Positions 1-64,000 of a stretch of 64,000 nucleotides of DNA are shown piece by piece. Each line of letters opens with the position of its first letter. Position 1 is the stretch's first letter. Source of the stretch: Flavitalea plasmicola (GTDB lineage Bacteria > Bacteroidota > Bacteroidia > Chitinophagales > Chitinophagaceae); NCBI RefSeq assembly GCF_030546645.1, contig NZ_JAUOTO010000004.1, positions 682,001-746,000 of the forward strand, given 5' to 3'. The position numbers and the translations under genes were made by a program. The notes under the pieces were generated by a model. That model ran no database searches. It was not told where the DNA came from and saw only the letters and a program-made list of their open reading frames with translations.

Positions 1-2
1 GG

Positions 3-2621
3 ATCCGTGGTACGGGTACGTTGAACAATTCCGATCCGCTGGTGGTCATCGATGGCGTGCCTGCGGGGACGATGAATGATGTGAACCCAAATGATATTGC
101 GTCGATCGAAATATTAAAGGATGCGTCTTCTTCCGCTATTTATGGTACACGGGCCGCGAATGGGGTTGTGCTCATCACAACTAAGAGAGGAAGCTACGGC
201 GACCAGATGAAGATCAGCGCCAATGGGTACACCGGCGTCAGCCATGTAGCAAAGTATTTGAAGCTGGCAACGGCTGCACAGCTAGCGCCTTTAAAGCTGG
301 AGGCTTATGCAAATGATTCAGTCACCACGGGTCCGAATGTAGAGTTCTGGCAAGATCCGGCCAATGCGGTGCAGCGTACGGATTGGCAGCGGGCTTTGTT
401 CGGCACTGGCAAGGTCAATAACGCCGATCTGGCTATCCGGGGTGGCAGTGGTAATTCCAATTACAGTTTTTCCGGTAATTATTACGATGAAAAGGGGCTG
501 ATCATCAATTCCTATTTTAAGCGATACAGCGCCAGGATCAACTCGGAGCACCGACTGGGCAGCAGGATCAAAGTGGGGGAGAATTTCCTGTACAGCAAGC
601 GCAGCGGGGCCTCTCCTGAAACGCGTTCCACCCAGACAGGTCTTGTCTGGAGCGCTCTGCGCTTCAATCCTGCCATTCCTGTGTATACAGATTCCACGGG
701 CAAATGGGGGTCTTCAAAGGGCAAGTCGGAATTTGGGGACATCAATAACCCGGTGTTCACCGCCACGACGAACGACATCCATACCACTAACAATAACCTG
801 CTGGCGAATGCCTATATCGAAATAGAGATATTGAAGGGTTTGAAGCTTCGCGGCAACCTGGGCTATGATCAGGAAATGCAGGAAAGATATGAGTTCTATC
901 CTGCTACGCCGGACCAGGTCCGGGTAAACCAGCTGGCCAGCCTGAAGCAAAGCCATACGGAATATTCTTCTTTGCTGAACGAGATCTACCTCACCTATAA
1001 CGGGCAATTCGGGACGGACCACTCGCTGACCTTAACGGGCGGCTATTCGGGACAAACATCCAAGGGAAGCTCGTATTATGCGCAAAGGACCGGTTTTTCT
1101 GATACGGACCCCAACCAGCTGATACTGGACAATGGCAGCGGCAGCAACCAGTTCTCGGGGGGAAACAACAGCGGAGCCAATGGATACAATTTAAATCCTA
1201 CGGTGCTCATATCCTATTTCGTACGTGGCAATTATGCCTACAAAGGGAAATACCTGGCGACGGCGACCATGCGTGCGGATGGGTCCGGCAAATTTCCTCC
1301 CGGTCACCAGTGGGGCTATTTTCCAGCCTTCTCGCTGGGATGGAGGGTCTCCGACGAAAATTTCTTCAAGAACAATGTCGCTTTTGTCAACAGTCTTAAG
1401 CTCACAGGCGGCTGGGGACAGCTGGGTAACCAGAATGTGAACGACTTCCAGTTCTTAGGCAATTTGTCTGCAACCAATCAATATAATTTCGGCGATCCTG
1501 CCCAGGTGGTGAACGCCTCTTATATCGTCGGTCTTTCCAACCCGAACATCACCTGGGAAAGGGCGGAAATGACAAATATCTCACTTGAGTTCGGACTGTT
1601 GAGGAATCATCTAACGGGAACCCTTACTTATTTTAACAAGGACACCAAGGATATGCTGGTACCCGTCTCACTGGTGGAGACCTATGGCGCTGCGCCCAGC
1701 ATTTATGGAAATGTGACGGTGCCCGACCAGAACCAGGGAACGCTGAACAACCATGGAGTGGAACTGGACCTGACCTATCAAAATACAGCGGGCAAGCTGA
1801 GCTACTCGCTGGGTATCAATGCGGCCTTCCTGAGCAATAAGGTCACCCATCTTTATGGATCAAAAGATACCTACATCGGGTCAGTGTTCTATGGCCGTCA
1901 ATCCCTGGAAACTTCCAGGACCTATGAAGGCCAGCCCATTGCATCCTATTATGGGTTCAGGACGGCCGGACTGTACCAGTCACAGGATGATATCAACAAG
2001 GATGCGGGTATTGCAAACGATCCGAACAAGGCGAATATCAAACCCGGCGATGTCCGATTTGTGGATATCAACAGGGACGGGGTCATCGATGACAAGGACC
2101 GTGTGAAGCTGGGCGATCCCAATCCCCGGTTCACTTTCGGGTTCCATGGCAGCCTGGGCTTTAAAGGCTTCGATCTTAGCTGGAATTTCAGTGGCCAACT
2201 GGGCAGCAAGCTGTACAATGCCGACCGGATGACGGGCCTGGACGGCACCCAGTTCTTCAACATGTATGCCGAGGCTGTGAACAGGTGGCATGGTCCGAAC
2301 ACCAGCAACAGCATACCCCGCCTCAGCAAGGCTAACCTGAATGTCAACAACCGGAGCTCCGACCTTTGGGTCGAGAGCGGCAATTATGTGAGCCTGAAAA
2401 CGCTGACCCTCGGGTATACGTTGCCACGGACGATGGTGGGCAGCTGGCAACTCCCGGAGTCAAGGATCTATGTCAGCTCTTACAACCTGCTCATGATCAC
2501 CGGGTACCGGGGATACACACCTGAGCTGGGTTATACAGACGGCAACAGGCAAAGGGGCGTGGACGTAGCTCAATATCCGCCTGCAAGGAATTTCACCATC
2601 GGTGCAACCTTTAATTTTTAA
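3..2621 (+). CDS. SusC/RagA-family TonB-dependent outer-membrane receptor, 5' truncated
   Basis: The frame is open at the left edge (codon phase begins at base 3), so the signal peptide, the carboxypeptidase-like domain and part of the plug lie outside the window. The visible part starts in the TonB plug, with VVIDGVPAG and then LKDASSSAIYG followed by AANGVVLITTKRG, the standard SusC plug signature. About 800 residues of beta-barrel follow, ending in an aromatic C-terminus (GATFNF). Proteins of this family import oligosaccharides across the outer membrane using TonB energy and form a complex with a SusD lipoprotein. The next gene, starting 4 bases after this stop, is that SusD. The glycosidase fusion behind it suggests a complex glycan as substrate, which is inference. 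Confidence 0.96.
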   Translation: MRGTGTLNNSDPLVVIDGVPAGTMNDVNPNDIASIEILKDASSSAIYGTRAANGVVLITTKRGSYGDQMKISANGYTGVSHVAKYLKLATAAQLAPLKLEAYANDSVTTGPNVEFWQDPANAVQRTDWQRALFGTGKVNNADLAIRGGSGNSNYSFSGNYYDEKGLIINSYFKRYSARINSEHRLGSRIKVGENFLYSKRSGASPETRSTQTGLVWSALRFNPAIPVYTDSTGKWGSSKGKSEFGDINNPVFTATTNDIHTTNNNLLANAYIEIEILKGLKLRGNLGYDQEMQERYEFYPATPDQVRVNQLASLKQSHTEYSSLLNEIYLTYNGQFGTDHSLTLTGGYSGQTSKGSSYYAQRTGFSDTDPNQLILDNGSGSNQFSGGNNSGANGYNLNPTVLISYFVRGNYAYKGKYLATATMRADGSGKFPPGHQWGYFPAFSLGWRVSDENFFKNNVAFVNSLKLTGGWGQLGNQNVNDFQFLGNLSATNQYNFGDPAQVVNASYIVGLSNPNITWERAEMTNISLEFGLLRNHLTGTLTYFNKDTKDMLVPVSLVETYGAAPSIYGNVTVPDQNQGTLNNHGVELDLTYQNTAGKLSYSLGINAAFLSNKVTHLYGSKDTYIGSVFYGRQSLETSRTYEGQPIASYYGFRTAGLYQSQDDINKDAGIANDPNKANIKPGDVRFVDINRDGVIDDKDRVKLGDPNPRFTFGFHGSLGFKGFDLSWNFSGQLGSKLYNADRMTGLDGTQFFNMYAEAVNRWHGPNTSNSIPRLSKANLNVNNRSSDLWVESGNYVSLKTLTLGYTLPRTMVGSWQLPESRIYVSSYNLLMITGYRGYTPELGYTDGNRQRGVDVAQYPPARNFTIGATFNF

Positions 2622-2625
2622 TCAA

Positions 2626-4194
2626 ATGAACCTACATAAAGCAACATATAGCAAGATAGTAACGGGCAGCGTGACCCTGGGCCTGCTGTTTGCCGGCTGT
2701 GTAAAAACTTCCTTGAACATAAAGCCGGTGGGCACATATACCACAGCAACCTATTGGCGTAATGAAAGCGACGTGATCACCGGGATCAACGGGATCTACA
2801 ATGTGCTGACGCAGGAAGAAGGGGTGGGACACAACCTGTATGCCTTTGACGATGCGTCCGATGACATAGCTATAGATGGTGACCATCCGGACATGTGGGC
2901 CATCGAGCGGTTTACGGCCGATGCGACGGCCTACCAGCTGCATCCTACCTGGAGCTGGTCTTACGAGCAGATCGCACGCGCCAATAATGCCATCATCTAT
3001 GTGCCCAAGGTGCCGGTGTTAAGCGACGATATCCGCAACCGGTCTATGGGGGAAGCGTATTTCCTCCGGGCCCATGGTTATTGGGTGCTGAACCAGATCT
3101 TCGGGGAAGTGCCGCTGATATTGGAAGCGAATGTGCTGGACGGGAACTATAATATACCCAAGTCATCAGTGGATTCTGTGCGTGCACAAATTGAATCGGA
3201 CCTGCTGAAAGCCGCCGACCTGTTGCCGGAGAGCTATGGGGCCAGCGACAAGGGCAGGGTAACAAAAGGTTCGGCCTGGGGATTGCTGACCAAGCTGTAT
3301 ATGACCTGGGAGAAATTGGATAAGGCGATCACCTATGGAACGATGGTGACCAGCAATGCCAATTATGCGCTCGCTTCAAAATATACGGACAATTTTACCC
3401 TGGGCAGCCAGGAGAGCAATACGGAGATCCTTTTTGCGGTGTGGAATAAGAACAACTACAACAATTCTCCTATCAATATTTATTTCACGCCGCGTGCCTG
3501 GAATGGATGGGGTTTTCATCACCCGACGGAGAATTTTGTATCCCAGTTCGAAACGGGTGATAGTGTCCGCAAGCGGACTACCATTCTGGCTGTGGGAGAC
3601 AGTATTCCGAACCAGACGACCATGATCGAGATAGCTCCCTCGGATGCTTACCAGATGTTCACAGGCAAGGCAGGGCAGTCAACCGGCAGGATGTTGCCGA
3701 GCAATTCTCCCACCACCGGCTACTGTCTCCGGAAGTATACTGCCTATAACCCGGATGGTTCCGGCAACCTGGACGGCGACCTCAAGCAACCCCTGCTACG
3801 TACGGCCGATGTTTACCTGCTGGTGGCGGAAGCGAAGATCCGGACCAGCGGAGCTGGCGCCGGAGACGCGGAGATCAAGGCCGTTCGGGAGCGGGCCGGG
3901 CTTACGGCTATTACGGGCGCGACGATCAATGATCTTATCCACGAACGCCGCGTAGAGCTGGGTGGCGAGAACACACGCTTCCAGGACCTGGTGCGTTGGG
4001 ACAAAGCAGGCGTGGTGAACCTTGACACTATTGTCGGCAAGCCTAAGTATGCATCAACCTTGCAGCCATATAACCATGCCGTTGCATTGCCGGCGCGTAC
4101 GTTTACACGTCCGAAGAACTATTACTGGCCCATTCCGCAGGTGGTCATTGATGAAAGTAAGGGAGTGATCACACAAAATCCCAATTATAAGTAG
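2626..4194 (+). CDS. SusD/RagB-family glycan-binding lipoprotein
   Basis: A 522-residue SusD-like protein. I start it at the ATG at 2626, just after the SusC stop, because this places a lipoprotein signal peptide at the N-terminus with lipobox LFAGC; the frame is also open upstream for eight residues inside the SusC end. The N-terminal part (TYWRNESDVITGINGIY, then AYFLRAHGYWVLNQIFGEVPL) is typical of the SusD TPR-like core. The C-terminal part has the family pattern ADVYLLVAEAKIR, ending in a WPIPQ motif near the C-terminus. It would sit on the cell surface as the lid of the SusC channel. Gene order SusC-SusD-glycosidase makes this a polysaccharide utilisation locus. Confidence 0.96.
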   Translation: MNLHKATYSKIVTGSVTLGLLFAGCVKTSLNIKPVGTYTTATYWRNESDVITGINGIYNVLTQEEGVGHNLYAFDDASDDIAIDGDHPDMWAIERFTADATAYQLHPTWSWSYEQIARANNAIIYVPKVPVLSDDIRNRSMGEAYFLRAHGYWVLNQIFGEVPLILEANVLDGNYNIPKSSVDSVRAQIESDLLKAADLLPESYGASDKGRVTKGSAWGLLTKLYMTWEKLDKAITYGTMVTSNANYALASKYTDNFTLGSQESNTEILFAVWNKNNYNNSPINIYFTPRAWNGWGFHHPTENFVSQFETGDSVRKRTTILAVGDSIPNQTTMIEIAPSDAYQMFTGKAGQSTGRMLPSNSPTTGYCLRKYTAYNPDGSGNLDGDLKQPLLRTADVYLLVAEAKIRTSGAGAGDAEIKAVRERAGLTAITGATINDLIHERRVELGGENTRFQDLVRWDKAGVVNLDTIVGKPKYASTLQPYNHAVALPARTFTRPKNYYWPIPQVVIDESKGVITQNPNYK

Positions 4195-4206
4195 GTAATT
4201 TGCAAA

Positions 4207-7200
4207 ATGAAATATATCATTTGTGTGCTGCTGGTCTTGTCCGGCGGGATGGCATATGCTCAGTTGGATAAAGCGTCGCTGGGAGCATTCTTACAAAGAA
4301 TAGTGAAGGATAAGGCTGTCCAATTTGAAGTGGAATATATTGCGCAGGAAGGTGGCAAGGATGTTTTTGAGCTGGACGGGCGGGGGAACAGGATCGTGCT
4401 GCGCGGCAGCAATGGCCTCAGTGTAGCTTCGGCGCTCAATTATTACCTGAAGAACTATTGTCACCGCCTGATCACCTGGAATGGGGCGCCTGCGCCGCTG
4501 CCGGGGGTGTTGCCTGCTGTCCGGAAGAAAGTACATCGCGCCACGCCTTATCAATATCGCTACTACCTCAATTATTGTACTTTTCAATATTCCATCGCAT
4601 GGTGGGACTGGGACCGTTGGCAGCGTGAGATCGACTGGATGGCGCTGAATGGTATCAATATGCCGTTGGCCCTTACGGGCGAAGAGGCTATCTGGCAGGA
4701 AGTCTACCGGGAAATGGGATTCCAGGACAAGGAGCTGGACCGATTCTTCAGCGGGCCTGCTTATTTTTCCTGGTTGTGGATGGGGAATATCGATGCCTGG
4801 GGCGGTCCTTTGCCCGCGCATTGGAAGGAGAGCCATGCCGCCCTGCAGAAAAAGATATTACAGGCCGAACGGTCCTTTGGGATGAAGCCGGTGCTGCCTG
4901 CATTCACGGGGCATGTTCCACCTTCATTCAAAGACAGGTTTCCCCAGGCTAAAGTAAAGAAAACGAATTGGGATGCCGGCTTCGACGATGTGTATATACT
5001 CGATCCTTCGGATCCTCTTTTCGAGACCATTGGCAAAAAATTTATCGAGGCGCAGACACGGGCTTTCGGGACGGACCATTTTTATTCGGCCGATACGTTC
5101 AATGAGAATGTGCCTCCCACCAGCGATTCCCTGTACCTGGATGGGATGAGCCGGAAAGTATATGCTTCCATGGCGCAAGCGGACCCAAAAGCCATTTGGG
5201 TCATGCAGGGGTGGATGTTCCATTACAATGCGGCATACTGGAAGCCCACCCAGATACAGGCGCTGCTGAAAGCCGTGCCGGACGATCATATGATCCTGCT
5301 GGACCTTTATAGCGAGAGCCACCCGGTGTGGAACAGGACGGAAGCCTATTATGGCAAACCCTGGATATGGAACATGCTGCATAATTTCGGGGGCAACATC
5401 AGTCTTTGGGGAAGGATGAGTCATGCCGCCGAAGATCCTTCAAAGGCGTTGCACGATCCTGCCGCGGGCAGGATGACAGGCATAGGTCTTACGCCGGAGG
5501 GTATCGAACAGAATCCTGCATTGTACCAGCTGATGCTGGAAAATGTGTGGCAGGACGGACCGGTGGACCTGAAGGCGTGGCTGCGTGATTATGCTTTACA
5601 ACGGTATGGTGTAAGCGATAAATCGGTGGATACGGCCTGGGGTCTATTGGAGGGTAGTGTTTATAATGGCGGATTGACGGAAGGCGGTATGGAGTCCATT
5701 ATTCAGGCGCGGCCCACACTGGAGCCGGCTGTCGACCGGGTGAACACTCATTTAAGCTATGATCCGGCAGTATTGCAACAGGCCTGGAAGATCTTTGTCC
5801 AGGCGGCGCCCAGGCTGAAAGGCAGTGACGGCTACCGGTATGACCTGGTGGATATCACCCGGCAGGTGTTGGCCAACTATGCCTCCGTATTACAGCAGCG
5901 TTTTGCCGCTGCGTGGAAAGAGAAGGATACGGCGGCTTTTCGCCGCAACAGCCGGCAGTTCCTGACTTTGATGGACGATATGGACCGGGTGCTGGCGACA
6001 CGCCGGGACTTTCTGTTGGACAAATGGATCAAGGAAGCGAGGGCATGCGGGGCGACGGCATCGGAATCCGACCTGTATGAGAAGAATGCGCGGGACCTCG
6101 TTACACTTTGGGGAGATAAGGAAAGTGGTTTGCGGGAGTATTCCTGCCGTCAGTGGAGCGGGCTGATCAAAGGTTTTTATAAACACCGGTGGGAGCTGTT
6201 CTTTCGCCGGATGGAGCAGGCCCTGGCTGCCGGCGTGGACCTCGACTGGAAGGCTTTCGATAAGGAGGTGAAGGATTGGGAATGGCAGTGGGTGAATGGT
6301 CATGACGCTTATGCTGCTGTGGTGAAGGGAGATGAAGTACAGGCTGTTACCGCGATGTTTAAGAAATATTTTGCAGCCATGCAGGAGCCCGTGGCGACCA
6401 ATGACCATATCTTTCCCGGCGCTGCTGTTGCGAAGCGCTTCATAGATTTTGACAGCAAAGGGTTTCTGGTAAATGGCCGGCGGACCTTTCTTGTCTCGGC
6501 AGGGCTGGAATATGCGCGTATACCGCACGAGCTTTGGCAAGACAGGTTATTGCGATTGCAACGGGCCGGGTTTAACTGCATCGAGATCTATACCTTTTGG
6601 AACTGGCATGAGCCGGAGGAAGGAAAATTCGATTTCAGCGGGGATCATGACCTGGGCGCTTTTCTTCGTCTGGTGAAAAGCATGGGCCTCTATGCCATCG
6701 TGCGGGTGGGGCCTTATTATTGTGCGGAGTGGGACAACGGCGGCTATCCATTGTGGCTGCGTTTCAAGCCGGGCGTTCGTGTGCGTGAAGATAATGCGGA
6801 GTTTGAAAAGTATGTGGATCGTTTTTTCGATAAATTATTGCCGATCGTATGCGGCCAGCAGATCCATCGAGGGGGGGCGGTGATCCTGGTACAGCTGGAG
6901 AACGAACATAACAAGGGCTGGGGTACCTATATGCCGGATGGATATTTCCGGCATCTGCAGAAAAAGGCACTTTCGATGGGTATGGAAGTGCCTTATTTTT
7001 TTAGCGGCCTGCATCATGCCAGCGATCCTGCCGGCGATGGCGGCGGCGTTGTCACGGATCACAGGGGAGATCCCGCAAGACTGGATGATCCGGCCAGGCC
7101 CAGTCCCTGGATGTCCACGGAGTTCTGGAGCGTATGGTACAACGGTTACGGCTCCACGGAGCATGATGCCCGGGAATATGCGCGAAGGACCTGGAAAATC

Positions 7201-10200
7201 ATTGCTCATGGAGGCAGCGGCTATAATTATTATATGGCCCACGGGGGCAGCAATTTTGGATTTACCAATAATGACGAGGATGCCGCATCGTATGATTATG
7301 GAGCGGCTGTCGGACAGGCAGGGGATCTGCGGCCAATTTATTACAGCTTTAAAAAAGCCGCCTGGTTTGCCAGAAGTATGGCGGAGGTGCTGGAGAACAG
7401 CGAGGATGCCACGGATATATGGAAGCATGTTTGTAAGGATAGTTTGATAAAGGTGACTGCCAGGCAAAGCCGTGCGGGTGATCTGTTGTTTGCGGATAAC
7501 CCTTCCGGGGCTGCCCGGAAAGTGCAGATAACCGTCGGGGACGTTGCTACGTTGCCAGCGCAGGGGCCATTGTCAATCGGGCCGGGAGAGATCGTGTCTG
7601 TTATTCATAATGTCTCCGTTGCATCCGGAGTGGTATTGGAATGGGGGCCTGTACGATTGTTGGGCATTGATAAGCAAGGCGCCTTTACCACGATGGTGAT
7701 CTATGGTGAGGAGGGCACCCCTGCCGAATTGTATTTTTCCGTCAAGGGGAAGGTTGTGTCAGTGCCGGAGACGGAGCATTTCGTGACGAGTAATGGGAAA
7801 GTTGTGTTCAAGGACTTATTCAGGGGTGGTGACAGCGCTGCTACCTATAGTTTTTCTGTCGGCGGGCAAAGAATACGGATAATTGCTATGAGCGGGGAGT
7901 TGGCAGACCGGACCTGGTTTGTAGAGAAGGGCGTTATTGTTGGCCCGGGCTATGTTGGGCGGATGCAAGGGGCTTCCATTTTTGCAGAACAAACGTGGGG
8001 GGACAAGCGGGCGTTTCCGGTGCGGATGTTTGATGCCAACGGAGAGCGGCGGCTGACAATAGATGAGATGCCGGAACACCGGGATATCAGGACCCTTTCG
8101 CTCTCGGGCTGGCAGATGAAAAAAGTAACCGTTCCGAAAGCCGGAGATAAGTGGCTGCTCTCGGCCCGTCCGAAGCAAATGGGATCAGATGGCAATGGGG
8201 CGCCCTGGGCCTGGTATTCCAGCCAGATTGAAATAAAGGAAGACGGTAACTATACGCTGCAGGTAGAGGGAGGGGACAGGGCCACGATCTTTGTCGATGG
8301 TGCGCCGGTGAGGCGCATCCATCTTCATGAGGGGGAAGCTGCGCTCGCCCTTTCGAAAGGCATGCATACCCTTGCCCTTTTTACGGCTCATGACGGGCGT
8401 GATAAGCTGGCTGGTTTCATGGGAGATATGTCGGATGTGGACAGCAAGGGGCTGACGGGGACAGCGAGCGTGGTGAAAGGAGGTCCTTTAAGGCATATAT
8501 TAGGGGGCTGGCAATATTCGAAAGATGGAAAGGAGGAATGGAAAGACTATACCATCGGACAGGATATATTTTCCAGGCAACAGGGGACAGCCTGGTTCCG
8601 AACGGTGCTGCCGGAGTTACCGGCGGGCATAACAAAGGGGCAGCTGATCTTTCGCAGCGTGGATGAAAATGCCACGGTATATCTCAATGGAAGGCGGCTA
8701 ACCAGGCATGAGGGATGGAACATCCCTTTCAAGGTGCAACTGGATGGCCTGGATACGATGACCAGGCCGCTGACGCTCACTATCTTTATAGAGAACTATT
8801 CCAATGAAGGCGGAATCGATCAGGCAGTGAAGCTGGACTACCTTTCCGATGTGAAGGAAGTAGCAGGTTGGCGGATGTGCGGAGGCTTCGGGGATACGGC
8901 TGGTGTTCGCTATGCGGATATCCATGACGGGGATACGATGACCCCTTGTTTTTACCGCACGACCTTCGATGCGCCGGTGCAACCTCCTGGCGACCATTTG
9001 ATATGGAGAGTTTCGACACAGGGGCTGGGCCATGGTTCCGTCTGGGTCAATGGGCACAACCTGGGCCGATTCCCTGAAAAGATCCCTGCACCGGGTCTTT
9101 ATATCCCTGAATGCTGGATGAAGGAGGGGATGAATGAACTGATTATTTTCGACGAGGATGGTAAGCGTCCGGCGGAAGTAGCGATCGTTCCGGAACTGAA
9201 AGCGAGCAGGGAGATCATGCATTATAAAGACCGTGATCTGCTGTCTTATGTGGACCCTTTCATCGGGACGGCCAAAAGCGATGTATACACGCGATGGGGT
9301 AATGAAGGGGGGACTTATCCCGGAGCCGTAGCGCCCTGGGGGGCCATGCAGCTGACCCCGGAGACAAAGGCTACGGGAGGATATGACTATCATGACAGCA
9401 CCATTTTCTTTTTCAGCTGTCTGCATCACATGAGCGGCTATCCCAATGGTTCTGCGGGAAGGATGAAGATCATGCCCGTGGTTAGAGGGATGGGAGAAAG
9501 TAAATTGTTCAGGCACGCTGATGAAGCAGCTGCGCCGGGGTATTATAAAGTTCAGTTTATTGACAATACCATTGTGGAAGCCACGGCTTCGGAAAGGGTG
9601 GGTTTTTTTCGCATGCGTTTTCCATCGGGCACTGCGGCGAAGGTCTTTATCGGTGGTATGGGAAAGATCATTCGCCGTAGTCCTTTGCTGTTATACGGCA
9701 CGTACGGAATTGTTGTGCAATTCGACCGGGCCAGCTCTGCTGAGCAGGTGGTGGATGACGGACTGGTGATCGTTTTCCCTGAGGGAACCAGTGAGGTCCT
9801 TCTACGGGTGAGCGCGTCTTCCGTGTCGGAAGCCAGCGCGCTGAATAACATCGACAAAGAAACGGGTGGGCTTGGATTCGATGCTGTTCTGGAGAAGACC
9901 CGTGCAGATTGGAGGAAACAGCTAAGTGTCATCGAGGTCGATGACGAGCGGGAAGACAGGAAAAAGATCTTTTATACGGCGTTGTATCATGCAGCGTTGC
10001 TGCCCTGGATCATTTCCGATGTGGACGGACGGTACAGGGGGCAAGACGGGCTTATTCACCAGGCTTCGGGACAACGCGAATATGGAGGTTTTTCAGCCTG
10101 GGATACATTTCGCAGCCTGCATCCTTTGCTTTGCTTATTGTTCCCGCAGCGGCAACGGGACATGGTGCTATCGCTGCTGGATATCTACCGGCAGACGGGG

Positions 10201-12297
10201 CACCTACCCCTGGACCCTATGACGGGAAACCATGCGGTGGCGGTGATCGCGGATTCGTGGGGGAAAGGTATTCGCGGATATGACAGCGTTGAAGCGTATG
10301 CCGCTATGCGAAGGGGAGTGATCGACACACCTTACTTACAGGACGACAGAAACGTCTACCGGCAGCTGGGATATATTCCTTCGACCTATCCCGAGTCAGT
10401 GACGAGAACGGTGGAATATGCATATGATGACTGGGTGGTTGCATGGTTTGGGGGAAGGAGAGACCAGGGATATAATTACAGGCAGCTATTTGATCCGAAC
10501 AGGCTATTCATATTGCCCAGGGATGGGGAGCGGGGTAACAGCGGATATAAGGAAGGGGACAAATGGGTGTATTCGTATTTTGCGCCGCAGCATCCGGAAG
10601 ACCTGGTAAACCTGATGGGAGGTGGGGATGCTTTTACGGAGAGACTGAACGAAGCGTTGAAGCGACAGGATATTCTATTTGATAATGAAACGGTGTTCCA
10701 TATACCGTACCTTTTCAATTATGCCGATCATCCGGATAAAACGCAGGAATGGGTGAGCAGCATCCGGGACGGCCGGTTTGCCGCCACACCCGGAGGGCTT
10801 CCGGGCAATGATGATCTGGGTTCGATGTCGAGCTGGTATGTTTTCAGCGCCCTGGGATTTTATCCCGTGTGTCCGGGGAGGCCGGTGTATGATGTGGGCA
10901 CGCCGCTTTTTCGAAAGTCGATCCTGCATCTTGCGGGGGGGCGGGACCTGGTGATAAAGGCTCCTGGCATTTCTGCCCAGAATCGGTATGTCCGGGGAAT
11001 GCTGGTTGATCACAAGCGTTGTAAGGGCCTGTCCCTGGCACATGCGCTGATCGCTAAAGGAGGGGTGGTTGAGTTTATCATGGGTTCAATGCCTGGGTAT
11101 GGCCCAATAGGGGGAAACAGCCCCGATTTTTCCATTACGGGTATTTCCGTTAGAAAGGATAAAGTGCGGCCTCATGAATCATTCAGCGTGACATTCACTC
11201 TGAAAAACAGGGGTAGCATGGGAACGAAGATAGTAAGGTTGATGGCCAACGGACGGGTCATAGGTGAAAAGAATTGCCTTGCCGCATCAGGGGCGACCGT
11301 CATCGATTCTGTGTCTTGCCGGCTGTATGCATTTGGAAGGACGAAGCTTAAGATAGAAGGGGTAAAGGGTACACGGGAGGTAGAGGTTATCAGGGATGGT
11401 AAAGGAGCGCAGGCGGAGGCGTCAGATCTTGCGGTGAGCCCGTTGGTCAAAAAGGGAGAATCGCAGTCCATTTCATTTATTGTTCGAAACATAGGGGGCG
11501 AGGCAGGTTTATTGAGCGTTCCTGTCAGGGTTAATAAGGATACGGTGGTTGTTGACAGCATAAAACTCGATCCGGGTGAGTGCAGGACAGTATCGCAACT
11601 GCTGCATATTCCCAATGAAGGAGTGTATACCATCAGTGTAATGGGATCGGCTGAAAAATGTAAAATATATCGGGATTGGCGCGAGTCGATCTTGCTGGAC
11701 CTTTCTCTGAATAAGACTGCCGGGGACAGCCTGGTAAAAGACAGATCGGGCTATGGTAATGAAGGTGTGATTGTAAGGAATGATACAGGAGTAATAGGAG
11801 GGGGCTCTTATCCGCTGTTTGGCAAGGAAGCTTACCTGGTGGTACGGCGTTCACAGTCACTGGACAGGATGGGAGAAACTATTTCTATGATGGTCAATGT
11901 TTATCCCACGGTACAGTGTGAGGGGTTAGTGGACATTCTTACAAAAGGAGACAGCCATGTTTTACAAGTGACGGATAATAAGAAACTAACTTTTTTCGCC
12001 GGAGGCTGGGGAAGGGGAGATTGTACAGTGGACTTACCGGCAAACTGGATATGCCACTGGCATCACATTGCGGGAGTATGTGAAGGTGACCAGCTTCGTG
12101 TGTATATAGATGGAGAACTGAAGGGAGAGGCTAGAGTGGAAGGGAAAGTGAATATGTCGGTATCCAATAAATGGATATTAGGTAGGAACGAAGAATTTCC
12201 CGAGCTAAGGATATTCAACGGATACATGGACAATGTAAAGGTTTTTGCGGAGCCATTGACGGGAGACGAAGTGAGGGCTGTTATTAAGGAAGATTAG
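4207..12297 (+). CDS. giant secreted glycosidase fusion: GH89 + GH35 + GH92 with CARDB-like and LamG-like modules
   Basis: A single 2696-residue frame with signal peptide (MKYIICVLLVLSGGMAYA). Residues about 20-735 match alpha-N-acetylglucosaminidase (GH89): YYLNYCTFQYSIAWWDWDRW, acid/base E300 in DTFNE and nucleophile E431 in TPEG. Residues about 745-1675 are a full-length beta-galactosidase-type GH35: GPYYCAEWDNGG, acid/base E900 in QLENEH, nucleophile E972 in STEFWSVW, then beta-sandwich domains ending near WVNGHNLGRF. Residues about 1679-2305 are a GH92 alpha-mannosidase: SYVDPFIGT, catalytic-acid candidate E2116 in KEGDKW, and the GNDDLGSMSSWYVFSALGFYP hallmark (D2202/D2203). Two CARDB-like sandwiches follow (about 2308-2400 and 2406-2490), then a LamG-like domain (about 2494-2690). 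All key residues I could check are present. It follows SusD by 12 bases and overlaps the convergent acyltransferase by 14. The combination suggests attack on an N-glycan or other host/plant glycoconjugate; the substrate is inference. Confidence 0.93.
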   Translation: MKYIICVLLVLSGGMAYAQLDKASLGAFLQRIVKDKAVQFEVEYIAQEGGKDVFELDGRGNRIVLRGSNGLSVASALNYYLKNYCHRLITWNGAPAPLPGVLPAVRKKVHRATPYQYRYYLNYCTFQYSIAWWDWDRWQREIDWMALNGINMPLALTGEEAIWQEVYREMGFQDKELDRFFSGPAYFSWLWMGNIDAWGGPLPAHWKESHAALQKKILQAERSFGMKPVLPAFTGHVPPSFKDRFPQAKVKKTNWDAGFDDVYILDPSDPLFETIGKKFIEAQTRAFGTDHFYSADTFNENVPPTSDSLYLDGMSRKVYASMAQADPKAIWVMQGWMFHYNAAYWKPTQIQALLKAVPDDHMILLDLYSESHPVWNRTEAYYGKPWIWNMLHNFGGNISLWGRMSHAAEDPSKALHDPAAGRMTGIGLTPEGIEQNPALYQLMLENVWQDGPVDLKAWLRDYALQRYGVSDKSVDTAWGLLEGSVYNGGLTEGGMESIIQARPTLEPAVDRVNTHLSYDPAVLQQAWKIFVQAAPRLKGSDGYRYDLVDITRQVLANYASVLQQRFAAAWKEKDTAAFRRNSRQFLTLMDDMDRVLATRRDFLLDKWIKEARACGATASESDLYEKNARDLVTLWGDKESGLREYSCRQWSGLIKGFYKHRWELFFRRMEQALAAGVDLDWKAFDKEVKDWEWQWVNGHDAYAAVVKGDEVQAVTAMFKKYFAAMQEPVATNDHIFPGAAVAKRFIDFDSKGFLVNGRRTFLVSAGLEYARIPHELWQDRLLRLQRAGFNCIEIYTFWNWHEPEEGKFDFSGDHDLGAFLRLVKSMGLYAIVRVGPYYCAEWDNGGYPLWLRFKPGVRVREDNAEFEKYVDRFFDKLLPIVCGQQIHRGGAVILVQLENEHNKGWGTYMPDGYFRHLQKKALSMGMEVPYFFSGLHHASDPAGDGGGVVTDHRGDPARLDDPARPSPWMSTEFWSVWYNGYGSTEHDAREYARRTWKIIAHGGSGYNYYMAHGGSNFGFTNNDEDAASYDYGAAVGQAGDLRPIYYSFKKAAWFARSMAEVLENSEDATDIWKHVCKDSLIKVTARQSRAGDLLFADNPSGAARKVQITVGDVATLPAQGPLSIGPGEIVSVIHNVSVASGVVLEWGPVRLLGIDKQGAFTTMVIYGEEGTPAELYFSVKGKVVSVPETEHFVTSNGKVVFKDLFRGGDSAATYSFSVGGQRIRIIAMSGELADRTWFVEKGVIVGPGYVGRMQGASIFAEQTWGDKRAFPVRMFDANGERRLTIDEMPEHRDIRTLSLSGWQMKKVTVPKAGDKWLLSARPKQMGSDGNGAPWAWYSSQIEIKEDGNYTLQVEGGDRATIFVDGAPVRRIHLHEGEAALALSKGMHTLALFTAHDGRDKLAGFMGDMSDVDSKGLTGTASVVKGGPLRHILGGWQYSKDGKEEWKDYTIGQDIFSRQQGTAWFRTVLPELPAGITKGQLIFRSVDENATVYLNGRRLTRHEGWNIPFKVQLDGLDTMTRPLTLTIFIENYSNEGGIDQAVKLDYLSDVKEVAGWRMCGGFGDTAGVRYADIHDGDTMTPCFYRTTFDAPVQPPGDHLIWRVSTQGLGHGSVWVNGHNLGRFPEKIPAPGLYIPECWMKEGMNELIIFDEDGKRPAEVAIVPELKASREIMHYKDRDLLSYVDPFIGTAKSDVYTRWGNEGGTYPGAVAPWGAMQLTPETKATGGYDYHDSTIFFFSCLHHMSGYPNGSAGRMKIMPVVRGMGESKLFRHADEAAAPGYYKVQFIDNTIVEATASERVGFFRMRFPSGTAAKVFIGGMGKIIRRSPLLLYGTYGIVVQFDRASSAEQVVDDGLVIVFPEGTSEVLLRVSASSVSEASALNNIDKETGGLGFDAVLEKTRADWRKQLSVIEVDDEREDRKKIFYTALYHAALLPWIISDVDGRYRGQDGLIHQASGQREYGGFSAWDTFRSLHPLLCLLFPQRQRDMVLSLLDIYRQTGHLPLDPMTGNHAVAVIADSWGKGIRGYDSVEAYAAMRRGVIDTPYLQDDRNVYRQLGYIPSTYPESVTRTVEYAYDDWVVAWFGGRRDQGYNYRQLFDPNRLFILPRDGERGNSGYKEGDKWVYSYFAPQHPEDLVNLMGGGDAFTERLNEALKRQDILFDNETVFHIPYLFNYADHPDKTQEWVSSIRDGRFAATPGGLPGNDDLGSMSSWYVFSALGFYPVCPGRPVYDVGTPLFRKSILHLAGGRDLVIKAPGISAQNRYVRGMLVDHKRCKGLSLAHALIAKGGVVEFIMGSMPGYGPIGGNSPDFSITGISVRKDKVRPHESFSVTFTLKNRGSMGTKIVRLMANGRVIGEKNCLAASGATVIDSVSCRLYAFGRTKLKIEGVKGTREVEVIRDGKGAQAEASDLAVSPLVKKGESQSISFIVRNIGGEAGLLSVPVRVNKDTVVVDSIKLDPGECRTVSQLLHIPNEGVYTISVMGSAEKCKIYRDWRESILLDLSLNKTAGDSLVKDRSGYGNEGVIVRNDTGVIGGGSYPLFGKEAYLVVRRSQSLDRMGETISMMVNVYPTVQCEGLVDILTKGDSHVLQVTDNKKLTFFAGGWGRGDCTVDLPANWICHWHHIAGVCEGDQLRVYIDGELKGEARVEGKVNMSVSNKWILGRNEEFPELRIFNGYMDNVKVFAEPLTGDEVRAVIKED

Positions 12298-13507
12298 GCA
12301 TCAACGGTCGTCTAATCGCAGGCTGCAATCTTTTTTCCAGTACCCATGCTGTAAGCGATATAACCGACAAGTATATTATTACCCGAGCTATATATAGTAA
12401 CAAATTGTCATTCGAAAGGGACAATCTGCCAAACAGGAACAGAAATGGGTAGTGGATCATATATAATCCATAAGAAATGCCTGCCGACCATAGCCCGATC
12501 TTTCGCAGATGCAGGTCTGGCACCCGGATAAAACAGATCAATAGCGCTATAGCCAGATAAGCAATGCTGATATAAAGTTGAGGCGGTAGATTGGATGGAT
12601 CGTTAAATAAACGGTATACAATGAATAAGGGAATTACCTGGATAATTATGAATAGGTGGGTTTTATATCTTAGAGTCTTACCTGCAAAAAATAGGACAAT
12701 CATGAAACAATAGGGGATGAACAAAAGGTCGTTTACGCCAACCATTTGTTGATCCCATAACCATAAGTTCTCCTTGAATACAGGTGCTTTTATCTTTGAC
12801 AAAAGTCCTTCAATGGTGAAAAAAGCATTTTCTCCAATAATATTCCCTATCCCCAAAATGTAAAATAGCAGTGCCGGAAGGTTTGGCCTGGTATAAGTTT
12901 CCTTAAAATTCCGGGCTATAAACAACCCCGACAGCCAAAAGCAAAACCCATAAGCATATGCAGAAATCAGCGGGTTGAAAGGCAGATAGAGATTGATGGT
13001 GCCGATAATCAGTGAAAAGATAAAAGCGATGGAAGGCTTTATATTAAAGAGGGAGACGGGGATAAAGAGCAAGTAAAATAAAACTTCATAATTTAGCGAC
13101 CATGCGGGGCCATTAGTGCCGAGGACCTCGTAAACTATATTTTGCGTCAGCGTGAAATTTGCGACGATCACCTGCCAGGGATAGGGGTAGGGTGCCACCA
13201 GAATACCTAACAGGATGGCTATAAAATAAATAGGGTATATTCTTACGAATCTTTTTTTTAAATAGGTCCACAAATTCCGGCCGGCTAGTTTGTTTCCGTG
13301 GTTTACCCCTATGACATATCCGGACAATACAAAAAAAAGCAGAACGGCCAATTGTCCTGAAGGTTTAAACCGGCCCAATGCAGTCGGAAAGTAGTCGAGG
13401 TCGAGGATGTCATGATGATCTATAATATGGAAGAAAACGATGATCAATGCGGAAAACCCTCTGAGGATCTCTATTCCGTGGTTTATTTTTTTGCCTTCCG
13501 ATATCAT
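12284..13507 (-). CDS. acyltransferase 3 (OafA/YrhL-like) membrane protein
   Basis: About 407 residues, an integral-membrane acyltransferase of the type that O-acetylates surface polysaccharides. The N-terminus has the family motif EILRGFSALIIVFFHI, followed by about ten hydrophobic segments (for example LAVLLFFVLSGYVIG and NYEVLFYLLFIPVSLF). The start at 13507 is preferred because its ATG overlaps the stop of the upstream O-antigen ligase gene as ATGA; an ATG three codons upstream (13516) is also possible. It is the last gene of a three-gene minus-strand operon. The 3' end overlaps the convergent glycosidase gene by 14 bases. The donor (probably acetyl-CoA) and acceptor cannot be read from the sequence. 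Confidence 0.88.
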   Translation of the reverse strand: MISEGKKINHGIEILRGFSALIIVFFHIIDHHDILDLDYFPTALGRFKPSGQLAVLLFFVLSGYVIGVNHGNKLAGRNLWTYLKKRFVRIYPIYFIAILLGILVAPYPYPWQVIVANFTLTQNIVYEVLGTNGPAWSLNYEVLFYLLFIPVSLFNIKPSIAFIFSLIIGTINLYLPFNPLISAYAYGFCFWLSGLFIARNFKETYTRPNLPALLFYILGIGNIIGENAFFTIEGLLSKIKAPVFKENLWLWDQQMVGVNDLLFIPYCFMIVLFFAGKTLRYKTHLFIIIQVIPLFIVYRLFNDPSNLPPQLYISIAYLAIALLICFIRVPDLHLRKIGLWSAGISYGLYMIHYPFLFLFGRLSLSNDNLLLYIARVIIYLSVISLTAWVLEKRLQPAIRRPLMPNLP

Positions 13508-15282
13508 TGATTGCAATCTTTTAATAATTCCAATGCCTGACCTTTAATGGTATATATTTCGGCAGAGGGGTAAATAATTTTTGCAGTTAGAATCTTTTCT
13601 GCCAGGCTATCAGCAGATCTTTTATTATGTATGGTTTGATAATACTGCATCAGTGCATATTTGGGTAAGAATTTCTTAGGTACCATGGTAACAGCCTTCA
13701 TATAATATTCTTTTGCCTTTTCATAATTTTTTATTCCAAGATAATCGTCTCCCAGGTACACCAACAGGTCAGTGTTTGTGAAATATTTCCCTGCTTTTTC
13801 CAGCATTGTCAGACTTTGCATGTAATCATTGTCTGTTGATAACTCGACTCCGTAATTGTAGAGAAACCGGCCGTTGTTGTCTAAAGTTGAATATATCTCA
13901 TTATATTTTTTTAGTTTTTTATCCGAATCCTCCTGACTTAATGCAAGAATTTCCCATTTGTATTGAGCATTGGTCAAATAAGAATTTATTATGCCTGTTC
14001 CCATGGCAATCACTAATAGTGTTGACAAAACACCGTTTCTAACTAATGGTGTAAGCGTGTATTCAACAGATTTTTCATCCCGGGGTCTTACTGCAGAGAT
14101 CAGTATTACTACGTAGGATAGGATTACGAAATCTCTGAAAGGGTAGGAGAAGATCGCTACGGCCGCAATGGAGGATAAGGATGCGATCACCGGAGGAGAG
14201 ACGGATGGCTGATATGAGTTATATGTTTTTTTAACGAGTTTAATCCAATAGGACAGCCCCAATACAATTAATATCAAGCCCGGAAGACCCAATTCGGCGA
14301 CGATCTGAAGATATTCATTGAACGCGACCTGGACATTGTCGGCAACTAACTGGTCGGATGTGCTTTGCTGCAGGGCATTGAAATAATTGGACTGGTATAG
14401 AGGGTATACAGCTGGAAATTTTCCCGGTCCAATACCGAAGAGGGGATAATCTTTGATTAATGTCAACGTGTTTTGATAGATCAGGATCCTGCCGTGGGCG
14501 GAAGTGGGGCGTAAAAGGTATAATGCCAACATGCCAGCAGCAGCAATGGTAATTACTATTGCTGTTTTTTTCCCATTTGACAGCAATGAAAAAAAACCGG
14601 ATGGGTTGCTCATCGTTATTTTTCCGGCTGCAATAATAATGAGGCCGACCACGATCCCAACCAATGACGATCTTTCAAGACCTAATAAGACGACAACAAA
14701 GGAAAACGACGCACTTGTAATCATTAAAATCCGGAAGAGAACACCTTTCTCTATGCATGATTTGTAGATATTAATTATGGAAAAAGGTATGGTAAGGCAA
14801 AGGAAGTTAGCGAACATGCTTGGGTTTGCAAAAGGGCCTCCCATCTTAAAGAATGGATTATTGTACTTCAGTATTCCGGAAAATTGCAACATGCCATAAA
14901 GAGAAAACAGCAACCCTGCAGCCGGAAATGCGAAATTTATTATGTTTTCTATTAGTTTTATTTCTATGCTTCTTAAAGAGATATACAATATCAGAAAAAG
15001 TAAAAGATTAAGGAGCGTTTCATTTTTGGGAGAAAAGTAATCAGTGAAGATCAGGCGTAAAAATGAGACTAAAATGAAAAAAAAGACAATGTAGTCTGCA
15101 GGAGTAAGTACTATGGTTATTTTTTTCGTGAGCAAGTGGCTGAAAGTGAAAATAGAAAATAGTAAAATAATGGATTGGATATAGACTACTTGCCAATCAA
15201 GCACTCTCGGGTCAAATGCTATAAAATGAACGCAGGGGGATATCAGAATGAGGAGTAAAAATGCGGTATTTATTTTTTTCAT
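13504..15282 (-). CDS. O-antigen ligase/polymerase-like membrane protein with C-terminal TPR region
   Basis: 592 residues. The N-terminal two thirds are many hydrophobic segments beginning MKKINTAFLLLILISPCVHF, with the Wzy_C/WaaL-like middle: GRILIYQNTLTLIKDYPLFGIGPGKFP, then a long periplasmic loop leading to NEYLQIVAELGLPGLILIV. After the last membrane segment (about residue 420), the C-terminal 170 residues look like tetratricopeptide helices (YLGDDYLGIKNYEKAKEYYMKA). Such proteins join or polymerise lipid-linked glycans at the periplasmic face. It is 24 bases downstream of the transglutaminase-like gene and overlaps the acyltransferase start, so the three are probably co-transcribed. Codon use is AT-rich compared with the flanks. 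Confidence 0.88.
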   Translation of the reverse strand: MKKINTAFLLLILISPCVHFIAFDPRVLDWQVVYIQSIILLFSIFTFSHLLTKKITIVLTPADYIVFFFILVSFLRLIFTDYFSPKNETLLNLLLFLILYISLRSIEIKLIENIINFAFPAAGLLFSLYGMLQFSGILKYNNPFFKMGGPFANPSMFANFLCLTIPFSIINIYKSCIEKGVLFRILMITSASFSFVVVLLGLERSSLVGIVVGLIIIAAGKITMSNPSGFFSLLSNGKKTAIVITIAAAGMLALYLLRPTSAHGRILIYQNTLTLIKDYPLFGIGPGKFPAVYPLYQSNYFNALQQSTSDQLVADNVQVAFNEYLQIVAELGLPGLILIVLGLSYWIKLVKKTYNSYQPSVSPPVIASLSSIAAVAIFSYPFRDFVILSYVVILISAVRPRDEKSVEYTLTPLVRNGVLSTLLVIAMGTGIINSYLTNAQYKWEILALSQEDSDKKLKKYNEIYSTLDNNGRFLYNYGVELSTDNDYMQSLTMLEKAGKYFTNTDLLVYLGDDYLGIKNYEKAKEYYMKAVTMVPKKFLPKYALMQYYQTIHNKRSADSLAEKILTAKIIYPSAEIYTIKGQALELLKDCNQ

Positions 15283-15306
15283 GGCCTGAGGATTGGAATT
15301 TGATAT

Positions 15307-17226
15307 TCACCACCATATTTGTTTGCCATTTTCGAAAGTGAATATCCTTTCCTCTTTTCCGCGGGTTTGATCGTGTAGCAGATACAACCCATTCCCCGGT
15401 ACATGGTCGAATATCAACATTTGGGTAGAGTCGCCGGTGCGCGTGCCCAGAGATTGCCATTGTTCATTATTCCAACAGAATAGTTCATACATATCCGATT
15501 GGTTTATGAAATTGTCATCATTACGGCAAAGGAATTTTATTTTGGAAAGTTTTTTTGGTGTATCAAATCGCATTCCTACCCAGTTACCCATCGAGGTCAG
15601 TCCCTGGAAGAAAGTCAACGGGTTTCCATCGAATGCAGTTTGCAACCCATTTTCGGGATCCGATTGCTGCGAGCCTATAGGATGGCCAGTAACCTGTTGG
15701 TCTTGCGTATCAAAGAACTGTAACTCGGCAATATCTCCATAGGTTGAATCACGGGGAAGATATCGCCAGTATCTGAACTTTGAGTTAAGTGTTACCTTTA
15801 CAGTTTGGTAATTCATTTCGGGTGCCTGGGTAATCCTATATATGTCCACGGCGTCGCTGAAATCTGCTTTATTAGAGGCTTGAAAGCGCCCCCCTATTAA
15901 TGCCAGTGTCCTTGAATCCCACCAATCAAAGATGGGGTATTTTCTTTTCAGATAAAAGGTTTGTAGAGCGGTTGCTTGCGGAACCAAGGCATATACGGAT
16001 CCTAATGAATCGACTTTCTGTGGAGGTGCGATGGGTTTAAATTTTCCATCGACATATATAGCGGGTAAATAAACAATATTTTTACCCATCCCTTTAAATA
16101 TGATTTTCCCATCCTTTGCTTCGGCCCAACATATTGGTGTCCAATTTGCATTATCAAAAACACATAAATAGGCGAATTTTCGTTGATTGGGGAGATTTCC
16201 GTCATAGTTTATTGCTACACTGACACCATTATAGTAGCATGAAGAGACATCTTTTAAACAAGGGTCGTCAAAAATTTCAGGAATTTCCTCATTGCCATGA
16301 ATGATTGCCAGACTACCAGGTTGCCTGCTGTACATTCTCCTGTATACTTTGGCAATTTTGTTCCCTGTGTTTATCAAGAGATGTCCTCCTATTTTACCGG
16401 CATTTACACCTTCAAAGTCGATACAGGAGTCTTTGCTAATAACCAGAGCGCTCCATGCGTGACCATTGGCTCTGTGTGGCCATTGGAGGGTGAAGTCCTG
16501 TGCAACGGGCAACCCGAATGACCTCATTATATATATGGACAGGCTGCTGGATTCTATACAGGTACCACCCTTGAGATGTTGCAACACTGAAATGGGGAAG
16601 CTGGGAACGTTATCGGGGAACTGGAACAGGAACATGCCTGGGCTGCGGGTACGGCTCAATATCGAGTCTGCTGCCATTTGCATATTGCATTGGGATATCT
16701 CTCCGAATTTATATTTCCGATGTAGAGCGGTCCTGAAATCTTCGAAGGATTCGTTCCCAATTCGGTAGGGAAGAATGTATTCGCAAAAATCATCGAATGT
16801 TACTTTTCCTTTCCATGCCGCCTGATCCCAACTGGTAAAAGCTTCCTCGATATTTTTAATCAGATATGCCGAAGATATGGATTCAAGGTCCGGCATTTTT
16901 GCCGGTTGTCCTACCATACTGCCATTTATTGTTTCAAATGCAATAAATGCTTGTTTATAAGCAGTGGGGGGTATCGACTGGTTTGAGATGGAATCGCAAA
17001 ATTTAAAAAAACGTTGCAGTCCTTCGCCCACAAGTGAAAATTTTCCCTCCATATTACTAATGAGAAATTTTGCCGCCCGGAGCTTAAGTGAGTCTTCTTT
17101 CTTCTCACTATAAAAAGAAATCACTTTCGCCAATTCAGATCTGTTGGCGGCTGCCTTTTGTGTAATGTCTGGCTTTCCCTGGCAGCTAAATAACAACAGG
17201 AAGAATAGATGAGGCGTGAATTTCAT
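15307..17226 (-). CDS. transglutaminase-like domain lipoprotein with C-terminal discoidin-like region
   Basis: 639 residues. The N-terminus MKFTPHLFFLLLFSC ends in a lipobox with Cys15, so it should be a lipoprotein. A transglutaminase/protease-like core carries an apparent Cys-His-Asp triad: C223 (LKGGTCIESS), H256 (ANGHAWSAL) and D270 (SCIDFEG). The C-terminal part (about residues 475-610) resembles an F5/8-type carbohydrate-binding fold, with a change-in-appearance pattern AFDGNPLTFFQG and GNWVGMRFDTPKKLSKIKF. It is the first gene of the operon with the O-antigen ligase-like and acyltransferase genes, which suggests an envelope or capsule role. Whether the catalytic core is a peptidase, amidase or crosslinker is unknown. 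Confidence 0.8.
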   Translation of the reverse strand: MKFTPHLFFLLLFSCQGKPDITQKAAANRSELAKVISFYSEKKEDSLKLRAAKFLISNMEGKFSLVGEGLQRFFKFCDSISNQSIPPTAYKQAFIAFETINGSMVGQPAKMPDLESISSAYLIKNIEEAFTSWDQAAWKGKVTFDDFCEYILPYRIGNESFEDFRTALHRKYKFGEISQCNMQMAADSILSRTRSPGMFLFQFPDNVPSFPISVLQHLKGGTCIESSSLSIYIMRSFGLPVAQDFTLQWPHRANGHAWSALVISKDSCIDFEGVNAGKIGGHLLINTGNKIAKVYRRMYSRQPGSLAIIHGNEEIPEIFDDPCLKDVSSCYYNGVSVAINYDGNLPNQRKFAYLCVFDNANWTPICWAEAKDGKIIFKGMGKNIVYLPAIYVDGKFKPIAPPQKVDSLGSVYALVPQATALQTFYLKRKYPIFDWWDSRTLALIGGRFQASNKADFSDAVDIYRITQAPEMNYQTVKVTLNSKFRYWRYLPRDSTYGDIAELQFFDTQDQQVTGHPIGSQQSDPENGLQTAFDGNPLTFFQGLTSMGNWVGMRFDTPKKLSKIKFLCRNDDNFINQSDMYELFCWNNEQWQSLGTRTGDSTQMLIFDHVPGNGLYLLHDQTRGKEERIFTFENGKQIWW

Positions 17227-17280
17227 TCAGGGAGATTTTGATTCTTAAGATACCAAATTTTCCTAACCCTTTCAAGGTTT

Positions 17281-17312
17281 GCGGTTGACCGCATTTGAAT
17301 GGCGGTTAACCG
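17281..17312. promoter_or_regulatory. two phased palindromic repeats in a divergent promoter region
   Basis: GCGGTTGACCGC at 17281-17292 and GCGGTTAACCG at 17302-17312 are 21 bases apart start to start, two helical turns. CGGTTAACCG is a perfect palindrome; the first copy departs from symmetry at the centre. Both are followed by an ATTT run. They lie between the divergent transglutaminase operon and the DUF1573 gene, so they are a good operator candidate. No regulator gene is adjacent. Confidence 0.45.
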
Positions 17313-17413
17313 AATTTATTTTGTGTAGATAAGTATGTAATTATATTTTGTCCCTAGCGAGCTATTGCTTAAATTACATTAAGCATTATTATTTTTTTAT
17401 AAAAATAAGAAGT

Positions 17414-17845
17414 TTGAAACCTTATCATATCCTCCTCTTTACGGTCTTCATGCTTTTATTTTCATTCGCTTTTTTTTCTTGCAATAGCAAGCCATCGAAT
17501 GTCGCCATAAGTACTTTGCAAAAAGACAAAAAACTCGGTGAGTTCTCGTTCGAGGAAAGCACATATAATTTTGGATCAATCAAGGATGGTGATACTGTCG
17601 AACATGTATTCAATTATACAAATATTGGCTCTGCGCCACTTATAATACATGATATTTCCACTGGTTGCGGCTGCACTGTTGTGGACTGGCCAAAAAACGC
17701 AATACCTGTTCAGGGTAAGGGGAACATCAAGGTGCGGTTTAGTAAAAGCCATGATCCCGGTCTTCATACTAAAACAATCATTATAAAAGCAAATACGGAA
17801 GATAATTACACGGTTATCCATATCGAAGCCACAGTTTCCAAATAG
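17414..17845 (+). CDS. DUF1573 lipoprotein
   Basis: About 143 residues from a TTG start at 17414, chosen because it gives a clean lipoprotein signal peptide (KPYHILLFTVF... FAFFSC). The same frame is open back to a TTG at 17348, which would add 22 residues. The body has the DUF1573 pattern: FEESTYNFGSIKDGDTVEHVF, then STGCGCTVVDWPK, a small Ig-like beta-sandwich with a Cys pair common in Bacteroidota exported proteins. The biochemical function of the family is unknown. It is followed 38 bases later by the first of two paralogous exported proteins, and a decayed copy of its own 3' end lies between those two (18450-18494). Confidence 0.82.
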   Translation: MKPYHILLFTVFMLLFSFAFFSCNSKPSNVAISTLQKDKKLGEFSFEESTYNFGSIKDGDTVEHVFNYTNIGSAPLIIHDISTGCGCTVVDWPKNAIPVQGKGNIKVRFSKSHDPGLHTKTIIIKANTEDNYTVIHIEATVSK

Positions 17846-17883
17846 GATATGCGTTTTGTTTAATAATCAAAAATAAAAAAAAG

Positions 17884-18450
17884 ATGCGCTTATGCTTTGT
17901 CATTCTTGTGTCCTGCACGATTATAGTAGTTGCCTTTAGGACGGAGGGAAAGCATGCTTCCGATATGCCGAAGTACGAGGTAAATTTTACCCTAGCCAAG
18001 ACCATTAGCGAGCTTAAGGCGCTTCGGAAGAATTCTGCAGCCAATATTATCAGAACCATCAGAGATTTTGACGCTGAAGTGGTATCGAAAAATACTCCGT
18101 TTAAAAAAATACCCAGGGAAGACTTCGATGATTTTAGAAATGGCATTTCAGAAAGGGCTGGCAAAGGGATCGTATCACTGAAATTTGACCGTATACAAAG
18201 ACGATTGAGCGCCGATGATTTCGCAGAAGCCATGGCAATGTTTGGCCTGGATATTAAAAATGGCTATTGGGGTTTTAGCAAAGAGCCGAGGATTATCCAG
18301 CAACTGAGTGGGGATATGACAATTACTAAAGACGGTAAGTTAAGAGGGCCTAATTTTTTCAATGCTTATGAGAACTATTATTGTGATCCTAATTTGCACG
18401 CCTGTGTAGCTAAGGCCGGATATATTTGCTTGTCAACGGATATATGTTAG
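17884..18450 (+). CDS. exported protein of unknown family, tandem paralog 1
   Basis: 188 residues with a hydrophobic N-terminal signal or anchor (MRLCFVILVSCTIIVVAF). I do not recognise the family. It is clearly paralogous to the protein encoded at 18531-19103: both share KYEVNF/KYKVNF, LAKT, ELK-LR, ANI-RT, DFDA, a central GIVSLKF, SYDDFAE-like and GYWGFS, and QLSG, KLRG. The C-terminal 30 residues hold conserved cysteines in both copies (YYC, then HAC or HSC, then ICL and a final Cys), suggesting disulfides outside the cytoplasm. No catalytic motif or lipobox is evident. It follows the DUF1573 gene and is probably co-transcribed with it. Confidence 0.75.
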   Translation: MRLCFVILVSCTIIVVAFRTEGKHASDMPKYEVNFTLAKTISELKALRKNSAANIIRTIRDFDAEVVSKNTPFKKIPREDFDDFRNGISERAGKGIVSLKFDRIQRRLSADDFAEAMAMFGLDIKNGYWGFSKEPRIIQQLSGDMTITKDGKLRGPNFFNAYENYYCDPNLHACVAKAGYICLSTDIC

Positions 18451-18494
18451 ATAACTGTATAGTTACTCATATCGAAGCCCCTGTGGCCAAATGG
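18450..18494 (+). pseudogene. remnant of the 3' end of a DUF1573 gene
   Basis: These 45 bases align without gaps to 17801-17845, the last 15 codons of the DUF1573 gene including its stop: 33 of 45 positions match by hand count. The stop TAG has become TGG here. The translated remnant DNCIVTHIEAPVAKW mirrors DNYTVIHIEATVSK. Spacing to the following ATG (36 bases) is close to that in the original unit (38 bases). It shows that the DUF1573 tail and the downstream gene were copied together. Confidence 0.75.
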
Positions 18495-18530
18495 TTGTAT
18501 TTTTTATTTATTAAATTTAAAAGTAAAGTT

Positions 18531-19103
18531 ATGAAAAGCAAAAAGTTAGTAGGCTTGTTTACGGTCGTTCTATTATCCGGAGCGATCCTGGCTTTGGCCT
18601 TTAAATCAGGCAACAAAGATGCCAGTTCACAAAAGTATAAGGTAAATTTCGTTCTTGCTAAGACTAGTAATGAACTTAAGACCCTTCGTAATGATCACAA
18701 AGCCAACATCCTCAGAACTGTCAAGGATTTTGACGCAGTGGTAGCATCCAAAAGCACGCCATTGGCAAAATTATCCCAAGCACAGATAAGAGATTTCAGG
18801 AGCAGCCTTGTAGAAAGAGCTGAAGTGGGTATTGTCTCGCTTAAGTTTGCTGGTATACAGGAGGCACTGAGCTATGATGATTTTGCGGAAGTCATGGGAA
18901 TATTCGGCGTGGATGTCAAAGAAGGCTATTGGGGCTTTAGTCATGATCCGAAGATCATTGCGCAATTAAGTGGTGGGGCTGAAGTCACAAAGGATGTGAA
19001 ATTAAGGGGAGCCAAGCTTTTCACGGATTATGAGCATTATTATTGTGCTGCGCTGCACAGTTGTTTAAGTAGATCTGACGCTATCTGTTTAACAGGATGT
19101 TAG
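18531..19103 (+). CDS. exported protein of unknown family, tandem paralog 2
   Basis: 190 residues from the ATG at 18531 (MKSKKLVGLFTVVLLSGAILALAF, a typical signal peptide). The frame stays open upstream into the DUF1573 remnant, but that part is non-genic. It is the diverged copy of the preceding protein and is better behaved as a secreted protein, with two lysines before the hydrophobic core. The C-terminus ends in a four-cysteine cluster (YYC, HSC, ICL, GC). The function is unknown. Conservation is spread along the whole length, so both copies are probably under selection. A long inverted repeat about 65 bases downstream may terminate the transcript. Confidence 0.75.
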   Translation: MKSKKLVGLFTVVLLSGAILALAFKSGNKDASSQKYKVNFVLAKTSNELKTLRNDHKANILRTVKDFDAVVASKSTPLAKLSQAQIRDFRSSLVERAEVGIVSLKFAGIQEALSYDDFAEVMGIFGVDVKEGYWGFSHDPKIIAQLSGGAEVTKDVKLRGAKLFTDYEHYYCAALHSCLSRSDAICLTGC

Positions 19104-19169
19104 TCCGGAGTACTCTATAAAAACTAATATCTTGTTATTTTTTATTACAACCATTTGTTGCTCGATAAC

Positions 19170-19243
19170 AAACAACATATATCCCGGAGAAATGATATGT
19201 AAAGTCTCATTTCATTGCCAATGATCCCAGATATATGTTGTTT
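19170..19243. terminator. long inverted repeat between convergent genes
   Basis: The arms 19170-19183 and 19230-19243 are perfect 14-base inverted copies, separated by 46 bases that contain a further inverted pair (GAAATGA and TCATTTC). On the plus strand the structure runs into a T-rich stretch. It lies between the convergent paralog 2 and the permease gene, as expected for a bidirectional terminator, though the loop is longer than usual. Confidence 0.55.
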
Positions 19244-19249
19244 TATTTC

Positions 19250-21706
19250 TCATTCTGTTCTAAGCGACTTGACCGGATTGGCATTGGCAGCTCTGATTGT
19301 TTGGATACTTAATGTTAGTAAAGCAATTAGCGTCATAGATGCTCCACTTAATAGGAATACCCACCAGCTTACTTTCGTTTTATAAGCAAAATTTTCCAGC
19401 CATAGATACGTTGCCCACCAGGCTGATGGGGCGGCGATCAAAAATGCGATAAAGACCAGTGTGATAAAGTCTTTTGATAGAACAGAAACAATCTGAGGAA
19501 CCGAGGCTCCAAGCACCTTGCGTACTCCAATTTCTTTGGTGCGAACCTTAGTTGTGTATATTACGAGCCCTAATAATCCCATACAACTGATTAGAACAGC
19601 AAGTCCGGTCGCCCATTTTAAGAGACTAGAAATATCTTGTTCACTTTTATAAAACCTGGCGATGCTTTCAGAAAAAAAGGTGCAACTAAAATCATCATCG
19701 GGGTATATTTTTTTATATGCAGTCTTGATATTACCAATGGTAGTTTGCCAGGCTGTTCCCCATGCATCCAGGGTCTTTAATGCAATATGAAAAGTATAAC
19801 AATTATTGGTACTTACAGAAAACAGTAATGGCTTAATAGGGGAGTGAAGGGACTCCTGGTTGAAGTCTTTCATTACACCCACGACAGGCAATCCTAATAT
19901 GTTTTTCCCCAATACGCCCCTTGGGTCCTGGAAACCCAGGATATGCATGTAGGTCTCGTTTATAAGGAATTCTCTTGTTGTATCGCTGTGATAGGGAAGC
20001 CTGCCCGCCAACACTTTTATATTGTAAAGATTAATGTACCCGGTGTCGCCATATATTTGAAGGACATCGGCTTCTATTTCTTTTTTTCCATCTCTATAAG
20101 TAATTCCAATAGACGGAAAATCTGAAGAAGAAGGAGATTGGCTTCCAAGACTCATTGCCTGTATCCCGGGGATTGACCTCAACTCATTGAACAGGACAAG
20201 CTTTTTACTGTTTGAATTAGCAGGATCATTGAAATCGGAGCGAACACTTAGTAATATAATCGCATCTTTTTTGACTCCAAGATCTTTGTTCACTATGAAA
20301 TGGAGCTGTTTTACAGTGACGATGGTGCCGATGATAAAGAACTGGGCAATAAAGAATTGCAAAATAGTCAAGCCTTTTCTCAGCCAAGCCTTTCTTGTGC
20401 CGGAAGCTCCGGCGTAAACCTGATTTTTCAGGATCAATGCGGGATTGAACCTTGATAAGATCAAGGAGGGATAAAAACCTGCAAGAAATCCTACTATAAT
20501 TATTAAACCAACCAGGAAAAAAAATAAATCGGGCCGATGCAGGATGTTGTAGTGTATTCCTTTAGGGATAAAATTCGCAAATATTTTCAGCAGGAATGGT
20601 GTGAGGGCCACAGAGAGTAGGGTCGATATAATGGTAACTAAGAATGTCTCGTTCAGGAATTGAAGCATAAGCTGTCTCGCAGATCCACCCATTGTTTTAC
20701 GTATGCCGATCTCCCTGGCCCGTTGAGATGAATAAGCAGTGGTGAGATTGATAAAATTAATGCACCCCAGCAGTAATAAAATTATGGCAATGACCATTAA
20801 TCCGTATAAAGTGGGTTTATGTGCGGTGTGGTCACCAAATGTGCCGTAGACACCGTTGAAATGCAGATCGCCCAATGGTTGCAGGCTGAATGCCATTGTG
20901 TTCTTACTGTCCTTGTTGGCTTCTTTATTGTATTTTTTTAGCAAGGATATCAATTGAAGCTCAATATTGTTTGGGGTGGTTGCAGGTGACAATTTTATAA
21001 ATAGCTGAGTGCCGAGATTGAAGCCATGCCAATTTCCCCAGGAATAATTATCCTTTAATCTGCTGTTCGGAATGGTTGCCAATGATATGAACTCATTAAA
21101 ATGAAAATCAGTCTGTTCATCAAGGTCTTCTACGACCCCCGAAACCGTGGTTATCACGGAATCGTTGTAAATAATTTTTTGGCCAATGATCTCCCCGATA
21201 TCTTTTCCGGGGAAATATTTTTTTGCTTTTTGCAGGGACAGCACCACTTTAAACGGTTCTTTTAAAGCGGTTTCAACCGTACCCGACACCCACTTATATG
21301 GAAGGAGCTTTAAATATTGCTCATCGGAAAAAATTATGCCTGACTGATGTTTGAAAATGACTCGCTCTGCAGTACTATTCTTAGTGATTGCAACAATGGC
21401 GTCTTCATTCAATTGGAACTCTGCAATTGATTCTATACCAGTGACATCCTTACTTATCGCTTCCCCCAGAGGAGAAGGGACGGCAGCAGAAGAAAGCGAA
21501 CTTCCTGAAAATTGAAAATCAGATACCACACGGTAAATACGGTCCTTATCCTTTTCAAACCTGTCAAAACTAAATTCATAATGGACGATCAGATAAATAA
21601 CCAGGGCGGCACTGATCCCGATAGACAATCCGATGACATTGATCAGGGATAAAATTTTGTTACTCCAGAAGTTTCTCCAGGCGATGATTAGATAATTTTT
21701 CAACAT
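19250..21706 (-). CDS. MacB/FtsX-type ABC transporter permease, stand-alone
   Basis: 818 residues with the Bacteroidota double-permease layout. The N-terminus MLKNYLIIAWRNFWSNK precedes the first membrane segment (INVIGLSIGISAALVIYLIV). A MacB periplasmic core domain follows, then an FtsX block (about residues 305-450, with YSSQRAREIGIRKTMGG), a second periplasmic domain, and a C-terminal FtsX block with VRTKEIGVRKVLGASVPQIV. Such proteins usually move peptides or lipids, or relay mechanical force, using an ATPase. No ATP-binding subunit is adjacent in this window. Its base composition is AT-rich like the preceding 9 kb and unlike the genes from 21.76 kb on. Confidence 0.9.
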   Translation of the reverse strand: MLKNYLIIAWRNFWSNKILSLINVIGLSIGISAALVIYLIVHYEFSFDRFEKDKDRIYRVVSDFQFSGSSLSSAAVPSPLGEAISKDVTGIESIAEFQLNEDAIVAITKNSTAERVIFKHQSGIIFSDEQYLKLLPYKWVSGTVETALKEPFKVVLSLQKAKKYFPGKDIGEIIGQKIIYNDSVITTVSGVVEDLDEQTDFHFNEFISLATIPNSRLKDNYSWGNWHGFNLGTQLFIKLSPATTPNNIELQLISLLKKYNKEANKDSKNTMAFSLQPLGDLHFNGVYGTFGDHTAHKPTLYGLMVIAIILLLLGCINFINLTTAYSSQRAREIGIRKTMGGSARQLMLQFLNETFLVTIISTLLSVALTPFLLKIFANFIPKGIHYNILHRPDLFFFLVGLIIIVGFLAGFYPSLILSRFNPALILKNQVYAGASGTRKAWLRKGLTILQFFIAQFFIIGTIVTVKQLHFIVNKDLGVKKDAIILLSVRSDFNDPANSNSKKLVLFNELRSIPGIQAMSLGSQSPSSSDFPSIGITYRDGKKEIEADVLQIYGDTGYINLYNIKVLAGRLPYHSDTTREFLINETYMHILGFQDPRGVLGKNILGLPVVGVMKDFNQESLHSPIKPLLFSVSTNNCYTFHIALKTLDAWGTAWQTTIGNIKTAYKKIYPDDDFSCTFFSESIARFYKSEQDISSLLKWATGLAVLISCMGLLGLVIYTTKVRTKEIGVRKVLGASVPQIVSVLSKDFITLVFIAFLIAAPSAWWATYLWLENFAYKTKVSWWVFLLSGASMTLIALLTLSIQTIRAANANPVKSLRTE

Positions 21707-21760
21707 GATAAGGCCGGTTCAAATGAAGGGAGAAGTTAAGCAAAAAACCACAATTTACCA

Positions 21761-22897
21761 TCATTTTCCTGTCATCAGCCGTGCCACTCTTTCCCCTATG
21801 AGCGGGGCCAGGGCAACGCCCATTCCACTCATACGGACGGCGCAAAATACCCGTTCGTTAACAGATTGCAAGAGCGGCATCTTTTCACTCCCCATTCCCA
21901 TGATGCCACTCCATCGATGGTCGATGCTATAGTTCCTGCCGGGTAAGATGACTTCTTTTAAAAAACGTTCCAGCTCCTGCTGAATTTCCAGTGTAGTGGT
22001 CATCTGATCCGTATTTTCGGCTTCGAAAGCTTTGTTACGCGCGCCGCCCAGCAGCACGCGATCTCCCAGGTTGCGGAAATAGTAAAAACCTTCGTCATAG
22101 TGGAAGGTACCCTGGAAGGGAAGACCATCGACGGGGGAAGTGACGAGCACCTGGCCTCTGGCCGGCTCTATGTCCAGCTGCGGCAGCAACTGGCGGGCGA
22201 AAGCGTTGGTGCAGACCAGGAGCTGGGAAGCTGTGAAAGAGAAAGGGTAGTTGGTATGCAGCAACACATGCCCATTGACCTTCTCGTAGTTTTTTATTTC
22301 GATGTTGTTCAAGACCGTGACACCCATGGATTGGACCTGCTGCAGCAGGGCCTGGCATAATTTGCCTGAATGCAGCTGACCCTCCGCCTTATTTTCAATG
22401 AGGTGCCGGATGCCTGCGAATCCGAAACCGGGCAGTTTGTGATCTACCATCCGAAAGGTCTTTTGGAGCTTGACGATCTTCTTCAGGGGACGGTTGAGCC
22501 GGTCGATCTGGCTGCGCAATTCATTTAAGTCGATGTTGTTGCCATCGATCAGTTCGTAGCCGCCGTGACGCTGGAAGTCTATCTCTTTGTCGCGGAAGAG
22601 CTTGCTTATGCGCCGGAGACCTTTGTAGCGCATTTCCACCAGCTCCAGCATTTTGTCCTCGCCCATTTTTTCCCCGTCGGAGATCAGCTCTGTAAGGCTG
22701 CCAAAGCAGGCAAAACCCGCATTGCGCGTACTGGCCCCTGTGGGTATCAGCCCTCTTTCAAGAATGGTGATAGATAGTCCCGGCGCATGTTTCTTAAGGT
22801 AATAAGCGCTCCATAATCCGACAAAGCCACTGCCTGCGATGATGATATCGGCAGGTGCGAAGAAACTTTCCAGCTCCCATACAGATAATTGGTTCAT
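21761..22897 (-). CDS. FAD-dependent amine/amino-acid oxidoreductase (DAO family)
   Basis: 378 residues from the ATG at 22897. An ATG 14 codons upstream is less likely because the divergent AraC gene starts there. The Rossmann FAD motif is near the N-terminus (IIIAGSGFVGLWSAYYL), followed by STRNAGFACFG, typical of the glycine oxidase/DadA-like DAO family. The C-terminus has HRWSGIMGMGSEKMPL and MSGMGVALAPLIGE, the second FAD-contact region. It would oxidise an amino acid or N-substituted amine; the substrate cannot be determined. Its start is only 26 bases from the AraC regulator start on the opposite strand, so the two may share control. Confidence 0.85.
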   Translation of the reverse strand: MNQLSVWELESFFAPADIIIAGSGFVGLWSAYYLKKHAPGLSITILERGLIPTGASTRNAGFACFGSLTELISDGEKMGEDKMLELVEMRYKGLRRISKLFRDKEIDFQRHGGYELIDGNNIDLNELRSQIDRLNRPLKKIVKLQKTFRMVDHKLPGFGFAGIRHLIENKAEGQLHSGKLCQALLQQVQSMGVTVLNNIEIKNYEKVNGHVLLHTNYPFSFTASQLLVCTNAFARQLLPQLDIEPARGQVLVTSPVDGLPFQGTFHYDEGFYYFRNLGDRVLLGGARNKAFEAENTDQMTTTLEIQQELERFLKEVILPGRNYSIDHRWSGIMGMGSEKMPLLQSVNERVFCAVRMSGMGVALAPLIGERVARLMTGK

Positions 22898-22923
22898 ATA
22901 CTGAAAATAATGAAATTTGTTGG

Positions 22924-23799
22924 ATGGGGGTTGCTGCAAAAGATATCATTCCTTTCCACCGGCTGGGCGAGACGACGGATCAGGGGTACCAGATCGACAA
23001 GGTGTCTGCTGCCAATGACGAGGCCATGGACGCCATCCTGCTGGGAACGCACCGGGATGACCATTATATCTTCCTCCTGCAGGAGACGGGCACCTGTAAG
23101 TGTATGGTGGATTTCAATCACTTCATAATGGAAGGCAATTCCATCTTCTTTATACTTCCCGGGCAGGTGCACCGGTATGTCGAGGCGAGTGGGACCACTT
23201 CCGGGTGGTTCCTGGCGCTGGATGCCGGGTTGATACCGGATATGTTCCGGGCGGTGCTGGAGGACCCATTGCCGATGAGGCGGCCGCTGCCGCTTTGCGC
23301 AGAAGAGCTGGAGACCTTGTCCCAGTGTCTGCAGCTGTTATTTGACGTCAGCAGGAAAGAACCTGCTTCTCCGTATTACAAACAGGCAGCTTATGGGCTG
23401 GTGAGCTCGTTCACGGCTATGATAGCGGCCCTTTATTCTGTCCAGCCTGATGCGGGCGGCGGTCCTCCCCCCAGGCCTGTCATGATCACCCAGGCATTCC
23501 GCAGGCTATTGCTACATCAATTTAAGGTCTGCAAGAGCCCTATGGAATATGCCGCTGCCCTGAATCTTTCTCTTTCTTACCTGAACGAAGCCGTGAAAGC
23601 CACCACCGGCCTGTCTGTCAGCAACATGATCCATTACGAGGTCATGCTGGAAGCCAAGCGTCTTTTGTATCACAGCTCCTGCAGCGTGAAGGAGATAGCC
23701 CATGAGCTGGGCTACGAGGATCATACGTATTTCTCCCGCCTGTTTAAGAAGACAGTAGGTGTTACGCCCGGGGAATTTCGCCGCCATTACCGCGAATAG
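22924..23799 (+). CDS. AraC-family transcriptional regulator
   Basis: About 291 residues from the ATG at 22924 (the frame is open further upstream to 22855). The N-terminal half is a cupin-like sensing domain (HYIFLLQETGTCKCMVDFN, FFILPGQVHRY). The C-terminal AraC helix-turn-helix pair is clear: AAALNLSLSYLNEAVKATTG and SVKEIAHELGYEDHTYFSRLFKKTVGVTPGEFR. It is followed 59 bases later by the siderophore-interacting protein, which is a probable target along with the divergent oxidoreductase. Confidence 0.9.
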   Translation: MGVAAKDIIPFHRLGETTDQGYQIDKVSAANDEAMDAILLGTHRDDHYIFLLQETGTCKCMVDFNHFIMEGNSIFFILPGQVHRYVEASGTTSGWFLALDAGLIPDMFRAVLEDPLPMRRPLPLCAEELETLSQCLQLLFDVSRKEPASPYYKQAAYGLVSSFTAMIAALYSVQPDAGGGPPPRPVMITQAFRRLLLHQFKVCKSPMEYAAALNLSLSYLNEAVKATTGLSVSNMIHYEVMLEAKRLLYHSSCSVKEIAHELGYEDHTYFSRLFKKTVGVTPGEFRRHYRE

Positions 23800-23858
23800 T
23801 CCAATCTTTACCGGCGTTTGTCTATTGGCTATCCATCTTTCCTGTCGTTGTTTTGCTT

Positions 23859-24566
23859 ATGAATAAGTTAACGCATGCCACCGTGGAGCTGCTGGAGCGC
23901 AGGTGGCTGAAAACAGCTACAGTATTGGCTGTCAGGACATGGAAGCCGGCTACTTTTTTGGAGGTCGACCTGCATCTGCCGGATTGCGACATGAGCAAAT
24001 GGCAGCAGTCCCAGCATATGAAGTGCAAGGTGGGGCTGCTGGCTTACCGGGATTATTCCCCTTCCGGCTGGGATGCTGACACCCGGACATGTACACTTTT
24101 TATCGATGCAGGGCACGAAGGACCCGGCAGCCAATGGGTAAAAGGGCTAAAGACAGGCGACGCCGTTGCCTATCTCGGAATCAGCTCTTCCCATCACGAG
24201 CCGGCGCCCGGCAAACGCATGGTGTTCTTAGGGGATGAGACGGCCATCGGGCATTTTCTCTCGTTACAGCAGCTGGCGGGGAAAGGGGCCAGGATCGATG
24301 GGGCGATCGCCCTTGCCCATAAGCATCACCAGGATGAATTTGCACGCTATTTTTCAGGTCTCGGATTGGAAACGCTGAGCAAGGGCGGTGCGGGGAACAT
24401 TTATGCGGCATTGGAGGAATGGGTGTCCGGTGTTGATCCTGCCGATGGCGACGATCCCGTGTTCTACGTGGCGGGATACGTTCCTGCTGTCGTGCGATTG
24501 CGGAAACTGCTGAAAGGGAAGGGCTATAGCAGCCGTCAGGTCAGATGCCAGGGATTCTGGGATTGA
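23859..24566 (+). CDS. siderophore-interacting protein / FAD-dependent ferric reductase-like
   Basis: 235 residues from the ATG at 23859. The layout matches ViuB/SIP flavoproteins: an N-terminal FAD-binding barrel (LLAYRDYSPSGWD in place of the usual RPYTVR), then an NAD(P)-binding half with VFLGDETAIGHFLSLQQL and a final YVAGYVPAVVRLRKLLKGKGY. Family members reduce ferric siderophores in the cytoplasm to release iron. The upstream AraC regulator fits iron or siderophore control, though no Fur-like box was identified. The last 26 bases overlap the convergent modC. Confidence 0.85.
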   Translation: MNKLTHATVELLERRWLKTATVLAVRTWKPATFLEVDLHLPDCDMSKWQQSQHMKCKVGLLAYRDYSPSGWDADTRTCTLFIDAGHEGPGSQWVKGLKTGDAVAYLGISSSHHEPAPGKRMVFLGDETAIGHFLSLQQLAGKGARIDGAIALAHKHHQDEFARYFSGLGLETLSKGGAGNIYAALEEWVSGVDPADGDDPVFYVAGYVPAVVRLRKLLKGKGYSSRQVRCQGFWD

Positions 24567-25257
24567 GCGAATGGGAAGGGAAAACTAATCCGGGCGGTCC
24601 TTGTTGCCTTATTTTCCCTCTATCCAGCCAGATCACTTCATCTGACAGGCGCAGGATCTCCGGCAGATCGTGGCTGACGAGGATGGTCGTGAGCTCGTAA
24701 TGGCGACGGATCTTTTCGATATAATCCTGGAGGCGGCGGCGCATGTCGTCGTCCAGTGCGGACAGCGGCTCGTCCAGCAACAGGAGCTTGGGTTTTCTTA
24801 TAATGGCCCGGGCCAGCGCCACTCTTTGCTGCTGCCCTCCCGAGAGAAAGGCGGGCCGCACATCCTGAAGGGGTCCCAGCTCCATCAGCTCTATCAGCTC
24901 CTCCATGAGCCGGGTGTCGTCTCCTTTTTGTAAGGCATACCTGAGATTTTCTTTTACGCTGAGGTTAGGGAAAAGCGCGAAGTCCTGGAATACGAACCCG
25001 ATGGATCGCCGGCGTGTAGGCACATTGATCCTGCGCTGCGTATCCTGCCATGTTTCTCCGTCTACAACAATTTTCCCGGCCCTTACCTCTGTCAGACCGG
25101 ATAGAATGCGTAATATAGTAGTCTTACCGGCGCCGGAGGCCCCATACAGCGTGAGCAGTTGTCCCTGCTCTAATTCGAATGCAATTTCCAATTGCTGTTT
25201 ACCAAAAGAGGTAAGCAGTGTTTTATCTGCCTGGAATTTGATCATGGGCTGGGTCAT
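24541..25257 (-). CDS. modC: molybdate ABC transporter ATP-binding protein
   Basis: 238 residues. Walker A is GASGAGKTT (39-47), the Q-loop follows FVFQDFALFPNLS, the signature is LSGGQ (138-142) and Walker B is LLLLDE (158-163). It is identified as ModC by the adjacent ModB and ModA. It lacks the C-terminal MOP/TOBE molybdate-binding domain that full-length ModC proteins of about 350 residues carry, so sensing by that domain is absent. Its ATG overlaps the modB stop as ATGA. The 3' end overlaps the convergent siderophore-interacting gene. Confidence 0.9.
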   Translation of the reverse strand: MTQPMIKFQADKTLLTSFGKQQLEIAFELEQGQLLTLYGASGAGKTTILRILSGLTEVRAGKIVVDGETWQDTQRRINVPTRRRSIGFVFQDFALFPNLSVKENLRYALQKGDDTRLMEELIELMELGPLQDVRPAFLSGGQQQRVALARAIIRKPKLLLLDEPLSALDDDMRRRLQDYIEKIRRHYELTTILVSHDLPEILRLSDEVIWLDRGKIRQQGPPGLVFPSHSLNPRIPGI

Positions 25258-25946
25258 GTCAATGGTTGAGGCTTGCTGAAATAATGATTGACCAGGTACA
25301 CAACCGCCAGGATGATGAAGGACAGTAAGAACAGGATAAGGGCATACCGGTTAGCGGCGCTGTAATTCATGGATTCCATTTCATCGAAGATAGCCAGGGA
25401 GGCGACGCGTGTTTGTCCGGGAATATTGCCACCGATCATCAATACGACCCCGAATTCCCCGATGGTGTGGGCAAAGCTCAGCACGATGCCGGTGAGCAGG
25501 GAAGAACGGATATTGGGCAGCAATATTTTTATTAGGGTGGTGAGTTTGGACTTACCCAAAGTATAGGAAGCTTCTCTCAGCGCGGGTGGCAGGCTTTTGA
25601 AGCCGGAAAGCAGGGGGTTCACCATAAAGGGCAAAGAATAAAAAAGCGAGGCGACGACGAGGCCTGGAAAGGTGAAGACCAGGCGAATGTCCAGCCATTT
25701 ATCGAGGAACATACCGAGACCGTGTGAAGGAGAGAATGCCACCAGGAGATAGAAACCCAGTACAGAGGGAGGTAATACCATGGGCAGGCTGATGAGGGCT
25801 TCTATCACCGCCTTTATCCGCCGGCGGCTGTAGGCCAGCCAATATGCCAGAGGAAGGGAGATCGCCAGCAGTATCACCGTGGTGATGGAAGCCAGCCGGA
25901 AACTCAGCCATAATGGTTGCCAATCGGTCATAGTTATCTTGAGCAT
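25254..25946 (-). CDS. modB: molybdate ABC transporter permease
   Basis: 230 residues from the ATG at 25946 (MLKITMTDWQPLWLSF), which lies 16 bases after the modA stop; earlier in-frame ATGs would extend back into modA. Five or so membrane segments are visible. The family's cytoplasmic EAA loop reads REASYTLGKSKLTTLIKILLPNI. The segments SLPMVLPPSVLGFYLLV and FAHTIGEFGVVLMIGGNIPG are characteristic of ModB. It forms the inner-membrane channel with ModC. Confidence 0.93.
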   Translation of the reverse strand: MLKITMTDWQPLWLSFRLASITTVILLAISLPLAYWLAYSRRRIKAVIEALISLPMVLPPSVLGFYLLVAFSPSHGLGMFLDKWLDIRLVFTFPGLVVASLFYSLPFMVNPLLSGFKSLPPALREASYTLGKSKLTTLIKILLPNIRSSLLTGIVLSFAHTIGEFGVVLMIGGNIPGQTRVASLAIFDEMESMNYSAANRYALILFLLSFIILAVVYLVNHYFSKPQPLT

Positions 25947-25962
25947 CTGTGCGCTGCTCTGC

Positions 25963-26736
25963 TTATTTACCAAATCCAAAATACTCCAGGATCGCATGCG
26001 CCTTGGGGGATGCGATAAATGCAGCGAATTTTTCCGCCCCTGTATTGCCTTTTGCATGCTGCAGCAGGACATAGCCTTGTTTCAAAGGCTGATGCGAGGA
26101 TTCCGGGATCGGCCAGTATTTTCCCTCTTTCTGCAGTTGGGGGGACAAGGCCAGGGACAGGGCTATGATCCCGATGTCGGCTGCCCCCGTGCTGGCGAAT
26201 TGGGCTGTCTGAGAAATATTTTCGCCTATCACCAGCTTTTCCCGCACTTTATCGTAAAGATGATAGTATTTCAGACTTTCTTCAGCGCGACGGCCATACG
26301 GTGCATGTGCTGGATTGGCAATCGCTATCCTGGCGACCGAAGGCTGCAGGAGTGAGCTCATCCCTGCTTTGGAAGGGTCCAGCCTGCTGCTCCAAAGGAC
26401 GATTTGCCCTGTGCCGTATAGTTTTATTGCTGAAAGTGTTTTGTGCTGCTGTTCAAGTTTTTGGGGATAGTCCAGGTCTGCGGAAAAGAAAAGGTCGAAG
26501 GGAGCGTCATTGCTGATCTGCTCGAAAAAAGTACCCGATGATCCATATACCAGCTTTATTGCAACGTCTTTTGTTTCCCCCGAGAAGGCTTTAACCAGGG
26601 AATCCATGGCAAATTTCAGATCGGAGGCTGCCGCCACCAACACTTCCTGCGGAGGATCCGCCGGGACTTCTCTGGGAAAAGAATACAGCGGCAAGAAGGC
26701 CAGGCAAATAAAAATTATGGGGATGATCCGCCTCAT
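25963..26736 (-). CDS. modA: periplasmic molybdate-binding protein
   Basis: 257 residues with signal peptide MRRIIPIIFICLAFLPLYSF. The mature part shows ModA features: VAAASDLKFAMDSLV, VYGSSGTFFEQI, DLFFSADLDYP, IAIANPAHAPYGRRAEE and GAADIGIIALSLAL. It binds molybdate or tungstate and delivers it to ModBC. It is the first gene of the modABC operon on the minus strand. A 12-base palindrome sits 18 bases upstream of its start. Confidence 0.94.
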   Translation of the reverse strand: MRRIIPIIFICLAFLPLYSFPREVPADPPQEVLVAAASDLKFAMDSLVKAFSGETKDVAIKLVYGSSGTFFEQISNDAPFDLFFSADLDYPQKLEQQHKTLSAIKLYGTGQIVLWSSRLDPSKAGMSSLLQPSVARIAIANPAHAPYGRRAEESLKYYHLYDKVREKLVIGENISQTAQFASTGAADIGIIALSLALSPQLQKEGKYWPIPESSHQPLKQGYVLLQHAKGNTGAEKFAAFIASPKAHAILEYFGFGK

Positions 26737-26754
26737 TTATATGATATACATTAT

Positions 26755-26766
26755 TTTACATGTAAA
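26755..26766. promoter_or_regulatory. 12-base palindrome upstream of modA
   Basis: TTTACATGTAAA is a perfect palindrome 18 bases before the modA ATG. Its position is suitable for an operator or part of the promoter. It does not match the ModE consensus as I know it, so the regulator is unknown. Confidence 0.3.
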
Positions 26767-26971
26767 TTTAAGTTTTCCTGCCGAAAAATCTCGAGGGATC
26801 CGTGAACTTATCTTTCCGGGAATTGTTCTTTTACTCACCTTTTAAAGCGGAAAAAGGCCACTCAGCAAATACCTGGCAACTGCGTATGACCTACGTGCAG
26901 CGGAATCTGCAAAAAACGAGTCCATAATACACAATGGTTACCTGTTTGTTATCAGGATGGCAGGCAGGACA

Positions 26972-27000
26972 TTGGCAGGAGAATTGATGAGATATATTTG
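26972..27000 (+). promoter_or_regulatory. candidate Bacteroidota promoter for the N-acetyltransferase gene
   Basis: TATATTTG at 26993-27000 matches the TAnnTTTG -7 consensus. TTG at 26972-26974 lies 18 bases before it, close to the usual -33 spacing. The gene starts 54 bases downstream. Confidence 0.45.
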
Positions 27001-27053
27001 ATATATAATAGTCGAGCAGTAATACAACAGACGAGATCTACAATTTATACGCT

Positions 27054-27833
27054 ATGGACATTCGAGGTTATTTAAAACGGATCAATTTCAATGATGTAGT
27101 TTACACGGACCTATCAACACTGGAATCTCTCCAGCAGCAGCATGTTCTCAATATCCCATTCGAGACGCTGGACATACATAATCACATCCCGATCATCCTC
27201 CGGGTGGATTCGCTGTATCAAAAAGTGATCCTGGACCGCCGGGGCGGCTACTGCTATGAGCTGAATACATTATTTCACCGCCTGCTGAGCCTGTGTGGTT
27301 TCAAGGTTCATATGATCGCGGGACGCCTGCTGCATGGGCACGGATACGGTCGTGATTTCGAGCATATGGCTTTGATCGTAGAGCTCGATGGCAAAAAATG
27401 GCTCATTGATGTGGGGTATGGCGATTTCTCCCTTCGACCTCTTGCTATCGCTCCCGGAGAAGTGCAGCGTGACGGCCGGACATTCTACCAGATCATGGAG
27501 CATATCAACGTAGACGGCCATGAATACATGGGGGTAGCCAAATGGAATGATTCAAAACAGGCATTCAAGATCGAATATATATTTACGCTGACAACTCGTC
27601 ATCTGCATGAGTTTGCAGAAATGAATCATTTTCACCAGACTTCGCGTGAATCACATTTCGCCCGCAGCCTGATCGTCAGCCTGCCCATTCCGGATGGGCG
27701 TATCAGCATGATCAATAATAAGCTGATAAGGACTGTCGATGGCAAGAAGCAGGTGAAGCAGATCCTGAACGAAGATCACCGCAACGAGATCCTGGAAAAA
27801 TATTTCCATATGGACATGGTGTACCTTGTCTGA
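27054..27833 (+). CDS. arylamine N-acetyltransferase
   Basis: 259 residues, near the usual size for prokaryotic NATs. The Cys-His-Asp triad is visible: C67 in RRGGYCYELN, H104 in DFEHMAL and D119 in LIDVGYGD. The N-terminal LNIPFETLDIH is also typical. The enzyme transfers acetyl (or other acyl) groups from acyl-CoA to arylamines or related acceptors; the natural substrate is unknown. It is monocistronic here, with a candidate promoter just upstream, and is convergent with the STN-repeat protein gene 17 bases away. Confidence 0.93.
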   Translation: MDIRGYLKRINFNDVVYTDLSTLESLQQQHVLNIPFETLDIHNHIPIILRVDSLYQKVILDRRGGYCYELNTLFHRLLSLCGFKVHMIAGRLLHGHGYGRDFEHMALIVELDGKKWLIDVGYGDFSLRPLAIAPGEVQRDGRTFYQIMEHINVDGHEYMGVAKWNDSKQAFKIEYIFTLTTRHLHEFAEMNHFHQTSRESHFARSLIVSLPIPDGRISMINNKLIRTVDGKKQVKQILNEDHRNEILEKYFHMDMVYLV

Positions 27834-27850
27834 GGCATTCCTTTTTGGCA

Positions 27851-29614
27851 TTACAGAAGACTTACGCTGACGCGCCAACCCAGCCAGCCTGTAAAGCTGT
27901 CTGAAACGGTCCATTGTGGATATACTTTAAATGCGGGTAAGCTGGTGTGATCGTTGCCGGTGGCGTTCTTGTTGAAGGAATAGAAAGTCAGCGATGGTCC
28001 CCCTGAAATCGCAAAATGCCGGCCGAGCCGGGCATGCAGGTCGAGGTTTAGCTTGAACAGGTCGTCGGCCTTTTTATATTTGCTGCCGTCATATAGCGCG
28101 ACATGCTCATTGGTGAGTTCCGGGTCGAGGGAGAGTTTTTTGTTGAGCCCGAATCGATGACCGAGACCCCATCCATATCGATATGATCGATGATCGATCA
28201 GCGGATTGTAACCTATCAGCAGGATGGAATAAAGACTGGTATTCCCTGACCTGAAGGCGAAGTTCGCGGGGGCTACTTCATCTGCGAAAAGCGAATACTC
28301 TCTAAAGCCATTGCGGGAGAGGTTGATCAACCCGATGCTGCAGCCGTCGGATGTGTCGGCGATATTGATAATGCCGACCTGAACGCCTCTGCTATGTCGT
28401 GCGATGTTGACGAGCCCGGAAATTTGTATGCCCCTTATGTCGCGGGCTTTGTTCAGGACGCCTGCGGCCTGCAGGCCTTGCAGGGTGTCAGATGCACGAT
28501 TATAGACGCCGGCCATCTGAACTCCTTTTAGCTTTCGCCTGGTGATATTGCTGATGCCGGCCATTTGTACACCTTTCAACGAGTCCAATATGGTGTTGTG
28601 CAATCCGGCCATCTGAACCCCTTCCACTGATCCTCCCACCACGTTGATGACGCCGGCGGCCTGTACGCCTTGCACGTTCCTCTTATCGACGTTGAATACG
28701 CCGCCCAGCTCCGCTCCTATAAGCCCTGCCGTGTAGCCCCCCAGCATGTTGACTGAAAACTTGTTGGTGATCTGGGGGCTCAGCGGCCCTTGTGTTCCTA
28801 TGCCTGGAAGGAATGATAGCTGGAAGGGCTGCTGGGTAAAATACTTACGGAGGTTGATACTTTGGATCTTTAGTCTGGAGGAAAGCAATAGTCTTCCCCA
28901 TCCCGTCATCTCCACCCGAATGGGGTCCTTACGCATATATACTGAATTGCCATCCAGCTCGACCCGTATGGAATCCGATGGCAGATAGCCATCGGGACTG
29001 ATGGTGACCATTTTCCTGCTGAAGGAGAGCGGAGAGATGCTGACGGTGATCTTCTGGTTGGCGCCAGGTTCGATCTTAACGGTGGTGTCCTCATAAAATT
29101 CCTTGCTGACGGTGAGTGCGGCAGGCCCTGGCCTGTTCTTCAACCGCACGGTGAAGGAACCGTCTTCATTGGTGAGCGTGGCAATCAGTCCGTGTTTGTC
29201 ATAAACGCTGGCCTGACTGATGGTCTCTCCTGTATTTTCATCCAGGATGACGCCGCTGACGATATATCTGTCGTTCCCGGGATCTGTCCTGATAAGGGTC
29301 GCACTTAGCTTTGGAGGCGCTTTGCGTAAAATTATGTAATTGCCGTTCTCTTTATACTCGATACTGCCCCGGAAGAGAAGGTCCAGGATCTGACGGACCG
29401 TCTTGTTTTGTGCGGAAAGGGTAACCAGGCTGTCCCGCTTTAGCAGGGAACTATTGTACGAAAAATAAAAGTTGCCGTTGTGGCTGAGGACCTCCAGCGC
29501 TTTGTCGAGGCGTTGCTGGCGGAACTCTACGGACAGCTGTTTGTCCAGCACGCTTTGGCTGTGGAGCGACGAGGCGATGAAGAGAAAGGCTGCCGTTATG
29601 GTGAAAAGTTTCAT
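27851..29614 (-). CDS. STN + carboxypeptidase-like protein with GVQxAG repeats and a possible C-terminal barrel
   Basis: 587 residues with signal peptide (MKLFTITAAFLFIASSLHSQ). Residues about 20-98 are an STN domain (RLDKALEVLSHNGNFYFSYN ... NYIILRK). Residues about 115-195 are a CarboxypepD_reg-like sandwich (VSGVILDENTGETISQASV ... DGSFTV). Residues about 314-432 hold eight repeats of roughly 20 residues with consensus GVQMAGxxN, like the LA_2272-type surface repeats. The C-terminus alternates polar and aromatic residues and ends WRVSVSLL, suggesting a small outer-membrane barrel. No TonB plug is seen. It lies 6 bases downstream of a FecR anti-sigma gene and its ECF sigma factor, the position normally held by a SusC receptor. 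The function is unknown. Confidence 0.75.
   Translation of the reverse strand: MKLFTITAAFLFIASSLHSQSVLDKQLSVEFRQQRLDKALEVLSHNGNFYFSYNSSLLKRDSLVTLSAQNKTVRQILDLLFRGSIEYKENGNYIILRKAPPKLSATLIRTDPGNDRYIVSGVILDENTGETISQASVYDKHGLIATLTNEDGSFTVRLKNRPGPAALTVSKEFYEDTTVKIEPGANQKITVSISPLSFSRKMVTISPDGYLPSDSIRVELDGNSVYMRKDPIRVEMTGWGRLLLSSRLKIQSINLRKYFTQQPFQLSFLPGIGTQGPLSPQITNKFSVNMLGGYTAGLIGAELGGVFNVDKRNVQGVQAAGVINVVGGSVEGVQMAGLHNTILDSLKGVQMAGISNITRRKLKGVQMAGVYNRASDTLQGLQAAGVLNKARDIRGIQISGLVNIARHSRGVQVGIINIADTSDGCSIGLINLSRNGFREYSLFADEVAPANFAFRSGNTSLYSILLIGYNPLIDHRSYRYGWGLGHRFGLNKKLSLDPELTNEHVALYDGSKYKKADDLFKLNLDLHARLGRHFAISGGPSLTFYSFNKNATGNDHTSLPAFKVYPQWTVSDSFTGWLGWRVSVSLL
28317..28680 (-). repeat. eight GVQxAGxxN-type protein repeats within the STN gene
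   Basis: The repeats read GVQAAGVIN, GVQMAGLHN, GVQMAGISN, GVQMAGVYN, GLQAAGVLN, GIQISGLVN, GVQVGIIN and a weak CSIGLIN, spaced about 20-21 residues. The regular period suggests a beta-solenoid or stacked strands. At DNA level the copies have diverged, so the array is old. Confidence 0.75.
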
Positions 29615-29620
29615 CCGTAC

Positions 29621-30643
29621 TTATTGTAAGATTACCTGGTTGCCTGTCCGGATGACTTTTATCCGGAACGTTTCCTGTATGACGGACAAGATCTGATCCA
29701 GCGACTCATTGCGGAATATCGTATTGATCTTTTGCTCACGCAGCGCGGGATCGGGGATGGCTATATGTACGTCATAGGCTTGTTCCAGTGATTCGGCCAG
29801 CTGCCAGAGCGGGGTGTTGTCGCATACAAATTCTTTCGTGCGGTAGTATTTGTACAGTTCGCCACGTTCCTGGTCTGTTGACAGGCTGGTATCTCCCCGG
29901 TGGATAACGACCTTTTCAGCCGGATGTACCAGGATGCTGTGCAGGCTGTCGGCGACACGGACCAGCCCCGATTCGACGATGATCTCGGTGGCCGTGCCTT
30001 TATTGCGCACGTTGAACGAAGTGCCGAGGACGGTGATCGTGATGCCATTGGTATATACACGGAAAGGCTTTTCTTTATCCGCCGCTATTTTAAAGAAGGC
30101 TTCCCCTTTCAGATGAATGGACCTGTCCTTATGGAATTTAGCCGGGTAGGAAATGCTCGATTGTCTGTTCAGGGTGATCTGGCTGCCATCAGGCAAGGTG
30201 TCGGTGAGCACGGTGGTAGTGCTGGCCACCAGTTTGTCCGGGGCATTACGGCTGCCGAGATAGATCAGACCCGTGATGGAGGCCACACCCAGCAGGATGG
30301 CTGCGGCTCTTGTCCAGGATGGCAGTATCCGTCTCCGGGGTGCTGGTTGGGAATAGTTCTTTACGGCCCGGAGAGGGGAAGGGGCATGGATCCTTTGTCT
30401 GAATTTCTGCCAGGCGGCCTCCTCCTGTTCGTCCGTGTCCTGGAAATTGTCCCCCAGGCGACGGCTTTCCCGCCAGATGAGCCGGAAGTGCTCGTAATAA
30501 TGCCTGTTGGCGGGGTCTGCATCCAGCCAGGCAGCTACTCTTGCATTCTCTTCAGGGCCCGTTTCTCCCAGCAGGTGCTTTACCAGCAGGTCCTCATGAA
30601 TGCCCGTAGGGCCACCGGGGTCGCTATGTAGATATTCGTTCAA
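29621..30643 (-). CDS. FecR-family anti-sigma factor
   Basis: 340 residues. The start is a TTG at 30643 whose TTGA overlaps the sigma-factor stop; no nearby ATG fits. The N-terminal cytoplasmic part (HLLGETGPEENARVAAWLDADPANRHYYEHF) binds the sigma factor. One membrane segment follows near residue 105 (RAAAILLGVASITGLIYLG). The periplasmic FecR domain has TVLTDTLPDGSQITLNRQSS and FRVYTNGITITVLGTSFNVR, and the DUF4974-like C-terminus ends NQVILQ. It would transmit an envelope signal to the ECF sigma factor and is followed by the STN-repeat protein. Confidence 0.92.
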   Translation of the reverse strand: MNEYLHSDPGGPTGIHEDLLVKHLLGETGPEENARVAAWLDADPANRHYYEHFRLIWRESRRLGDNFQDTDEQEEAAWQKFRQRIHAPSPLRAVKNYSQPAPRRRILPSWTRAAAILLGVASITGLIYLGSRNAPDKLVASTTTVLTDTLPDGSQITLNRQSSISYPAKFHKDRSIHLKGEAFFKIAADKEKPFRVYTNGITITVLGTSFNVRNKGTATEIIVESGLVRVADSLHSILVHPAEKVVIHRGDTSLSTDQERGELYKYYRTKEFVCDNTPLWQLAESLEQAYDVHIAIPDPALREQKINTIFRNESLDQILSVIQETFRIKVIRTGNQVILQ

Positions 30644-31227
30644 GAGCGTTGATTTAAAATGTTCAGGAGGATGAGCATGATCAGGGGCAAATAATCTACC
30701 AGCTTTATCCGTAATTGCTTCAAGGCTTTTCCCATCTGATTCTCCACCGTCTTAACGGAGATGCCCAACTGGGCTGCGATGTCCAGGTAGCGCAGCTCCT
30801 CGAACCGGCTCATCTGGAAAATGGTGCGGCATTGCTCGGGCAGTTCGTTGATGGCAGTCTGTAGTCTTCGTTCCAGCTCGCTGAAGGTCACTTTTCTATG
30901 TGCGGATTCTGCCTGGTCTTTTGTCGACTGTGTGATATAGGTTTGATAGGTACGTCTCACTTTTTTGTGCTTGAGGTGATTGAGGCTTTCGTTGTGAACG
31001 GCCCGATACAGGTAGGCGGCCAGGGAGTCTGAGAAATGGAGGGATCCTATTTTATCCCATAGTTTGTAAAACACGTTTTGTACGATGTCTTCGGCCTGGT
31101 CGTGATCCTGCAGGATCGTAAGGGCATACCTGTACAGGCTTTTAAAGTAGTGTTTAAAAACCCGTTCAAATCCTGTTTCATCCCGATCTTTCAATAATTG
31201 TATGATCGCGGCGTCGGTCCATTCCAT
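30640..31227 (-). CDS. ECF-type RNA polymerase sigma factor
   Basis: 195 residues from the ATG at 31227 (MEWTDAAIIQLLKDRDETGF); the frame is open upstream but that part lacks sigma homology. Region 2 shows YALTILQDHDQAEDIVQNVFYKLW and region 4 shows INELPEQCRTIFQMSRFEELRYLDIAAQLGISVKTVENQMGKAL. The C-terminal hydrophobic tail (LPLIMLILLNIL) is common in Bacteroidota FecI-like factors. It overlaps the FecR gene by four bases and probably controls the trio. Confidence 0.93.
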   Translation of the reverse strand: MEWTDAAIIQLLKDRDETGFERVFKHYFKSLYRYALTILQDHDQAEDIVQNVFYKLWDKIGSLHFSDSLAAYLYRAVHNESLNHLKHKKVRRTYQTYITQSTKDQAESAHRKVTFSELERRLQTAINELPEQCRTIFQMSRFEELRYLDIAAQLGISVKTVENQMGKALKQLRIKLVDYLPLIMLILLNILNQRS

Positions 31228-31420
31228 GCTTACCGGTTGAATAGTGGCTTTACTGATAACTGTCGTTGTCAAACAGGTCTTTTGATAATGACAACTGAGG
31301 AGGCCTGTACCCCTATTGCGGGGCAAAAATATTGTTTTTTACGGGGAAATGGTTGGGGATCAGAATGTAATGGAAGGTGTATGATCGCAAGAATCGGGTC
31401 GTCACCTGCCTGAACGATGC

Positions 31421-31428
31421 TATCTTTG
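31421..31428 (+). promoter_or_regulatory. candidate -7 box immediately before the AlkA start
   Basis: TATCTTTG matches TAnnTTTG exactly and ends four bases before the ATG at 31433. No clear -33 TTG was found. If used, the transcript would be nearly leaderless. Confidence 0.3.
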
Positions 31429-31432
31429 AAAA

Positions 31433-32335
31433 ATGAAAAAATTTCATATTTCCCTTCCGGAAGATTTCAGCTTTTCAGAATGCCGCTGGTTCCTGGACAG
31501 GGGATTCGATGATTGTGTGCACCGGGTCAGTGGGGAAAGGATCATTAAGGCACTGCAGCTGGATGGACGGGAACTGTTGGTGGAGATGACGGAGGGGTGG
31601 GGACAACTGGAGGTTAGGATCTTACAGGGGCAGGCGGATGAAAAGAACGTGGGGCTGTTGTCAGCGTATATCAGGGAATGGATGGACATGGACAGGGATC
31701 TGTCTCCTTTTTATACGCTGCTGAAGAAAGACAAGCGCCTGGCCTATATGACGGAGGATTACAAAGGACTAAGGCTGATGGGTATCGTGGACCTCTTCGA
31801 GTCGCTGGCCTGGTCCATCATCGGGCAGCAGATCAACCTGAAGTTTGCTTTTACGCTTAAGCGAAGGCTGGTGGAAAAATATGGGAAATCCATTTCGCAT
31901 GGGGGAGAGACCTTTCATTTATTCCCGGACGCTACGATGCTGGCGGAGGCAACGGTGGAAGATCTGCGGCCTCTACAGTTCTCGGGGAGCAAGGCGGCTT
32001 ATCTCATCGGGCTGGCGAATACGTTTGCCCGTGGGGAACTAAGCAGGGAGGCGCTACTTTCCTTACCGGACAGGGAGCGCAGGCTGCAAGCATTGATGAA
32101 AGTGAAAGGTATCGGCGTATGGACAGCCAATTATTGCCTGATGAAATCGCTGCGGGACCCTTCCGGCATTCCGCATGGGGATACGGGACTGTTGACTGCG
32201 CTGGCCAATCATGGGGTTATCAGGGATCGGAAGGAGCTGGCAAAGATCGATCGGTTCTTTTCAAAATATAAGGGTTGGGAAAGCTACCTGGTATTTTATC
32301 TCTGGAGAAGCCTGGCGGTAAAGCCGGTGGGGTAA
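31433..32335 (+). CDS. DNA-3-methyladenine glycosylase II (AlkA-like)
   Basis: 300 residues. The N-terminal domain is AlkA-like; the HhH-GPD core starts near LFESLAWSIIGQQINLKFAF. The helix-hairpin-helix reads LMKVKGIGVWTANYCLM, followed by the catalytic aspartate D250 in IPHGDTGLL. It excises alkylated purines from DNA. It converges with the Ada/Ogt-like gene, leaving two bases between the stops, so the two alkylation-repair genes are neighbours. Confidence 0.9.
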   Translation: MKKFHISLPEDFSFSECRWFLDRGFDDCVHRVSGERIIKALQLDGRELLVEMTEGWGQLEVRILQGQADEKNVGLLSAYIREWMDMDRDLSPFYTLLKKDKRLAYMTEDYKGLRLMGIVDLFESLAWSIIGQQINLKFAFTLKRRLVEKYGKSISHGGETFHLFPDATMLAEATVEDLRPLQFSGSKAAYLIGLANTFARGELSREALLSLPDRERRLQALMKVKGIGVWTANYCLMKSLRDPSGIPHGDTGLLTALANHGVIRDRKELAKIDRFFSKYKGWESYLVFYLWRSLAVKPVG

Positions 32336-32337
32336 GA

Positions 32338-33189
32338 TCAATTTTCTTTTTCCGGAGAGGATGTCTTAGCCGCCTCCCACCCGATGATCGCTTTTTTCCG
32401 GGTGCTGCCCCAATGATAGTCTCCGGTCTCGCCGGTGGACCGTATTACCCTGTGGCAGGGAATGAGGAAAGCCACGGGATTGCTGCCGACGGCAGAACCT
32501 ACGGCACGGGAGGCGCCGGGATTGCCAATCGCGTCGGAGATGGAGCCGTAAGTGGACAGCCTGCCCATGGGAATATTCAGCAAGGCTTCCCACACTTTCA
32601 ATTGGAAGGGGGTGCCTTTCAGGTGCAGCTTAATGTCGGAAAGGCTTTTCCAGTCCTGTGTAAAGATGTAGAGGGCGTTTTGCTGGATAAGGTCTACGGT
32701 CTGATGATAACGCGCATGGGGGAACTGGGTTTTCAGGTCCGCCAATGACTGCTCGCGGTCAGTAGTAAATGCCAGGTAGCAGATACCTTTTGGAGTAGAA
32801 GCTACGATGATCTCACCAAAGGGGCTTTCGGCAAAAGAATAATTGATGGACAATGCTTCTCCGCCGTTCTTATATTCTCCCGGCGTCATTCCTTCTATCC
32901 CGATGAAGAGATCATGCAGCCGGCCTGTGCCGGAAAGGCCCGTCTCGAAGGCTGTATCAAACAAGGTGGCGCCTTTGTCCTGCAGCATGGCTTTGGCATG
33001 CCCGATACTGAGATATTGCAGGAATTTCTTGGGGCTTACGCCGGCCCAGTCGGTGAAAAGGCGTTGAAAATGGAAAGGGCTCAGGTGCACCTTTTCCGCC
33101 ACCTCGTTCAGATCGGGCTGCTCTTTAAAATGTTCCCTGATATAGTCGATGGCCGTAGCGATCCTGTCAAAATTTGTTATGTCTTGCAT
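32338..33189 (-). CDS. bifunctional AraC-type regulator / methylated-DNA-protein cysteine methyltransferase (Ada-like)
   Basis: 283 residues from the ATG at 33189 (MQDITNFDRIATAIDYIREH). The N-terminal AraC helix-turn-helix (LNEVAEKVHLSPFHFQRLFTDWAGVSPKKFLQYL) is joined to an O6-alkylguanine methyltransferase with active Cys245 in IPCHRVIR. The N-terminal Ada zinc domain that repairs phosphotriesters is absent, so this is the short Ada/Ogt hybrid. It would repair O6-methylguanine and may regulate the response. It lies next to AlkA. Confidence 0.92.
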   Translation of the reverse strand: MQDITNFDRIATAIDYIREHFKEQPDLNEVAEKVHLSPFHFQRLFTDWAGVSPKKFLQYLSIGHAKAMLQDKGATLFDTAFETGLSGTGRLHDLFIGIEGMTPGEYKNGGEALSINYSFAESPFGEIIVASTPKGICYLAFTTDREQSLADLKTQFPHARYHQTVDLIQQNALYIFTQDWKSLSDIKLHLKGTPFQLKVWEALLNIPMGRLSTYGSISDAIGNPGASRAVGSAVGSNPVAFLIPCHRVIRSTGETGDYHWGSTRKKAIIGWEAAKTSSPEKEN

Positions 33190-33269
33190 AATGTTTGTTT
33201 TATCACACAAAACTAAGGTGACAAATGTCCGACTAAAACCCGGAAGTTGCTGAGTTTGGATGTCCTGCT

Positions 33270-34799
33270 TCATCCCTGGAGGCCGGCAATCTCTTCGAAG
33301 TCTTCTAATAGCTTGCTGCTCAGTCGCTCAAATACCTTGTAATAGCGCATATATACTTCGTGGTCATTTTTGTCGGGCCTGTACATGGTGGGAATATCGA
33401 CCACCCGGGCTGCTTCTTCCAGGCTTTTATAGATGCCCATTTCCGTCGCCGTCAGTAAGAACGCCCCCAGTCCGATGCTATCGGAATTGTCCTTCACCTG
33501 CACGGGCTTGTCAAAGATATCGGAGATCATTTGAGCCCAGAAAGGATAGGCGGTGAAGCTGCCATTGATCGACAAAGTATGGATGGCCCTATGTTCTTCC
33601 AGGGTTTTACCGATGCTATAGATCTCATACAGGATGCCTTCAATCGTGGCCCGGATGAAATGCTGCCTGCTATGCTGCATATTGAGTCCGAAGTAAACGC
33701 CCCGGGCGTTGGCATTCCAGATAGGAGCGCGTTCGCCCAGCAGGTAAGGCAGGAAAAGCATCCCATCAGAGCCGGCGGGGATCCTGGAAGCTTCCAGGAT
33801 CAGCTGATCCATCGAATCGTCGAGGTCAAAGGCCTTGCGAAAGGCGCCGAACTCTTTGGCGAACCATTCGAAGATAACGCCGCCATTGTTGGTTGGTCCT
33901 CCTGAAACATAGTAGTTCTCTGTCAGCACATAATTGAAGAAACGCTGCTGCTGATCTTTCAGCACTTTGTTCCCCACGACGCGGACCGCCCCGCTTTGTT
34001 CTATCGTGATGGTGGCTTTGCCTTCTCCCCAGACCCCGGCTCCCAGGGTCGCCAGCGCTCCATCGCTGGCGCCGGCGATGATCTTTGTGTCGGGTGCAAG
34101 GCCGAGTGAGGTCTGGTATTCGCGCCGCAGCCTGGGTTTGGAATAGAATACGGGGACCAGGTCCGGCAGCTTACCGGCTCCTATTCCTGCGTGGTCGAGG
34201 GCGGCCTGTTCCCAGGTGAAGGTATGGATATTGAAAAGGCCGGTGGCAGAAGCAAGGCTATAATCGATGATATGTTCACCCGTCAGCTGCTGGATGATGT
34301 AGCTTTTCAAAGAGAGGAAACGGGCCGTATGGTCGAACCTTTCCTTGTCGTGGTGTTTCATCCAGCTGATCTTTATCAGCGGGGACATGGGGTGGATGGG
34401 CGTTCCCGTCGCATCGTAGATGGCTTTGCCGCTGGCTGTCCCTTTTAAAGCCTGTGCTTCCCGTTTGCCGCGGTTGTCGCTCCAGGTGATGGCATTACCC
34501 AGAGGGATACCTTTTTTATCCACGGGCAGCACACTGTGCATGGCCCCGCTGAAGCAGATGGCAATGACTTTATGCCCGCCGGGGTGGATGCGTTCATTCA
34601 AAAGATTTTTTAGTACATACAAGACAGTGATAAACACCTGTTCAGGATCCTGTTCGCTGTAATCAGGTTCCCTGTGGAAAGTGGGGTAGGAGCCTTTCAT
34701 GGAGCCGATGACGGCGCCATTGAGATCGAAAGCAAATATGCGAACAGCGCCTGTGCCCATATCGATCGTCAGGATGCAATCCGAGTGTTGTTGATTCAT
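33270..34799 (-). CDS. FGGY-family gluconokinase-like kinase 1
   Basis: 509 residues. The phosphate-binding start is LTIDMGTGAVRIFAFD. ICFSGAMHSVLPVD, ITWSDNRGKREA and GTPIHPMSPLIKISW closely resemble gluconokinases of the GntK FGGY type. The nucleotide-binding part has GASDGALATLGAG, SGGPTNNGGVIFEW and LGERAPIWNANARG. It probably phosphorylates gluconate or a related sugar acid; specificity is inferred. Its ATG overlaps the upstream AraC gene stop (ATGA), so the two are co-transcribed. A second kinase of the same subfamily lies divergently at 35788. Confidence 0.87.
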   Translation of the reverse strand: MNQQHSDCILTIDMGTGAVRIFAFDLNGAVIGSMKGSYPTFHREPDYSEQDPEQVFITVLYVLKNLLNERIHPGGHKVIAICFSGAMHSVLPVDKKGIPLGNAITWSDNRGKREAQALKGTASGKAIYDATGTPIHPMSPLIKISWMKHHDKERFDHTARFLSLKSYIIQQLTGEHIIDYSLASATGLFNIHTFTWEQAALDHAGIGAGKLPDLVPVFYSKPRLRREYQTSLGLAPDTKIIAGASDGALATLGAGVWGEGKATITIEQSGAVRVVGNKVLKDQQQRFFNYVLTENYYVSGGPTNNGGVIFEWFAKEFGAFRKAFDLDDSMDQLILEASRIPAGSDGMLFLPYLLGERAPIWNANARGVYFGLNMQHSRQHFIRATIEGILYEIYSIGKTLEEHRAIHTLSINGSFTAYPFWAQMISDIFDKPVQVKDNSDSIGLGAFLLTATEMGIYKSLEEAARVVDIPTMYRPDKNDHEVYMRYYKVFERLSSKLLEDFEEIAGLQG

Positions 34800-35650
34800 A
34801 GATTGTCGGTGTTATTCTTCCTGAACTGACTCGGCGTATAGCCGGTGAGTTTTTTGAAAGTGGTGGAAAAATGTTGTGAGGAATAGAACCCTGTGTCCAG
34901 GGCGACGTCCGTAAGGTTTATGTCCGTCCTTTTCAGCAGCTTGATGGCCTCGGAAATACGGATATTGATGAGGTAGCTTATGGGAGAGAAGCCGGTAAAA
35001 CTTTTTACTTTCTCGGTGAAAGCCGTGGTGCCCAGTCCAACGAGGGCTGCCATTTCTTCCACCGTCCATTGATGGGAAAGGTTGTCCCGCAGCTCCTGCT
35101 CCAGCTTCATGAATGTCCGGGGGAAGTCCCGCTGGGAATTGTTTTGTTTGGTCAGTTGCCGGGCGATGAGGATGAGCAGGGTGTCGGTGAGATGATTGAT
35201 CCTCGTCTGAAACCCTATCTCCTGTCCGGACAGCTCGCGGCCGATGAGCTGGAGAATATGTCCTCCTTCTTTAAACCCGGCGATCACGGGACTGTCGTTG
35301 AGTAAAAGGATCTTTTGAATGCTCCTGCTTTCCAGCGTGGAGAGGTAAGACCTATTCATATCCAGTGCGATCCAGAAGAAGGCGCCGATGTCGAGCAGCT
35401 CACGGGCGCCTCCAAAGGACTGTTCAGGCAGGATCAGGGCCAGGTCTCCCGGGTAAAGGATGCGCGACATTCCATCGATGATCCAGTCATAGCGACCATC
35501 CAGTACATAATAAGCGCGCAGCCAGGCGGTTTTCTCCACGGGAAAGGAATTGAACTGGATGGTCTGGATCTTTTTGGATCCAAATTCGATGATGTGCGGG
35601 AAAAGCTCCAGCTCTTTGGATCGGCCTTGTTGAAGTAAATAAGAGTTCAT
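34796..35650 (-). CDS. AraC-family transcriptional regulator of the sugar-acid cluster
   Basis: 284 residues. The N-terminal domain is cupin-like (YYVLDGRYDWIIDG, YPGDLALILPEQS). The C-terminal helix-turn-helix pair is TVEEMAALVGLGTTAFTEKVKSFTGFSP and NLTDVALDTGFYSSQHFSTTFKKLTGYTPSQFRK. It overlaps kinase 1 by four bases and is divergent from kinase 2. Repeated TGTATAAAA motifs lie between them (35697-35748), so it likely controls both arms in response to the sugar acid. Confidence 0.9.
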   Translation of the reverse strand: MNSYLLQQGRSKELELFPHIIEFGSKKIQTIQFNSFPVEKTAWLRAYYVLDGRYDWIIDGMSRILYPGDLALILPEQSFGGARELLDIGAFFWIALDMNRSYLSTLESRSIQKILLLNDSPVIAGFKEGGHILQLIGRELSGQEIGFQTRINHLTDTLLILIARQLTKQNNSQRDFPRTFMKLEQELRDNLSHQWTVEEMAALVGLGTTAFTEKVKSFTGFSPISYLINIRISEAIKLLKRTDINLTDVALDTGFYSSQHFSTTFKKLTGYTPSQFRKNNTDNL

Positions 35651-35696
35651 GCCGGCATCATCATTTGGTGCAATCTGTATTGAACGCGATTGGAAA

Positions 35697-35748
35697 TGTA
35701 TAAAAGATAATTCATTTCAGTGTATAAAATTCACCGCTGAATGTAAAT
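35697..35748. promoter_or_regulatory. phased direct repeats, candidate AraC operator
   Basis: TGTATAAAA occurs at 35697-35705 and 35721-35729, and the related TGTAAATG starts at 35742. Start-to-start spacings are 24 and 21 bases, near two helical turns. The site lies in the 137-base divergent region between the AraC gene and kinase 2, fitting direct-repeat binding by an AraC protein. Confidence 0.5.
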
Positions 35749-35787
35749 GGAAGTTTTTGGGTGAAAGTTGCTATACTTTGTAAGGAG

Positions 35788-37275
35788 ATGCAATACTATT
35801 TGGGAGTAGATATAGGGACCACATCGGCAAAAGCCGTGGCGCTTAGTCCGGAAGGGGAAATATTGAAAGGGCAGTCGGTGGCTTATGCCATGCGGCATAC
35901 GACGGCTGACCGGAGCGAGCAGGATCCTGACGAGATCACGAGGGCTGTGGCGCGATGCATCAATGATGTGATAGCCGCGCTGCAGCCATTTCTCCCGGAC
36001 ATGGTATCATTCAGCGCGGCCATGCACAGTTTGCTGGTGGTGGACGAGGAGGGGAACCCATCGACCCCCTTGATGATCTGGGCGGATAATCGTGCAGCCA
36101 CTATTGCAGAGTCCTTGCGCAACAGTAAAGAAGGCGTGGCATTCTACCGGGCCACCGGCGTGCCCATCCATGCTATGACGCCATTGTGCAAGCTGATCTG
36201 GCTGCGACAGCATGAGCCGGGGCTGTTCATGTCGGCCCGCCGCTTCATAGGCATCAAGGAATATGTTTTTTCAAAGTTTTTCGGTGAATACCTGGTGGAT
36301 TCCGCCATCGCATCTGCTACGGGGTTGTTGAACCTCGGAACGTTGCAATGGGATGAGGACATCCTCCGATATCTTTCTGTTGACTATTCAAAACTAGCGA
36401 GGGTGGTCCCTCCCCGGCATATCTTATCCTATGATGCCGGAAAGGGGGACAACTCCACCCCGCTGCTGATCAGGTCCGGAACCTCGATTGTCATCGGGGG
36501 CAGCGACGGGGCCCTGGCGAATCTTGCAACCGGCGCCACGGGGGATCATGTGATGGCTGTCACTATTGGTACCAGCGGCGCCGTCCGGATGATCTCCCAG
36601 CGGGCGGAACTGGACGCGGCAATGCGTACGTTCTGTTATCATGTGCAGGACGGCTCTTATGTACGGGGAGGGCCCACCAACAACGGGGCCATCGTCCTTC
36701 AGTGGCTGAAAGAAAACCTGCTGTGTACCGGGGAGAGCTATGACCAGCTGATGGCATTGGCCGGCACGGTCCCTCCGGGATCGGAAGAGCTGCTGTTCAT
36801 CCCTTATATTTTAGGAGAGCGGGCGCCCGTATGGAACTCGAAAGCGAGGGGTATTTACTTTGGGCTTGACATTCGTCATGGGAAGGCGCACCTGGTGAGG
36901 GCGGCAATGGAAGGTGTCATTTACGGCCTTTATAATATCGGGAATATTCTATCTGTGGGGAAAGATATCAGGGAGCTGCATGCTACGGGCGGATTTGCAC
37001 GAAGTCCTCTCTGGCTTCAGATGCTGGCTGACGTCTTTATGGTGCGGGTGCTGGCATTCGGACATGAGGAAGGTTCGGCTATTGGTGCGGTGGTCGTCGG
37101 CATGGAAGCGTTGGGAGAGCTGCCTGCTTTTCGCAAAAGGGTGTTGGCCGTCTATGAACCTGATGAGCATGCACATGTGGTTTACCGGGAAAGGGTGGAG
37201 AAATTCAAGCGTATTTACGACAAACTAAAAGATGAGTTTAATGTACAACCCGGGGAATCCGTACATTTATTTTAA
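35788..37275 (+). CDS. FGGY-family gluconokinase-like kinase 2
   Basis: 495 residues from the ATG at 35788 (MQYYLGVDIGTTSAKA); a GTG at 35761 would add nine residues. It has the GntK-type motifs VSFSAAMHSLLVVDEEGNP, MIWADNRAATIAES and GVPIHAMTPLCKLIW, then GGSDGALANLATGA, GGPTNNGAIVLQW and LGERAPVWNSKARG. It is a paralog of kinase 1 in the same cluster. It is followed by RraA-like, dehydratase and transporter genes with short gaps, forming one operon. It probably phosphorylates a sugar acid or a keto-deoxy sugar acid; which one is unknown. Confidence 0.87.
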   Translation: MQYYLGVDIGTTSAKAVALSPEGEILKGQSVAYAMRHTTADRSEQDPDEITRAVARCINDVIAALQPFLPDMVSFSAAMHSLLVVDEEGNPSTPLMIWADNRAATIAESLRNSKEGVAFYRATGVPIHAMTPLCKLIWLRQHEPGLFMSARRFIGIKEYVFSKFFGEYLVDSAIASATGLLNLGTLQWDEDILRYLSVDYSKLARVVPPRHILSYDAGKGDNSTPLLIRSGTSIVIGGSDGALANLATGATGDHVMAVTIGTSGAVRMISQRAELDAAMRTFCYHVQDGSYVRGGPTNNGAIVLQWLKENLLCTGESYDQLMALAGTVPPGSEELLFIPYILGERAPVWNSKARGIYFGLDIRHGKAHLVRAAMEGVIYGLYNIGNILSVGKDIRELHATGGFARSPLWLQMLADVFMVRVLAFGHEEGSAIGAVVVGMEALGELPAFRKRVLAVYEPDEHAHVVYRERVEKFKRIYDKLKDEFNVQPGESVHLF

Positions 37276-37286
37276 ATATTATTTAC

Positions 37287-38213
37287 ATGGTCAAGCATCT
37301 TCTTCTTTTTCTGTGCGCTATCGGCCTGGCGGCCAGTGCCGGCGCACAGCAGGTGACACTTACGCCGGAGCAATTGAAAGCATTTACGCCGGAATGGACG
37401 GGTGAGCGTTCGGCGGACGGAAGACCAAGAGTTGCTGATAAGTTCCTGCAGCGATTGAAGCATGTAGGCCTGGAAGAGGCCTGGGGCATTCTCCGCAACA
37501 AGGGGTATCAGAATCAGTTCGAGGGGGAGTGGATGGTCATTCATCCTGATTCGGTAATGACGGGGAGGGTTGTGACGGCCCAGTACCTGCCTTTGCGGCC
37601 GGATATCGACAAGCTGATCAGGGATAAGGGAAAGTCCGAGGGGCGTATTGGCAATACCAACTCCTGGCCGATCGACGTATTGAAGGATGGAGACATCTAT
37701 GTAGCCGACAGCTATGGTAAGATCGTGGACGGCACGTTGATAGGGGATAACCTTGGCAATGCCATTTATGCGCATTCTCACCGGGGTGTGATCTTTTACG
37801 GCTCTGTGAGGGATATAGAAGGCCTGGAGGAAATAGACGGCTTCAACGGATGGGTGAAGGGGTATGATCCTTCCTATATCCAGCAGATGATGCTGGGGGG
37901 TATCAATGTACCTATCCGGATCGGAAGGGCCACGGTGTTGCCTGGAGATGTGGTGCTGGCCAAGAAAGGCGGCATTGTCTTCATCCCTGCACATTTGGTG
38001 GAGTATGTGGTGCTCAATGCGGAATTCATTCAGCTACGGGACGAGTTCGGTCATTTGCGGCTGCGGCAGGGAAAGTACACGCCTGGCCAGATCGATGCAC
38101 AGTGGTCCGACGAGATCAAGAAGGATTTCCTTCGCTGGCTGGATGAGAACCCGGGGAAGCTTCCCATGAGCCGTGCGGAGCTTGACCAGTTCATGAAGGA
38201 CCGCACCTGGTGA
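37287..38213 (+). CDS. exported RraA-like protein
   Basis: 308 residues, beginning with a signal peptide (MVKHLLLFLCAIGLAASAGAQ). The core matches the RraA / 4-hydroxy-4-methyl-2-oxoglutarate aldolase fold: DVYVAD-like VLKDGDIYVADSYG, GDNLGNAIYAHSHRGV and the paired R175-D176 in GSVRD that serve catalysis in aldolase members. PGDVVLAKKGGIVFIP is the usual strand pair. Cytosolic family members are about 160-230 residues, so this form is longer and secreted. It sits 11 bases after kinase 2 and before the exported dehydratase, implying a step in periplasmic sugar-acid breakdown; the reaction is not established. Confidence 0.85.
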   Translation: MVKHLLLFLCAIGLAASAGAQQVTLTPEQLKAFTPEWTGERSADGRPRVADKFLQRLKHVGLEEAWGILRNKGYQNQFEGEWMVIHPDSVMTGRVVTAQYLPLRPDIDKLIRDKGKSEGRIGNTNSWPIDVLKDGDIYVADSYGKIVDGTLIGDNLGNAIYAHSHRGVIFYGSVRDIEGLEEIDGFNGWVKGYDPSYIQQMMLGGINVPIRIGRATVLPGDVVLAKKGGIVFIPAHLVEYVVLNAEFIQLRDEFGHLRLRQGKYTPGQIDAQWSDEIKKDFLRWLDENPGKLPMSRAELDQFMKDRTW

Positions 38214-38261
38214 CCGGGTCTTCGGCTGGGGCTGGATCTTACATTAATTAAAACGATTGAT

Positions 38262-39701
38262 ATGAACCCATCTGAAAAATTTCTAGCTAAGCACGGGCTG
38301 TCCGACAGTGAAAGTAAGGATACAGGCCGTCGTGGTTTTTTGAAAAAAACATTGGGAGGCCTGTCGCTGGGCGCTTTTATGTCCGCTTCCATCGAGGATA
38401 CGATGGCGCAGAGTACTTCGAAGGTCAACCGGATGTCCTCACCGTCGGACCTTAAGATCACGGATATGCGGTATGCCACCGTCATGAATACCACGGGAAG
38501 GTGTACCATTATCCGGATCGACACCAACCAGGGGCTGTATGGTCTGGGAGAGGTGCGTGACGGCGCAGACTGGCGTTATGCGCTTTTTCTGAAGAGCCGC
38601 ATCGTGGGGATGAACCCGTGCAATGTGGAGCAGATATTTAAAAGGATCAAGCAGTTCGGGTTTCATGGACGCCAGGGCGGAGGCGTATGCGCAGTGGAAA
38701 TGGCATTGTGGGACCTGGCGGGCAAGGCCTACAATGTACCTTGTTACCAGCTGCTGGGCGGGAAGTACAGGGACAAGGTGCGTCTGTATGCGGACACGCC
38801 GGAGGAAGAGGATCCGGATGTATTCGTAGCCAAGCTGAAAGACAGGCTGGAAGGCAAGGGCTTCACTTTTCTGAAGATGGATCTGGGGATAGAGATGATC
38901 CGGAAGATACCGGGGACGATCGTCAACTCCAATTTCTGGGATGTACAGCGGCAGTGGAATATGGCTCCCATGACCTATGGAGCTACCAAACATCCATTCA
39001 CCCAGGTGCAGGTGACGGACAAGGGTTTGGAAGAGATGGGCAAGTATGTGGCCAAAGTGAGGGACGTCATTGGCTTTGAAGTGCCGCTGGCATCCGATCA
39101 TTTTGGTCATTTCGATATGAACAATGCCATTCGTTTGGGCAGGGCGATGGAGAAATATCGTCTGGCCTGGCTGGAGGATCTGATACCCTGGCAGTATACG
39201 GATGAGTGGAAGGAGATCACGCGGAGTATCGAGACGCCCACCAATACAGGTGAGGATATCTATCTTAAGGAAGAGTTCATCAAGCTGGTGGATAATCATG
39301 CTACGGACCTCATCCATCCCGACCTGGCTACTTCAGGGGGATTGCTGGAGACGAAGAAGATCGGGGATTATGCGGAAGAGAAGGGAGTGGCCATGGCGAT
39401 GCATTTTGCCGGGTTGCCCGTGTCCTTTATGGCCAACGTCCATTGTGCGGCTGCCACGCAGAACTTTGTGGCGCTGGAGCATCATTCGCTGGACCTGCCT
39501 TATTGGTCTGATTTCGCGAGGACGAAGGATGGCAAGCCATTTTTCGAAAAAGGGTTTGCCAATGTGCCTGATACACCCGGTCTGGGGCTTGAGCTGAATG
39601 AAGAGGTGCTTAAAAAACATCTTGATCCGGAAAATAAGAATTATTTTGTACCTACTCCCGAATGGGATAATGTCCGCAGCTGGGACAGGCTTTGGAGCTG
39701 A
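38262..39701 (+). CDS. exported enolase-superfamily (mandelate racemase/muconate lactonizing) dehydratase
   Basis: 479 residues. A Tat-like signal is near the N-terminus (RRGFLKKTLGGLSLGAF). The enolase-superfamily barrel follows, with metal ligands D279 (ASDHFG), E305 (WLEDL) and E331 (TGEDIY) and a candidate catalytic H381 (AMHFAG). H280 next to the first ligand resembles the sugar-acid dehydratase subgroup (galactonate/gluconate type). It probably dehydrates an aldonic acid to a 2-keto-3-deoxy acid. A folded, metal-loaded enzyme fits Tat export. It lies between the RraA-like gene and the BASS transporter. Confidence 0.87.
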   Translation: MNPSEKFLAKHGLSDSESKDTGRRGFLKKTLGGLSLGAFMSASIEDTMAQSTSKVNRMSSPSDLKITDMRYATVMNTTGRCTIIRIDTNQGLYGLGEVRDGADWRYALFLKSRIVGMNPCNVEQIFKRIKQFGFHGRQGGGVCAVEMALWDLAGKAYNVPCYQLLGGKYRDKVRLYADTPEEEDPDVFVAKLKDRLEGKGFTFLKMDLGIEMIRKIPGTIVNSNFWDVQRQWNMAPMTYGATKHPFTQVQVTDKGLEEMGKYVAKVRDVIGFEVPLASDHFGHFDMNNAIRLGRAMEKYRLAWLEDLIPWQYTDEWKEITRSIETPTNTGEDIYLKEEFIKLVDNHATDLIHPDLATSGGLLETKKIGDYAEEKGVAMAMHFAGLPVSFMANVHCAAATQNFVALEHHSLDLPYWSDFARTKDGKPFFEKGFANVPDTPGLGLELNEEVLKKHLDPENKNYFVPTPEWDNVRSWDRLWS

Positions 39702-39706
39702 CAATT

Positions 39707-40825
39707 ATGAATATATTCTACAAGCTGGCCATAGCTTTACTGCTGGCCTATATCGCGACCATCTTCTATCACCAGCCGCAGTGGGCCGGGTGGTGTCTCA
39801 TGTTATGCCTGGTTAGTATAGCACTGGGTTTCCGAAGACATACTTTTCTGAAGGGCTTTTCTTTTACCATGATCATCCTGGCAGGGGTGAGCCTGGCGCT
39901 ATATTATCCCCAGTATTTTGTAAAGGTGGGCGATTTCAAACTATCCGGGCTCATCGTCCCATTGTTACAGGTGATCATGTTCGGCATGGGGACGGAGCTG
40001 AGTCTGAAGGATTTTGCGACGGTGCTGCGAATGCCTAAAGGTGTGATCATCGGTGTCGTCTGCCATTACACTATTATGCCCCTGGTGGGATTTACCATGG
40101 CGCGGGTCTTTCAGTTCCCGCCGGAGATCGCGGCGGGCATTATCCTGGTTGGCTGCTGCCCCAGCGGGCTGGCCAGCAATGTCATGGCTTTCCTGGCCAG
40201 GGCGAACCTGGCGCTATCCGTATCGGTTACAACGGTGTCCACGTTGCTAGCGCCATTCCTTACGCCTATGATGATGCGTCTGCTGGCGGGACAATTCATC
40301 GAGGTACATTGGCAGGCCATGGTCTGGGATATCACGAAGATGGTGATCTTCCCGGTCGTAGCCGGGTTGTTATTTCACTACCTGGTGAGAGGGCGATTCA
40401 AGGGCCTGGACAAGGCCATGCCGTTGGTCTCGATGGGAGGCATTGCGCTCATCATCGTGGTGATCACTTCAGCGGGAAGGGAAAGTCTTTTAAAGGTGGG
40501 AGGTTTGCTGGTCCTTGCTACTTTCCTGCATAATGTGACGGGTTATTTCCTCGGTTATTGGGCTGGGCGCCTATTCCGGTTTCGCGAGCGGGACTGCCGC
40601 ACCATTGCACTGGAAGTGGGCATGCAGAATGCGGGACTTGCATCGGGACTTGCGCTCACGATGGGGAAATTAGCAACGGTAGGACTGGCGCCGGCCGTCT
40701 TTGGTCCTCTCATGAACACAACGGGGTCTTCCCTTGCCAGCTGGTGGCATAACAGGGTCCCCGATGAAGGGGTGGAAACCGGGGTGGCGGAGCCGCCTAA
40801 AACAATCGTTCGTTCGGAGGTCTGA
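39707..40825 (+). CDS. bile acid:sodium symporter (BASS) family transporter
   Basis: 372 residues from the ATG at 39707, five bases after the dehydratase stop (an in-frame TTG at 39692 overlaps that gene). About ten membrane segments are visible, with the BASS signatures MFGMGTELSLKDFATVL, LVGCCPSGLASNVMAFLARAN and EVGMQNAGLASGLAL. Family members carry bile acids, keto acids such as pyruvate, and pantoate with sodium. In this operon it would import the dehydrated sugar acid, which is inference. Its last 29 bases overlap the convergent DinB-like gene. Confidence 0.9.
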   Translation: MNIFYKLAIALLLAYIATIFYHQPQWAGWCLMLCLVSIALGFRRHTFLKGFSFTMIILAGVSLALYYPQYFVKVGDFKLSGLIVPLLQVIMFGMGTELSLKDFATVLRMPKGVIIGVVCHYTIMPLVGFTMARVFQFPPEIAAGIILVGCCPSGLASNVMAFLARANLALSVSVTTVSTLLAPFLTPMMMRLLAGQFIEVHWQAMVWDITKMVIFPVVAGLLFHYLVRGRFKGLDKAMPLVSMGGIALIIVVITSAGRESLLKVGGLLVLATFLHNVTGYFLGYWAGRLFRFRERDCRTIALEVGMQNAGLASGLALTMGKLATVGLAPAVFGPLMNTTGSSLASWWHNRVPDEGVETGVAEPPKTIVRSEV

Positions 40826-41330
40826 TACCCTGGAGGCGAATGTAGATCGTGGTTTGTCCGCGGTGGTGGGCCTGGTGTTCCAGGGCTTTCAGCAGCCAGG
40901 CATAACGAGAAACCTTATTGTCACCCTGTCCTACCGGCTCTCCCAGTTTGGATGCATCTACACTCTTCATGGCGGCGATGGCATAGTCGTAACTGGCTGT
41001 GACATAATAGACGACAGAGTCCTTCGTCTGTGCGGTGGTTCTACCTTCCAGGCCCCTGGCGTTAAAGGACGGCTGTGCGCCCGTGGCCATATTCATGAGG
41101 AAGGCGGTGCCGGATGCAAGATGGAGCATCTGCTGGGCAAAACTGCGGATGCTGTCGACGGCCTTGAAGGAATATTTGTCGGCAGGCATGGTGTTGAGAT
41201 AATCCAGGGTATAGGCTTTTGATCTTTCCCAATCTTTGGCGAACTGGGCTTTGATGTCGTCGCCGGAAATGGATTGGGCGGAAAGGAAGGTAGGGAGGGA
41301 GATAAAAAGGGAAAAAAGTATTTTGTTCAT
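40797..41330 (-). CDS. exported DinB-like protein
   Basis: 177 residues with a signal peptide (MNKILFSLFISLPTFLSAQ). The rest is a four-helix DinB/YfiT-like fold: DYLNTMPADKYSFKA, SFAQQMLHLASG and the C-terminal LLKALEHQAHHRGQTTIYIRL, with histidines placed as metal ligands. The C-terminus GIRPPNERLF is common in Bacteroidota homologs. The activity is unknown; related enzymes are metal-dependent thiol transferases. It is separated from lpdA by an intrinsic terminator. Confidence 0.85.
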   Translation of the reverse strand: MNKILFSLFISLPTFLSAQSISGDDIKAQFAKDWERSKAYTLDYLNTMPADKYSFKAVDSIRSFAQQMLHLASGTAFLMNMATGAQPSFNARGLEGRTTAQTKDSVVYYVTASYDYAIAAMKSVDASKLGEPVGQGDNKVSRYAWLLKALEHQAHHRGQTTIYIRLQGIRPPNERLF

Positions 41331-41356
41331 ATGGAAGAAGTTTCAGGAAAGGTATG

Positions 41357-41388
41357 AAAAAAAGGTGTCTCAACTGAGACACCTTTTT
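41357..41388. terminator. strong intrinsic terminator downstream of lpdA
   Basis: GGTGTCTCA and TGAGACACC pair perfectly around a two-base centre, flanked by A and T runs on both sides. On the minus strand it follows the lpdA stop by about 20 bases. It can work in both directions. Confidence 0.9.
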
Positions 41389-41407
41389 TATTGTCAGATA
41401 ATTAATT

Positions 41408-42811
41408 TTAAAGATGTATTGCCTCGCCGTAGGCCACCTCGATGGCGTCTTTGATGCTTTCGCTGATGGTCGGGTGGGGGTGAATGCTGTTGAGCACTTC
41501 ATGGTAAGTGGTTTCCAGCTTGCGGCCCAGTACGGTCTCCATGAGCGTTTCCGTCACGTTGTACCCGATCATATGGGTGCCGAGCCACTCGCCGTATTTG
41601 GCGTCGAAGACCACTTTTACGAAGCCTTCGTTGTGTCCGGCGCCGGTGGCTTTACCGGAGGCGCTCAGCGGGAACTTACCTACTTTTATCTCGTAGCCGG
41701 CGTCGCGGGCCTGCTTTTCCGTAAGGCCTACGGATGCGATCTCCGGCGTACAATAGGTACAGCCGGGAACATTGTTGTAGTCCAGGGCTTCCGGCTGGTG
41801 GGCATATTTCTTTTCATTATAGGCGATGTTCTCCACGCAAATGATGCCTTCTTTGGAGGAAACGTGGGCCAGCGCTTGTCCGGGTACACAGTCGCCGATG
41901 GCATATATACCCTGTACATTGGTCTGATAGAATTTATCGACGCTGATCTTGCCTTTATCGGTTTTTACGCCCAGGGTTTCCAGGCCGATGTTCTCGATGT
42001 TGGCGGCGATGCCTACGGCGCTCAGCACGATGTCGGCTTCGAGGGTGACTTCTCCGTTGGGGGTCTTGACCTTTGCCTTGACGCCATTGCCGCTGGTGTC
42101 TACGCCGGTGACCTCGCTGCTGGTGAGTACTTCGATACCGTATTTCTTATAGATCTTTTCCAGCTCTTTGGAGATCTCTTCATCTTCCACGGGAACGATG
42201 CGGGGGAGGAATTCCACTACGGTGACCTTTGTGCCCAGGCTGTAGTAGAAGTAGGCAAATTCCACGCCAATGGCCCCACTGCCTACCACGATGATGCTCT
42301 TTGGCTGCTCGGGCAGGGTCATTGCTTCCCGGTAGCCGATGACCTTCTTGCCATCCTGTTTCAAGCTGGGGAGCTCGCGGCTGCGGGCGCCTGTGGCGAC
42401 GATGATGTGCTTGCCTTCCACGATCTGGGTCTTGCCATCCGTGGTGGTCACTTCCAGCTGACCTTTTGCTTTTAATTTACCAACGCCCATAACGACGTCG
42501 ATCTTATTCTTCTTCATGAGGAATTGGACACCTCTGCTCATTTTATCGGAGACGCCGCGGCTGCGTTTGATCACGGCCGGGAAATCGGGGGTCCCGCTGG
42601 CATTGATGCCAAAGTCCTTGGAATGCAGTATATCCTGGTATACCTGGGCGCTTTTCAACAACGCTTTGGTAGGGATACATCCCCAGTTCAGACAAACGCC
42701 ACCCAGACTTTCCTTTTCTACAATTGCTACCTTAAGGCCTAATTGTGCAGCGCGGATCGCGGCTACATATCCGCCGGTGCCACTGCCAAGAACGACTACA
42801 TCGTATGCCAT
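41408..42811 (-). CDS. lpdA: dihydrolipoyl dehydrogenase
   Basis: 467 residues. The FAD motif is VVVLGSGTGGYVAAIRAAQ and the redox disulfide is C40/C45 in GGVCLNWGCIPTKA. The NAD motif is IIVVGSGAIGVEFAYFY, and the C-terminal active His lies in HPHPTISES. It is the E3 subunit of 2-oxo acid dehydrogenase complexes and the glycine cleavage system. No E1 or E2 gene is adjacent, as is common in Bacteroidota. It ends at a strong terminator. Confidence 0.97.
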   Translation of the reverse strand: MAYDVVVLGSGTGGYVAAIRAAQLGLKVAIVEKESLGGVCLNWGCIPTKALLKSAQVYQDILHSKDFGINASGTPDFPAVIKRSRGVSDKMSRGVQFLMKKNKIDVVMGVGKLKAKGQLEVTTTDGKTQIVEGKHIIVATGARSRELPSLKQDGKKVIGYREAMTLPEQPKSIIVVGSGAIGVEFAYFYYSLGTKVTVVEFLPRIVPVEDEEISKELEKIYKKYGIEVLTSSEVTGVDTSGNGVKAKVKTPNGEVTLEADIVLSAVGIAANIENIGLETLGVKTDKGKISVDKFYQTNVQGIYAIGDCVPGQALAHVSSKEGIICVENIAYNEKKYAHQPEALDYNNVPGCTYCTPEIASVGLTEKQARDAGYEIKVGKFPLSASGKATGAGHNEGFVKVVFDAKYGEWLGTHMIGYNVTETLMETVLGRKLETTYHEVLNSIHPHPTISESIKDAIEVAYGEAIHL

Positions 42812-42862
42812 GTCTAACGATTTGTTTTTTGAGTTTTTAGAAATTTAGCATTGCCTTCGGCC

Positions 42863-42881
42863 AACGGCCCCGTGGGCCGTT
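42863..42881. other. GC-rich hairpin in the lpdA/bshB1 divergent region
   Basis: AACGGCCC and GGGCCGTT form a perfect 8-base stem with loop CGT, followed by TTGCG. It lies 50 bases upstream of the lpdA start. It may be a regulatory hairpin; the role is unknown. Confidence 0.35.
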
Positions 42882-42961
42882 TTGCGACTTGCGAAGCTAC
42901 TTCACAATGCGCATATGGCCAAAACGCAAAAAACGGTACTTTCGCGTAAAAATTTTCCTAC

Positions 42962-43699
42962 ATGAAGCTGGATATTCTGGCCATCGCCGTACACCCTGAT
43001 GACGTTGAACTTTGCTGCTCCGGTACCCTCCTGATGGAAAAAAGGAACGGGAAAAAGACAGGAGTGGTGGACCTTACCCGGGGCGAGCTGGGTACGAGGG
43101 GGACGCCCGAGCTGAGGGCCGAAGAAGCAGCCGCTTCCGCCAGGATCCTGGAGCTGGATGTCCGGGAGAATCTTGACATGGCGGACGGATTCTTTCGCAA
43201 TGACGAAGATCATCAGCGGCACCTGATACGCGCGATCCGCAAATACAGGCCCGAGATCGTCCTGGCCAATGCGCTTGCAGATCGTCATCCTGATCATGGC
43301 CGGGCGGGGCATCTCATTTCGGACGCATGTTTTCTCAGTGGTCTGAGAAAGATCGAAACAGTGGACAACGATGGACTCCCGCAGGAGCACTGGCGTCCGA
43401 AATACATATTCCATTTCATCCAGGACCGCTATGCCCATCCTTCCTTTGTCTACGATATAACACCTGTTTTCGAGGAAAAGTTGGCGTCCATCAGGGCGTA
43501 CTCTTCCCAGTTCTTCTCTACGGCGTATGACAAGGATGAGCCCCAGACCTATATTTCCACTCCGGAGTTCCTGAATGCCATCATCGGCCGGCACCAGATG
43601 TTCGGAAAGATGATCGGCACGGCCTATGCGGAAGGGTTTATTACGGAAAAGATGATCGGAGTGCGGGATTTCGACGCCTTTATACAGCTGGATACCTGA
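42962..43699 (+). CDS. bshB1: bacillithiol biosynthesis deacetylase BshB1
   Basis: 245 residues of the PIG-L/LmbE family. The zinc motif is AVHPDD (H11, D13, D14). BshB1 hallmarks are DLTRGELGTRGTPELRAEEAA and RHPDHGRAGHL. It removes the acetyl group from GlcNAc-malate during bacillithiol synthesis, in the cytoplasm. The other bsh genes are not in this window. A TACTTTCG box about 20 bases upstream resembles a Bacteroidota -7 element. Confidence 0.93.
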   Translation: MKLDILAIAVHPDDVELCCSGTLLMEKRNGKKTGVVDLTRGELGTRGTPELRAEEAAASARILELDVRENLDMADGFFRNDEDHQRHLIRAIRKYRPEIVLANALADRHPDHGRAGHLISDACFLSGLRKIETVDNDGLPQEHWRPKYIFHFIQDRYAHPSFVYDITPVFEEKLASIRAYSSQFFSTAYDKDEPQTYISTPEFLNAIIGRHQMFGKMIGTAYAEGFITEKMIGVRDFDAFIQLDT

Positions 43700-43801
43700 A
43701 GGAGATTGGGGGAAAACTTATACAGCTACCGTATAACAAAATGGCCACTTACGCGTTTGGGAATTGTCTGACCCTTAACACTTATTCCGCGCCAAAATGG
43801 C

Positions 43802-43809
43802 TACCTTTG
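43802..43809 (+). promoter_or_regulatory. candidate -7 box for the desaturase gene
   Basis: TACCTTTG matches TAnnTTTG and lies 31 bases before the ATG at 43841. No convincing -33 element was found at the expected distance. Confidence 0.4.
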
Positions 43810-43840
43810 TCCAATTATTAATATCTTAACAGGCTTTATT

Positions 43841-44908
43841 ATGTCAATGCCCAAGTTTGCCACATCTTCCCAATCCTTCCATGCTGAACTAAAGAAAAGG
43901 ATCAGCGCCTATTTTGAGGAAGTAGGCAAATCCACGACCGGGAATTACAACCTTTTTATAAAGGCCGTCATTTTGATGGTCAGTTTCGTATTTATCTACG
44001 TCCATCTGGTATTTTTCACTCCCAATGCTTTTTGGGCGATCGTAGAAAGCGTGCTATTGGGGGGAGTGGTCGCCGCCATCGGTTTTAACGTAATGCATGA
44101 CGGGGCGCATGGCAGCTTCTCCAAATATAAATGGGTGAACAGCCTGGCCGCATTTTCGTTGAATATCCTGGGGGGCAACAGCTTTATGTGGAACATGAAG
44201 CACAATGTGGTCCACCATGCGTATACCAATGTGGACGGCATCGATGACGACATCGATATCCAGCCCTGGATGCGGATGAGCGAGACACAGAAGAAATACC
44301 GCATGCACAAATACCAGCACCTTTACTTCTGGGTCCTTTATTGTGTCCTGTATATTTTCTGGATCTTCGTGCTGGACTACCAAAAATATTTCAAGAGCCG
44401 GGTAGGAAATATGCCGCTGAAGAAAATGAGCCTTTCGGACCATTTCGTATTCTGGGGTTTCAAGCTGTTCCACGCCTTTCTTTTTGTGGGCCTGCCTATT
44501 TACATGCTGGGTTTTCAGGACTGGCTTATCAGCTTTATCATCTTCACCTGTGTGGCGGGTTTTGTGCTGAGCATGGTCTTCCAGCTGGCGCATACCGTTG
44601 AGCATACCGCCTTCCCTGTGGCGGACGTACAGACCGGCAAGATGGAAGACGAATGGGCCGTCCATCAGATCAAGACCACCGCGAACTTCGCCACGAAGAA
44701 CAAGGTCGTATCATGGCTGGTAGGCGGGTTGAACTTCCAGATCGAGCACCACCTTTTCCCCAAGATATCGCACATCCATTACCCTGCCATCAGCAAGATC
44801 ATCAAGCAGGCTTGCCAGGAATACGGGCTGGTGTATATCGAGTATCCCCGGGTGCGTTATGCCGTAGCTTCCCACGTGGCCTTTCTGCGACAGATGGGAA
44901 GGAAATAA
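43841..44908 (+). CDS. fatty acid desaturase (acyl-lipid/linoleoyl-CoA desaturase-like)
   Basis: 355 residues, membrane-bound. The three histidine boxes are HDGAHG (H86, H90), HNVVHH (H121, H125, H126) and QIEHH (Q300-H304), the last with Q in first position as in front-end desaturases. Membrane segments flank them. No cytochrome b5 domain is fused, so an external electron donor is needed. It likely introduces a double bond into membrane fatty acids; regiospecificity is not readable. Confidence 0.92.
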   Translation: MSMPKFATSSQSFHAELKKRISAYFEEVGKSTTGNYNLFIKAVILMVSFVFIYVHLVFFTPNAFWAIVESVLLGGVVAAIGFNVMHDGAHGSFSKYKWVNSLAAFSLNILGGNSFMWNMKHNVVHHAYTNVDGIDDDIDIQPWMRMSETQKKYRMHKYQHLYFWVLYCVLYIFWIFVLDYQKYFKSRVGNMPLKKMSLSDHFVFWGFKLFHAFLFVGLPIYMLGFQDWLISFIIFTCVAGFVLSMVFQLAHTVEHTAFPVADVQTGKMEDEWAVHQIKTTANFATKNKVVSWLVGGLNFQIEHHLFPKISHIHYPAISKIIKQACQEYGLVYIEYPRVRYAVASHVAFLRQMGRK

Positions 44909-44971
44909 TCGATCCGGGACCGATGGGGTCTTTCTGTATTTTCGTAACTTCGCGGTTTATTTTTAAGCACT

Positions 44972-45847
44972 ATGTCTAAGGTTAAAATAGGCCTTGTCCA
45001 GATGAGCTGTACTTCCGACAAGGAAGCTAATCTGCAGAAGGCCATCAAGGAGGTGAGGTCTGCGGCTGCTAAAGGAGCACAGATCGTTTGCCTCCAGGAG
45101 CTATTCACCTCCCTCTATTTCTGTGATGTGGAGGATTATGAAAATTTCAAGCTGGCGGAAGCTATTCCTGGTCCTTCCACCGAAGCGTTAGGCAAGCTGG
45201 CTGCCGAGCTGAAAGTAGTCATCATTGCTTCCCTGTTTGAAAAGCGGGCGCAGGGCCTCTATCACAATACCACGGCAGTATTGGACGCAGACGGCGCTTA
45301 CCTGGGGAAATACCGCAAAATGCATATTCCCGACGATCCTGCCTATTACGAAAAATTCTATTTTACCCCGGGCGATCTGGGATATAAGATCTTCAGGACC
45401 AAATATGCCAGCATCGGCGTATTGATCTGCTGGGATCAGTGGTATCCCGAAGCGTCCCGTATCACCGCCCTGATGGGCGCCGAAGTCCTTTTTTATCCCA
45501 CCGCCATCGGCTGGGCCACCGTCCAGGATGAGGCCACCAATACGGAGCAATACAATGCCTGGCAGACCATGCAACGCAGCCATGCCGTTGCCAATGGGGT
45601 GCATGTGGTCAGCGTGAACAGGGTAGGCTTCGAGCAGAATGGCGCGATGAAGTTCTGGGGCGGCTCGTTTGTGGCCAATCCTTTCGGGACCTTGTTGTAC
45701 CAGGCCTCCCATGATAAGGAGGAGACGACTGTCGTCGAGATCGACACGGCAGCCACCGACCGCTATCGCACCCACTGGCCCTTTATGAGGGACAGGCGGA
45801 TCGACTCCTACCAACCCATCACTCAAAGATATATCGACCAGGATTAA
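44972..45847 (+). CDS. aguB: N-carbamoylputrescine amidohydrolase
   Basis: 291 residues of the nitrilase superfamily with the catalytic triad E43 (CLQELF), K116 (YRKMHIPDD) and C153 (LICWDQWYPE). It converts N-carbamoylputrescine to putrescine, CO2 and ammonia. Assignment over other nitrilases rests on the close AguB-like motifs (FTPGDLGYKIF, IGWATVQDEA) and on agmatine deiminase encoded 9 bases downstream. A TAACTTCG box about 25 bases upstream may be a -7 element. Confidence 0.94.
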   Translation: MSKVKIGLVQMSCTSDKEANLQKAIKEVRSAAAKGAQIVCLQELFTSLYFCDVEDYENFKLAEAIPGPSTEALGKLAAELKVVIIASLFEKRAQGLYHNTTAVLDADGAYLGKYRKMHIPDDPAYYEKFYFTPGDLGYKIFRTKYASIGVLICWDQWYPEASRITALMGAEVLFYPTAIGWATVQDEATNTEQYNAWQTMQRSHAVANGVHVVSVNRVGFEQNGAMKFWGGSFVANPFGTLLYQASHDKEETTVVEIDTAATDRYRTHWPFMRDRRIDSYQPITQRYIDQD

Positions 45848-45856
45848 GCATTCGCT

Positions 45857-46903
45857 ATGACGAGCACCACGCCCAGAGAACTTGGCTACTATTTTCCCGC
45901 AGAATTTCATCCCCACGCGGCCACCTGGCTCAGCTGGCCCCATAAAGAAGCTTCCTGGCCGGGAAAGATCCATACGATCTATCCTTATTACAGCCTTTTT
46001 ATAAAGGAGCTGGTAAAAGGAGAGGATGTCTGCATCAATGTACGGGATGAAGCGATGAAAGCGTTTGCGGTGGGGTGCCTGGAACAGGCGGGGGTGGACC
46101 TCAGCCGGATCAGGTTCTATTTTCACCCAACGAATGATGCCTGGTGCAGGGATCATGGTCCTGCCTTCCTGATCAATCCGAACGCCGAACAGAAAAAGGT
46201 CATCGTGGATTGGGATTATAATGCATGGGGCAATAAGTATCCTCCTTTCGACCTGGACGATGTCATTCCTACGCTTATTGGAAAGGCATTGAATCTTCCC
46301 GTATTTCATCCCGGCATTATCATGGAAGGTGGTTCTGTGGACTTTAATGGCAAGGGCACGGTGATCACTTCCACCTGCTGTCTCCTGAATAAGAACCGGA
46401 ATGCCCATCTCACCCGTGGGCAGGTGGAGACCTTTCTGGTCAATTATTACGGAGTGGACCAGGTGTTGTGGGTAAAGGAAGGAATTGTGGGAGATGATAC
46501 GGACGGGCATATCGATGATACGGTCCGGTTTGTCAATGAAGACACCGTCATCACCGTGATAGAGGAGAACAAGCAGGACGAGAACTATTCACTACTGCAG
46601 GATAACCTGGCTGACCTGAAGAAAATGCGACTTTCCAATGGACGGCAACTGAATATAGCCGAGCTCCCGATGCCGGAGGGCGTCGTTTACGAGGACCAGC
46701 GCCTGCCGGCCTCTTACGCTAATTTTTACATTGCCAATGACGCGGTGATCGTCCCTACTTTCCGATGCAACCGTGATGCGAAGGCGTTGCAGATCATCGA
46801 AAGCTGTTTCCCTGACAGAAGGGTGGTGGGCATCGATTCCACGGAGATCATCTGGGGACTGGGCAGCTTCCATTGCCTGAGCCAGCAGGAGCCTGCTATA
46901 TAG
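45857..46903 (+). CDS. aguA: agmatine deiminase
   Basis: 348 residues of the guanidino-group-modifying superfamily. Motifs include FHPHAATWLSWPH at the N-terminus, WCRDHGPAF, DDTDGHIDDTVRF and catalytic Cys340 in GSFHCLSQQ. It converts agmatine to N-carbamoylputrescine, the substrate of the enzyme encoded just upstream, completing the arginine-decarboxylase route to putrescine. The last eight bases overlap the convergent methyltransferase gene. Confidence 0.95.
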   Translation: MTSTTPRELGYYFPAEFHPHAATWLSWPHKEASWPGKIHTIYPYYSLFIKELVKGEDVCINVRDEAMKAFAVGCLEQAGVDLSRIRFYFHPTNDAWCRDHGPAFLINPNAEQKKVIVDWDYNAWGNKYPPFDLDDVIPTLIGKALNLPVFHPGIIMEGGSVDFNGKGTVITSTCCLLNKNRNAHLTRGQVETFLVNYYGVDQVLWVKEGIVGDDTDGHIDDTVRFVNEDTVITVIEENKQDENYSLLQDNLADLKKMRLSNGRQLNIAELPMPEGVVYEDQRLPASYANFYIANDAVIVPTFRCNRDAKALQIIESCFPDRRVVGIDSTEIIWGLGSFHCLSQQEPAI

Positions 46904-47468
46904 GTTTTTCCGCAATGAAGAATAATTCTGTACCCATGCGGGGTTTGATGGAGTTAAGGCAGGGCGCCAGGGTAAGCACTTTAAATCTTTTTTCCAGCAA
47001 TCTTTGATATTCCTCCCGGCTGCCGCCAAATGGCGGTCCATCCGGAAAATCCCTGTCGAACAGGAGTCCTGCCAGCTTGCCGCCTGGCCTGAGGAGGCTA
47101 TACATCTTTTCTATATAGTTCTGCCGGAGGGAAGGGGTGAGGGCGCAAAAGAAGGTTTGCTCCACGATGAGGTCATATTCCCCGGAGAGATCGAAGAAAT
47201 CACCTATTATGAGGGTGAGGCGGCGCCCAAACCTATCCTTCAGCCGCTCCATTAACACTTCGGAGATATCTATAAGGGTGATGGAAGTAAATCCCCTGTC
47301 CAACAGATAGCCGGCCTCATAGCCATTGCCACAGCCTGGTATTAATACGTTAAGTGTATTATCTTGTAAATGATCGAAATAGGTTTGCAGGGGTGGAGAA
47401 ACCTGGTGCATATCCCAGGGGGGCTCACCCTTTAAATATTGTTGATCCCAGTAAAAAGCGTTGGACAT
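46896..47468 (-). CDS. TPMT-like class I SAM-dependent methyltransferase
   Basis: 190 residues. The N-terminus YWDQQYLKGEPPWDMHQVSP is typical of the thiopurine-methyltransferase family, motif I is LIPGCGNGYEAGYLL, and FDRDFPDGPPFGGSREEYQ is the family's substrate loop. Bacterial members methylate thiols, selenium or tellurium compounds, or other small molecules; the substrate is unknown. It converges with aguA. Confidence 0.88.
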   Translation of the reverse strand: MSNAFYWDQQYLKGEPPWDMHQVSPPLQTYFDHLQDNTLNVLIPGCGNGYEAGYLLDRGFTSITLIDISEVLMERLKDRFGRRLTLIIGDFFDLSGEYDLIVEQTFFCALTPSLRQNYIEKMYSLLRPGGKLAGLLFDRDFPDGPPFGGSREEYQRLLEKRFKVLTLAPCLNSIKPRMGTELFFIAEKPI

Positions 47469-47605
47469 ACACTACTTTTTTATAAGGGTTGTAGTTAGTT
47501 TTTTGTAAAAAAATGTAAAAACATTCGTTTTTTAACGATTTTTTTTAAAGATTTGTGGTGTCCATTAGGACAAGTCCGTAATCCATACCTAAGAAAACAG
47601 ACCCT

Positions 47606-50600
47606 ATGAGCTCAAGAACCCACCCGTTTCGGGTAGTCGCGATGCTGGTACTGCTGATGGCAGGCTTCCAGGGAACAGGTCTATCGCAGAACTGCCGTGA
47701 ACTGAAGGCCACTTACACAGCGGCGGAATCACGATGTACGGCTACAGGTTCGCTTAAAGTGACTCCCTCCGGCGGCTCCGGTACCTACAATTACAAGATG
47801 GCCGGTCCGACAACGGTAGATTACACCTCCTCAAATATTATTACAGGCTTACAACCGGGAACCTACACATTGACCGTCAGGGATATTGTTACGAATTGCG
47901 AGACCACCTTAACCAATGTTGTTATTCCCGGAACGTATGTGCAACCCAAATTTGGACTTACGCAGACGGATGTCACGTGTAACAATGGTACAGACGGGAC
48001 TATTACGGTCACCGGCGTGCTGAATGGCCGTACGCCTTTTGTATACAAGATCGTGGCGCCTTCGCCTTCGGGGGTAGGAACCACTAATAGCACCGGAAGC
48101 TTTTCCGGTCTTACGCCGGGCACTTACTCCGTTCAGATGACGGACAGCTGCGGCAGCATCCAGACACGAACGGTAAGCATACAAAATTATACCTGGTCTA
48201 TTTCTGCCGCCACTGTCACATTATCCAGCTGCCAGAACTATAATGCCCAGATCAGTCTCACTGACAGCAAGGGGAATACCAATGCTTCGGGAACGGCTTT
48301 CAATGGCTTTAAATACGGCGTGGTGCGCAGTCCCGGGGATACGGTGTGGTCCAACACCTCCTCGTTCCCTTTTGCGCTTGGCGATGCCCGGAACATACAG
48401 CTGATAGCAAAGGACAAGTGCGGACAGGTGCAATCCAAGAGCTGGAGGAATACGGTGATCCCATCGGTGGATGCCAACGTCGTTATTTCGGGGCAAAATT
48501 GTACTACCTATACGGCTTCCATCACGGGACAGACGAATTTGAACAGTCCCCAGTATTGCCTGGTGGATGCCAGCGGCAATCCTATTCCCGGTCAGGCTTG
48601 TAACACTACCGGGACGTTCAGCGGACTGGCGTATGACGGCTTCTATTGCATAAAAATAAAGAATGTCTGCTACGACACGACCTTCAGCCGGTGCTTTCAG
48701 CAGCCCAGGGCATACCCTGCTGTGGATGCCACCAGTTCGACCTCCAATTTCACGTGTACAACGTTCACGGCCACTGTCACGGGCAAGAAGAACCTGACCA
48801 ATCCGCAGTACTGTCTATTGAATGCCAGTGGCGGTGCTGTGGCAGGGCAGCCTTGTAACGCGACGGGGGTATTCAACAATCTTCCATATGGCAGTTACAA
48901 GATAAGGGTGACGGACGGTTGTCTCGGCATCATCCGAATGGTAGATGTCAATGGCACCAAGCCGGTGCGGTCGGTGAGCAGTACGATCACGACCAACAAT
49001 ACCACTTGCAGCACTTTTACAGCTATCCTTGGGGGCGCCACGAACATGACGACCCCGCAATATTGCCTGTATGATAATGCGGGACAGAAAGTGGCGTGTA
49101 ACTCGACAGGCGTATTCACCAACCTGCCTTATGGAAACTATTGTATAAAGGTCACTGACGCCTGTAACGACACGACCATTACCCGTTGTATCAATATGAC
49201 CAAACCGGCTCCCAGCGGCGGCGGTCTCAATGTCAGCGCGTTGGGTTGTAATGGCTATACGGTAACGGTGTCAGGCCAGAAAAACATTTACAATGGGCAA
49301 TATTGCCTGCTGGACGCGAATGGCAACCAGATAGCATGTAATACGACGGGCGTGTTTACCAATGTGCCTTATGGGAAAGTATGTGTGAAGGTGACCGACG
49401 GGTGTACGAATGGCGTATTCACCAATTGTATTACTACGGCCGCACCTGTGCCTTCCGTAGGGCCTGTAACAGTGAACAACCTGAGCTGCAGCACTTTCAA
49501 AGCCACTGTTACCAATCAGCAAAATCTATATACGCCCCAGTACTGTCTGTTCAACCAGCAGGGCAACCAGGTGGGCGCCTGTAACAGTACAGGTGTGTTT
49601 ACGGTCACGGGGTACGGCAGCTATACGATCAAAACGACGGATGGCTGTACGGGTAAGGTCTTTACTTCTCCTTTCAATGCGCCCAAACCAGTAGCATACG
49701 TGGATGCGGCACTGACGTTCAGCAAGCAGACCTGTAGTTCGTTCACGGCGACAGTCACGGGGCAGACCAATCTTGCCGGTGCGCTGTATGTCCTGAAGGA
49801 TAATGCGGGAACGGCGATCGCCAGCAATTCCACCGGCGTATTCAATACGATCAGCTATGGGTCCTACTGTATTTTCATCACCAATGCGTGTGGAGATACC
49901 ACCATTCAAAGATGTTTTACGCAGGCGCCTATCGCCATAGATGCAAATGCAACAGCGACACCTTCCTGTACGGTGGATTCGACGGATATCGCCATCAAGG
50001 TGATGGCAGGCACCGGCCCTTACCAGGTGAATGTCTATGACTCAGCCTTTCATCTGCTGGAAACCGCCAGCTTCAGCGGTACGACGACCTCCATTACGGG
50101 TCTGTCATCGCTGGGCGCAGCCCTGAAATATAAAGTAGTTGTTTCGGGTCTCTGCGGGCGTCCGGATACTATTACTGTTGCCGCCAAACCGAGCGATGTG
50201 ACCTTTTCCTATGCGGTCACGCCCCAATGTCCTTCCAGCCTCAAGGCGGATGGCTCGGGCAACCTGGTCGTTACGGCAACCAGCAATCTTTCCAATCTGA
50301 ATGTGACCATTACGCAGAAGGATTTTGCACCGGCTGCCATCAGCTATTCCTTTAAATCCGGCAGCAGCTATACTTTCAGCAACCTTGATGCGGCCACTTA
50401 TGTCCTGACCTACACTTTCTCAGGCTGTACCACTTTTGTCAATGACACCATGGTCATTCCGAAATATGCATTCCCGAGTCTTGCGAAATCGTCCGCTTAT
50501 CAGTGTGACAACAGCAGCTTTAGTGTAGGGGCTTCAGTTTCAGGCGGCATTGCACCTTATAAGTATGAGATCATCGCCAGCAGTCCTTCGACCCCCAGCG

Positions 50601-51538
50601 TCGTAGCGCCTCCGCAGAGCAGCCCGATCTTCAATATCAATAACAATACGAAGTACAACCTGATCCGCCTGCGGGCTGTCGATGCCTGCGGAAACTCGGC
50701 CTTGAATGACGTCAGTATCCTGCCGCTGGCCAATACCATCGTCACCGCTTCTTCCGACTGTATCAACCAGGCTACCACTTTGTCAACAGACGCGCTTCCC
50801 AATGCCACCTACACCTGGTACAAGAAGTCAAAAACGGGGGACAGCGTCCAGGTGGCTTCCGGCGCGCCGACTTATGCTATTGCGAATGTACGATATGCCG
50901 ATACCGGGCTATATGTGGCTAAGACTTCCGTTAATTCAGGATGTCTTACCAAGATATCTTACTTCAGGCTTACCGGGACGTGCGGGACCATTTTGCCAAC
51001 CAGTATTGTTCTTGAAGGCAGGCAGCAGTCTGGCGGCAACCAGCTGAGCTGGACGGTGCCGGTGGCCAGCGGCATCAGGAGCTTCGAGCTGCAGCGTACC
51101 AATGATGTCAATGCGGTGTACATGCCCGTCGGTCATATACCTGCGCGCGTTTCACAGGCTGACGATACCTATAGTTTTATGGATCACGTCCCCGGGCCGG
51201 GCAACAATCTGTACCGTCTGCATATCCTGTATAATGGCGGCGGAGAGAGTTATACGAATGTCGTATCACTGGGAGAAGGAAGTGGTCCCCTGGTGTCTGC
51301 TTATCCAAACCCGGTCGATAAGCTGCTGAACATCAGAATTCAGGGAGAGTCGAGCCATAGTTATACGGTGGCGCTCTACAATGTGGTGGGGCAACCCATC
51401 TTTACCCGGCAGGTGAACGGTGCGGCCGGCCTATTGCAATATCACCGGGATGGGGCCGTACCGAAAGGCATTTATATCCTGAAAGTGCTGAATACGACGA
51501 TGGGAGCGAACAATACCTATAAGATACAATTCAAATAA
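47606..51538 (+). CDS. large T9SS-secreted modular protein with SprB-like and Cys-containing repeats
   Basis: 1310 residues. The signal peptide (FRVVAMLVLLMAGFQGTGLS) is followed by SprB-like modules (LQPGTYTLTVRDI, LTPGTYSVQMTDSCG). Six tandem modules of about 76-86 residues then span residues 298-785. Each begins with a Cys (CSTFTATV-like), carries a QYCL strand and a CNxTGVF turn, and ends in PYGxYCIKVTDxC. Later Ig-like regions lead to a type IX sorting domain at the end (SAYPNPVDKLLNI ... GIYILKVL). It should be exported by T9SS to the surface or medium. A role in adhesion or gliding is plausible for SprB-type repeats but not shown. A strong hairpin follows the stop. Confidence 0.9.
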   Translation: MSSRTHPFRVVAMLVLLMAGFQGTGLSQNCRELKATYTAAESRCTATGSLKVTPSGGSGTYNYKMAGPTTVDYTSSNIITGLQPGTYTLTVRDIVTNCETTLTNVVIPGTYVQPKFGLTQTDVTCNNGTDGTITVTGVLNGRTPFVYKIVAPSPSGVGTTNSTGSFSGLTPGTYSVQMTDSCGSIQTRTVSIQNYTWSISAATVTLSSCQNYNAQISLTDSKGNTNASGTAFNGFKYGVVRSPGDTVWSNTSSFPFALGDARNIQLIAKDKCGQVQSKSWRNTVIPSVDANVVISGQNCTTYTASITGQTNLNSPQYCLVDASGNPIPGQACNTTGTFSGLAYDGFYCIKIKNVCYDTTFSRCFQQPRAYPAVDATSSTSNFTCTTFTATVTGKKNLTNPQYCLLNASGGAVAGQPCNATGVFNNLPYGSYKIRVTDGCLGIIRMVDVNGTKPVRSVSSTITTNNTTCSTFTAILGGATNMTTPQYCLYDNAGQKVACNSTGVFTNLPYGNYCIKVTDACNDTTITRCINMTKPAPSGGGLNVSALGCNGYTVTVSGQKNIYNGQYCLLDANGNQIACNTTGVFTNVPYGKVCVKVTDGCTNGVFTNCITTAAPVPSVGPVTVNNLSCSTFKATVTNQQNLYTPQYCLFNQQGNQVGACNSTGVFTVTGYGSYTIKTTDGCTGKVFTSPFNAPKPVAYVDAALTFSKQTCSSFTATVTGQTNLAGALYVLKDNAGTAIASNSTGVFNTISYGSYCIFITNACGDTTIQRCFTQAPIAIDANATATPSCTVDSTDIAIKVMAGTGPYQVNVYDSAFHLLETASFSGTTTSITGLSSLGAALKYKVVVSGLCGRPDTITVAAKPSDVTFSYAVTPQCPSSLKADGSGNLVVTATSNLSNLNVTITQKDFAPAAISYSFKSGSSYTFSNLDAATYVLTYTFSGCTTFVNDTMVIPKYAFPSLAKSSAYQCDNSSFSVGASVSGGIAPYKYEIIASSPSTPSVVAPPQSSPIFNINNNTKYNLIRLRAVDACGNSALNDVSILPLANTIVTASSDCINQATTLSTDALPNATYTWYKKSKTGDSVQVASGAPTYAIANVRYADTGLYVAKTSVNSGCLTKISYFRLTGTCGTILPTSIVLEGRQQSGGNQLSWTVPVASGIRSFELQRTNDVNAVYMPVGHIPARVSQADDTYSFMDHVPGPGNNLYRLHILYNGGGESYTNVVSLGEGSGPLVSAYPNPVDKLLNIRIQGESSHSYTVALYNVVGQPIFTRQVNGAAGLLQYHRDGAVPKGIYILKVLNTTMGANNTYKIQFK
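48497..49960 (+). repeat. six tandem coding repeats of about 240 bases
   Basis: The repeats encode the Cys-containing modules of the T9SS protein. Shared landmarks are QYCL, CN(S/T/A)TG(V/T)F and YGxYxIK(V/I)T(D)xC. The last copy has lost several cysteines (ALYVL, SNSTGVF). The copies have diverged at DNA level, so recent expansion is unlikely. Confidence 0.8.
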
Positions 51539-51562
51539 GCTATTAACACCTGTTCATGAATG

Positions 51563-51590
51563 AGCGCCGGGCTTGCCCGGCGCTTCTATT
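51563..51590 (+). terminator. intrinsic terminator of the T9SS protein gene
   Basis: AGCGCCGGG and CCCGGCGCT pair around a CTTG loop, followed by TCTATTTT. The tail is part of a 13-base tandem duplication, CTTCTATTTTAAG at 51583-51595 and again at 51596-51608. The second copy contains the stop of the convergent universal stress gene. Confidence 0.85.
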
Positions 51591-51603
51591 TTAAGCTTCT
51601 ATT

Positions 51604-52440
51604 TTAAGATTGTATGGCAACGATCGGCACATGGCTATGATAGGCCAGCTGTGTGGTATTCGTCGTCTTGAAGATATTCGATAAAAAGGAATGTTTTCTG
51701 GGGAAAGTGAGGATCAGGTCGATCTTATTGTCCAGCACGAACTGGTTGATGGCTTCCATAAAGTCGAAGAGCCTGATGAAATAGAACTCAGGCTGATAAT
51801 CTTTCAGCATGGTCTCCAGCTTGCCTCTTTCCGTCTTGTATTCTTCCGTCACCTGGACATAATGTTCATGGTCCACATTGACGATGTGCAGGCGGGGCCT
51901 GAACAGGTCAAGAACGGACTTCACGGTATCCAGGGGAATGGTATTTTCGATGTCTTTGAAGTCTGTGAGCAGCATGACATTCTTGGCCGACTCCGAAGTT
52001 GCATGGGGCGGGACGATGATGACGGGCGCGATACCCCTTTTGACGAGATTGAGGGTATTGCTGCCCATGAAGATCTGGCCCAGGCGGGTGGAGCCCGTGA
52101 TCCCCATGACGATGAGCTGTATATTGTTCTTTAGTACATATTTCTCCAGGGTGTCCAGGAAACGATTGCTTTCCTCGGCCACGAGGGAGATGCGGGCGCT
52201 CGTGATGGCGGTGATCTCTCTTTTCACGCTCTCCAGCGCCAGCTCCATGATCTTATGCCGGCCTGCGTCTTCCTCTTCGTCGGTGCCAAGGGGACTGCTG
52301 TCAGAACCGTATTCCAGGGAGTCAAAAACATTATAGAGGATCAGATGTGCGTCCGGGACCAGCGTAGAGATATGCGCCGCGTACCGGGCTGCGTTCCTGG
52401 AAGTTTCGGAAAAATCGACGGGGACAAGAAAATTATTCAT
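51604..52440 (-). CDS. universal stress protein, two UspA-like domains
   Basis: 278 residues. The N-terminal domain starts NNFLVPVDFSETSRNAARYAAHI and carries the nucleotide-binding-type loop VMGITGSTRLGQIFMGSNTLNLV. The second half (NVMLLTDFKDIENT ... DLILTFPRKHSFLSNIF) is a more degenerate domain without an intact glycine loop. Such tandem proteins are common in Bacteroidota; their role is stress-related and poorly defined. It stands alone, convergent with the T9SS gene. Confidence 0.9.
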   Translation of the reverse strand: MNNFLVPVDFSETSRNAARYAAHISTLVPDAHLILYNVFDSLEYGSDSSPLGTDEEEDAGRHKIMELALESVKREITAITSARISLVAEESNRFLDTLEKYVLKNNIQLIVMGITGSTRLGQIFMGSNTLNLVKRGIAPVIIVPPHATSESAKNVMLLTDFKDIENTIPLDTVKSVLDLFRPRLHIVNVDHEHYVQVTEEYKTERGKLETMLKDYQPEFYFIRLFDFMEAINQFVLDNKIDLILTFPRKHSFLSNIFKTTNTTQLAYHSHVPIVAIQS

Positions 52441-52588
52441 ATGTAGATGGTTTGTGCTTTAGCCATGGCGAAAGCCCGGTAAATATATAAAATTCCTGCT
52501 TTTACAGTTTAGGATTTAGTATAAATACTCCCCAAAATTGTTATTCACCACTTTTCAACAGGGTAAAGGAGAATTAAGACTTTTAGTG

Positions 52589-52596
52589 TAGGTTTG
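52589..52596 (+). promoter_or_regulatory. candidate -7 box for smc
   Basis: TAGGTTTG matches TAnnTTTG and lies 67 bases before the smc start. A clear -33 TTG was not found. The rest of the 223-base gap between the usp gene and smc shows nothing else recognisable. Confidence 0.35.
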
Positions 52597-52663
52597 CCGT
52601 CTGCCTAAATGGGAAAAGTGTTCTCCCGCGGGCAATTGGTTACCTCAAATAAATAATAGAATT

Positions 52664-55600
52664 GTGCGATTAAAGAGCCTGGAAATTAAAGGATTTAAAA
52701 GTTTTGCCGACAAGACTGTCGTTAGTTTTGACGAAGGCATCACGGGCATCATCGGCCCCAATGGCTGCGGAAAGAGCAATATCATCGACAGCATCCGGTG
52801 GGTCATCGGAGAGCAGAAGATCAGCCATCTTCGCTCCGAGAACCTGGAAAGCCTGGTTTTCAACGGCAGCAAGACCCGGTCGGCTTCCGGACTGGCCGAG
52901 GTGAGCCTTACTTTTGAGAATACCAAGAACCTCCTCCCTACAGAATTCAATACAGTGACTGTCACCCGCAAATTCTACAAGAGCGGGGAAAGCGAGTATC
53001 GTTTGAATGATGTTTCCTGCCGTCTGAAGGACATTCAGAACCTTTTTATGGATACGGGCGTCAGCACGGACAGCTATGCTATCATCGAGCTGGGAATGGT
53101 GGACGATATCATCAAGGACAAGGAGAACAGCCGTCGTCGTATGCTTGAACAGGCTGCCGGCGTCACTATTTACAAGACCCGGAAAAAAGAGGCGCGTTCG
53201 AAGCTGGACGCCACCGAGCAGGACCTTGCCCGTATCGAGGACCTGCTGTTCGAAATAAACAACCAGCTGAAAAGCCTGGAGAACCAGGCCAAAAAAGCGG
53301 AAAAATATTACGAGATCAAGAAGGAGTACCGCGAGCTGAGCATCGAGCTGGCAAAAGCGGCACTGGAAGGATTCAACCTGACTTATCGCGAGCTGAACGA
53401 GCAAGCGGACAGCGAGACGGATAAAAAGGTGCGGCTGGAAGCGATCATTGCGCAGGAGGAGGCCGGTATCGAGCAGGAGAAGGTAGGCTTTATCGAAAAG
53501 GAGAGGGCCCTCCAATCCATGCAGCACGAGTTCAACGATCTCGTCCAGCACCTGCGTACCAAAGAAAACGAAAAGAACCTCTCTTCCCAGCGCCTTAACT
53601 TCCTGAAGGAAAAGGAGAGCAGTCTCCAGGAATTCCTTCTGAAAGGAGAGGGTCAGCTAAAAGGCCTTGATGAAAGCATCGTATTCACCCGTCAGCAGGT
53701 GGGAGAGGAAGAGAATAAGCTGTCCGGTCTCCAGGAGCAGCTGGAATCTTTGAAGGACTCCGTCGATGAGACCCGTCAGGTATTCGATGAAAAGCGTGTT
53801 GGTGTGGACGCACTTCGCAGGGAAAATGCGCAGATCCAGCGGGACCAGTTCGAGGCGGAGAAAAAAGTCGCAGTGGCGGACACTTCCATACAGAACCTGC
53901 AACGCAGCATCCGTCAGCTGGAGGAGGAAAGAATGGTGCGGGACAGTCAGCTGAAACAGCTGGAAGAGGAGCGGCTGATGAAGGAGCAGGACCTGGAATC
54001 CAGGCAGTCCGACCTCAGGCAGCTGCAGGATCATCATGAAAGGACCAAAGAGAATATCCTTCAGGCTCAAGGGCAGCTGGAGCATCTGCGGCAGCGGCTG
54101 GCTGATGAAGGACGTAAGCTGGACTCCAGGAAGAATGAACATGACTTGTTAAAGAGTCTCATCGACTCGATGGAGGGATATCCGGAAAGCATAAAATTTC
54201 TGCATAAAAACCCGGCCTGGAATCATGGGGCGCCCATTCTTTCCGATATCATTTATGTAAAAGAAGAGTTCAGGGCCGCTGTGGAAAATGTGCTGGAGCC
54301 TTACCTGAACTATTATGTAGTGAATAATCTCCAGGAAGGTATGGAGGCGGTACACCTGCTGGACGAGAAGAAAAAGGGTAAGGCCAACTTCTTTCTGCTG
54401 GATAAGATAGCCAGCCAGCCTCCTGTCGAAAGCCATCAGGCGGCGGGCATGATCCCTGCGATGAATGTCATCGAAGTAGATGAGAGCCACCGTAAGCTGG
54501 CCGAACACCTGCTGGGCAATGTATACATTGCGGAAAGCGATGAAGCGTTGACGAACAGCAATGGTTCCGTCGTCCTGGAAAAAACCGGTAAATATGTAAA
54601 GGGCAAATACTCTCTCACGGGCGGCAGCGTTGGTCTGTTCGAAGGGAAAAAGATCGGCCGTGCCAAAAACCTGGCAAAATTGAACGAGGAGGTTCGCAGC
54701 CTGGAATCCGTGGTAAACGACCTGAAGACCGCCATCCAGGAAAAGCATAACGAGGTCATCAGCTTTAACGAGCAATTGAAGGAACAGGCAATCCGTCAGA
54801 CACAGGAAGATATCAACAGGCTCACGAACTTTGTCTTCTCCTTGCAGAACAAGGTGGAAAACCTGCATGCGCAGCAGCATACCTCCCTCAACAGGTTGGA
54901 AGAGCTGCAGCTGAGCCTTGAAGAGACGATTGCCGGCATCGAAGACACCCGTAATGCATGGGCGGAGCTGGTAAAGGTGGTAAACGAGCTGAAAGAAAAA
55001 TCGCAGCTGGCTGAAGAGGAATACAGGAGCGCCGAGATAGCTTACAACAGCGCATCCGCGGGGTACAACGAGTTCAATTTGCAGGTGACGCGCCAGCATA
55101 GCCGTATCAATGCATTGAAGCAGGAGCTGGAGTTCAAGAGCAATCAGCTGGATACCCTGCGTAACCAGCTGGAGGTGAATTCCAGTCAGCTGAAGCAAAC
55201 CCTGGAAAGCATTGCGGAAAGTGAAGAGCTGCTGAGCATTGCCGAGTCCGGCCTCCTGGAGCTAATGCGCAAGAAGGAAGAAGACGAAAAAATACTCAAC
55301 GAGGCCGACCAGGCTTATTATAACATTCGCAATGCCCTGAGTGAAAAAGAAAGCGAGCTGCGCCATAAGGTCAAAGAGCGTGAGCAACTGGAACACTCGC
55401 TGAGTGAGATAAAGGACCGCCTGAATGAGTTGAAGCTGCAACTGGCGGGGATGAAGGAACGATTGAATGTGGAGTTCAGGATCAACCTGGACGACATCAT
55501 CGATCAACCCCGGACGGGGGATGTCCCGGTGCAGGATCTCCAGGAGAAAGCGGATAAGATGAAGAAGCGGCTGGAGAACCTGGGAGAGGTGAACCCTACT

Positions 55601-56185
55601 GCCATCGAGGCTTTCCAGGAAATGAAAAAACGGTATGAGTTCATCCTGGAGCAGAAGAATGACCTGGTGACGGCGAAGGACAGCCTGCTGCAGACCATCC
55701 AGGAAGTGGAAGCTACCGCCAACCAGCAGTTCCTGGACACTTTCAACAAGGTGCGGGAAAATTTCCAGCGGGTATTCAAGTCGCTGTTCACGGAAGAAGA
55801 TACGGCCGACATGGTGTTGGAAAATCCTGAGAACCTGGCTGAGACGGGTATCGATATTATCGCCAAGCCGAAAGGCAAACGGCCTTCTTCCATCAGCCAG
55901 CTCAGCGGCGGGGAGAAGACGCTCACGGCCACAGCGCTGCTATTCTCCATATATCTTATCAAGCCGGCGCCCTTTTGTATCCTGGATGAGGTGGATGCTC
56001 CGCTGGACGATGCCAATGTCGGCAAGTTCACCAATATGATCCGTCAGTTCAGCGAGAACTCCCAGTTCATCATTGTTACACATAATAAAATGACCATGAG
56101 CACTGTGGACGTCATATATGGGGTGACGATGCAGGAGCCGGGCGTCAGCAAGCTGGTGCCTGTGGATTTCAGAGGTTTGAACTAA
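52664..56185 (+). CDS. smc: chromosome segregation protein SMC
   Basis: 1173 residues from a GTG start. Walker A is GPNGCGKSN (31-39) after the typical start LKSLEIKGFKSFADKT. Long coiled coils run from about 165 to 495 and 670 to 1010, with the globular hinge between (about 500-660). The C-terminal ABC signature LSGGEKT begins at residue 1080 and Walker B ends at D1108-E1109 (CILDEVDAPLDD). It is the core ATPase of bacterial condensin. The scpA and scpB genes are not in the window. The next gene starts one base after its stop. Confidence 0.97.
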   Translation: MRLKSLEIKGFKSFADKTVVSFDEGITGIIGPNGCGKSNIIDSIRWVIGEQKISHLRSENLESLVFNGSKTRSASGLAEVSLTFENTKNLLPTEFNTVTVTRKFYKSGESEYRLNDVSCRLKDIQNLFMDTGVSTDSYAIIELGMVDDIIKDKENSRRRMLEQAAGVTIYKTRKKEARSKLDATEQDLARIEDLLFEINNQLKSLENQAKKAEKYYEIKKEYRELSIELAKAALEGFNLTYRELNEQADSETDKKVRLEAIIAQEEAGIEQEKVGFIEKERALQSMQHEFNDLVQHLRTKENEKNLSSQRLNFLKEKESSLQEFLLKGEGQLKGLDESIVFTRQQVGEEENKLSGLQEQLESLKDSVDETRQVFDEKRVGVDALRRENAQIQRDQFEAEKKVAVADTSIQNLQRSIRQLEEERMVRDSQLKQLEEERLMKEQDLESRQSDLRQLQDHHERTKENILQAQGQLEHLRQRLADEGRKLDSRKNEHDLLKSLIDSMEGYPESIKFLHKNPAWNHGAPILSDIIYVKEEFRAAVENVLEPYLNYYVVNNLQEGMEAVHLLDEKKKGKANFFLLDKIASQPPVESHQAAGMIPAMNVIEVDESHRKLAEHLLGNVYIAESDEALTNSNGSVVLEKTGKYVKGKYSLTGGSVGLFEGKKIGRAKNLAKLNEEVRSLESVVNDLKTAIQEKHNEVISFNEQLKEQAIRQTQEDINRLTNFVFSLQNKVENLHAQQHTSLNRLEELQLSLEETIAGIEDTRNAWAELVKVVNELKEKSQLAEEEYRSAEIAYNSASAGYNEFNLQVTRQHSRINALKQELEFKSNQLDTLRNQLEVNSSQLKQTLESIAESEELLSIAESGLLELMRKKEEDEKILNEADQAYYNIRNALSEKESELRHKVKEREQLEHSLSEIKDRLNELKLQLAGMKERLNVEFRINLDDIIDQPRTGDVPVQDLQEKADKMKKRLENLGEVNPTAIEAFQEMKKRYEFILEQKNDLVTAKDSLLQTIQEVEATANQQFLDTFNKVRENFQRVFKSLFTEEDTADMVLENPENLAETGIDIIAKPKGKRPSSISQLSGGEKTLTATALLFSIYLIKPAPFCILDEVDAPLDDANVGKFTNMIRQFSENSQFIIVTHNKMTMSTVDVIYGVTMQEPGVSKLVPVDFRGLN

Positions 56186-56186
56186 T

Positions 56187-56516
56187 ATGCGAACGATCTT
56201 ATTGCTATTTGCGTCTAATGTCTTTATGACGATTGCCTGGTATTGGCATTTGAATCATAAGGAACTGGCTTTGTGGAAGGCGATCCTTATCAGTTGGGCG
56301 ATTGCCTTCTTTGAATATTGTCTCACTGTTCCGGCTAATCGCTGGGGATCGATCAATGGATTTAGCGCTTTTCAGCTGAAGATCACGCAGGAGGTGATCA
56401 CGCTGATCGTGTTTTCTTTCTTCGCCGTGTTATATTTAAAGGAGCCGTTCCACTGGAAATACCTGCTGGCATTCGGATTCCTGCTGGCGGCGGTGTGGAT
56501 CGTGTTTAAGAAATAG
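56187..56516 (+). CDS. DUF486 / DMT-type small membrane protein
   Basis: 109 residues with four hydrophobic segments. The sequence FMTIAWYWHLNH, ISWAIAFFEYCLTVPANRWG and FSAFQLKITQEVITLIVF is diagnostic of DUF486, a family related to small drug/metabolite transporters. The function is unknown. It follows smc with a one-base gap, so it is translated from the same transcript, and converges with the BNR-type gene. Confidence 0.92.
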   Translation: MRTILLLFASNVFMTIAWYWHLNHKELALWKAILISWAIAFFEYCLTVPANRWGSINGFSAFQLKITQEVITLIVFSFFAVLYLKEPFHWKYLLAFGFLLAAVWIVFKK

Positions 56517-56517
56517 A

Positions 56518-57516
56518 TCACAGCACCAGCCTGGCCACCCGACCACCTCCCCCTGCCAGGAATACTGTCTTTCCTTTTTTCGCCCTACTGCAGACATGAA
56601 AGCTGCCGGGATCGATGAGCTCCCAGTTGAGGCCTCCATCCGTGGAGATATCCACTCCGGAAGTACCACAGGTGATGAGCTTGTCTTTATCGAAGTATTC
56701 CACGCAGCTGCGATAGCCATGGGGTGGGGTAGCAGGCGCGATCCAGGTGCGGCCTGCGTCGTGGGTAAGGACGCAATTCTTTTCGCGGGATGTATCATGT
56801 GTGAAGTCTCCTCCGACGACGATGAGGTTATCTTTATCCTGTACGGCGATTGAGTTCGCTCCGGTGGAGGCGGTTCCCTGTATGATGGGCAGGTCGATCC
56901 CCTGGCCGTCTTTAAACAGGCGGCTGCGAAGGCCTCCGCTGATGAAATAACGGTTTCCTTTCACTAAGCGTATATTGGTGCCGCTGGAAGCGAAGCAGGC
57001 TTCTCCTGAGTCGGCTGCAATGGATCTTTGTGAGGATCGCATGCTCCAGGAATTGCCTCCGTCTGTGGTATTGACTATGAAAAAATTTCCTTTAATCGGA
57101 TCGCCGATCACAATGCCGTGCCGGGAATCCATAAATTCCATCGCATCCAGGAACATGCCCGGAGTGGTATTGTTATACACCTGTTTCCAGGTCTTGCCAC
57201 CGTCTGTGGTTTTCAGGATGCTGGCCGGCTCGGCAATGGCCATGATGATGGCTGTGTTTTCGTCGAAAGCTTCGATGTCCCTGAAGTCTCTTTTTTCATA
57301 GCCCGGAACGATGATCCAATCCCAACTGCTCCCGCCGTCGACAGACCTGCCTACGGCGCCGTTGCTGCCGCTTACCCAGACAATGCGGTCGCTCACGACA
57401 CTCAATCCCCGAAAAGAGCTTTGTGTCCCACTGGTGAGCAGTTCGATCTTTTGGGCGTGCGTGGATGGTAAAGGCGTTATAAAGAGATATATTGCGAGGG
57501 AAAATAATGTACGCAT
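56518..57516 (-). CDS. secreted BNR/YCF48-like beta-propeller protein
   Basis: 332 residues from the ATG at 57516, giving the signal peptide MRTLFSLAIYLFITPLPSTHA. Repeated Asp-box-like motifs mark a beta-propeller: SVDGGSSWDW, TTDGGKTWKQV, TTDGGNSWSMR, THDAGRTW and STDGGLNWEL. Related proteins are annotated as photosystem-stability-like or oxidoreductases, but no catalytic residues are evident. It was probably exported to the periplasm or surface. The 3' end is one base from the DUF486 stop. Confidence 0.85.
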   Translation of the reverse strand: MRTLFSLAIYLFITPLPSTHAQKIELLTSGTQSSFRGLSVVSDRIVWVSGSNGAVGRSVDGGSSWDWIIVPGYEKRDFRDIEAFDENTAIIMAIAEPASILKTTDGGKTWKQVYNNTTPGMFLDAMEFMDSRHGIVIGDPIKGNFFIVNTTDGGNSWSMRSSQRSIAADSGEACFASSGTNIRLVKGNRYFISGGLRSRLFKDGQGIDLPIIQGTASTGANSIAVQDKDNLIVVGGDFTHDTSREKNCVLTHDAGRTWIAPATPPHGYRSCVEYFDKDKLITCGTSGVDISTDGGLNWELIDPGSFHVCSRAKKGKTVFLAGGGGRVARLVL

Positions 57517-57572
57517 AGTATTATTCTGATTGGTGCCGGAAAAATAGCACAATATTGGTATTCTTAACAGGT

Positions 57573-58802
57573 ATGGTGAAAGGAATCGTCTTTTTCTGCG
57601 CTTGTCTGATCTCGTTTAGTCTTTGTGCCCAGAACCCGTCAGGGTCGATCCTGCCCGCGGATAGCGCGATGAAGTATAAGGATACTTCGGGACAGCGGGA
57701 TATCATCGGTGTTATACTCGATTTCACGCATTGGCATTTCAAGCGGACTCCCGAAGTGGAGGGCAAAAGGGTTTATTATTCCCTGTTGCCACTGGGAACC
57801 TCCGTACCCGGGGGTGGTACCGCCCTGATCACGGCTACCACGGCGGGTTTTTACCTGGGGCCCCGCAAGACGACCTATCTTTCCAACGTAACTTTTTCAC
57901 CCAGTACGAATTTTCAGGGGCAGTGGAACATCCCTTTCCATGCAAATATCTGGTCGCCCAACAACAGCTGGAACTACAACGGGGACCTGCGTCTTACCAT
58001 TTATCCGCAATACACGTGGGGCCCGGGGGGCAACCGGCCGGACAGCGATAAAATGTTGATCCGCTATACTTATATCCGATTTTACCAGAATGCCCTGAAA
58101 AAGATCAAGCCTTATATGTTTGTGGGCGTCGGCTACAGCCTGGACTACCATATCAATATCCGGGAAGAAAGTGACACCGCCAGTCTCCAAAAATTCACAG
58201 GCTATCACTACGGGACGGGAAGCCATAGTAACTCTTTTTCCTCTGGCTTGACTTTCAACGTATTATATGACACGAGAAACAACCCCATCAATCCGCTGCC
58301 GGGGTGGTACTGGAATGCTGTCTACCGGGTGAACCCAAAATTCCTGGGGAGTGATGATTTCTGGCAGTCCATCTACCTGGATGCCCGCAAATACATTCCA
58401 TTCAGTAAGACAAGACAGAATATGCTGGCTATCTGGAGCTATTTCTGGACCTCACTGGGCAATAAGACCCCTTACCTGGACCTGCCGGCCATCGGTCAGG
58501 ATCCGTACCAGAAATCCGGCCGGGGGATCTATCCCGGGCATTACACAGGGCAAACGCTGTATTATCTCGAAGCAGAATACCGGCGGGACCTTACCCGTGA
58601 CGGGTTGTTGGGGTTTGTCGTCTTTTCCAATGTCAATGCGGTGACGGAGCCTACAACCGACCGCTTCTCTTATCTGCATCCGGCTGCCGGCGCGGGCCTG
58701 CGGGTGAAATTCAACAAGCATTCAGGAACGAATATAACCCTGGATATAGCAACCAGCAAAGGACGTACAGCATTTTATATGGGATTGGGCGAAGCGTTTT
58801 GA
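57573..58802 (+). CDS. Omp85/BamA-like outer-membrane beta-barrel protein
   Basis: 409 residues from the ATG at 57573 with signal peptide (MVKGIVFFCACLISFSLCAQ). No POTRA domains are visible. The mature part starts near a small plug-like region and then shows barrel strands, with LTFNVLYDTRNNPINPLPGWYWNAVYR and the C-terminal YLEAEYRRDLTRDGLLGFVVFSNV ... GAGLRVKFNKHSGTNITLDIA resembling the surface-antigen D15 barrel. It ends in aromatic-rich GLGEAF. It is probably a single-barrel relative of Omp85 proteins; its cargo is unknown. Confidence 0.78.
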   Translation: MVKGIVFFCACLISFSLCAQNPSGSILPADSAMKYKDTSGQRDIIGVILDFTHWHFKRTPEVEGKRVYYSLLPLGTSVPGGGTALITATTAGFYLGPRKTTYLSNVTFSPSTNFQGQWNIPFHANIWSPNNSWNYNGDLRLTIYPQYTWGPGGNRPDSDKMLIRYTYIRFYQNALKKIKPYMFVGVGYSLDYHINIREESDTASLQKFTGYHYGTGSHSNSFSSGLTFNVLYDTRNNPINPLPGWYWNAVYRVNPKFLGSDDFWQSIYLDARKYIPFSKTRQNMLAIWSYFWTSLGNKTPYLDLPAIGQDPYQKSGRGIYPGHYTGQTLYYLEAEYRRDLTRDGLLGFVVFSNVNAVTEPTTDRFSYLHPAAGAGLRVKFNKHSGTNITLDIATSKGRTAFYMGLGEAF

Positions 58803-58861
58803 TCGCGTAATTTCTTACCCAAATTGTGGAATAGGCGTCGCTCGCGCGCTATACAGAAACA

Positions 58862-59476
58862 TTATTTTTTTGCCAATAGTCCTTCTTTTGTCATATTTTT
58901 TACTATGGCAGCGCTGTAATCTTTTCCCATGGATCCGGCAGAGGAAGGATTGGTGGATTGCGACTGGACGGAATACAGGAGCTTTTTGCTATTGACGTCG
59001 TAGAGGTTGCTTTCCCAGAAGTAATGCGTATCCACTGAAATATAACCGGGATTATATATTCTGCCATAGTTGTAGGTGTAATAGCCCCAGAACGGAGAGT
59101 AGGGGTACATGGCTCCGGGCTGGAAGTTCCGTTCACGGGCTTTATCCAGGAGCGTGATGGTGAAAACTTCGTCGATGCCGCTGTTGCGCAGCTGGCCCAG
59201 GACGGCTTCTTCCTCTTTATTACTGAACATTTTAGGGCCGTACAGTGTGTAGGCGCTGACGGCGTTGTATCCTTTTGCTTTAAGGGCGTCCACCAGGTAG
59301 CCTTCCATCTGCATGCGGAGGCGGATGTCTTTCTCGCGGATGATGCCAAGAACAAGGATCTTGTTACCGGGCGCCAGGTTAGCGGCGTTGCTGCCTTTCC
59401 AGGAGGAAGTTACTTTGCTGTTGGAGCAGGAACCGAGGAAGAGGAGCAATACCGAAGCAACTGCAAGCATTTTCAT
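58862..59476 (-). CDS. lipoprotein of unknown function
   Basis: 204 residues with signal peptide and lipobox (LLLFLGSC). I do not recognise the family with certainty. The mature protein begins with a strand pattern KILVLGIIREKDIRLRMQMEGYLVDALKAKGYNAVSAY that resembles TolB-N or GNA1162-like lipoproteins, and later has a Tyr-rich stretch (SPFWGYYTYNYGRIYNPGY). A near-palindrome lies just upstream (59482-59502). It stands alone. Confidence 0.75.
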   Translation of the reverse strand: MKMLAVASVLLLFLGSCSNSKVTSSWKGSNAANLAPGNKILVLGIIREKDIRLRMQMEGYLVDALKAKGYNAVSAYTLYGPKMFSNKEEEAVLGQLRNSGIDEVFTITLLDKARERNFQPGAMYPYSPFWGYYTYNYGRIYNPGYISVDTHYFWESNLYDVNSKKLLYSVQSQSTNPSSAGSMGKDYSAAIVKNMTKEGLLAKK

Positions 59477-59481
59477 ATTGA

Positions 59482-59502
59482 TACCTTTTATATAAAAAGG
59501 TA
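59482..59502. promoter_or_regulatory. near-perfect palindrome before the lipoprotein start
   Basis: The 21 bases from TACCTTTT to AAAAAGGTA are palindromic except at the central bases. They end six bases upstream of the lipoprotein ATG. This could be an operator or a leader hairpin over the ribosome site. Confidence 0.3.
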
Positions 59503-59546
59503 CGCAGATTTCGGGCCTGGGGTTGTTATTGGGATGTTAGTGTTCT

Positions 59547-60605
59547 TTACGCGATCGTAATATCCTTATCCAGGTATACATCCTGTATGGACTGGATCAT
59601 TTCCACGCCTTCCTTGAATGGGCGCTGAAAAGCTTTACGTCCCAGGATGAGTCCCATTCCGCCGGCACGCTTGTTCACAACGGCTGTAAACACTGCATCG
59701 GTGAGATCGGAAGCGCCTTTGCTTTCTCCGCCGCTGTTGATGAGTCCTACGCGGCCGTTGTAACAATTCACTACCTGGTAGCGGGTGAGATCGATGGGAT
59801 GGTCCGTGGTCAGTTTAGAATACACCAGTGGGGAGATCTTGCCGTGTTTGGTAGCCAGGTAACCGCCGTTGTTGGTAGGCAGCTTTTGTTTGATGATGTC
59901 GGCCTGGATGGTGACACCCAGGTGATTGGCTTGTCCTGTGAGGTCGGCTGAAGTATGATAATCTACGCCGTCCACTTTGAAGCCGGCGTTGCGGGTGTAG
60001 CACCATAGGATAGTGGCCATGCCCAGCTCATGCGCCAGCTCGAATGCTTCGGAGACTTCCTGCAGCTGGCGGGTGCTTTCCGCGCTGCCCCAATAAATAG
60101 TAGCGCCGACGGATACGGCGCCCATGTTCCAGGCGTCCTTTACTTTTCCGAACATAGTTTGGTCATACCGGTTAGGCAGGCTTAGGAATTCATTGTGATT
60201 GATCTTTACGACAAAGGGTATGCGATGAGCATATTTGCGGCTCATGATGCCCAGGACGCCGAAGGTGGAGGCGACGGCATTGCAGCCTGCTTCCACTGCC
60301 AGCCGGATAATATTTTCAGGATCGAAGTACATGGGATTGGGGGCAAAGGATGCGCCGGCACTGTGTTCGATGCCCTGGTCAACCGGAAAAATAGAAAGGT
60401 AGCCGGTGTCGGCGAGCCTGCCGTGCCCGATGAGGGTTTGCAGGCTTCTCAGGACCTGGTTGCTGCGATTGGAATTGGTCCATATTTCTTCCACATGGCG
60501 GGGCGAAGGGAATGCGCTGAGTGTGGACTTGTCGATGATGGGCTTGTGGTCCAGCAGGGAGGCGGCTTTGTCGCCCAGTATGTCGAGGATTTTTTTAGAT
60601 GCCAT
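59547..60605 (-). CDS. fbaB: class I fructose-bisphosphate aldolase (FbaB/DhnA type)
   Basis: 352 residues from the ATG at 60605 ([20 protein letters not shown]); the frame is open upstream into the divergent sigma promoter. [41 protein letters not shown] and [18 protein letters not shown] match the archaeal-type class I aldolase family. It splits fructose 1,6-bisphosphate by a Schiff-base mechanism in glycolysis. It is divergent from the ECF sigma gene, with 60 bases between starts. Confidence 0.9.
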
Positions 60606-60665
60606 GGCTTTGATTTTAATTGTTACATTTTGATTACTTTTAGTCCGACCGGAGTGGCAATTTAA

Positions 60666-61247
60666 ATGAATTCGTCTTATATAGAAAATGAACTTTTTGT
60701 GCGTATTTCCGAGGGGGATCAGGTGGCCTTCACTCACTGCTATGCCGAGTACGGTAAAATGTTGAGGCCCTTCTTAGTCAAACTAATAGGTACAAGGGAC
60801 GGTGCGGACGAGATCATACAGGAAGTTTTCCTGAAGGTCTGGCTGCACAGGGACAGGCTGGCCGGGGTGGAGAGCCCCCGCAGCTGGGTCTTCCGTGTGG
60901 CCGCCAATACGGGCAGGAACTGGCTGAAAAAGCAATTGACGATGGAGGTGCATATGCGGGCGCAGCAGGGTACGGTCCCAGTCCATGACCATGTAACAGA
61001 CCGGCTTGACATGCACAGGATCGCGGATGTGGTGCAGGAGACGGTAGGGGCCTTCCCGCCGCAACGGAAGCTGATATACCAGATGAGCCGCGAAGAAGGA
61101 CTAAAGCCGGGTGAGATCGCCGCCCGGCTGGAGATCTCCGTCAGCACCGTTAAGAATACCCTGCTTTCAGCCCTGAAGGCTATCCGGGAGAATATCGAGC
61201 AGGCGGGATTGTTGGGTACGCTTCTTTTTTTATTTATAAAAAGGTAA
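60666..61247 (+). CDS. ECF-type RNA polymerase sigma factor
   Basis: 193 residues. Region 2 is visible at [24 protein letters not shown] and [19 protein letters not shown], and region 4 at [42 protein letters not shown] hydrophobic C-terminal tail ([12 protein letters not shown]) follows. It is followed by a FecR anti-sigma gene and a SusC receptor, the classical cell-surface signalling trio. Confidence 0.93.
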
Positions 61248-61303
61248 TAAAATTTTAAAATTGGAATAGGACGATTGGTTTGTCCAATGGTCTTATCTAT
61301 ACT

Positions 61304-62527
61304 ATGCGCGGAAGAATCACCTATTTACTGGAGCAGCGGCTCAAACAACAACTGACGATACAGGAGGCGGAAGAGCTGTTGGGTATTCTCGGCCAGCCGG
61401 CGCATGAAGAGACGGTCACGGATGTCTTGAGCGATATGGCGTTGGGAGAGCCGGACAGAATGGAGCTGGAACCAGCGTTATTGAAGGCCAGGACGGAAGC
61501 CATATTTATGCTGGACAAGCAGGCGGTGGATGCCCGGCAGCCGGAGCGTGTGATACAACCGATGCACCGGGTGCATTTTCTCAGGACAGCCTGGTTGAGG
61601 TTTACGGCTGCGGCTGTACTATTATTGGCGGTGGCAGGTATCTATTATTTCAATACCCATACAAAAGAGGCGCCGCCTGTAGCGGAGCTGCCTCCTGTCA
61701 CAGCGCCGTTGGACATCGATCCGGGCGGAAATTTTGCTACACTGACCTTATCCGACGGTACAAAGATAGCGCTGGATACAGCTGCCAACGGATCGCTGGC
61801 GAAACAGGGCAGTACAAAAGTGCTCAAACTGCAGCAGGGACAGCTGGCGTATGAGACAGCTGCGAGCCACGAGCTGCGAGCTACGAGTAAGATCAGCTAC
61901 AACACGATCAATACGCCTCGGGGCGGGCAATACCAGGTGGTGCTGCAGGACGGTACGAAGGTATGGTTGAATGCGGCGTCCAGTCTGCATTTCCCGACGG
62001 GCTTTACAGGCAGGAGCCGTGAAGTGGAGGTCAGCGGGGAGGCCTATTTCGAGATCGCGGCCAATGCAAAGATGCCCTTCTTTGTAAAGGTCGGCGGCAT
62101 GACGGTGGAGGTATTGGGAACTACGTTCAATGTCAACGCCTATACCGATGAGCCCGCGATAAGGACAACATTGGTGGAAGGCAGTGTGCGGGTGAGAAAA
62201 GATAAGGAGACGGCCATACTGGCGCCGGGACAACAGGCCAGCCTGACGGGAAAAGGAAATATAGACATCAATAAAAATGCGGATGTAGATGGGGCAGTGG
62301 CCTGGAAGAACGGGCTGTTCCATATGACGAGCAGCGATATCCCCACGATCATGCGGCAACTGACAAGATGGTATGATGTGCAGGTTGCTTTCGAGGACGG
62401 AGTGCCGGTGGGACATATCACGGGTGAGGTGCCGCGCAATACCAGCTTATCCAAAGTACTGAAGGTCTTCCAGACCAGCGGCATACATTGCCGCATAGAA
62501 GGAAAGACCATCGTGGTGATGAAATAG
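61304..62527 (+). CDS. FecR-family anti-sigma factor
   Basis: 407 residues from the ATG at 61304; a TTG at 61280 would add eight residues. The N-terminal cytoplasmic part carries the anti-sigma segment (LTIQEAEELLGILGQPAHEE). One membrane helix follows (RFTAAAVLLLAVAGIYYFN, about residues 104-122). The periplasmic FecR domain has INTPRGGQYQVVLQDGTKVW, EVSGEAYFEIA and VEVLGTTFNVNAY. The DUF4974 C-terminus is ITGEVPRNTSLSKVLKVFQ, ending in KTIVVMK. It would relay ligand status from the downstream SusC to the sigma factor. Confidence 0.94.
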   Translation: MRGRITYLLEQRLKQQLTIQEAEELLGILGQPAHEETVTDVLSDMALGEPDRMELEPALLKARTEAIFMLDKQAVDARQPERVIQPMHRVHFLRTAWLRFTAAAVLLLAVAGIYYFNTHTKEAPPVAELPPVTAPLDIDPGGNFATLTLSDGTKIALDTAANGSLAKQGSTKVLKLQQGQLAYETAASHELRATSKISYNTINTPRGGQYQVVLQDGTKVWLNAASSLHFPTGFTGRSREVEVSGEAYFEIAANAKMPFFVKVGGMTVEVLGTTFNVNAYTDEPAIRTTLVEGSVRVRKDKETAILAPGQQASLTGKGNIDINKNADVDGAVAWKNGLFHMTSSDIPTIMRQLTRWYDVQVAFEDGVPVGHITGEVPRNTSLSKVLKVFQTSGIHCRIEGKTIVVMK

Positions 62528-62650
62528 ATCTATCCAATTGAGAACCACCTCTCGAGCGAACGCTATTAAACCTTAACATTACCGATTGCAAAAAAATGAG
62601 GGCAGGCATTTACCTGTCAGGGGCAGGCTTTGCGTGCCCGGGGAGATCTG

Positions 62651-62685
62651 AAATAAAAAACCGGAAGTGTTGGTACCACTCCCGG
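62651..62685 (-). terminator. intrinsic-terminator-like hairpin reading on the minus strand
   Basis: CCGGAAGTG (62661-62669) pairs with CCACTCCCGG's complementing bases (62677-62685) with one A-C mismatch and a seven-base loop. On the minus strand the stem is followed by TTTTTTATTT, a terminator layout. It lies between the plus-strand FecR and SusC genes, where no minus-strand gene is recognised. The remaining 62528-62758 gap shows a GGGCAGGC repeat and nothing else clear. Confidence 0.45.
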
Positions 62686-62758
62686 CGGAATGTTCAGGTC
62701 TACCCAATGATACAATTTGTTGGAACTGCTTATTGTTTAACCCAAACGATGTAAAAGT

Positions 62759-64000
62759 ATGCTTTTTAGAGCTTTTCGCCACCCCATTTGCATGAGAAAC
62801 GGGGTGCTAACCAAAACTTTGTTAGTGATGCGCCTAACAACCATTTTATTGTTGTCTACCTGCCTGCATCTCAGCGCTAACAGCAGGGCCCAGAAGATCA
62901 CACTGTCGGAGCACCGGTCCTCGCTGGAGAAAGTCTTCCGCGAGATCAAGAAGCAGACGGGCTATCTTTTTGTGTACCGTGACGAGTGGCTGAAAGAGGC
63001 GGATAAGGTAGACGTCGACGTGAAGGAGGGATCACTTGAAGAGGTGTTGAAACTTTGTTTCGACAACCAGCCTTTCACTTATCTCATCGTTGACAATATG
63101 ATCGTCTTAAAGCAAAAGCCGCCGATTGTAGTGGCGCCGGTTCAGCCATGGGATGTCGAGCCTCCGCCGGGCCGGATAGATGTACATGGGCGCGTTACGG
63201 ATGAGAAGGGAAATCCCATTGCTGGGGCTACGGTGATGGTACGGGGAAGCAGGGCGGTATCCGGCGCCGGTGTCGTCGTAGTGGGGACGATGCCCGCGAC
63301 AGCTCCGGCTTACGATCAGCCCAGCGCAATAGCGGCTATTAATGCGCCGGTGGCACAGGCCACAGGAGCGCAGGTGACGGCAGGTAGCATTTTTGCAGTG
63401 GTAGTCACCGATGCCAATGGGGAGTTCAATCTGTACCAGGTGGCGGAAAATGCCTTCATCATGATCAGCAGCGTGGGATTCGAAACCCAGGAGCTGAGGA
63501 TCAATAAAAAGAAAGAGGTAGCTGTCAGGATGAAGATCAAAGTAACGGAGCTGAAGAATATCGAGGTCACTTATTCCAACGGCTACCAGGTGTTGTCCAG
63601 GGAACGGGCCACCGGTTCATTTTCCAAGCCGGATATGGAGACCTTCAAGGCACGTGTGAGCACACAGGATCTGATCCAGCGGCTGGATGGACTGGTGCCC
63701 GGCATGGTCGTGGCCCCTCCGGGTAATTACCAGGCCAGCAGGAGCGGTAATGGAAAGAAATCACAATCTTCGCTGATCAGAGGCCAGGGTTCCTTAGGGC
63801 TCTCGACTGAACCTTTGTATGTATTGAATGGAGTGCCTGTTCCGGACTTTTCTGATATCAACCCTGACGATGTCCAGGACATCACCGTCCTGAAGGACGC
63901 AGCAGCCGCTGCTATCTGGGGGGCACAGGCGGCCAATGGGGTCGTAGTAGTGGTGACAAAGACCGGAAGAAGGGACAGCAAATTCAGGGTCAACTACAGC
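62759..64000 (+). CDS. SusC/RagA-family TonB-dependent receptor with STN domain, 3' truncated
   Basis: The first 414 codons of a receptor that runs off the window. The ATG at 62759 is used; ATGs at 62792 and 62828 are in frame and also possible. The leader has TKTLLVMRLTTILLLSTCLH, typical of Chitinophagaceae SusC. The STN domain follows (KITLSEHRSSLEKVFREIKK ... NMIVLKQKP), then a carboxypeptidase-like domain that is interrupted by an Ala/Val-rich insert (about residues 165-216), then the plug with YVLNGVPVPDFSDINPDD and VLKDAAAAAIWGAQAANG. The STN domain and upstream sigma/FecR genes indicate a signalling receptor that induces its own locus. Confidence 0.93.
   Translation, partial: MLFRAFRHPICMRNGVLTKTLLVMRLTTILLLSTCLHLSANSRAQKITLSEHRSSLEKVFREIKKQTGYLFVYRDEWLKEADKVDVDVKEGSLEEVLKLCFDNQPFTYLIVDNMIVLKQKPPIVVAPVQPWDVEPPPGRIDVHGRVTDEKGNPIAGATVMVRGSRAVSGAGVVVVGTMPATAPAYDQPSAIAAINAPVAQATGAQVTAGSIFAVVVTDANGEFNLYQVAENAFIMISSVGFETQELRINKKKEVAVRMKIKVTELKNIEVTYSNGYQVLSRERATGSFSKPDMETFKARVSTQDLIQRLDGLVPGMVVAPPGNYQASRSGNGKKSQSSLIRGQGSLGLSTEPLYVLNGVPVPDFSDINPDDVQDITVLKDAAAAAIWGAQAANGVVVVVTKTGRRDSKFRVNYS

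What the first reader, a model, noticed from the sequence alone, without database searches (positions are those of the whole stretch)
4207..12297. Triple glycosidase fusion GH89-GH35-GH92 in one secreted polypeptide
One uninterrupted 2696-codon frame carries three full-length catalytic modules with visible catalytic residues: GH89 (E300/E431), GH35 (E900/E972) and GH92 (E2116, D2202/D2203), then CARDB-like and LamG-like modules. These families are normally separate genes in glycan utilisation loci. The set (alpha-GlcNAc, beta-Gal, alpha-Man removal) suggests a single-chain machine for a branched glycoconjugate, with intermediates passed between sites.
Basis: partly seen in the sequence, partly recalled or inferred. 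Interest (0 to 1): 0.82.

Follow-up and report, generated by a model that had tools for sequence, protein, structure and literature searches.

The report
Three sugar-cutting enzymes in one protein
A bacterium of the Puia group has welded three neighbouring sugar-removing enzymes into one giant exported protein; relatives still carry the same genes separate or half-joined, so the fusion is real, happened in steps, and points to a shared but still unproven glycan target.

Summary
Window 4207-12297 is one open frame of 2696 codons encoding a signal peptide, GH89, GH35, GH92, a weak CARDB-like stretch and LamG; the named catalytic residues are invariant in the orthologs aligned. It is the only glycosidase gene of a compact polysaccharide utilisation locus (ECF sigma, FecR, SusC, SusD, fusion). 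The same locus occurs in the genus in four fusion states: full fusion, GH89-GH35 | GH92, GH89 | GH35-GH92, and all separate. Separate downstream genes mostly start with a hydrophobic leader where the fused chains have short linkers. On enzyme trees the GH89-GH35 join needs one change, the GH35-GH92 join three. In 33 of 33 non-Puia loci GH89 and GH35 are separate and an HGSNAT-like acetyltransferase follows GH35. This is a new variant of a known kind, a multicatalytic PUL enzyme. Substrate channelling has no support. HGSNAT+GH89+GH35+GH92 matches the sugars of plant GPI anchors or GIPC lipids; that is my boldest reading and is untested.

The parts
4207..12297 (+). whole fusion gene, 2696 codons
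4207..4263 (+). signal peptide MKYIICVLLVLSGGMAYAQ, no lipobox Cys
   Evidence: read; no signal-peptide program was run
4285..6366 (+). GH89 module (NAGLU N, barrel, C; residues 27-720); E300 at 5104-5106, E431 at 5497-5499
   Evidence: aligned to human NAGLU 4xwh; invariant in 23 of 23
6367..6462 (+). junction 1: GH89 C-terminus runs into the mature GH35 N-terminus (NDHIF) with no stop and no signal peptide
6463..7359 (+). GH35 TIM barrel (753-1051); E900 at 6904-6906, E972 at 7120-7122
   Evidence: invariant in 21 of 21
7360..9222 (+). GH35 accessory domains, with galactose-binding domain at 8944-9135
   Evidence: GH35 module aligned over its length in A1
9205..9246 (+). junction 2: GH35 C-terminus joined to mature GH92 N-terminus (YVDPFIG)
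   Evidence: linker pLDDT under 50
9247..9651 (+). GH92 N-terminal domain (1681-1815), partial match to the profile
9838..11085 (+). GH92 catalytic domain (1878-2293); E2116 at 10552-10554, D2202/D2203 at 10810-10815
   Evidence: predicted fold matches GH92 BT3130, TM 0.74 by query length
11446..11640 (+). CARDB-like stretch (2414-2478), under the curated cut-off
11821..12273 (+). LamG / concanavalin-like domain (2539-2689)
3..2621 (+). SusC-like TonB-dependent transporter (starts upstream of the window; whole in L038:13190-16621)
2602..4194 (+). SusD-like glycan-binding partner

Best explanation
A genuine multicatalytic, exo-acting glycosidase that makes up the whole glycosidase complement of one PUL. 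SusC/SusD import a small oligosaccharide; in the periplasm the single chain strips alpha-GlcNAc (GH89), beta-Gal (GH35) and alpha-Man (GH92) from its non-reducing ends. It arose from an operon GH89 | GH35 | HGSNAT | GH92-CARDB-LamG: HGSNAT left the GH35-GH92 interval, then stop codon, start and signal peptide at the joins were lost in frame, once at GH89/GH35 and probably three times at GH35/GH92. Shown: architecture, conserved catalytic residues, PUL context, intermediate states, leaders present when separate and absent when fused. Inferred: activities, periplasmic location, joint action on one glycan, direction of change. The gain from fusion is most likely shared export and equal dosage, not channelling.
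For: Domains and residues. PUL. Same PUL with four fusion states. Junction 1 fused in 5 of 13 Puia loci where both genes can be judged, junction 2 in 6 of 11; 3 of 14 scored loci have the full fusion. Hydrophobic leader found by a simple script in 23 of 26 separately started GH35 or GH92 genes of 17 loci tested (13 of 14 GH35, 10 of 12 GH92), none at the fused joins as read. Trees: junction 1 one change, junction 2 three changes on the five-protein tree, the enzyme concatenation and each single-module tree. Unfused state in the non-Puia loci. Shared downstream DAO gene in G000, G018, G004, G001 and G017.
Against: No activity, expression or localisation data. Support for the junction 1 clade is 83/78 in the five-protein tree and 70/88 with GH89 alone (100/99 with the enzymes together), and the SusC/SusD tree gives 3 and 5 changes. 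Two loci lack a member (G029 no GH35, G032 no GH92), so the trio is not indispensable. G003's state rests on two contigs: its GH35 is cut by a contig end. G009 was left unscored (GH89 frame breaks near a contig end); G016 is a different PUL; the other 17 of 33 genus genomes were not fetched.
Confidence: 0.8

Rival explanations
1. The target is an inositol glycan with alpha-glucosamine: plant GPI anchors or GIPC lipid heads. HGSNAT acetylates the exposed alpha-GlcN across the inner membrane, GH89 then removes it, GH35 takes the beta-Gal branch, GH92 the alpha-mannoses. (A substrate version compatible with the best explanation.)
For: An HGSNAT-like gene follows GH35 in 33 of 33 non-Puia loci; the copy of L126 aligns to human HGSNAT with the His at chain position 297 (catalytic role recalled). 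In 5 other loci of a class sample HGSNAT directly abuts GH89 (L178, L179, L180, L182, L189). [quoted passage not shown] plant GIPCs carry GlcN/GlcNAc, and Man or Gal (PMC9113257, passages), and Botrytis releases such heads as soluble inositol phosphate glycans (PMC11496612, passages).
Against: HGSNAT is absent from the window's own PUL; the nearest copy lies elsewhere (C13:543016, 58%), and HGSNAT-like genes are common (33 of 33 genus genomes match). In the class sample 13 of 19 GH89 regions have no HGSNAT, including all 4 of the window's genome. The conserved core (ECF to GH92) holds no phosphodiesterase or inositol gene; flanks were annotated only in part, with one GDSL lipase-like gene in L059. 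GIPC heads would also need an alpha-glucuronidase.
Confidence: 0.25
2. The target is a protein glycan such as an N-glycan, or a mucin-type glycan capped with GlcNAc-alpha-1,4-Gal, near the first reader's suggestion.
For: Solved GH92 relatives include a plant N-glycan alpha-1,3-mannosidase (7zgm). Two Puia loci carry GH20 fused to GH89 (L126 by Pfam; L121 by similarity), one carries GH95.
Against: N-glycans carry no alpha-GlcNAc as a rule, and gastric-type mucin O-glycans no mannose (general knowledge, recalled). No endo-acting enzyme among the core genes.
Confidence: 0.3
3. The single chain channels intermediates between active sites.
For: Short linkers at both junctions; repeated joining.
Against: No structural sign: linker pLDDT under 50, pTM 0.61 and 0.75, which is inconclusive rather than negative; unfused versions with conserved catalytic residues persist in many relatives; published multicatalytic enzymes show synergy in some cases and none in others (PMC8417218, passages).
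Confidence: 0.08
4. Ancestral fused protein that was split in relatives.
For: The change counts do not by themselves fix direction.
Against: A split would have to create a signal peptide each time; outgroup loci are unfused with HGSNAT after GH35.
Confidence: 0.03
5. Assembly or sequencing artefact.
For: None found.
Against: Same architecture in three separate assemblies.
Confidence: 0.01

Closest known systems
Multicatalytic enzymes of PULs and biomass degraders (CE6-CE1 of Bacteroides ovatus and Flavobacterium johnsoniae; CE15-GH8 of B. eggerthii; ChiA of F. johnsoniae; CelA of Caldicellulosiruptor)
   Same: Several catalytic domains in one exported chain (PMC7110780 and PMC8417218, passages)
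   Different: Those have two catalytic domains and serve xylan, chitin or cellulose; here three exo-glycosidase families, with the stepwise fusion visible in relatives
Human lysosomal HGSNAT + NAGLU pair
   Same: GH89 module aligns over about 680 residues to NAGLU, and relatives keep an HGSNAT-like gene in the operon
   Different: No heparan partner enzymes in the core; in the window the HGSNAT gene is not in the locus
GH92 alpha-mannosidases BT3130, BT3990
   Same: Fold, and acid and base positions
   Different: Shorter stretch before the FDNETV-type motif in the 20 orthologs, so linkage specificity cannot be carried over
Standalone GH89 of the same genome (C13:18794-20845)
   Same: 60% identical GH89
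   Different: Separate gene; the gene upstream has LacZ_4 and Bgal_small domains

Membership tests
GH89 | NAGLU N, barrel and C domains with two catalytic Glu | tested here: met
   which Glu are catalytic is recalled
GH35 | GH35 barrel with acid/base and nucleophile Glu | tested here: met
   roles recalled
GH92 | GH92 N-domain and catalytic domain with acid Glu and base Asp | tested here: met
   N-domain match partial; roles recalled
GH92 alpha-1,2-mannosidase subgroup | +1 subsite loop as in BT3990 | tested here: inconclusive
   stretch shorter in the alignment; the binding residues are recalled and were not seen
Bacteroidota PUL | adjacent SusC/SusD pair with CAZyme and regulator | tested here: met
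Multicatalytic PUL enzyme | two or more distinct catalytic domains in one open frame | tested here: met
Multicatalytic PUL enzyme | each domain active, with or without synergy | not testable with these tools
   needs enzyme assays
Substrate-channelling enzyme | fixed geometry linking active sites | tested here: inconclusive
   low-confidence linkers, shallow alignments
HGSNAT-NAGLU route for alpha-GlcN | HGSNAT encoded with GH89 in the locus | tested here: not met
   met in 33 of 33 non-Puia loci and Puia G031, not met in the window's own locus

The most novel reading that the evidence does not exclude
This is a PUL for the glycan of plant GPI anchors (or GIPC heads): a bacterial periplasmic copy of the lysosomal HGSNAT-NAGLU trick combined with beta-galactosidase and alpha-mannosidase, whose whole glycosidase set has collapsed into one polypeptide in some Puia.
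Probability: 0.2. Interest if true: 0.82.

Novelty: new variant of a known kind. Interest (0 to 1): 0.6.

Why it matters
It gives a staged record of operon genes turning into one enzyme, with intermediates in living relatives, so the benefit of fusion can be tested on matched natural pairs. The conserved gene set also predicts a glycan target for which I saw no described bacterial locus in the listings (titles and abstract starts; open-licence papers only).

Tried and rejected
Family, order and class searches with the GH35 profile at E 1e-150 matched 9 of 394, 2 of 298 and 2 of 395 genomes, the window's own included; no match outside the genus lay in a frame above 1028 aa, so no fusion there. 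Structure prediction of both junctions was meant to test a rigid interface; both models are too weak there. Downstream flanks were looked at for substrate clues: they vary; shared items were an extra GH92 in 4 loci and, in Puia, the DAO gene; several shared families on the opposite strand (14- and 6-member clusters) were not annotated. The window acyltransferase at 12284-13516 was considered as a displaced HGSNAT and rejected (no match; Acyl_transf_3). The paper searches with GH89 terms listed no paper or 20 of 21 papers that by title are mostly surveys, genome papers or fungal studies; the HGSNAT-with-PUL search listed 20 of 1,440 papers, none holding the HGSNAT phrase. Oxley and Bacic 1999 is not held, so its linkages are recalled.

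Full report
Observation. Window 4207-12297 on the + strand is one ATG-initiated frame of 2696 codons. Pfam assigns all three families far above cut-off: NAGLU/GH89 at 27-720, GH35 at 753-1051 with a galactose-binding domain at 1580-1643, GH92 N at 1681-1815 and catalytic at 1878-2293, then a sub-threshold CARDB and a LamG at 2539-2689. The GH89 part aligns to human NAGLU over about 680 residues; the predicted GH92 part matches BT3130 (TM 0.74 by query length). The GH92 N-domain match is partial and the stretch before the FDNET motif is shorter than in the five solved chains aligned, so its linkage preference is open.

Context. Upstream lie ECF sigma, FecR, SusC and SusD in the same orientation; the fusion is the only glycosidase gene there, and the next three genes downstream face the other way. 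The genome held is 8.73 Mb; the genus includes Puia dinghuensis.

Relatives. Of 33 genomes of the genus I fetched regions from 15, besides the window's own. Fifteen of the 16 carry this PUL. Scored: G000, G018, G001 fully fused; G004 and G003 GH89-GH35 with separate GH92; G028, G023, G021 separate GH89 with GH35-GH92; G020, G017, G031 all separate (G031 with GH20 fused to GH89 and HGSNAT in place); G008 GH89-GH20 then GH35 to the contig end; G029 without GH35; G032 without GH92. G009 has the PUL but its GH89 frame breaks near a contig end and it was not scored; G016 is another PUL. Junction 1 is thus fused in 5 of 13 and junction 2 in 6 of 11 assessable loci. In G003 the GH35 is cut by a contig end and GH92 lies on another contig, with its own leader.

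Mechanism of fusion. In fused chains the upstream C-terminus runs straight into the mature N-terminus (NDHIF or its variants for GH35, YVDPFIG or its variants for GH92) with a few linker residues. Separate GH35 and GH92 genes begin with a hydrophobic leader in 23 of 26 cases by a simple script; in two of the three misses (G004 GH92, G020 GH35) the translation printed shows a leader-like stretch; the third is Mucilaginibacter OK098 GH92. Most gaps between separate genes lie between an overlap of 32 and a gap of 90 bases, with 157 (G031) and 214 (M. gossypiicola) as exceptions; where no start was found the script used the open frame, which overstates overlap.

Trees. With five proteins and with enzymes together or each module alone, junction 1 needs one change and junction 2 three. 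Support for the junction 1 clade is 83/78 with five proteins, 100/99 with enzymes together, 70/88 with GH89, 85/96 with GH35 and 95/94 with GH92. Since a split would have to invent a signal peptide, I read the changes as gains: one for GH89/GH35, three for GH35/GH92 (G000+G018; G001; G028+G021+G023). The SusC/SusD tree disagrees (3 and 5 changes), partly because G000's SusC/SusD belong to another lineage, partly because G017 groups with G018 there (87/74).

Outside Puia. A scan of 84,980 species genomes gave 80 loci of the GH35 subfamily (81 found, capped, two peptide patterns). Forty-four have GH89 in the same locus; 33 of these are not Puia: 33 have HGSNAT after GH35, 31 have GH92 (L065 and L072 do not), none shows a fusion. 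In Puia only G031 was seen with HGSNAT between GH35 and GH92; G017 and G020 show the intermediate with HGSNAT gone and genes still separate.

Substrate. [quoted passage not shown] The protein of L126 aligns to it, including the His at human chain position 297 (catalytic role recalled). In a class sample 12 of 295 genomes had GH89 matches at E 1e-60. Of 19 GH89 regions fetched (the window's own PUL not among them), 6 hold HGSNAT: one is this same PUL (L181), five have it directly beside GH89 (L178, L179, L180, L182, L189); 13 do not, including all four of the window's genome. This supports an alpha-GlcN substrate for part of this GH89 group. The sugars of the pear AGP GPI anchor (three Man, one Gal, GlcN-inositol; PMC7769824, passages) match the enzyme set one for one; the linkages are recalled. 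GIPC heads are nearly as good (PMC9113257, passages). Against: no lipid- or inositol-handling gene in the core, flanks only partly annotated, HGSNAT missing from the window's locus, and HGSNAT-like genes common in the genus (33 of 33 genomes). I give this about one in five to one in four.

Literature. No paper of the library held all of GH89, GH35, GH92 and 'polysaccharide utilization loci' (0). Multicatalytic PUL enzymes are known. Searches for GPI with PULs (8 papers), three catalytic domains (1) and the enzyme trio (9) listed no title on such a protein.

Verdict. The finding is real and rare, best classed as a new variant of multicatalytic PUL enzymes. Its value lies in the staged fusion history and in a testable substrate prediction.

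Noticed in passing
window 3-4194 and L038:11321-16621: SusC/SusD of the window branch outside all other Puia copies (100/100) while its enzymes are 73-88% identical to G018; ECF also differs (29-33% to G018, G004, G001, G003, but 66-76% to seven others). The regulator/transporter block seems to have been exchanged.
   Followed up: partly
window 12298-21730: A 40.2% GC block (acyltransferase, O-antigen ligase, MacB/FtsX-like permease among its genes) lies between the fusion (52.8% GC) and the DAO gene that directly follows the locus in G018, G004, G001 and G017; it looks like a recent insertion.
   Followed up: partly
L126:5158-9720 and L046:1412-5611: In two Puia genomes GH89 is fused to a GH20 domain instead (Pfam for L126; the G008 copy by similarity as L121): a second fusion route in the same PUL.
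   Followed up: partly
L178, L179, L180, L182, L189: HGSNAT-like genes directly beside GH89 in other loci of the class, suggesting an acetylate-then-hydrolyse route for alpha-glucosamine.
   Followed up: partly
L087:15307-17751: GH95 gene overlapping the end of the GH35-GH92 fusion in G021; an 846 aa frame sits likewise in G028 but was not annotated.
   Followed up: no
window 11137-12294: GC3 falls from 63% in GH89 to 45% in LamG within the one gene.
   Followed up: no
L038:7914-11303: An FG-GAP/UnbV-ASPIC protein of 1129 aa ends 17 bases before the ECF sigma gene of the PUL, same strand.
   Followed up: no
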